27,801 nucleotides of DNA from a virus. The translations under genes and the position numbers were made by a program. The stretch covers positions 1 through 27,801 of the IMG/VR virus record IMGVR_UViG_3300031396_000383, one strand, 5' to 3'. The notes beneath the pieces were generated by a model. It saw only the letters and a list, made by a program, of their open reading frames with translations. It ran no database searches and was not told the origin of the DNA. Below are positions 1-27,801 of this stretch, piece after piece. How positions within the stretch are numbered: the stretch's first letter is position 1; each line of letters begins with the position of its first letter.

Positions 1-141
1 GGGCGCATGGATGCAGTGTTGAAGAAGCTGTCTTTGCTTATGCCCCCCACCGCAGAAGCTTTGGCTGTATTGGCCGCCGATGTCCGTTCAGGGTTGTTAC
101 AAGAGCTAAGCACGCCAACGTGTTTAAAATCTGGGATTTGA
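1..141 (+). CDS. C-terminal end of an unassigned protein (cut by window edge)
   Basis: The frame starting at base 1 is open for 46 codons and ends in TGA at 139-141. The visible tail is mostly helix-forming (Leu/Ala-rich around residues 8-36) and I cannot assign a family; the C-terminal end of a transferase from the same polysaccharide operon would fit but is a guess. The stop lies 10 bases before the next gene on the same strand, which supports a real upstream operon member. A run of this length could be open by chance, so confidence is moderate. Confidence 0.45.
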   Translation, partial: GRMDAVLKKLSLLMPPTAEALAVLAADVRSGLLQELSTPTCLKSGI

Positions 142-151
142 TGTTTGCTTT

Positions 152-1246
152 ATGACTAAAATATCAATTCTTCTCCCCGACCTCCGCGGTGGTGGTGCCG
201 AGCAAGTGAGTATTGATCTTGCGCGCGCGTTTGCCGCCAAGGGGCATCAGGTTGAGTTTGTTCTGATGTCGGCCATGGGTGATTTTCTGGCTGAAACCCG
301 GCGGGAGTTTTCTGTTGTCGATCTGGGGGCAGACAGGACGCGCGATGTGATGCGTCCCCTGATCGCTTATCTGCGCACGCAGCAACCTGTTGCGATGATT
401 GCTCAGATGTGGCCCCTGACCGCCATCGCCCCCCTTGCGCGCCGGATATCGGGGCATCGCTGCAAGGTTCTGGTGTCGGAACACGGCATCCTGTCGGCGC
501 AATATTCCGATTGGGGGCGGGCGCACCGGCTTGGCATGCGGTCCTCAATGGCCCTCGGATACCGTATGGCAGATGTGCGGGTCGGGGTGTCGGGCGGGGT
601 GGTGCAGGATATGGCCGCTTTGTCGGGAATGCCGCACACGTCGTTCGAGGTGATTCACAATCCGGTCCCACCGCGCCCCGTGCCCTCGGCAGAGGCGACG
701 CAACAGGCCGAGGCATTTTGGGCCACCCCCCGGGGTGCACGCATCGTGCATGTTGGCAGCCTTAAACCGGTAAAAAATCACCCGCTCTTGCTGCGTGCCT
801 TTGCCCTGATACCTGAGCCGCAGGCGCGGCTGATGATGGTGGGGACGGGTCAGGGTGAGGCGGATTTGCGCGCCCTTGCGGGCGATCTGGGGATTGCCGG
901 TCGCGTGATCTTTGCCGGTTTCCACTCCGATCCGACGCCGTTTTACCGGACCGCCGATCTGTTCGTGCTGTCATCTGATTACGAGGGCTTCGGCAATGTC
1001 ATTGTCGAGGCCATGGCTTGCGGCACGCCCATTGTCTCAACCGATTGCCCGTCAGGCCCGGCGGAAATTCTAGAGGGCGGGCGCTATGGGCGGCTGGTGC
1101 CGGTGCGCGACCCTGCGGCCCTTGCTGCGGCGATACAAGCCGCCTTGTCCGAAACGCCCGACCGCGCCGCCCTGCAACGCCGCGCAGCTGATTTCGCGCC
1201 CGACATTGCGGCGCGGCGATATCTTGATTTGTTGGAATTAACATGA
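152..1246 (+). CDS. GT4-family glycosyltransferase
   Basis: 364 aa, normal length for a two-domain GT-B enzyme that moves a sugar from a nucleotide-sugar donor to a lipid-linked acceptor on the cytoplasmic side of the membrane. The N-terminal domain opens with a Gly-rich loop (GGGAEQVS, residues 13-20). The C-terminal donor domain has HVGSLKPVKNH (200-210), FAGFHSD (254-260) and the EX7E motif, E278 to E286, in EGFGNVIVE, followed by ACGTPIVSTDCPSGPAEIL (289-307). That last stretch is common in GT4 enzymes of O-antigen and capsule clusters. Donor and acceptor cannot be read from the sequence. No clear Shine-Dalgarno sequence precedes the ATG at 152; a four-codon ORF upstream may couple it to the previous gene. 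The stop overlaps the next start (ATGA, 1243-1246). Confidence 0.9.
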   Translation: MTKISILLPDLRGGGAEQVSIDLARAFAAKGHQVEFVLMSAMGDFLAETRREFSVVDLGADRTRDVMRPLIAYLRTQQPVAMIAQMWPLTAIAPLARRISGHRCKVLVSEHGILSAQYSDWGRAHRLGMRSSMALGYRMADVRVGVSGGVVQDMAALSGMPHTSFEVIHNPVPPRPVPSAEATQQAEAFWATPRGARIVHVGSLKPVKNHPLLLRAFALIPEPQARLMMVGTGQGEADLRALAGDLGIAGRVIFAGFHSDPTPFYRTADLFVLSSDYEGFGNVIVEAMACGTPIVSTDCPSGPAEILEGGRYGRLVPVRDPAALAAAIQAALSETPDRAALQRRAADFAPDIAARRYLDLLELT

Positions 1247-2466
1247 CCCCCACACTCTACCTCACCCGCAACGGCCTCCTCGAACCCTTGGGTCAAAGTC
1301 AGGTAATTGCCTATTTGCGGGGCCTTTCACGGAACCACAAAATCACCCTGATTACCTATGAAAAACCCGAGGATTGGGCAGACAGTGACCGGATGGCCGA
1401 CGCGCGGGCCGATTGTGAGACGCATGGTATCCGTTGGCTGCCACAGAAGTTTCGAGCGCGCCCAAAGATTATCGCCCCGGCATTGAGCATGGCGCGCATG
1501 GTCTGGCTGGTACGCCGCGAAGTGAGGCGCGGCGGCATTCGACTAATCCATGCGCGATCATACATCCCTGCCGCTGTTGCCCTGACCGTCAGCCGGATGA
1601 CGGGGGTTCCGTTTCTGTTCGACATGCGGGCGCTCTGGCCGGAGGAGTTGGTCACGGCAGAGCGGTTGAAACGTGGATCGTTGATCCACCGGGCCATCGT
1701 TGCTGCTGAAAGAGCCTGTTTATCATCTGCCGCTGGAGTGATCTCGTTAACCCAAGCCGCTGTTGAGCATTTGAAAGATATCTATCCAAATAAATTGGCT
1801 GACCAGCGCCTTGTAGTCATTCCGACCTGTGCCGATCTTGATCGTTTCACTCCATTGGTGGAGCGTAAAAGCGGCCCGAAAGTCCATAGCTGCATTGGCA
1901 CCGTGCTGAGTGGATGGTTCCGTACGGAATGGCTTGCCGCTTGGCTGGCTGCGGCGGCATCACACGATCCGGAAGCTCGCTTTGAAATCGTCACAAGGGA
2001 TGATCCATTGCAAGTCCGGCTCGCTATTGATCCGGAGGGGCGTCTTGTCGATCGCCTCACGATAAGCCCGCGGCAAACTCAGGAGATGCCCGATGCGGTG
2101 CGGGGCCATGACCTATCGGTGATGTTTTATGCTGGTGGTGAAATTTCAGAACTTGGGCGTTCTCCGACGCGCATGGCGGAAATTCTGGGATGCGGCCTGC
2201 CCGTGGTGGCGAATGACGGTGTTGGCGACGTAGCGCGAATTATCGAGAAATATCGCGTTGGCATCCTGGTCGATGGCCCAACGCCTGAGCAGATGAAGGC
2301 TGCGCTATTAGCACTGGATGAGCTCATGACCGATCCTGATTTGCCCGCGCGTTGCCGCGCCGCTGCAGAAGAGGTTTTCTCCCTCAAAGGTGGAACGTCG
2401 GCATACGCCCGCCTTTATGAAGCGGTGCTCGATCAATCGAATGGAGCCAAAGCATGTGCGGAATAA
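1243..2466 (+). CDS. GT4-like glycosyltransferase
   Basis: 407 aa, a GT-B fold glycosyltransferase distinct from its upstream neighbour. Residues 8-27 (with LLEPLGQSQV) and FDMRALWPEE (126-135) are typical of a GT4 subgroup with an N-terminal Glyco_trans_4-type domain. The donor-domain signature is SPTRMAEILGCGLPVVAN (307-324) followed by DGVGDV, in place of a textbook EX7E motif. It starts with the ATGA overlap at 1243 and ends 13 bases inside asnB, so translation is probably coupled on both sides. It likely adds one sugar of the repeat unit; a rhamnosyltransferase is possible because the operon makes dTDP-rhamnose, but nothing in the sequence proves this. Confidence 0.85.
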   Translation: MTPTLYLTRNGLLEPLGQSQVIAYLRGLSRNHKITLITYEKPEDWADSDRMADARADCETHGIRWLPQKFRARPKIIAPALSMARMVWLVRREVRRGGIRLIHARSYIPAAVALTVSRMTGVPFLFDMRALWPEELVTAERLKRGSLIHRAIVAAERACLSSAAGVISLTQAAVEHLKDIYPNKLADQRLVVIPTCADLDRFTPLVERKSGPKVHSCIGTVLSGWFRTEWLAAWLAAAASHDPEARFEIVTRDDPLQVRLAIDPEGRLVDRLTISPRQTQEMPDAVRGHDLSVMFYAGGEISELGRSPTRMAEILGCGLPVVANDGVGDVARIIEKYRVGILVDGPTPEQMKAALLALDELMTDPDLPARCRAAAEEVFSLKGGTSAYARLYEAVLDQSNGAKACAE

Positions 2467-4433
2467 CTGGCTTTCTTGACCGCGAAGCGAGAGGCATTGA
2501 CGACATGCGCACCCGTATCCAGCCCATGACAGACAGCCTGCGCTTGCGGGGACCTGACGCTGAAGGGATATGGTTGGGCGAAGGCGTGGCATTGGGACAT
2601 CGGCGACTATCGATCCTTGATCTCAGTCCAGCTGGTGCACAGCCTATGCTCTCAGACTGTGGTAGGTTCGCGATTGTTTTCAATGGCGAGATCTACAACC
2701 ACCTCGATTTGCGTCGGGATCTTGAGCGTTTAGGAGCTACTTCAAATTGGCGCGGCCATTCTGATACTGAAACTCTGCTGGCAGGGGTCATGCACTGGGG
2801 ATTGGACGAGACCGTTCGGCGTGCGGCGGGCATGTTTGCTGTCGCGCTCTGGGATCGTAAGGAAAAGCGGCTGTCATTGGCGCGTGACCGGATTGGAGAA
2901 AAGCCTCTCTATTGGGGCTGGGCGGGGCAGACGCTAGTTTTTGGATCAGAGCTCAAGGCGTTGCGCCGCCATCGGGACTTTCCAACGAGCATCTGCCGTG
3001 AGGCATTGGCACAATATTTGAGCTTTGCCTATGTCCCCGCACCCCGCAGCATCCATCCGGGGATTTACAAGCTCGAGCCAGGCTGCATTCTGGAGGTCAA
3101 TGAAACACCACCGCTGTCGCCGCCACAACGGCCATTACGACCCGGCGACACCTTTGGTTCATTGTCGATCCGGCGCTATTGGTCGCTGAACGAGACGATC
3201 GAGGCAGGTAGTCGTTCTCGTTTCACGACTGAGGCCGAGGCGGTCACCACATTGGAGAACACGTTGAGCGAAGCGGTTGGGCGACAGATGATCTCTGACG
3301 TGCCACTTGGCGCGTTTCTGTCCGGTGGCATAGACAGTTCTCTCATCGTGTCAATGATGCAAGCGCAGTCATTGCGGCCTGTCAGGACGTTCACTGTCGG
3401 TTTTGAAAATGCTGCTTTTAATGAAGCTCCCCATGCGGCGGCAGTTGCCAAACATGTCGGGACGGATCACACAGAAATAATTGTGACCGAAAATGAAGCA
3501 CGGGATGTTATTCCCCTTTTGCCAGAGCTTTATGATGAGCCGTTCGCGGATTCGTCCCAAATACCAACTCATTTGGTCTGCCTAGCGGCGCGCGAACATG
3601 TAACAGTCGCGCTCTCTGGTGATGCTGGGGATGAGCTGTTTGGGGGATATAATCGCTATTTTTGGGGGCCTAGCATTTGGCGACGCCTGCGCGGGACTCC
3701 AGCGCCCCTCAGACGAGCCTTGGGGCGGGTGATTTCCGCCGTACCTTCATCCGCTTGGGATCGTGTCGGGACCCTGGGAAAGGGGAGATTCGCGATCAGT
3801 CGTGCGGGTGATAAGGCGCACAAGCTTGCCAGCGGTTTGCGCACGATTGAAAGTGTTGATGATCTGTACCGGAGCTTGGTTTCGGCATGGCCCGGAGACG
3901 CTCTAGTGAAAGGCCTCCAGGGAGTACCGTCATCGATCCTCAATGACGAATTGCCAGATATTCTCAAGGCTGACCCAGCTGCGCGCATGATGGTACAAGA
4001 CATGTGCAGCTACCTACCTGACGACATCCTGTGTAAGGTTGATCGTGCTGCAATGGGTGTCAGCCTCGAAACTCGGGTTCCATTTCTTGATCCTGAAGTG
4101 ATTGCCCTGTCCACCCGCTGGCCTACAAAGAGGAAGATTCGTGACGGTCAGGGAAAATGGGTGCTCCGCCAGGTTCTATATCGGCATGTGCCGCAAGACT
4201 TGATCGAACGTCCGAAAACTGGCTTCAGTATCCCTTTAGGAGATTGGCTCCTTGGTCAGCTGAAATCCTGGGCCGAAGACCTCCTCTCTCCCGTAGCGCT
4301 GGCAGCCGAAGACCTCCTTGATCCGGAACCAGTTCTAGCAGCTTTGAAGGAACATCTGTCTGGACGACATGACTGGGCGCACAGGCTTTGGATTGCCCTA
4401 ATGTTTCAGGCAGGGCGCGCGCATTGGAAATGA
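2454..4433 (+). CDS. asnB: Glutamine-dependent asparagine synthetase-like amidotransferase (AsnB family)
   Basis: 659 aa. The start is fixed by the MCGITGF terminus, where Cys2 becomes the N-terminal nucleophile of the class II glutaminase, and by GGAG seven bases upstream. Glutaminase-domain residues are visible: RRLSILDLS (50-58), FNGEIYN (76-82) and HSDTE (102-106). The synthetase domain has the ATP PP-loop SGGIDSS (290-296), then SGDAGDELFGGYNRY and CKVDRAAMGVSLETRVPFLD. All catalytic elements look intact. AsnB relatives inside polysaccharide clusters usually amidate a uronic acid or another carboxylated sugar (for example WbpS of Pseudomonas O-antigen clusters), not free aspartate; placement between glycosyltransferases favours that role here. 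It is longer than E. coli AsnB (554 aa) and close to the length of exopolysaccharide-cluster homologues. Confidence 0.93.
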   Translation: MCGITGFLDREARGIDDMRTRIQPMTDSLRLRGPDAEGIWLGEGVALGHRRLSILDLSPAGAQPMLSDCGRFAIVFNGEIYNHLDLRRDLERLGATSNWRGHSDTETLLAGVMHWGLDETVRRAAGMFAVALWDRKEKRLSLARDRIGEKPLYWGWAGQTLVFGSELKALRRHRDFPTSICREALAQYLSFAYVPAPRSIHPGIYKLEPGCILEVNETPPLSPPQRPLRPGDTFGSLSIRRYWSLNETIEAGSRSRFTTEAEAVTTLENTLSEAVGRQMISDVPLGAFLSGGIDSSLIVSMMQAQSLRPVRTFTVGFENAAFNEAPHAAAVAKHVGTDHTEIIVTENEARDVIPLLPELYDEPFADSSQIPTHLVCLAAREHVTVALSGDAGDELFGGYNRYFWGPSIWRRLRGTPAPLRRALGRVISAVPSSAWDRVGTLGKGRFAISRAGDKAHKLASGLRTIESVDDLYRSLVSAWPGDALVKGLQGVPSSILNDELPDILKADPAARMMVQDMCSYLPDDILCKVDRAAMGVSLETRVPFLDPEVIALSTRWPTKRKIRDGQGKWVLRQVLYRHVPQDLIERPKTGFSIPLGDWLLGQLKSWAEDLLSPVALAAEDLLDPEPVLAALKEHLSGRHDWAHRLWIALMFQAGRAHWK

Positions 4434-5512
4434 GCATGCGTCTTCTGGTCTTATCACGATATTCCCGACTTGGTGCCTCGAGCCGACTGCGAACGTTGCA
4501 ATATCGCGGGAGGCTTGAGGATGCTGGTTTTGAGGTGGAGTACTCGGCTCTCTTTGACGATGCTTACTTGCGAGGGCTTTACGCTGGCAACCAGAGCAAA
4601 GCGGCCATCCCGTCATATTATCGCCAGAGGGTTTCTCGCTTGCGGCGCAAACCAAGCCCCGCACTGATCTGGGTTGAAAAAGAGGCGCTGCCTTGGGTGC
4701 CTTGGATGGTTGAAAACGCGCTTTTGCCAAAGTCGGTGCCGGTGGTGAGTGATTACGACGATGCGGTGTTTCATCGCTATGAACGTCATAGACTTGCACC
4801 CGTCCGCTGGATCCTCGGGGCAAAGATCGATCGGATCATGCAACGTTCATCGCTTGTTACGGCGGGGAACAGCTATCTTTCAGATAGGGCGCACACATCA
4901 GGTGCGCAGCATGTGGAGATTGTTCCTACAGTCGTTGACCTTGAACACTACAACATTGTTAAGCCTGCTGCAGGCCCCTTCCCGCTCCGTATCGGCTGGA
5001 TTGGCTCGCCAAGCACGTGGACAGAATACATGGCGCCGATTATGCCATCCCTTACTTGTGTTGCTGGGGTAGAGAACGCGCGTATCTCGGCTGTCGGGGC
5101 AGGCAGGGCCGCCAAACCGCATCAATTCCTCGACATTCTGCCTTGGTCTGAAGAGACCGAAGTGGCCTCTATTCAAGCAATGGATATCGGGATTATGCCG
5201 TTGACTGACACGCCGTGGGCGCGTGGCAAATGCGGATATAAGTTGATCCAGTATATGGCGTGCGGCCTGCCAGTCATCGCATCTCCAGTGGGTGTTAACA
5301 CTGAGATCGTTGAACATGGTGTGAACGGATTTTTGGCCACAACAGACGCGGAATGGCGCGAGGCGCTCGTGATGCTGCTGCGCGACCCAGACCTTCGAAA
5401 TCGAATGGGAGCTGCGGGTCGCCAGAAAGTTGAAAAACAATATAGCCTTCAGGTCTGGGGCCCACGTGTGGCAGACATGCTGTCTAAAGTTGCGAGAGAA
5501 CACATCGCATGA
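4430..5512 (+). CDS. Glycosyltransferase (GT-B, GT4-like)
   Basis: 360 aa. The N-terminus (LLVLSRYSRLGASSRLR) and VSDYDDAVFHRY (106-117) mark a GT-B glycosyltransferase group common in exopolysaccharide clusters. The donor-domain signature RGKCGYKLIQYMACGLPV (265-282) replaces a classical EX7E motif. I chose ATG 4430 because it overlaps the asnB stop (ATGA, 4430-4433), as at most junctions of this operon. ATG 4436 gives a protein two residues shorter and has GGAA six bases upstream, so it is equally possible. An upstream ATG at 4388 adds 14 residues without family character and lies inside asnB. It probably adds another sugar to the repeat unit; specificity is unknown. Confidence 0.85.
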   Translation: MSMRLLVLSRYSRLGASSRLRTLQYRGRLEDAGFEVEYSALFDDAYLRGLYAGNQSKAAIPSYYRQRVSRLRRKPSPALIWVEKEALPWVPWMVENALLPKSVPVVSDYDDAVFHRYERHRLAPVRWILGAKIDRIMQRSSLVTAGNSYLSDRAHTSGAQHVEIVPTVVDLEHYNIVKPAAGPFPLRIGWIGSPSTWTEYMAPIMPSLTCVAGVENARISAVGAGRAAKPHQFLDILPWSEETEVASIQAMDIGIMPLTDTPWARGKCGYKLIQYMACGLPVIASPVGVNTEIVEHGVNGFLATTDAEWREALVMLLRDPDLRNRMGAAGRQKVEKQYSLQVWGPRVADMLSKVAREHIA

Positions 5513-6579
5513 TCTATGTGGCAGTCTTCAACGGCCTGATACTTTTGCGTTATTCGTTAATGCGGATGGTCAGTCTGCGCGGGCAGCTCTATGCACCGTT
5601 GCTGGCCACTTTGTTCTTGTTTTCTGCCTTCCGCTTCGAGGTTGGATGCGACTGGACTGGGTATCTGAATCAGTTCTACATTTACGGGACACTTAACTTT
5701 GCAGAATCGCTCGTTCAGCGGGAAGGATTGTGGACCAGTCTGTTTGTTTTTCAAAACTGGCTGGGATTACCATATCCCTGGATTAACGTATTTTCTTCGC
5801 TGATCTTTTTCTATGGAATTCATGTCTTTGCACGACGGCAGCCGGATGCACTGGCCTTTCTTATCCTGCTTTTTCCGATCCTGATCATCAACATGCCGAT
5901 GTCCGGCATTCGGCAGGGGGCTGCCATCGGCCTGATGTGCATCGCCTTTGCGGCTTTCATCGACCGTTCCATGTGGCGATTCGTTTTCATGACAGTGCTA
6001 GCATCACTGCTGCACTCTAGTGCCATTGTTTTCCTCCTGCTCGCACCGATGGTAACCGGTAACTATTCCCGTCAACGGCTGTTCCTGTCACTGCTGCTGG
6101 CCATACCAGGCGCGCTCGTCCTGATGTCTGGCGAAGCTGCTGAGGTAGCAACAAGCCGTTACGTCGGTACAGGTGTGGATGCCGCAGGTGCAGCCTTCCG
6201 TGTCGGCCTTCTTATGCTGACAGCTGTCTTCTTCCTGCTGTTTCTGAAGCGGAAATGGGCAACAACGTTTCCAGACGACTTCAAGCTTGTCATGATCGGT
6301 GCGCTCATGATGGCTGCCATGTTCGTTCTGGTCCCAATCTCCTCGGTTATTGGGGATCGTTTGGGATACTACCTCGTCCCGATTCAGGCGATGATATTTG
6401 CGCGTATTCCGTTCCTGCCCATTCGTAGAGACCGCGCTGTCTATGTAGCGTTGCCGTATATCGGCTTGCTGACGGTTTTTGTGGTTTGGACGTCTCTTTC
6501 TTCACACTTTCAGCAATGCTATCTGCCCTATCAAACGTGGCTTTTCGGATACCCCGACTTTTCCCGCGCTATATTTTGA
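5509..6579 (+). CDS. EpsG-family membrane protein, probable polysaccharide polymerase (Wzy-like)
   Basis: 356 aa, with many hydrophobic segments along the whole length (about eight to ten membrane helices). EpsG-family signatures are visible: FRFEVGCDWTGY near residue 43, INMPMSGIRQGAAIGL near 128-143 and a helix with LLHSSAIVFLLL near 167-178. EpsG proteins are inner-membrane proteins proposed to polymerise undecaprenyl-linked repeat units at the periplasmic face. The ATG at 5509 overlaps the upstream stop (ATGA). As the only polytopic protein in the block, it is the best polymerase candidate; no flippase or ligase is visible in the window. By eye its GC content is lower than that of the first glycosyltransferase gene, which hints at a mosaic operon. 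Confidence 0.82.
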   Translation: MIYVAVFNGLILLRYSLMRMVSLRGQLYAPLLATLFLFSAFRFEVGCDWTGYLNQFYIYGTLNFAESLVQREGLWTSLFVFQNWLGLPYPWINVFSSLIFFYGIHVFARRQPDALAFLILLFPILIINMPMSGIRQGAAIGLMCIAFAAFIDRSMWRFVFMTVLASLLHSSAIVFLLLAPMVTGNYSRQRLFLSLLLAIPGALVLMSGEAAEVATSRYVGTGVDAAGAAFRVGLLMLTAVFFLLFLKRKWATTFPDDFKLVMIGALMMAAMFVLVPISSVIGDRLGYYLVPIQAMIFARIPFLPIRRDRAVYVALPYIGLLTVFVVWTSLSSHFQQCYLPYQTWLFGYPDFSRAIF

Positions 6580-6591
6580 GCTGAATTAAAT

Positions 6592-7158
6592 ATGAAAATA
6601 TCTACAAAACCCCTCGAATTACCGGGCCTTCTTCTGGCTGAACCAAATCGCTTTGGCGACGATCGGGGGTATTTCGAAGAGACTTGGAACCGCCGTAACT
6701 TCGCAGATGGCGGTATCGACGTTGACTTCTTGCAGGACAATCATTCGCTGTCTGTTCCTTCGGGCACTTTGCGCGGGCTGCACTTTCAAGCACCACCCCA
6801 TGCGCAGGACAAGCTTGTGCGCTGCACGCGTGGGTCCGTCTATGATGTGGCGGTCGACATACGCGTTGGATCGCCAACCTACGGACGCTGGGCCGGTGTC
6901 ACCCTGTCAGCTGAGAACGGGCAGCAACTGTTCATTCCAAAAGGGTTTCTCCATGGCTTCATCACGTTAACGAAACAAACAGAGGTGCAATACAAATGCT
7001 CAGACTATTACGCACCAGAGAGTGATGGGACCGTTCGCTGGGACAGCGTGGGCATAGATTGGCCTTTGTCTGGGGATCCAGTCCTGTCTACCAAAGACGC
7101 CGCAGCACCACATTTTTCCGACTTTCAGTCCCCCTTTATTTTTGGTGAACCCCTATGA
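6592..7158 (+). CDS. rfbC: dTDP-4-dehydrorhamnose 3,5-epimerase
   Basis: 188 aa, the usual RmlC length (single cupin domain). It epimerises C3 and C5 of dTDP-4-keto-6-deoxy-glucose, the third step to dTDP-L-rhamnose, in the cytoplasm. Visible signatures are [10 protein letters not shown] (24-33), RGLHFQ (61-66, with catalytic His64), DKLVRCTRG (73-81, with conserved Lys74), [10 protein letters not shown] (114-123) and the tyrosine pair at 139-140. It follows the polymerase gene by 12 bases, the only non-overlapping junction in this part of the operon, without a strong ribosome-binding site. The stop overlaps the rfbB start (ATGA). Confidence 0.95.
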
Positions 7159-8204
7159 AACTACTTGTAACCGGCGGCGCGGGTTTCATCGGATCGGCCG
7201 CGGTCCGCCTTGCCATCGCGCGCGGCAATGCTGTTGTCAATCTAGATGCGCTGACCTATGCAGCCTGTGTGGAGAATGTCGCCTCAGTCGCGGGGTCGCC
7301 TCTGTATGCTTTCGAGCACGCTGATATTCGGGATCGCAGCGTGTTGGATCGCATTTTTGCGGAACACGAACCTGATGTTGTCTTGCATCTTGCTGCGGAG
7401 TCCCATGTGGATCGCTCGATTGATGCCCCCGCTGATTTTGTCGAGACGAATATCACTGGCACGTTCAACATGCTGGAGGCCGCTCGAGCTTATTGGATAC
7501 GGAAGGGAAAACCAGAAAGCTTTCGCTTTCACCACGTCTCAACAGACGAGGTGTTCGGCTCTTTGCCTGACGATCCAGAGGCCATGTTCACCGAAGACAC
7601 TGCTTATGATCCTCGTTCGCCCTATTCGGCGTCAAAGGCGGCATCAGATCATTTGGTCAGGGCGTGGCACGAGACCTATGATCTGCCGGTGGTGCTGACG
7701 AACTGCTCGAACAACTACGGGCCTTATCATTTCCCGGAAAAGCTGATCCCAGTGGTGATCCTGAACGCGCTTCATGGCAAGCCGATCCCGATTTACGGGA
7801 AAGGCGAAAACGTCCGGGATTGGCTCTATGTCGAAGACCACGCCGACGCGCTTTTATTGGTGCTGGAAAAGGGTGAAAACGGGCGCAGCTACAACATTGG
7901 CGGCGAGAACGAGTTACGCAATATCGATCTTGTGCGCACGATTTGCGCGATCTTGGACAAGAAAAAACCCAAGCCTCAGGGCTCCTACGCCGATCAGATG
8001 ACTTTTGTGACCGACCGGCCCGGGCACGATGCGCGCTACGCGATTGATCCAAGGCGGATTCGTGACGAATTGGGCTGGCGTCCGTCGGTCACTGTTGAAC
8101 AAGGGCTTGAGCGGACCGTGCAGTGGTATCTGGAGAATGAAACCTGGTGGCGACCGCTGCTGAATCGATCCGGCGTGGGCGATCGATTGGGCGTGAAAAC
8201 GTGA
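7155..8204 (+). CDS. rfbB: dTDP-glucose 4,6-dehydratase
   Basis: 349 aa, typical RmlB length, an extended short-chain dehydrogenase. It oxidises, dehydrates and reduces dTDP-glucose to dTDP-4-keto-6-deoxy-glucose, the second step of dTDP-rhamnose synthesis. The NAD-binding loop GGAGFIG is at residues 7-13. [13 protein letters not shown] (78-90), the catalytic triplet STDE (129-132) and Y157-x3-K161 in YSASK follow, then [18 protein letters not shown] and DWLYVEDH. The start overlaps the rfbC stop by four bases. All catalytic residues are present, so the enzyme should be active. Confidence 0.96.
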
Positions 8205-9061
8205 AACTTTTCGTCTTTGGAAAAACAGGGCAGGTTGCCCGCGAACTCGCGCAACATTGCCCCTCTGACGTTGAGGCACGCTTTCTAGGGCGGCAGGACG
8301 TTGATCTGTCATCACCTCAATCCTGTGCGGATGCCATCTTGGCATGTGATGCCGACGCAGTGATCAATACCGCTGCCTGGACGGCCGTTGATCAGGCAGA
8401 AGAATCTGAGAACGCCGCAACGATCATAAATGGCGAAGCACCTGGAGCAATCGCACATGCCTGCGCGCAAAAGGGCATTCCCTTCCTGCATCTCTCAACC
8501 GATTATGTTTTTGACGGGACTGGCACGGAGCCATTCACCCCTGATCATCCCGCGGCACCAATTTCGGCTTACGGGCGATCGAAACTCATTGGTGAAGAAG
8601 CGATCCGCATCAGCGGTGCCCAGCATCTTATCCTGCGCACCAGCTGGGTGGTCTCGGCCCATGGAGCGAACTTTGTCAAGTCGATGCTACGGCTGGGACA
8701 AGAGCGCGACACCCTCAACGTTGTGGCTGATCAGATCGGTGGACCCACAGCGGCCGCTGACATTGCACGTGCACTTTTAATAGCGGCACGCGCAATGGTC
8801 ACAGGCCACCCAGGTGGCACTCATCATTTTGCCGGTGCTCCTGATACCAGCTGGGCTGATTTTGCACGCGCCATCATGCACAGCGCAGACCTGCCGTGCC
8901 AAATCCAAGACATCCCGTCATCAGATTACCCGACACTGGCCTGCCGCCCCCTGAATTCACGGCTTGATTGCACGTCCTTCGAGCGTGAGTTCGGCGTCAG
9001 CCGTCCGGATTGGCGTCTCAGTCTCGACGATATTTTAACAGAACTTGGAGCCCGCACATGA
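8201..9061 (+). CDS. rfbD: dTDP-4-dehydrorhamnose reductase (GTG start)
   Basis: 286 aa when read from the GTG at 8201, which overlaps the rfbB stop (GTGA) and begins exactly at the Rossmann strand ([12 protein letters not shown]). An in-frame ATG at 8147 would add 18 residues with no family character from inside rfbB, so I rejected it. The enzyme reduces dTDP-4-keto-L-rhamnose with NAD(P)H, the last step of the pathway. Key motifs are [13 protein letters not shown] (56-68), LSTDYVFDG (98-106), Y124-x3-K128 in YGRSK, RTSWV and [10 protein letters not shown]. The next gene starts by a four-base overlap. Confidence 0.95.
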
Positions 9062-9927
9062 AACGCAAAGGCATTATTCTGGCGGGCGGATCTGGAACGC
9101 GCCTCTGGCCGATCACGATGGGCGTGTCGAAACAGCTCTTGCCGATCTATGACAAGCCAATGATTTACTACCCGCTTTCGGTTTTGATGCTCAGTGGGAT
9201 CCGTGAAATTGCAATCATCACCACACCAGACGACCAGCTGCAATTCCAACGCTTGATGGGGGACGGCAGTCAGTGGGGAGTTCAATTCACCTGGATCGTT
9301 CAGCCCTCGCCGGATGGACTGGCACAGGCCTATCTGCTTGCGCGCGATTTTCTCTCAGGCGCGCCATCAGCGATGGTTCTGGGCGACAACATCTTTTTTG
9401 GCCACGGCTTGCCCGAACTTCTGGCCGCTGCTGATGCGCGCCCGCAGGGTGGAACCGTGTTCGGGTATCACGTGATGGATCCAGAACGTTACGGCGTGGT
9501 GGACTTCGATGCTGATGGCAGTGTGAAAGCGATTGTCGAAAAACCGACGGTGCCGCCGTCCAACTATGCTGTCACGGGTCTCTACTTTCTGGACGGCCGT
9601 GCCCCCGATCTTGCGGCACAGGTGCAACCATCTGCGCGCGGAGAGTTGGAGATCACCGAGCTTCTGGAGCTGTACCGTGCCGAGGGCGCCCTGCATGTCG
9701 AACAGATGGGGCGTGGCTTCGCTTGGCTTGATACGGGCACACATGGCAGCCTGCTTGATGCGGGAAACTTCGTGCGCACGCTGACAGAGCGCCAAGGGCT
9801 GCAGGTCGGATCACCCGATGAAATCGCCTATTGGGCGGGGTGGATTGACCGCGACCAGCTTGCGGAGCGGGCGGATGTGTTCAAGAAAAGCGGATATGGC
9901 ACGCATCTCAAGGGAGTCCTTGGATAA
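9058..9927 (+). CDS. rfbA: Glucose-1-phosphate thymidylyltransferase
   Basis: 289 aa, typical RmlA length. It joins dTTP and glucose-1-phosphate to dTDP-glucose, the first step of the rhamnose pathway and usually feedback-inhibited by dTDP-rhamnose. The nucleotide-binding loop GGSGTRLWP is at residues 10-18, with K26QLLPIYDKPMIYYPL following, then LGDNIFFG (108-115), EKP and RGELEITELLELY. I chose ATG 9058 because it overlaps the rfbD stop (ATGA) and has GGAG seven bases upstream (9047-9050); the in-frame ATG at 9010 adds 16 residues unlike the family. It is the last gene of the operon; 45 bases further on lies the end of the convergent phage block. Confidence 0.96.
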   Translation: MKRKGIILAGGSGTRLWPITMGVSKQLLPIYDKPMIYYPLSVLMLSGIREIAIITTPDDQLQFQRLMGDGSQWGVQFTWIVQPSPDGLAQAYLLARDFLSGAPSAMVLGDNIFFGHGLPELLAAADARPQGGTVFGYHVMDPERYGVVDFDADGSVKAIVEKPTVPPSNYAVTGLYFLDGRAPDLAAQVQPSARGELEITELLELYRAEGALHVEQMGRGFAWLDTGTHGSLLDAGNFVRTLTERQGLQVGSPDEIAYWAGWIDRDQLAERADVFKKSGYGTHLKGVLG

Positions 9928-9972
9928 GGAGCAGGGTCTTCTTGCAAGCGCAGGAACGAAACATGAACGATG

Positions 9973-10221
9973 CTACATGCAAGCTCGCACCTGCGCCCGC
10001 AATACGGCGTAATCCATCAGCCACTCCACGATCACCCCACCTTCGGGCAACGCGGCGATCTCATCCGCCACCTGACTTTGTTCGTCTGGGCTATACTCTA
10101 CCAGTGGCGGGCAAGCGCTGAGCGGGGTGTCAAAACCCGCCATTCCGCAGCCGCTTAAGCAGATCATCGCGATTACGAGGGCGCCCGGCCGCGGCCTCCA
10201 GCATTTGCCGTTGAATATCAT
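9973..10221 (-). CDS. Putative o-spanin (Rz1-like outer-membrane lipoprotein)
   Basis: 82 aa from the ATG at 10221, which has GGAG seven bases upstream. A basic N-terminus (MIFNGKCWRPR), a hydrophobic stretch and the lipobox LSGC, with the lipidated Cys at residue 25, predict a lipoprotein of about 58 mature residues. The mature part (PLVEYSPDEQSQVADEIAAL, then PEGGVIVEWLMDYAVLR) resembles small lipoproteins at the end of phage lysis cassettes in Rhodobacterales, from memory. The gene starts inside the preceding reading frame (10130-10390) in another phase, the arrangement of overlapping Rz/Rz1 genes. An in-frame start at 10368 would add 49 residues with no signal-peptide character. An o-spanin links to the i-spanin across the periplasm and disrupts the outer membrane at lysis. 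Confidence 0.65.
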   Translation of the reverse strand: MIFNGKCWRPRPGALVIAMICLSGCGMAGFDTPLSACPPLVEYSPDEQSQVADEIAALPEGGVIVEWLMDYAVLRAQVRACM

Positions 10222-10390
10222 GATGTCGCTCCAAATGTTGCAGCCGCACGGTAGCGCGCCCAGCGCGTTCGCCCGCACGGCGAAGGTTGAGGATAAACAG
10301 CGCGACGGTGAGGGCGGTAAGCGCCACCCCCGCTGCCCGACGCGCCCAAGGCCGGGCGAGAAGCCCATCCAGAATGGTGCCCCACATCAT
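10130..10390 (-). CDS. Putative i-spanin (Rz-like inner-membrane protein)
   Basis: 86 aa. One N-terminal membrane helix (about residues 19-36, AAGVALTALTVALFILNL) is followed by a short charged, helix-forming domain rich in Arg, Glu and Gln. This is the layout of an inner-membrane spanin with a periplasmic helix. It starts by a four-base ATGA overlap with the endolysin stop, and its 3' end overlaps the start of the lipoprotein gene by 92 bases in another frame. No sequence motif proves the function; topology and position are the evidence. A small holin accessory protein is the alternative. Confidence 0.55.
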   Translation of the reverse strand: MMWGTILDGLLARPWARRAAGVALTALTVALFILNLRRAGERAGRATVRLQHLERHHDIQRQMLEAAAGRPRNRDDLLKRLRNGGF

Positions 10391-11061
10391 CGCGTGCCCT
10401 TGCGCCAGTCATCGACCTGAGCCCAAACCGTAACAGCGATCCCCCCGAGCGCCAGCGCGATAAACACCCAGCGCAGGGTGTCGAGATAAGGCATAAGCGG
10501 CATGATGGCGGATTGGGTTTCTGCCAGAACGTCCTGCGCCACTTCCACACCTGCTGCGCCGATGGTTGCCACCCCGGCTGTCCCTGTCCCACGCAATGTC
10601 CGGCTCTCGGCCAGCACCTCCCGCGCTGGTGGCACCTCAACTGCGAAGGCCGAGGCACGCATGGCAAACGCCTCGCCCCACTGACGCGCAGGCCCAAGGT
10701 CGATGTGCATGAAGCCCGAGCGCGGATAGGTGCCGAAACCCAGAAACCCCACGGCGCGTGCAGCCTCAGTGAAAGCGGCGGGATTGTGGTTCGACATCGC
10801 GATATCAAACGCGATCCCGTCCGTGTGTTTGGAGGCCTTCGCCCCACCCACGGCCCTGTTATGGCGAGGGCTGCGATAGGCGGACCGCACAATCAGCGGC
10901 TTGCCGAGGCGATTGCGCAGGGACTGCAGCTTGTCCATGGCGTCGGTGTTGATCTTGATCGCGCCGGTGCCGCGGCACGCGATCTCTGCGGGCGAAAAGC
11001 TCGGCCAGCGCCAGGCGCTTTCAGGCACGTCGCTGAAATGGGCATAGGTTGTAGTGGGCAT
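10387..11061 (-). CDS. Phage endolysin, M15-type peptidase with C-terminal membrane anchor
   Basis: 224 aa. Residues about 10-130 form a peptidase M15 (D-Ala-D-Ala carboxypeptidase/endopeptidase) domain, with SAYRSPRHNRAVGGAKASKH (60-79) and the zinc-binding set H79, D86 (in SKHTDGIAFDI) and H119 (in MHID). Such enzymes cut peptide cross-links of peptidoglycan. No N-terminal signal peptide is visible. An Ala-rich linker leads to one hydrophobic helix at about 197-216 (WVFIALALGGIAVTVWA), so the enzyme may be membrane-tethered. The ATG has GGAGG seven bases upstream and sits just downstream of an intrinsic terminator. The gene overlaps the next one by ATGA. Confidence 0.85.
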   Translation of the reverse strand: MPTTTYAHFSDVPESAWRWPSFSPAEIACRGTGAIKINTDAMDKLQSLRNRLGKPLIVRSAYRSPRHNRAVGGAKASKHTDGIAFDIAMSNHNPAAFTEAARAVGFLGFGTYPRSGFMHIDLGPARQWGEAFAMRASAFAVEVPPAREVLAESRTLRGTGTAGVATIGAAGVEVAQDVLAETQSAIMPLMPYLDTLRWVFIALALGGIAVTVWAQVDDWRKGTR

Positions 11062-11079
11062 GGTGGCCTCCAGAAATGC

Positions 11080-11101
11080 AAAACCCGCCTCTGGGGCGGG
11101 T
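11080..11101 (-). terminator. Intrinsic terminator inside the lysis cassette
   Basis: On the - strand the sequence reads a perfect 7-bp stem (ACCCGCC / GGCGGGT, bases 11101-11095 and 11089-11083) with a 5-base loop, followed by a short T run (TTTT, 11083-11080). It lies between the holin candidate stop (11138) and the endolysin start (11061), so it would reduce transcription of endolysin and spanins rather than end the operon. The short T run suggests a weak terminator. Confidence 0.55.
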
Positions 11102-11137
11102 CGGGTGGGTCGGATTGATGTGTGGTGTGGTCTTGCG

Positions 11138-11449
11138 TCAGTCTGTTCGACCGCGCTGGAAGGCCTCGAACATCACGTCGCGCATCGCGCGGATATCGGT
11201 TTCAATGCGCTCCAGCCGGTCTGCGTCTACCTTTCGATCCTCGGCACGCTGGGCATCGACGCGGGTGCGTTCGGCGGTGAGCTCGCGGTCAAGCCGCTGC
11301 AACAGGGCTTCATTGGTAAAGGCGCGGCGGGTGATGGCGGCAATTAAGGCAAGGAAGCCACCGATCAGAGCGGTGATCGCGGCGGTCAGGCCATGATCGC
11401 GGAAGGCCTGCCCGACCTCGGCAAAGCGGCTCGGGGTATCATCACTCAT
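11138..11449 (-). CDS. Small membrane protein with coiled coil, holin candidate
   Basis: 103 aa. One hydrophobic segment (about residues 21-40, LTAAITALIGGFLALIAAIT) is followed by a strongly charged heptad-like helix (about 45-92, rich in Arg, Glu, Asp and Leu) that should form a coiled coil. It starts by an ATGA overlap with the DUF2793 gene and lies just upstream of the endolysin. Position and topology suggest a holin or holin-associated membrane protein; a second i-spanin-like protein is possible. I recognise no specific family. Confidence 0.5.
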   Translation of the reverse strand: MSDDTPSRFAEVGQAFRDHGLTAAITALIGGFLALIAAITRRAFTNEALLQRLDRELTAERTRVDAQRAEDRKVDADRLERIETDIRAMRDVMFEAFQRGRTD

Positions 11450-12189
11450 AATGGAGCTCCCAGCGTAAGGTAATGTATGGCGATACGCACGGCGCCGCCG
11501 GTGAAACTGCCGCCCCGGGCCGTCAGCATAATTGGCGTATCGGCGGAGAACGCCTGTGGCCCGATTATGCCGACATTGGTACTGCCAGCGGCGATGCCGA
11601 GCGTGGCCCCGAACTTGTCCGCCTCACCTGCGACGCCGCAATCAAAGGAGGCGGCCCCGGTGATCGCCGCTAGAACCCGTGTCGAAACGCCGAGCACGAT
11701 GGACTGATCCGGGATTTCGATGGTGGAGGCAACGGAAGCCCCCGAAAGCCCGGAAAGCGTCTGCTCCAGCACCGCCATGCCGGTGGTACTGCCCATCGTA
11801 CCCTTCGCGACTTCGACGCTGGCCGCTTGAGACAGCAGGCTCATGGCCGCATCCAGTGGTGTCCACGCAGCGCCGACCCTCACAACCACCCGCTCCTCGT
11901 CTTGGACCCAGACCACCCAGCCGGTGCGGGCTGGGAGCCGCAGCCACGCGCCGCCTGCGTAAAACGCCACGTCTCCGTCCCATCCAGCCCACAGGCCGGT
12001 GGCACCGCTGGCCACGATGTAGCGCGCGCCCTCTGCCGGGATGCCAGGTGGTGTTGCAAGATTACGGTCCAGCACAGAAATCTGTGTCAGCCCATCAAGC
12101 AGACGCAGCGCATCGTTGTGGGTGATATGCTTCTGGGCCTGCGCCGCCTGGATAAAGGGCAGCAGCAGGTTCGTGGTGGTGTCAGCCAT
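11446..12189 (-). CDS. DUF2793 phage tail protein
   Basis: 247 aa. The N-terminal half is a clear DUF2793 domain: LLLPFIQAAQAQKHITHNDA (residues 8-27), GARYIVASGATGLWAGWDG and RTGWVVWVQDEE. DUF2793 proteins occur in alphaproteobacterial prophages next to GTA-like tail genes and are thought to be fibre or tail-tip components. The C-terminal half (from about residue 145) is a beta-rich, Gly/Ser-rich module ending in FTGGAVRIAIHYLTLGAPL, probably an exposed binding or trimerisation domain. AAGGA lies upstream of the ATG at 12189. It follows the megatron gene with a 10-base gap. Confidence 0.85.
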   Translation of the reverse strand: MADTTTNLLLPFIQAAQAQKHITHNDALRLLDGLTQISVLDRNLATPPGIPAEGARYIVASGATGLWAGWDGDVAFYAGGAWLRLPARTGWVVWVQDEERVVVRVGAAWTPLDAAMSLLSQAASVEVAKGTMGSTTGMAVLEQTLSGLSGASVASTIEIPDQSIVLGVSTRVLAAITGAASFDCGVAGEADKFGATLGIAAGSTNVGIIGPQAFSADTPIMLTARGGSFTGGAVRIAIHYLTLGAPL

Positions 12190-12199
12190 TGGGTGTCCT

Positions 12200-15100
12200 T
12201 CAGAAGATCAGGGTTTGTGTCGTCGCGGTGCCGCGCCCTGCGGCTGCGGATATCTGGACCACGCGAACATCAACGGTGTCGCCGGGCCCAAGTGTGGATC
12301 CCCAATCCGCGATCTGCTGCGCGGCGGTGTAAAGCGCGAGCGGTGAGGGAACTTTCAAGGTGCGCTTGACGGTTGCGCCGTCGAGAATATCGACTTCGTA
12401 AACCTCGCTGGTCTCCGACATTGGCACCTCGACCGCTTCCCAACTGTCTGCGCCGAGATCGCGATCACGCCGGATCCAGCTGATGGTGTAATCCCCGGGC
12501 AGGCGTCCGCGCAGATAGGGTTGGGCAATATGGACCGGCGAGAAGGGACGCAGGCCCTCTGCCATCGGTGTATACTGAACGCTGACCATCTTGGGATCCG
12601 CGAAGTCGAGACCGATCGGCCCCAGCCGCCAGTTCCATGCGATCCTGATATCCGTTGTGGCCAGCGGCACCGGCAGCAGCGCCGAGTTGATCACGATCAC
12701 TCGCGCACCTCCAGGTTTTACTGCCGCGATGTGCGCTTCAGTACCACGGACTCCGCGCAAGAGGCCGCGTAGGCGGTAGCGACGCGGACCGATCAATTCG
12801 ACATCGCGCGCCTGCACAATCTCCCAGGCCCCGTCGTCGGTTTGCACCGCAAAGCTGTTACTGCCCGCAAAGAGCTGCAAATCCGTAACGCTCGACAGCA
12901 CGCCATCGACCAGCTCCACGTCCACCACATTGCCATTATCGAACACCGCTGAAGGGCCGGGACCAAGGTCGGTCAGCAAGGTGCCAAAGCTGGCTCGCGT
13001 ATCGATTGAGCCGATCTGGATGAAGGCGTCTGTCGCGGCCGAGCGCCAGACCGCCAAGGCCCCCGGCCATGGGGATGCATAGACAGCAAGCAGCGGCTGA
13101 TAGGGCGGGTCGTCGTCAAACATCTGCGGCAGATCCAGAAACTGCACCAGCGCGCCCCCGAAGGGCGAGATCAGCGCAAGCGAGGTGCCGCGCGCGCCGC
13201 CGACCGGCAGATCGTAGACCAACCGGTCGGAACGGACCGCGTCGATCCTCTTGTCTTCACCGTCGCTGACCTGCACCACGCGGTACTCCACGCTGCGCCC
13301 ATCATGGCGCAGCGTGAGCACATCGCCCGCATCCACCGCCACGCGCGACGGTGGGAGCCTGAAGGATGCGCCCTCGCGACCCACCCAAGTTTCTTGCAGC
13401 GCGCGATTGGCCTGGCGCTCGGACATTTCCGGTGGAGCTGCAATGGGAAAACCCTCTGCCAGAATGCAGGTGGAGTCGACCACCGTGCGGCGCGCCTCGA
13501 CCATGACCGCGTCATAATCCTGATCAGCGCGTGCCAGCTGCCATTTCAGCGCCAAAGGCAGCTCGGTCTCTTGCCCCCGGGTGAGCTCGATCACTTCGCC
13601 ATTGCCGCTCTGGCCAATGACCATATCGTCCAGCGTGACCTCCGCCACGGGACCAGCGCCGCGCATCACGAACCGCAGGCGCCCTTGGCTCTCGATCGCG
13701 TCAAAGCCGAAGTGGCGCTGCAACACAGCAATTGAAGCACGCGGAGCCTCGATGGCGCCGATTACATAGCCCTCGACCGCACCCCAGAGCCCGGAGACGT
13801 CTATGAGGTCCCCTGGCATTCCGGCGCGCAGACATAGCTGGCGCACCAACGCCGCGAGGGAAACAGAGCCGAGACGCCCGTTCAGCCAAGGGCCAAGGCG
13901 CCAGCTTTCGGTATCACCCCAGACCTCGCTTAACGCCGGGAAGTAAGGGTAAGGCCGTGCGTCCCAGCCCCAAGCGGCGCATTCGGGGAGGTGCACCATC
14001 TGCCCGGCATAGATCGATGAAGTGGGGTTGTTTGCCCCGCTTCCCCAATAGGTCAGCGTAGCCTCAAGAGCGGCGCGCTGGATGGTGTCGTCGCGCCAGC
14101 CGCGCGAGAAGTATGGTGTGCGGCTCTCGGAGGATTTGGGATCGACGAGCGCGTTTGGTTGGTTGGAGCCCCGGTCGACGGCGGGGCAGCCAAACGCGGT
14201 GAACCAGAAGGGCTTTGATTGCGGCACCCATGCGGTGGGCGTGGCGCTCTCGACGCCGCCGGGCCGGTTGAAATGCGGGTTTGACCACCAGCTGCGCAGG
14301 TCCTTGTTGCGATAAACCCAAGGCTTGCCTGCCGAACCAGTGTCAGCGCCAGCGTCATTGATCAGCGTGCGCAGTTGCGCCAGGCGGTGCCCGTTGCTGG
14401 CATAATACCAATCGAAGCCTTCGCCGCCCGCGATGTTGGACTGCAGATAGCTTTGATCGTAAATCGCGGGCCAGCCCTGCGCGTCAAGATGATCATAGCC
14501 ATCGCGCCAATCCGACAGCGGGACATAGTTGTCGATCCCGATGAAATCGATATTGGCATCTGCCCAGAGCGGATCGAGGTTAAAATAGACGTCGCCACTT
14601 TCATCTTCAGGGCGATGCCCGAAATACTCCGTCCAATCTGCCGCATAGCTGATCTTGGTGCCAGTGCCCAAGATCGATCGCACGTCGGCCGCAAGACTGC
14701 GCAGCTGCTGCATGGTTGGATAGGTCCCTGCGGCAGAGCGCACCTGCGTCAGCCCGCGCAGTTCGGACCCGATGAGGAAGGCATTCACGCCCCCGGCTGC
14801 TTTGCACAGATGCGCGTAGTGCAGGACCATGCGGCGCTGTCCCCACTCGCTGGCAGGCCCGGTGAAGCAGACATTTGTGCCGGAGACCGAGAACTGCCCG
14901 GGCGTGGCCGATCCGAACAGCGCTGCGATCTGTGACGCGGCGGACGCTGTCTTGTCGACCGTGCCCGCAAAACCCGCAGCCGGGCTGCAGGTGATCCGCC
15001 CGCGCCATGGATGCGCTGGCTGCCCCAGCTTAGCTGCATTATCCGAATAGGGATCAGGCAAGCTGTTGCCCGCAGAGATGTCCATCAGCAGGGACGGATA

Positions 15101-16198
15101 GAACGTGACGCGCAGCCCGCGCGCTTTGCAGTCTTTGATGGCATCGACAATCGATTGATCGGCGGGGGTGCCGCCATAGGTCGGGTGGCCGTCCGTTTGG
15201 CTCACGCGGTACGCCGCCGCGCGGGATATACCGTTCACCGTCCATGCATAGGGCGACGTGTTCCGGATCGCGACCTCAACGCCCGGGCGAACCTTGCATT
15301 GGCTTGCACGCAGGTCCGTGCCGAACCACGCAACGACCAAAGATGTGCTTTTGACGCTGGGCACCATGGCCTGCAAGTTATCCAACGACAGAGTGAAGTT
15401 GGATTTGGTGATGCTGGCGACAGCGTTCTGGGCGGATTTGAGGCCTTGAGAGTCACCTTCCTCCGCCATGACAATTCCTGGCGCATATACAAACTCGCCC
15501 GACCCTGGGATGATCGCGACAGCCGGAACCAGCCCTTCGGCCACGTCGGCGTCCGGCAGCGGGCGCAACACCTCGAAGGTCAGCTGCGGCAGACGGTTGC
15601 CGAAGTCCTGAAGATCAAGCTCCTCAAACACGGCATAGGCCAGTCCGCGGTAAGCTGGCGATAGCGCCGCACCCATGCGTGCCACGATTGTGGAATCGGG
15701 CATTTGCGTCTCAGTGCCTTGGTAGACCCGTACACCATCGCCGGTGATATCCAGCGGCTTGCCGTCAGCCCAGACGCGCCCAATGCCTGTGATCGGCCCT
15801 TCGCAAAGGCCGACAGCGAAGCTGGCAGTGTAGAAATAGTTGACCGTGGTGGCCGTGGCGCGCGGCCCGAACAGACCATAGCGGCGCGGGCCACGCACGG
15901 TGGTCGTGACCGCGCGCTCTTTGAAATCTGTTGACCAGATGATGTTGCCCGCGACACGCATGCGCCCGAACACGCGACTGACCACGGCCCCCTCGGTTGA
16001 GCTTGAGACGCGCAAGGCGTCGATCCGCGCGCCCTCAAATCTCTGGTTTTGATTGCCCGCCACCAGACCTGCGTCGATCATGCCGCCGAGGCTGGATCCA
16101 ACAAAGCCGCCTATTGTGGCGGCCGAGACGCCGAGGATGGTGCCGCCAAGGCTGCCGCCGATTGCAGTACCAATTGCGCCCAAGACCAAAGTTGCCAT
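12200..16198 (-). CDS. GTA gp15-like tail-tip 'megatron' with TIM-barrel domain (host specificity protein)
   Basis: 1332 aa, the usual size of the Rhodobacter GTA gp15 family. The first 50 residues are Gly/Ala-rich and hydrophobic, as in the family. Residues about 430-740 are the GTA TIM-barrel-like domain, with SYAADWTEYFGHRPEDESGD (517-536), DFIGIDNYVPLSDW (551-564), GEGFDWYYAS (592-601) and FWFTAFGCPAVDRGSNQPNA (664-683). A phage-tail (PF13550-like) region follows, then a beta-rich C-terminal part. In the RcGTA particle this protein forms the tip below the hub and contacts the cell wall; the barrel resembles glycoside hydrolases. It follows the peptidase gene with a 3-base gap, in the canonical order gp13-gp14-gp15. 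Confidence 0.92.
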   Translation of the reverse strand: MATLVLGAIGTAIGGSLGGTILGVSAATIGGFVGSSLGGMIDAGLVAGNQNQRFEGARIDALRVSSSTEGAVVSRVFGRMRVAGNIIWSTDFKERAVTTTVRGPRRYGLFGPRATATTVNYFYTASFAVGLCEGPITGIGRVWADGKPLDITGDGVRVYQGTETQMPDSTIVARMGAALSPAYRGLAYAVFEELDLQDFGNRLPQLTFEVLRPLPDADVAEGLVPAVAIIPGSGEFVYAPGIVMAEEGDSQGLKSAQNAVASITKSNFTLSLDNLQAMVPSVKSTSLVVAWFGTDLRASQCKVRPGVEVAIRNTSPYAWTVNGISRAAAYRVSQTDGHPTYGGTPADQSIVDAIKDCKARGLRVTFYPSLLMDISAGNSLPDPYSDNAAKLGQPAHPWRGRITCSPAAGFAGTVDKTASAASQIAALFGSATPGQFSVSGTNVCFTGPASEWGQRRMVLHYAHLCKAAGGVNAFLIGSELRGLTQVRSAAGTYPTMQQLRSLAADVRSILGTGTKISYAADWTEYFGHRPEDESGDVYFNLDPLWADANIDFIGIDNYVPLSDWRDGYDHLDAQGWPAIYDQSYLQSNIAGGEGFDWYYASNGHRLAQLRTLINDAGADTGSAGKPWVYRNKDLRSWWSNPHFNRPGGVESATPTAWVPQSKPFWFTAFGCPAVDRGSNQPNALVDPKSSESRTPYFSRGWRDDTIQRAALEATLTYWGSGANNPTSSIYAGQMVHLPECAAWGWDARPYPYFPALSEVWGDTESWRLGPWLNGRLGSVSLAALVRQLCLRAGMPGDLIDVSGLWGAVEGYVIGAIEAPRASIAVLQRHFGFDAIESQGRLRFVMRGAGPVAEVTLDDMVIGQSGNGEVIELTRGQETELPLALKWQLARADQDYDAVMVEARRTVVDSTCILAEGFPIAAPPEMSERQANRALQETWVGREGASFRLPPSRVAVDAGDVLTLRHDGRSVEYRVVQVSDGEDKRIDAVRSDRLVYDLPVGGARGTSLALISPFGGALVQFLDLPQMFDDDPPYQPLLAVYASPWPGALAVWRSAATDAFIQIGSIDTRASFGTLLTDLGPGPSAVFDNGNVVDVELVDGVLSSVTDLQLFAGSNSFAVQTDDGAWEIVQARDVELIGPRRYRLRGLLRGVRGTEAHIAAVKPGGARVIVINSALLPVPLATTDIRIAWNWRLGPIGLDFADPKMVSVQYTPMAEGLRPFSPVHIAQPYLRGRLPGDYTISWIRRDRDLGADSWEAVEVPMSETSEVYEVDILDGATVKRTLKVPSPLALYTAAQQIADWGSTLGPGDTVDVRVVQISAAAGRGTATTQTLIF

Positions 16199-16201
16199 GA
16201 T

Positions 16202-16645
16202 TCAGATATCTCCACCGTCCGGGAACCGGAACACAAATGCCGCGCGCGCCCACCACGCTGCGGTGATCGCCTGCTCAAGGACGCCGTGCACGGAATGCCC
16301 GTGCACCATCCGGTCCGGGGCGACCAAAATACCCGCGTGCCTGGCAATCGCCCAGGACCGCATCCGAAACAGCACCACGTCTCCGGGCTGTGCCGCACCC
16401 TCAACTGCGATCATGCAGCCCGCGCAGCCATCGCGCAGAACCTCATCTGCCCGCACCTCGCCCCAATCCGGGGAATAGGGCGGCAGGCCCGGCGTCTCCA
16501 AGCCCACCACATCACGCCAGACCCCGCGCAAAAGCCCGAGGCAATCGCAGCCCACGCCGAGAAGCGAGGCCTGATGATGATAAGGCGTGCCAAGCCAAGC
16601 CCGCGCCGCCGCGATTACGCGCACGGAATCTGCAGCGCGCCTCAC
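16202..16645 (-). CDS. NlpC/P60-family cell-wall peptidase of the tail tip (GTA gp14-like, GTG start)
   Basis: 147 aa. The nucleophile motif GVGCDCLGLLRG spans residues 30-41, with Cys35 in the D-C-x-G-L position; His103 in ARHAG is the expected catalytic histidine. The WLGTPYHHQ entry (17-25) and the PGDVVLFR strand are typical of the family. It should cut a peptidoglycan peptide bond locally during DNA entry. The start is GTG at 16645, overlapping the DUF2163 stop (GTGA). It sits between the hub and megatron genes, as in GTA clusters. Confidence 0.9.
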   Translation of the reverse strand: MRRAADSVRVIAAARAWLGTPYHHQASLLGVGCDCLGLLRGVWRDVVGLETPGLPPYSPDWGEVRADEVLRDGCAGCMIAVEGAAQPGDVVLFRMRSWAIARHAGILVAPDRMVHGHSVHGVLEQAITAAWWARAAFVFRFPDGGDI

Positions 16646-17526
16646 AGCACCCGCCCATCATGACCACCGCCCTGCGTTGCGTAGCGCAGGATGGCGTCTT
16701 GTCCGGGGATGCTCGGAAACCCGCGAAAATTGACCACATTGTTGAACCGCGCTGCACAGGTCTCGATCCGCTTGTCGCAGCCTGCGAAGACGACAAACGC
16801 ATCGCCCGGCGCGATGTCATTCACCGACTCCGCAAACAGTGTCAGCCGGGCTCCGCTGTCAGACAGCTCGTGCAGCATGAGCTCCGCGCGCCGTCCGGCA
16901 TTGGCACCACTGGTCCACTCAATCGTGCCTGCATCAAACCAGCCCGCCCCAAAGCCGCCTAGATTGAAGCTGGAGATCACCCGGCCGCGCAGGACGCTGC
17001 CCACCGTGCCATCGCCCCTAAAAGCCGGATTGCTGAGATCAACACCGCAGCGCACGTCGCCCAAGGCCGCGTCGCATTGCGCCTGATAGGCGCGCCCGAC
17101 CTGCTGGTTGAGCACATGGGCGATGCTGCGCACTTCCGCCACGAAGGCGATCCGCCCGCGTCTGATCTGGCCGATGGAGCCACGCCGCAACAGCACGCGC
17201 TGCTCGGTATCCTGCCAGTTGACGCGCCAGACCTCGACCGAGGCGTTGTCCCAGCGCCCGTCGAGGATGTCGGTCTCGGTGATGCGGTCCGAGGACAGCA
17301 CGCCCTCGGCATCTTGCGCATCGACCGAGAGATCAGACCCTTGCCGCAGCTCTGACGGGATCAGCCCGGCTTCGCTTTCAAAGCTGGTGCTGTCAAAACT
17401 CAGCAACCGGTCATGGTCGGTAAAGCCAAAGACCACGCCATCAGCCCTAGTGATGCGCCAGCACCAGGCCAGCGTGGTGGTCCCGGATGCGAAATGTGCC
17501 TGCAGGTCGTCCGTCAGGGTCTTCAT
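16642..17526 (-). CDS. DUF2163 tail hub protein (GTA gp13-like)
   Basis: 294 aa, the normal length for the TIGR02218/DUF2163 family. The N-terminal domain carries VVFGFTDHDRLLSFD (31-45) and SDRITETDILDGRWDNASVE (79-98). The C-terminal domain contains four spaced cysteines, C151 and C160 (in QCDAALGDVRC) and C250 and C257 (in CDKRIETC), suited to hold an iron-sulfur cluster; lambda gpL and the RcGTA hub are described as Fe-S proteins. The hub connects distal tail ring and tip. It starts by an ATGA overlap with the heme-oxygenase-like gene and ends by a GTGA overlap with the peptidase gene. Confidence 0.92.
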   Translation of the reverse strand: MKTLTDDLQAHFASGTTTLAWCWRITRADGVVFGFTDHDRLLSFDSTSFESEAGLIPSELRQGSDLSVDAQDAEGVLSSDRITETDILDGRWDNASVEVWRVNWQDTEQRVLLRRGSIGQIRRGRIAFVAEVRSIAHVLNQQVGRAYQAQCDAALGDVRCGVDLSNPAFRGDGTVGSVLRGRVISSFNLGGFGAGWFDAGTIEWTSGANAGRRAELMLHELSDSGARLTLFAESVNDIAPGDAFVVFAGCDKRIETCAARFNNVVNFRGFPSIPGQDAILRYATQGGGHDGRVL

Positions 17527-18026
17527 CTGCGCCCCTCAATCTCATCCATCACAGCGAGCAGCCCCGCGAACACGGCCCGCGCGCCATCTGCCAGGTCAGC
17601 ACGATCCCGCAGGGATTTAACCAGCGCCTCCACCTCAGCAGGCAGCGGATAGATCACATGCGCGGTCGGCAGCCCTGCCTTGCCCATTGTGGAGGCCAGC
17701 ACCCGGCCGCCGCGCCGGTGCGCGCCGTGCAAGACGTAGGCAGCAGCCGCGATGCTGGTCGGCGTGGTGAGGGTTGCCGCAAGCGTATTTGCCGCCTGCC
17801 CAACACGCGGCGCAGGCAGCAACGCCAGATCAGCATCGAGCAGTGCCACGCGTGCCATATGGGCTGGGTGATGTGGATCAATCACCACATGGACTGCGCG
17901 GAACGCGGCCAGCCAGTCGGCCCACTCTTGGTGCGAAACTGAGCCTGCGGTCATGCGCTGGCCCACGGGGTGTGCTTCGCAGGCATGGTGCAGATCGCGC
18001 GTGGCCTCGTACAGACCGCCCATCAT
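17523..18026 (-). CDS. Heme-oxygenase-like protein encoded in the tail operon
   Basis: 167 aa from the ATG at 18026, which overlaps the upstream stop (ATGA); an ATG at 18077 adds 17 residues and overlaps the neighbour by 55 bases. The N-terminus LYEATRDLHHACEAHP matches the first helix of bacterial heme oxygenases, with the T-x3-H-x3-E pattern at T9, H13 and E17; H13 would be the proximal heme ligand. The later helix AAAYVLHGAHRRGGRVLAS (95-113) resembles their distal helix (YVLEGSxLGG), but the Gly motif is one residue longer (G101-x4-GG106). The protein is slightly shorter than typical BphO/HmuO proteins. If active it would open heme to biliverdin, CO and iron. Alternatively it keeps only the helical fold and serves tail assembly. 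The assignment rests on motif reading. Confidence 0.6.
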   Translation of the reverse strand: MMGGLYEATRDLHHACEAHPVGQRMTAGSVSHQEWADWLAAFRAVHVVIDPHHPAHMARVALLDADLALLPAPRVGQAANTLAATLTTPTSIAAAAYVLHGAHRRGGRVLASTMGKAGLPTAHVIYPLPAEVEALVKSLRDRADLADGARAVFAGLLAVMDEIEGRR

Positions 18027-18229
18027 TGGGTGGCACCATCTGGATTGCCACCAAGGGCGATGACGCGCGTCCGCCAAGGCAGGCGGCGGGGAAAGGTCTC
18101 GAAGCTGGCCTGTCCGGAGGAGAGGCTTTCCCCGGGTGCCAGTACCCCGAAATGCAATGCCGGGCCATGGGCAATCCAGAAGGTCCGGGTTGTGGCGGTG
18201 AAGCTGTGGGTGGTCAGATCATGGGTCAT
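18023..18229 (-). CDS. Small protein of unknown function, coupled to tail genes
   Basis: 68 aa from the ATG at 18229, which overlaps the stop of the BspA-type fibre gene (ATGA, 18226-18229); its own stop overlaps the next start in the same way (18023-18026). A longer in-frame version from 18319 would lie inside the fibre gene and is less likely. The sequence looks like short beta strands (FWIAHGPALHFGVLAPGES, residues 17-35) with no membrane segment, signal peptide or cysteine. I do not recognise it. Tight coupling on both sides suggests a small structural or chaperone role for the fibre or for the heme-oxygenase-like protein. Confidence 0.65.
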   Translation of the reverse strand: MTHDLTTHSFTATTRTFWIAHGPALHFGVLAPGESLSSGQASFETFPRRLPWRTRVIALGGNPDGATQ

Positions 18230-21096
18230 GCGGGGGTGTCTCCGATAAGTGTCCAGGCGGCGCCTGCGATCAGCAGCGTTGCGGTTGAAAGCAAGCCGGT
18301 CCAGCTGGTGACACTCCAAGGATCGGCACCAGTGCCGGTCGCCTGCGGGCTGTCGTCGGGGTCGTAGAGGGTCCAGTCGGGGCCGGTTTTGAGGAAATAC
18401 CAGCCGTCTACGTTGAGATAGACGCTGGTGGCGGCGTTAAAGGGATAGGGACCGTTTGCTTCGGGCGTGGTGGCCCCTGCGACACTCAGGCTGCGCGCCG
18501 TCGTGAGAAACGCGCGCCCGGCTACCGCGTTGGTAAATCGCGACCCCGGTTGATAGGCGGTAGTGTTGAAACGGCGCGCCTCGAAGAGCGCTGCAACATT
18601 GAGCGGCCCGCTGATGGTGGCAACACGGTTTGCCCAGCCTGTCAGCAGGCGCGAATAATTGGCCTCTGAGAAGGCGCGCTCGACATCAATCGCCATGAAA
18701 TCCGACAGATCAACGCCGAGTGCGCGCAGTGGCCATTGGGAAATATCCTGATCAAAGCTCTGGCGGCACCCTCGAAACATGTCGCGCAGGGTCTCGACGC
18801 GGCTGACATCCCAAGCCCCGATGGGCTGGTTGAAGCGGTGATGGGGACTGTTGGAGCCGCCGTCCCCTGAGCGGAACATGGCGCGCATATTGGTCACATT
18901 GGAAACATCCCAAGCCACGATTGAGGGGCTGCCGCCGTTGTTGAACTCCGCCCGCTGTGCAGCGCCTGCGCCGACCGCGCCAAACATCGCCTCCATGGTG
19001 ATGACGTTCGAGACGTTCCAGCCACCGATGTCCTGGTCGAAGAAGGCACGTTGGGCATTGGTGCTGACGGAGGCGAACATGAAGGCCATGTCGATTACGC
19101 CTGAGACGTCCCAGGTGCCGATCGGCTTGTTGAACAGCCCGCTGCGAAACATCCCCTGCATGGTGGTGACGGCCGCGACGTTCCAGGCCCCCAGCGGTTG
19201 GTCATAATCGCAATTCGCGAACATCTCGCTCATATCGGTGACGCTCGAGACGTCCCATGCATTAAGAGAGCGGTTGAACCCATGAAACCCCGACACGCCG
19301 AGGAACATGCCGGATGTGGTGATGACGTTGGCGATGTTCCAGGCGGAGATGTCCTGATTGAAGCTGCGTGCCAGCGCGAACATGCGGTGCAGGTTGGTGG
19401 CAGCGGAGGTGTTCCACTGATTGAGCGGTTGGTTGAACGCATGGGTGTTCTGGCTGATGCCGGGATTGGCGAGATGGCCCATGAAACCTTCGAAGTTTTG
19501 CACAGTGGAGACATTCCAGCCATTCAGCGGCTGGTTGAAGGCGGCACCGATTTTTCCGACATTGGCGCGCGCGGTGCAGCCAAACATCAGGCGCATGTTG
19601 GTGATGCTGCTGACGTCCCAGCTGGCAATGGGCTGATTGAACAGCACACGCCCGTCGCGTCCGCCGTAGTAATCGCCGATGGTCTGGACGAACATCTCCT
19701 CCATTGAGGTGAGGCTCTCCCAATTACCAAGGGAGAACGGGCTATTCATCTGGCTGTCGGCGAAGGCCTGGAAGACATCTGTGACGCGCCCCACGTCCCA
19801 ATTGGCGCAGTTTGGGCCGATGCCATTCGAGCGATAGAAGATCCTGCGCAGGTTGGTGATGTTGCGGGTATCCAGGTCGCGCAGATCAGCGGCGCAAACG
19901 CTCTCTTGGAACAGCTCCTCAAAGCTGGTGACGGTCTCGGGGATGTTTGGGGTGATATAATCCAGCGCCGTGGCGGTCTGTCGAAACGCGCCGCGCAAGG
20001 ATGTGAGCCCCATGGCAAAGCCAATGTTCTCGACGCGGATCAGCCCTGACTGGTCGATGGGCTGGGTGGTACCGTACCAGTCAAGACGACCGGTGATGGT
20101 GACGGTCACGCGCGGGCCAGAACCCTCGGCATAGGTATGCGGCTTGATCCCGGCGGTGGTGAATCGCTCAGAGTTGCCGTCGCCCCAGTCAATCATGACA
20201 TCGAGGGGGTTGTTGATCGTGCCACCTCCGAGCGGTACGAAGATCGTGCGTGCGGTGGCAAGCGCCAGATCATAGGTCAGGATCAAAGAGGCTGCGCCGA
20301 GAAAGAAGCTGCGCGGGGAGGACCAAGCGGAATAGATCATCGGAGCGGAGGCATTGAGCCGCCCGCCATAGCGGCTGCGCCAGAGATAGTTCGCAGCAGG
20401 CACCAGCGGCGGGATCGGGACGGTGGTGATGGCCCCGCTGGTGTGGGTCACGGTGATCAGGGGCGCGTCGACGCCGGGCGTGGCATCGGGCGCATAGAAC
20501 GCGGTCTGGGTCTCGCCGTAGCCATAGCCAAAGAGCGACGCGCTCTCGAAATCCGTGATGCGCACTGTGCCGGTGATGGCATTCTCGCGGGTGATGGGCG
20601 TGGGGCGCGAGATCAGCTCGGGGAAGGTCTGGGCATAAGGAACAGAGAAGTTCGATTGCGCCCCGCTGGTGCCGGTATAGGCAGCGCGCCAGAGCACGCG
20701 GTCGCCGGGACCAAAGCCGTCCTCGGGGAATTCCAGCTGATAGGTATTGCCAAAGCCTGACACGATGCGCGTCAGTGCGCCGTCAAAATCCACGCCGTTG
20801 CTGGAAATCTCAAAGATGATACCAGTCTGCTCAAGGCCAGCAGGCGAGCGAAACGTGGTCAGGCGCAGCTGGGTGCGCTCATCAACGCTGAAGGGCACAA
20901 GTGCCGAGGGGCGCAGGATCTCGTTGTCCTCGATGGGCACGATCCATTCAAGGCCGTTGGAATAGTAGAACTGGCCGTTCTCGCCTACCACCGCCGCCCC
21001 AAAATACTGCGCCGCATCAAGTGGGATCGGGACGGGATAGATCAGGGACTGGCCGACAAAGCGGCCACGGCCAGTGGCGTAGCGCAGAATACTCAT
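18226..21096 (-). CDS. Tail fibre/adhesin with BspA-type (DUF285) repeats
   Basis: 956 aa. Residues 1-280 are beta-rich with Fn3-like stretches (for example SRPTPITRENAITGTVRITD, 163-182). Residues about 295-335 resemble a PKD-like module (IDWGDGNSERF then HTYAEGSG). From about 364 to 820 there are at least ten BspA/DUF285 repeats of the type FNQPIxxWDVSxVTxMxxMF. A C-terminal beta domain (820-956) contains VYLNVDGWYFLKTGPDWTLYD. DUF285 repeats are known from surface adhesins and lipoproteins of bacteria and mycoplasmas; in a tail operon they probably form a receptor-binding surface. There is no signal peptide, which fits a virion protein. The start overlaps the upstream stop (ATGA). Confidence 0.88.
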   Translation of the reverse strand: MSILRYATGRGRFVGQSLIYPVPIPLDAAQYFGAAVVGENGQFYYSNGLEWIVPIEDNEILRPSALVPFSVDERTQLRLTTFRSPAGLEQTGIIFEISSNGVDFDGALTRIVSGFGNTYQLEFPEDGFGPGDRVLWRAAYTGTSGAQSNFSVPYAQTFPELISRPTPITRENAITGTVRITDFESASLFGYGYGETQTAFYAPDATPGVDAPLITVTHTSGAITTVPIPPLVPAANYLWRSRYGGRLNASAPMIYSAWSSPRSFFLGAASLILTYDLALATARTIFVPLGGGTINNPLDVMIDWGDGNSERFTTAGIKPHTYAEGSGPRVTVTITGRLDWYGTTQPIDQSGLIRVENIGFAMGLTSLRGAFRQTATALDYITPNIPETVTSFEELFQESVCAADLRDLDTRNITNLRRIFYRSNGIGPNCANWDVGRVTDVFQAFADSQMNSPFSLGNWESLTSMEEMFVQTIGDYYGGRDGRVLFNQPIASWDVSSITNMRLMFGCTARANVGKIGAAFNQPLNGWNVSTVQNFEGFMGHLANPGISQNTHAFNQPLNQWNTSAATNLHRMFALARSFNQDISAWNIANVITTSGMFLGVSGFHGFNRSLNAWDVSSVTDMSEMFANCDYDQPLGAWNVAAVTTMQGMFRSGLFNKPIGTWDVSGVIDMAFMFASVSTNAQRAFFDQDIGGWNVSNVITMEAMFGAVGAGAAQRAEFNNGGSPSIVAWDVSNVTNMRAMFRSGDGGSNSPHHRFNQPIGAWDVSRVETLRDMFRGCRQSFDQDISQWPLRALGVDLSDFMAIDVERAFSEANYSRLLTGWANRVATISGPLNVAALFEARRFNTTAYQPGSRFTNAVAGRAFLTTARSLSVAGATTPEANGPYPFNAATSVYLNVDGWYFLKTGPDWTLYDPDDSPQATGTGADPWSVTSWTGLLSTATLLIAGAAWTLIGDTPA
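18637..20009 (-). repeat. Coding region of BspA/DUF285 leucine-rich-type repeats
   Basis: Roughly residues 364-820 of the fibre protein. Full units (core W-[DN]-V-S-x-V-x-x-M-x-x-M-F) recur every 25-50 residues, for example at about 487, 520, 554, 579, 607, 632, 655, 686, 724 and 755, with degenerate units before and after. Spacers vary in length, and at DNA level the units have diverged, so this is a protein repeat and not a recent tandem duplication. Confidence 0.85.
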
Positions 21097-21506
21097 GAGA
21101 TCACCGTGAAGTCTTCGCGTTGGTTGAGGATGAAGGAGAAATGCGCGATGGCGGCCTCGCTGGCCTCGACCTTCATCTGGAAGCGCTCGCCTGCGCGCAG
21201 TACCTGGCGATCAAGCCCGATCGAGAGAACATCGCCTGCGGGCGCGAAGGCGCGGTCCAGCAAAAGCCACGGCGTGTTGTTGAAGGCGAGGATCCGGATC
21301 GAGACACGCACGGAGGCCCCGGCGGTGGGGGTGATGAGCACACCGGTCATGATGGCGGCCGTCCCGATGCTGCGGGCGGGGTTTGGGCCCTCGCTGGGGA
21401 TCAGATAGTCGGGCACGTCATAGATGGTCGTCCACTCGACGCCGATTTCTGCGCGAACCACCTCGAAGAGGTTCAGGGGCGGGCGCGGTGTGGTGATGGT
21501 GACCAT
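21093..21506 (-). CDS. Small beta-rich tail protein of unknown function
   Basis: 137 aa from the ATG at 21506, which has GGAG nine bases upstream and lies four bases after the adhesin stop. The in-frame ATG at 21596 would add 30 Ser/Pro-rich residues from inside the adhesin gene and was rejected. The sequence alternates short beta strands (TAAIMTGVLITPTAGASVRV, then DVLSIGLDRQVLRAGERFQM) without membrane segments or cysteines. It could be a collar or adaptor joining the beta-helix protein or BspA fibre to the tail. I do not recognise a family. The stop overlaps the fibre start (ATGA). Confidence 0.7.
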   Translation of the reverse strand: MVTITTPRPPLNLFEVVRAEIGVEWTTIYDVPDYLIPSEGPNPARSIGTAAIMTGVLITPTAGASVRVSIRILAFNNTPWLLLDRAFAPAGDVLSIGLDRQVLRAGERFQMKVEASEAAIAHFSFILNQREDFTVIS

Positions 21507-21510
21507 GGGT

Positions 21511-23481
21511 TCAAGCTCCGAGACCGATGATGAGGGGGAGGGCGATGTTCTGCACACCGCGCGAGAAGGCCTGGCCTTCGATGGTGTTGCGCTCAAAATC
21601 CACGCGCAGGTCTTCGCCGAGATAGGTATCGCCGACCTCGGTGGAGAAGGTGGCGTAGATCCGGCCGCCGCCGGTCTTCAGCAGCGTGCTGGCCGGATCG
21701 GGCGCGCGGCCGGTGCCGCGCTGGCTAAAGGGCAGTGCGTTGTAGTTAACGCCGGCACCTGCGTAGCTGAACTGCTGGCTGGTGGCCTCGATGACGGAGG
21801 CAAAGCCCACGCGGTAATCTTGCGGGCGCGTGACCACATCCGAAATCAGCCCGATCAGGGCGCTGATCATTGCTTGTGCCGCGTTGGTGCTGATCTGCGC
21901 GATCAGCTCAAGGCGGACCTGCTCCCAGGTGGCGAGAAACAGCGGCACGAGGGCGACCGAGAAGGCGTAATTGGCGTTCCAGTCAAAGAGCCCTTTGGCA
22001 AAGAACTGCGCGCCGCGATCCTGCCCTGAGCGCAGATCATTGATCAGGCTGCGCAGAAGCGTGCGGGTGTCGCGCTCGGTGAAAGCCTTGTCGCGCGCTG
22101 AGAGGCCATTGAAGCCTGTAAGCGTTGGATAGCGCGTGTTCATCAACGCGGTGATGATGGCTTCTGTCTGGGCGGTGATGGTGTTGGCGGCAGCGGTGTG
22201 CGTGGCCAGCACGCCGGTTCCGGCCAGCCCTTCGATCTGGACCGTGTTGCGGAACCCGGTCGCGGCAAGAGCATAGTCCCCAAAGGTGTTGTTGGAGTTG
22301 GCGACGGTGATTTGCCCGCCGTCATGGGCCCAAAGGCCGACGCGGGCCCAGTTGGTGAAGACCGAGACCAGCTGGACAAAGGCATTGCGGGTGACGGCAT
22401 AGCCGACACCATTGGGATTGATCGCGGTAAAGCTGTCGACCACGACCGAGCGCAGCGGTGAGGACGGGGCGAGGACCGAGCCGTCGGCCAACAGGTTCCC
22501 GCCACCGCGCGGCATCAGCGGATTGCCTGCGGCCTTGTCGACCGGCAGGGCCATTTGGTCCTGGGTAAAGCTGTGCAGCTGCGAGCAATCGGCGATATAG
22601 GGCGATCGCGTCAGGACCTCGCCGGGTTTAAACACAAAGGACCAGCCTTTTTGCGGTGGGCCGCCCGCCAGCGTATAGGACTCATGGCGCAGATTTGAGA
22701 AGGTAAAGCCACGGGCTTTGATGCCGTTGGACATCTGGAACATGTTGTTCACCTCCTGGCCCGGCGGCAGGCTCAGCTTGGTGACGCGCAGGTCATAGCC
22801 GTAAAGGGCGCAATTGGCGGGGATCACCGTATCGGGGGGCACGATGTATTCGCCGGGCTGCACAATCACCACGCAGGGCTGGGCAACTGCTGCAGCGCGT
22901 GCGAGGCCCTCAGTGATGCTGGCAAGGGGCGAGGTCAGCGAGTTGCCCTCATTGAGGTCCTTGCCGTCCATGGTAACATAGAAGGTGCGCGCGACGGGCA
23001 CCGAGACGAAGGGCAGCCGCTCGAGACTGCAGACCTCGACGTCGGTGGCGTGTCCAAGCCCGAATGTGCGCACCCATGGCACGGCGTAGCGCGCGCCAAT
23101 CGGGGCCACCACGCTGGCGGGACCCTCGGCTTCGGCCACGACCGAGGTGCGGACCTCGCGCCGCCCATCCGCGACGGTGAAGTTGAGAATCGTCTCGACT
23201 GTGGTCGTGGAAAGGGCCGTCTTGTCTGCAGCCAGCCAGTCGATGCCGCAGGCAATTGCATCATCGGACGGATCGGGGCTGTTTGTGGTGCGCCGAAACA
23301 CAGCACGAAACGCGTAGCGCTCCTCGGCCTCAATCGGCACCGGGGTCAGTGCTGTTACCTGCTGGCTGGCATCAAGACGGATCACCTTTCCAAAGGTGTT
23401 CTGGGTGACAAGCCCTCCGCCGAGATCATAAAGCTGGGGCGTATCGCCGGGGCGATGTTCAAGGGCAGTATAAGTCTGCAT
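21511..23481 (-). CDS. Beta-helix tail adhesin with a C-terminal module like cyanophage structural proteins
   Basis: 656 aa. Residues about 165-410 look like a right-handed beta-helix: entry TFYVTMDGKDLNEGNSLTSP (166-185), then VIVQPGEYIVPPDTVIPANC (205-224) and later rungs with FTNWARVGLWAHDGGQITVA (375-394). Residues about 460-656 (RDTRTLLRSLINDLRSGQ, then YAGAGVNYNALPF, GGGRIYATFSTEVGDTYLGE and a Gly-rich end) resemble repeated modules of virion proteins of T4-like cyanophages, from memory. It is probably a trimeric tailspike or fibre for receptor binding; I see no catalytic residues that would show depolymerase activity. It follows the DUF2460 gene after an 87-base gap, the largest in the phage block, with only a weak ribosome-binding site. 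Confidence 0.8.
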   Translation of the reverse strand: MQTYTALEHRPGDTPQLYDLGGGLVTQNTFGKVIRLDASQQVTALTPVPIEAEERYAFRAVFRRTTNSPDPSDDAIACGIDWLAADKTALSTTTVETILNFTVADGRREVRTSVVAEAEGPASVVAPIGARYAVPWVRTFGLGHATDVEVCSLERLPFVSVPVARTFYVTMDGKDLNEGNSLTSPLASITEGLARAAAVAQPCVVIVQPGEYIVPPDTVIPANCALYGYDLRVTKLSLPPGQEVNNMFQMSNGIKARGFTFSNLRHESYTLAGGPPQKGWSFVFKPGEVLTRSPYIADCSQLHSFTQDQMALPVDKAAGNPLMPRGGGNLLADGSVLAPSSPLRSVVVDSFTAINPNGVGYAVTRNAFVQLVSVFTNWARVGLWAHDGGQITVANSNNTFGDYALAATGFRNTVQIEGLAGTGVLATHTAAANTITAQTEAIITALMNTRYPTLTGFNGLSARDKAFTERDTRTLLRSLINDLRSGQDRGAQFFAKGLFDWNANYAFSVALVPLFLATWEQVRLELIAQISTNAAQAMISALIGLISDVVTRPQDYRVGFASVIEATSQQFSYAGAGVNYNALPFSQRGTGRAPDPASTLLKTGGGRIYATFSTEVGDTYLGEDLRVDFERNTIEGQAFSRGVQNIALPLIIGLGA

Positions 23482-23568
23482 GGGATGTGGTTCCGTGAAC
23501 AGGGGATGTGGGTCGGGTTAGGCCTGCGAGGCCCGCTAGATCGGGTCCAGCGCCTCAGGCAGGATAAA

Positions 23569-24198
23569 TTACAGCAGTCGGATCTCGATCAGCGGGATTG
23601 AGGTGATCGAGCCGAGGCGTTCGATATCGAGGGTGACGTCCATCAGATCGCTGTCGAAGCGGACGGGCACGTCGAACTGATAGCCTGCAGTGAGGGCCAC
23701 GCCGGGATCCGGGGCGACCTCAAAGGTGACGATCCCGGTGACGGGGTCCGTCAACCAGCCGTTGAACTGCTCGGCACCGCTCAGCGCGACGCGGATTGTT
23801 CCTGCGACCGGCTTCTCGATGCGGCGCTGATAGACATGTGGCAGGGTGCCGTAAGCTTTGGTCAGCGCGAAGGACGTGGTGGCACCGTCGCCGATCCCGA
23901 GGGGCTGGTCCATCTCGGACACACCCTTTGAGGGGGCGCAGGATTTGTAATCAGCCCAGTCCTTGAACCGGAAGCCATAGAGCCGTCCGAGCCGCGCTTC
24001 AAAAAACCCAACCACGGCGTGCAGATCATCCGCGCGCCGAACGCCGTAGGATACATCGTAGCGACGCCGCGACGCGGACCAGGAGGCGTTGCGCTCCTCG
24101 CGGCCTGAGGCCAGCTCCACGATCTGGGTGCGCCGCTGTGGACCGCCGCGCGCCCCGCGGCTGATGTTGTCGGGAAACTGCACTTCGTGAAACGCCAT
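23569..24198 (-). CDS. DUF2460 distal tail protein (GTA gp12-like)
   Basis: 209 aa, the normal length for the TIGR02217/DUF2460 family. Signatures are AFHEVQFPDNISRGARGGP (2-20), RNASWSASRRRYDVSYGVR (36-54), RLYGFRFKDWADYKS (72-86) and a C-terminal LDIERLGSITSIPLIEIRLL. I chose the ATG at 24198, which overlaps the tape-measure stop as TGATG; the open frame upstream to 24795 is a shadow of the tape-measure gene. In RcGTA the homologue forms the distal tail ring between tube and hub. Here the hub gene is separated from it by five extra genes. Confidence 0.92.
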   Translation of the reverse strand: MAFHEVQFPDNISRGARGGPQRRTQIVELASGREERNASWSASRRRYDVSYGVRRADDLHAVVGFFEARLGRLYGFRFKDWADYKSCAPSKGVSEMDQPLGIGDGATTSFALTKAYGTLPHVYQRRIEKPVAGTIRVALSGAEQFNGWLTDPVTGIVTFEVAPDPGVALTAGYQFDVPVRFDSDLMDVTLDIERLGSITSIPLIEIRLL

Positions 24199-26612
24199 CA
24201 CATGCCCCTCCGGCCCATGGAGACTGCGCGCGCCATATCGGCCGCGACCTGCGTGCGCGATTGGCGGAAGCTCTCTGCGTCCCGCGTCATGATGTTGACC
24301 GTGACCGCGCCGCCACCATTGCCACCGCCACCACCATTGCCGTCGCCATAAGCGCGGGACTCTTTGCGTGACAGCACACGCTCGCCGCGCTGCAGGATGG
24401 AGGGCACCTCGTCGGATTTGAGGCCAGCCCAGCCGCCGTTGTGCATGCGCGGTGCGTTGGCAAAGGCCATGGCCGGAACCATCCGAGATGGCGCAGGCCC
24501 GCCCACAATACCGCCCTGATGGAAAACGCCCGCAAACATGCCGCCAAGATTGCCCAGAGCGCCTGAAAGCGCGTTGGCGATGGGCCCGAGGATGAATTTG
24601 CGCGCGCCGAGCTTGGCAAGGTCCGCGATCATCGATGTGACCAGGCCTTTGAAGTCCAGCTTGCCGGTCTTGACGAAGTTGCCGATGGCGTCTTCCGCGC
24701 TTTGAAACGCGCCGACCAGCACGCCGCCCACGTCCGCGCCCACATCGCGCGCTTTGTCGGCATATTCGCTGACCGCATTCACCACCGCCTGCCACCCGGT
24801 GGCTGCTGCTTCTGCACCCTTGGCTGCGTCCTCACCTGCCTTTTTTGCCGCCCCGCCTGCGCGCCCGGCCTGCTCTTCGGTTTCCTCAAGTGCTTCGTTG
24901 AATTGGTCCGCCGAGGTTGCAGCGCTTCTAAGTGCCGCCGCACCTTCATCGCTCGCGCCAGAAACCGCATCCTTCAGTGCCTGCCATGCCGCCATGGGCC
25001 GCGAGGCAGCGTCCGAGAGCATGCCTGCTGCCTCGGAATACCCAGATGCCCGGCCGCGCGCATCGTCGGCCATGCCGCCAAAAAGATCAGGCGTTTGGAA
25101 TGGATCGTCCGAGAACGCGCTGTCGTAGGCCGCCCTTGCGCGGTCCCCAAGGTTGACGGCTTCGGGAACAACAGATTGCCAGGCGGAAAGGTCGGGCGCG
25201 GTGATGGCCCAATCGGGACGCCGACCGCCAAGGGTCAGTACGGTGTTGATCGCCTCGGTGATGCCCGCGATCCCGGTCTCCATCACCTCGACGAGCCCAT
25301 TGATGGCAAGCGCGCCAACGCGGTCAAACACATCTGGCAGCGCGCCCCAGATTGCCTGTACGGCAAGGAACGTGCCCTCAAAGGTATTGACGGTATTGTT
25401 TGCCCAGCCCACCACGGCCTCAGTGGCCGATTGCAGCCCTTCGTAAATACCAGCCTGCGCCGTGGCCCAGCCGGATTCCACACGCGCCCAGGCCGCGTCC
25501 GCGCTGAGCGAAACTCGGTCCCAGACCTCGACCGCCACGTCTTTCAGCAGGTCCATGGCGTTGCCGAACCCACCGGCACCGGCGACAAGGCGCGTGAACT
25601 GATAGACCAGCTCGCCCGCGCCGACGATCAGCGCCCCGATGCCGGTGCGGATCAACGCGGCCCGCAGGAAAACCAGACCGGTCACCAGCCCACCAACAGA
25701 GAATGTCGCAGCCACGAGCCCTGCCACCCATCGTCCTGCCATCACGCCTGCAAAGGTCACAGCGTAGGTGGTCAGCCCTCCGATGTTCTCAAACAGGCCC
25801 TTGATGGCCGAACCGAGTGGGCCGGTGGTGCGCGCCATGGCTGCCAGAGCATCGGCGACCGCCTCAAGCGCAGGCGCTGCGGCCACAGCCAGCTGGTTCG
25901 ATACACCTCGCCAGATCAGGCCAAGGCGCGAGATTGCATCATTGGTGCGCTCGATCTGGTCGGCGTCCTGCTCGGAGACAACAATACCGAAATCATTCAC
26001 ATCAGCGGTGGCCTGACGCAGCGTGGCGGTATCGATGCGCGTAAACACGAGGGCTGCACGGTCGCCAAAGAGCTGTGAGGCGACAGCGGCACGCTCGGCC
26101 TCTGGCACAAACTCTGCCAGCCGGTCTTGGATCAATGCGATGCGCTGATCGAGCGGCAGGCTTTGCAGCGCGCTGACAGACAGACCAAGGCGGTCAAGTG
26201 CATCGACGGCAGGGCCTGCACCTGCGGCTGCCTGGCTCAGACGCCGTGTCAGCTGCACCGTGGCCTGCTCGACATTGCCCATGGAGACGCCCGAGAGGTC
26301 AGCGGCACGCTCAAGCACCTGCAGGCTTTCGACGGTTGTATCCAGCGACTGCGCCAGCTTGGCTGTCTGGTCGATGGTCTGCAGCCCCGAGCGGATCATG
26401 GCAGCGCCCGCAAGGACCACGGCTGCCCCAGCCGCCGCTGCCGCGATCTTGGCCAGGCGGGTGAAGGCCACGAGGCGTGCATTTGCAATATCGACCTCGC
26501 GCGATAGCCGACCGAGCCCGCGGGCACCGGCATCCCCAATGCCGTTCAGCTCAGCCTTGACCTGGCGTCCGCCCACGGCCGCGAGACGCACGAAGACGCG
26601 CTTATCGGACAT
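24198..26612 (-). CDS. Tail tape measure protein
   Basis: 804 aa from the ATG at 26612, which has GGAG seven bases upstream (attGGAGagcagg); an ATG four codons earlier (26624) lacks such a site. Hydrophobic segments lie near residues 50-75 (IAAAAAGAAVVLAGAAMI) and in a broad region around 280-345 (including FAGVMAGRWVAGLVAATFSV). The C-terminus has the family end LDFKGLVTSMIADLAKLGAR, MHNGGWAGLKSDEVPSILQR and a Gly-rich linker before VTVNIMTRD. It sets tail length and is expelled during DNA entry. At about 1.5 Å per residue the tail would be near 120 nm, well above the short tail expected of a true GTA. Confidence 0.93.
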   Translation of the reverse strand: MSDKRVFVRLAAVGGRQVKAELNGIGDAGARGLGRLSREVDIANARLVAFTRLAKIAAAAAGAAVVLAGAAMIRSGLQTIDQTAKLAQSLDTTVESLQVLERAADLSGVSMGNVEQATVQLTRRLSQAAAGAGPAVDALDRLGLSVSALQSLPLDQRIALIQDRLAEFVPEAERAAVASQLFGDRAALVFTRIDTATLRQATADVNDFGIVVSEQDADQIERTNDAISRLGLIWRGVSNQLAVAAAPALEAVADALAAMARTTGPLGSAIKGLFENIGGLTTYAVTFAGVMAGRWVAGLVAATFSVGGLVTGLVFLRAALIRTGIGALIVGAGELVYQFTRLVAGAGGFGNAMDLLKDVAVEVWDRVSLSADAAWARVESGWATAQAGIYEGLQSATEAVVGWANNTVNTFEGTFLAVQAIWGALPDVFDRVGALAINGLVEVMETGIAGITEAINTVLTLGGRRPDWAITAPDLSAWQSVVPEAVNLGDRARAAYDSAFSDDPFQTPDLFGGMADDARGRASGYSEAAGMLSDAASRPMAAWQALKDAVSGASDEGAAALRSAATSADQFNEALEETEEQAGRAGGAAKKAGEDAAKGAEAAATGWQAVVNAVSEYADKARDVGADVGGVLVGAFQSAEDAIGNFVKTGKLDFKGLVTSMIADLAKLGARKFILGPIANALSGALGNLGGMFAGVFHQGGIVGGPAPSRMVPAMAFANAPRMHNGGWAGLKSDEVPSILQRGERVLSRKESRAYGDGNGGGGGNGGGAVTVNIMTRDAESFRQSRTQVAADMARAVSMGRRGM

Positions 26613-27287
26613 CCTGCTCTCCAATCCGTTCGTTTACTTTTTTGACCATCACCGCCTCGATCTCGGGCAGCAGCTCCATGGCCACGAGGCCGTTGATGCC
26701 AAGGGCACGCGCCATGGCGAGGGCCGCACCCATGTCCCAGCCGAGGATGATTTGCTTTGTGGCGCGCAGCTGGCCGCCCAAACGGCCAACCAGGTCCCAG
26801 ACCTGCACACCCTCGAAAGTCTGGGGGCGGTTCACTTTTGCCGGGCAGTCCGGGCACGGGACTTTGCAGGCCTCGAGGGCTTCGCAAGCCTCGCAGTACC
26901 GATCGCCCCCGCTGAAGTGCCAGTCGGCAAGGGCGCGGAGACGTTTTTTTCCTGTTCCAACACCAGTGCCTTGGCGACGTAGCCAGATTGGAACGCTTCA
27001 AAGATTGGATAGATGTCGAGCAAGGCGTCAACACCCTCGGGCGTGAGGCCCAGCACCTCGCCGTCTGCATCGCCCACACCCTCCCAGGCAATCACTGCCC
27101 GCCGCCCCAACGCCTTGGCAAAGACCAGCGCGCGGTCCTCGTTGCTGGCATCTTCGGGCAAAGCTTCGACCGTGATATCGCTGCGGGTGAACACCATCAG
27201 CGCCGTGGTCAGCGGCAGCAGCTGCACCCGGACCCCGGGTGACAGCTCAAGCCAGCGTGGCTTTTTTGACAGATCGAGTTTGAGCAT
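26602..27287 (-). CDS. Tail assembly chaperone, -1 frameshift fusion (gpGT-like)
   Basis: If ribosomes slip by -1 on A AAA AAC (26949-26943), 115 residues of the short form are followed by 113 residues in the new frame, giving 228 aa and a stop at 26602. The extension starts RLRALADWHFSGGDRYC and contains five cysteines, C132, C135, C141, C145 and C148 (C-x2-C-x5-C-x3-C-x2-C), then a helical domain (TFEGVQVWDLVGRL, MGAALAMARALGINGLVAME). This second frame is open upstream back to a TGA at 27000-26998, so it covers the slip site. A GTG at 26835 could start a 77-aa protein, but it would lose the cysteine part. In lambda the T part recruits the tail tube protein; the same role is inferred here. 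Confidence 0.8.
26832..27287 (-). CDS. Tail assembly chaperone, short form (gpG-like)
   Basis: 151 aa from the ATG at 27287, two bases after the tail tube stop; upstream in-frame codons to 27491 overlap the tube gene and have no family character. The first 110 residues form the folded chaperone (LDLSKKPRWLELSPGVRVQL at 4-23, then LDIYPIFEAFQSGYVAKALV at 90-109). After a slippery A AAA AAC at 26949-26943 the zero frame continues into a basic Ala/Arg-rich tail (SRPAKSRARTARQK) and stops at 26832. By analogy with lambda gpG, this form coats the tape measure protein during tail assembly and is absent from the virion. Confidence 0.82.
   Translation of the reverse strand: MLKLDLSKKPRWLELSPGVRVQLLPLTTALMVFTRSDITVEALPEDASNEDRALVFAKALGRRAVIAWEGVGDADGEVLGLTPEGVDALLDIYPIFEAFQSGYVAKALVLEQEKNVSAPLPTGTSAGAIGTARLAKPSRPAKSRARTARQK
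26904..26952 (-). promoter_or_regulatory. Programmed -1 ribosomal frameshift site (A AAA AAC plus stem-loop)
   Basis: On the - strand the zero frame reads GAA AAA AAC (26951-26943), a perfect X XXY YYZ heptamer (A AAA AAC, 26949-26943). Seven bases downstream, CGCCC (26935-26931) can pair with GGGCG (26908-26904), and inside this TGCC (26929-26926) pairs with GGCA (26921-26918) around a 4-base loop. The spacer length fits a stimulatory structure. The position near the end of the first frame matches the G/GT frameshift of lambda and many other siphophages. Confidence 0.8.
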
Positions 27288-27289
27288 GA

Positions 27290-27801
27290 TCAATACGCCT
27301 CCATATCGTTGACCAGGGTGATGGTGCACATCCGGCCCAAGGTGACGTCCTTGGCGGCTTGCCAGTCGAAGGTGGCCTGCACGCCCTGCGGTCCGCCGAT
27401 CTCCACGCGCGGGCGCGGCAGATAGACCGAATGCGCTGTGACCGTGAGGCTCTCGCCTGTGCCGAGCAGGTAGGAAAACTCCAGCTCGCAATCGGCACCG
27501 TTGATTGCTTGATCCATCAGCGTATTATCGGCAAAGCGCACCTCCATGCTGCCCGAAAGGGCGGCCAGCGAAGGATCCGCGCCGTCGATCATCCCGTCGG
27601 CGCGGATCGTCTCGATGCGGTCGAGATTATTGGCGTAGGTGATCTGGGTCGAGACCACATTGCCCAGTGCCACCCCCTCGCGCTTGATGGCGCCGTTGAA
27701 ATGGCCAAAGCGCTGCAGCGCGATCTCTGCTGGCGTTCCAACATTGGTGCTGGTCGCCAAGGTTTCTCCCTGCGCGACCATGGACACCGAGGCCGTCAAA
27801 A
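27290..27801 (-). CDS. Phage tail tube protein, C-terminal part (cut by window edge)
   Basis: At least 170 codons are visible, ending at 27290; the frame stays open to the window edge, so the N-terminus lies outside. The stretch LDRIETIRADGMIDGADPSL and the strands after it (SGSMEVRFADNTLMDQAING, DCELEFSYLLGTGESLTVTA) match major tail tube proteins of siphophages (Phage_tube type, usually about 300 aa), which stack as hexamers around the tape measure. Its place directly upstream of the tail assembly chaperone is canonical. An ATG at 27799 is only the first Met in the window and need not be the true start. Confidence 0.85.
   Translation of the reverse strand, partial: LTASVSMVAQGETLATSTNVGTPAEIALQRFGHFNGAIKREGVALGNVVSTQITYANNLDRIETIRADGMIDGADPSLAALSGSMEVRFADNTLMDQAINGADCELEFSYLLGTGESLTVTAHSVYLPRPRVEIGGPQGVQATFDWQAAKDVTLGRMCTITLVNDMEAY

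Follow-up and report, generated by a model that had tools for sequence, protein, structure and literature searches.

What would a heme oxygenase be doing in the tail operon of a bacterial virus? The question is raised by a 27,801-base viral record from IMG/VR, which was analyzed over its whole length (referred to here as the window) and in which a short gene with heme-oxygenase features lies among tail genes. The reading preferred here, for which the chances are judged about even, is that the gene represents a phage-specific branch of the heme oxygenases (enzymes that open heme to biliverdin) and belongs to a fibre cassette; its product would bind heme, might cleave it in the late phase of infection, and would act on behalf of the fibre. 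No earlier account of a heme oxygenase in a tail-fibre cassette was found in the open-access papers searched.

The gene and its tail operon

The minus strand of the window holds a tail operon of siphovirus type, of the sort seen in gene transfer agents (Table 1). Its order runs from the tube, tape measure, and DUF2460 genes through the fibre genes and the heme-oxygenase-like gene to the hub (Gp84_N), which is followed by an NlpC peptidase, a GTA-TIM host-specificity protein, DUF2793, and an M15 peptidase. The first-pass annotation had described a 167-aa product at 17523–18026 with T9, H13, and E17 and the stretch YVLHGAHRRGG, and the translation agrees throughout, with the latter stretch starting at Y97. 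The strand is minus: the plus strand contains a stop codon over this interval, and the ORF runs from 18026 to 17523. The position among tail genes was likewise given correctly and is kept across relatives. Coupling by 4-base overlaps was found on both sides as described, the small upstream ORF ending at 18023 where the gene starts at 18026, and the gene ending at 17523 where the hub gene starts at 17526. The small ORF, not the fibre gene, is the immediate upstream neighbor, and the DUF285 fibre gene lies one gene further upstream. In sequence, this small ORF resembles the N-terminal part of an accessory protein of the tail fibre found in relatives (191 aa in locus L104, PHROG 10508 tail fiber). 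The hub protein is recognized by its Phage_phiJL001_Gp84_N (E 9e-61) and BR0599 (E 6e-28) domains. Adjoining the tail operon, the plus strand carries a block of glycosyltransferase, asparagine-synthase, EpsG, and rhamnose-nucleotide genes (152–9927) that is perhaps a host-derived or surface-sugar cluster.

Table 1. Features of the window around the heme-oxygenase-like gene
Feature	Coordinates	Strand	Basis or remark
Baseplate hub protein gene, downstream cassette boundary	16642..17526	minus	Phage_phiJL001_Gp84_N + BR0599
Heme-oxygenase-like gene, 167 aa	17523..18026	minus	ORF list, PDB profile, AF2, Foldseek
Small upstream ORF	18023..18319	minus	98 aa in the ORF list; 68 aa if started at the inner ATG (18229)
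DUF285-repeat fibre protein, 956 aa	18226..21096	minus	
p167b, small conserved cassette protein, ~137 aa from inner ATG	21093..21506	minus	
Fibre/spike protein p656	21511..23481	minus	PHROG tail fiber; AF2, Foldseek
p656 helical domain resembling phycobiliproteins, residues 426-560	21802..22206	minus	Profile comparisons
DUF2460 distal-tail gene, 209 aa, upstream cassette boundary	23569..24198	minus	

Homology and predicted fold

Against Pfam family PF01126, the window protein reaches 13.3 bits (cut-off 23, E 0.076), and 20 of 32 family members match PF01126 at E up to 1, the best at 6.3e-5. Since the score lies under the gathering cut-off, the protein is named heme-oxygenase-like and is not filed as a Pfam member. 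When the family profile was compared with all PDB sequences, heme oxygenases accounted for 22 of 22 hits (best E 1.3e-4), and in a single hhalign comparison the family profile and one made from 12 alphaproteobacterial heme oxygenases aligned across 162 columns at E 2.5e-15. The AlphaFold2 model, which was built from the family alignment, has a pLDDT of 96.8 and a pTM of 0.92, and each of the 50 Foldseek matches listed for it is a heme oxygenase, with TM values reaching 0.85. This result and the invariance of H13 (see below) sustain the heme-oxygenase identity that had been proposed from the motifs. Membership in the heme-oxygenase superfamily is virtually certain, and common descent with the heme oxygenases is well supported.

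The predicted fold is common to the phage protein and the PF01126 heme oxygenases (human and rat HO-1, HmuO, BphO). The phage protein differs from these enzymes in its sub-threshold Pfam score, its compact length of 167 aa, an aromatic residue at the Lys18 position, an Ala-His pair in place of G139-D140, and the siting of its clade in tail cassettes. The same compact fold is found in two BFVD models that are labelled “heme oxygenase” and come from uncultured Caudovirales phage (A0A6J5RJ96 and A0A6J5KN38, TM 0.85–0.88), yet identity is only 16 to 22%, and a sister family may exist.

The heme pocket

Conservation was assessed in an alignment of 54 diverse phage members, with a cellular comparison set of 13 sequences, and residues were placed in the register of human HO-1. 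On the proximal side, T9, H13, and E17 correspond to T21, H25, and E29; elsewhere, Y97 corresponds to Y134, A102 to G139, H103 to D140, G106-G107 to G143-G144, and R140 to R183. F153 and M160 are presumably the equivalents of F207 and F214, based on the alignment with cellular sequences and the HO-1 sequence. T9, H13, E17, Y97, G106, G107, R140, F153, and M160 are invariant (54/54), and the proximal histidine with its T-x3-H-x3-E pattern, the distal-helix Gly-Gly, and the propionate anchors equivalent to Tyr134 and Arg183 are thereby present in every member. The glycine motif had been described as one residue too long (G-x4-GG), which is an artefact of register: with Y97 set on Y134, the extra residue vanishes and G106-G107 falls on G143-G144. 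Eight of the 20 HO-1 heme-site positions, taken from PMC3026835 with Arg183 added from PMC7948506, are among the 16 invariant columns (P 7e-5), and 11 of the 20 are among the 25 nearly invariant ones (P 7e-6).

Other positions differ from the cellular pattern. At the position of HO-1 Lys18, one of the propionate anchors, the cellular set is basic in 13 of 13 sequences (11 Arg, 2 Lys), whereas an aromatic residue is present in 54 of 54 phage members (24 Trp, 22 Tyr, 8 Phe). The distal Asp140 position is His in 53 of 54 members and Tyr in one (L272); a viral scan with this H103Y member as query returned zero relatives. Asp140 is not universal among heme oxygenases and is missing from plant and BphO-type enzymes. 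The active plant enzymes GmHO-1 and AtHO-1 carry Ala149-His150 in the distal helix at the place of phage A102-H103, and soybean HO-1 works with a different hydrogen-bond network (PMC7948506). Plant HO-1 retains a basic residue, Arg23, unlike the phage protein, and close kinship is not claimed. In human HO-1, activity is lowered by the Asp140His substitution (PMC7948506), and G139A is reported, in a crystal-structure paper, to shift HO-1 toward peroxidase activity. The three-His/three-carboxylate ligand set of heme-oxygenase-like diiron oxidases has possible candidates in H13/E17, H46/D50, and H103, of which H46 (Gln in five members) and H103 are not invariant.

Judged by this conservation pattern, the phage protein probably binds heme; by analogy with characterized enzymes it may also be catalytic, a proposal that could go either way. 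A heme-binding but non-catalytic protein in or on the fibre, whose heme would serve structurally, for sensing, or to lure heme receptors, would also fit a pocket that retains its proximal His and most other residues but is altered at the distal pair and at one of the propionate anchors, and would agree with the fixation of the gene in the fibre cassette described below. The occurrence of the Ala-His pair in active plant HO-1 (PMC7948506) and the invariance of the distal Gly-Gly argue against this reading, which is possible but on the whole unlikely. That the fold can serve without catalysis is known from the pseudo heme oxygenase PfHO of Plasmodium (PMC11634067). In PfHO, however, neither the His ligand nor the Gly-Gly is left, and both are invariant in the phage family.

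Linkage to the fibre cassette

In the window, the gene closes a five-gene fibre cassette that lies between the DUF2460 and hub genes. In most loci, the genes upstream are p656, then p167b, then another fibre gene, which is variable; a small accessory ORF often follows. Relatives carry other fibre proteins in place of the DUF285 fibre of the window, often with its N-terminus retained. For p167b no convincing family match was obtained, and an NCBIfam search returned no family. Of the loci, 69 have 5.5 kb or more of sequence between their start and the gene, and a fibre cassette is present upstream in 59 of these; counted as distinct sequences, 50 have one and 6 do not (50/56). In the reverse test, which started from p656, 19 loci had 5 kb or more of downstream sequence, and the gene was present in every one. 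These loci are fairly close relatives of the window through the choice of query and are partly redundant, but they include divergent ones missed by earlier scans. The downstream side varies across loci and may hold a hub, an M15 peptidase, or an internal virion protein gene. In the Rhodobacter phage RcKemmy, the counterparts of the DUF2460 and hub genes are immediate neighbors, the pre-hub and hub genes overlapping by 4 bases with no gene between them, which implies that the window holds an insert of about 6 kb ending with the heme-oxygenase-like gene. With very high probability, the gene belongs permanently to a tail-fibre cassette that is itself mobile, which suggests that a cofactor-type protein can be a fixed part of the fibre module across several tail types.

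One clade (L134/L139, contigs of 63 and 86 kb) carries the gene amid small and non-structural genes in a gene-poor stretch with no fibre gene nearby. The phage has T4-like replication genes, and a contig of this clade (G002) encodes a p656-type helical-domain protein about 47 kb from the gene. Stop-codon recoding was considered for the gene-poor region, and no single recoding gave a clear gain.

Location directly behind a fibre or accessory gene, as is the case for fibre chaperones in other phages, and the strength of the linkage would also suit a fold that was recruited elsewhere, for example, as a fibre-assembly chaperone or connector, and has lost heme binding. This reading would explain the loss of the Lys18-type anchor and the conservation of the further histidines H14 (nearly), H19, and H123, which are not needed for heme binding. 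It is unlikely, as heme-site positions are over-represented in the best-conserved part of the alignment and the L134/L139 clade places the gene among small and non-structural genes. Supply of iron to HxH motifs of the fibre was also considered and rejected, as HxH occurs in 0 of 10 window tail proteins checked.

Distribution and descent

A protein-level scan of IMG/VR recovered 42 loci, and profile scans of IMG/VR gave 124 and then about 136 matching stretches, of which the best 80 of 124 and the best 80 of 136 were kept; the majority of loci are fragments from metagenomes. Bacterial genomes from 84,980 species yielded three loci, all in Rhodobacteraceae, and 397 genomes from one family yielded four clear matches. 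No match to the family was present in 50,697 phage records, and the gene was not found among the known phage isolates and plasmids of INPHARED and PLSDB. The family belongs to marine bacterial viruses. A copy in a Rhodobacteraceae genome (L275, 7830–8339, minus strand) lies without the tail genes of the window nearby and has Asp in place of H14; it is possibly an orphan remnant.

The dN/dS of the gene against close relatives is about 0.07 to 0.22, and that of the hub gene is about 0.10, which indicates purifying selection near the level of the hub gene. In the phylogenetic tree, the phage family forms a single clade (support 99/93) apart from 13 alphaproteobacterial heme oxygenases; the cellular part has long branches and the exact sister group is unsure. 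Recent capture from a host was rejected on the basis of this separation and of two lysogens without a PF01126 match.

A heme-oxygenase fold is likewise phage-borne in the bilin cassettes of cyanophages and pelagiphages, in which Ho1/HemO lies beside pcyA/pcyX or alaS and acts in pigment synthesis (PMC11480375). Unlike these genes, the window gene has a fibre-cassette context. A bilin cassette or electron donor on the same contig was searched for and rejected: PF05996, CpeT, and Fer2 were found in 0 of 9 related contigs, in which no ferredoxin, bilin reductase, or CpeT lyase gene was seen, and which are possibly incomplete fragments. A plain auxiliary metabolic role, in which the enzyme would recover iron from heme or supply the infected cell with biliverdin and its gene would lie beside the fibre genes by chance, would have parallels in the active heme oxygenases carried as metabolic genes by other phages (PMC11480375) and in the stand-alone L134/L139 clade, but it is made very improbable by the cassette linkage in 50 of 56 distinct sequences, by a family that is one clade (99/93) and not a scatter of host captures, and by the missing bilin reductase and CpeT genes in the nine contigs.

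Proposed function

For the preferred reading, a heme-binding branch of the heme oxygenases that serves the fibre, the following course is proposed. Heme would be bound between the two helices that carry H13 and the Gly-Gly motif, with the Ala-His distal pair used as in plant HO-1. Late in infection, the heme may be opened to biliverdin, CO, and iron with electrons supplied by the host. The product, or the heme-loaded protein itself, might subsequently serve the fibre encoded in the same operon, a step that is put forward with less confidence. Comparative sequence evidence speaks for this reading through the heme-site enrichment, the invariant Y97 and R140, purifying selection, and the fibre linkage (59/69, 19/19, and the insertion seen against RcKemmy). 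Against it stand the aromatic residue at Lys18, the Pfam score of 13.3 bits, the effects of Asp140His and G139A, the exceptions at H103 and H46, the stand-alone clade, and the missing ferredoxin, reductase, and CpeT genes. The idea of iron or heme in phage tails (Ferrojan horse) becomes testable on a defined gene.

The helical domain of p656

The model of p656 consists of a CBM-like N-terminal part, a β-helix, and a helical domain at about residues 426 to 556 that is predicted with high local confidence. The Foldseek list for the whole protein is taken up by the other domains. When a profile of the helical domain was compared with the PDB, the top matches were the C-phycocyanin alpha chain (E 0.0039 and 0.013) and the phycobilisome core (0.031). 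By hhalign, the domain aligned over nearly its whole length with ten phycobiliproteins at 2.8e-5 or 1.3e-4, and heme-oxygenase controls in the same comparison gave 0.2 to 0.9. When 15,520 stretches were searched directly with an HMM, p656 proteins ranked first, yet only at E 0.42. At the position of the bilin-attachment residue Cys84, p656 domains have Thr in 25 of 29 cases and Cys in 0 of 29, and the Asp three residues past this position is retained in 27 of 29. Taken at the level of sequence profiles, the evidence that the C-terminal domain of p656 resembles phycobiliproteins, which are bilin-binding antenna proteins, is weak to moderate.

A fibre with a phycobiliprotein-like domain next to a heme-oxygenase-like protein hints that the tail fibre may make use of heme or of something formed when heme is broken down. 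T4-like cyanophage genomes often hold bilin genes. If biliverdin from the heme-oxygenase-like protein were bound noncovalently by the p656 domain, the result would be a bilin-loaded fibre, and T4-like cyanophages might use their bilin genes partly in the same way; this is quite improbable. If true, it would tie the heme-oxygenase-like protein and p656 together, and the phycobiliprotein-like fibre domain poses a new question on why phages carry bilin genes.

Searching the phage collection with phycocyanin produced 22 weak matches, every one in a Synechococcus phage, and most of the matches listed are labelled as tail or structural proteins. C-x-R-D domains from Synechococcus phages align with the p656 domain at 3.1e-10 and with phycobiliproteins at 1.4e-8, the latter value being inflated by selection of the domains for their C-x-R-D motif. 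These phycobiliprotein-aligning domains occur in giant tail or structural proteins of S-PM2, S-CAM1, S-WAM1, and ACG-2014j (L284–L287) and of loci L281 and L282, and they have Cys at the bilin-attachment position. In S-CAM1 (L285), a gene for a CpeT-like chromophore lyase (716–1252) lies a few genes ahead of the gene for a tail protein with phycocyanin-like domains (2317–6165).
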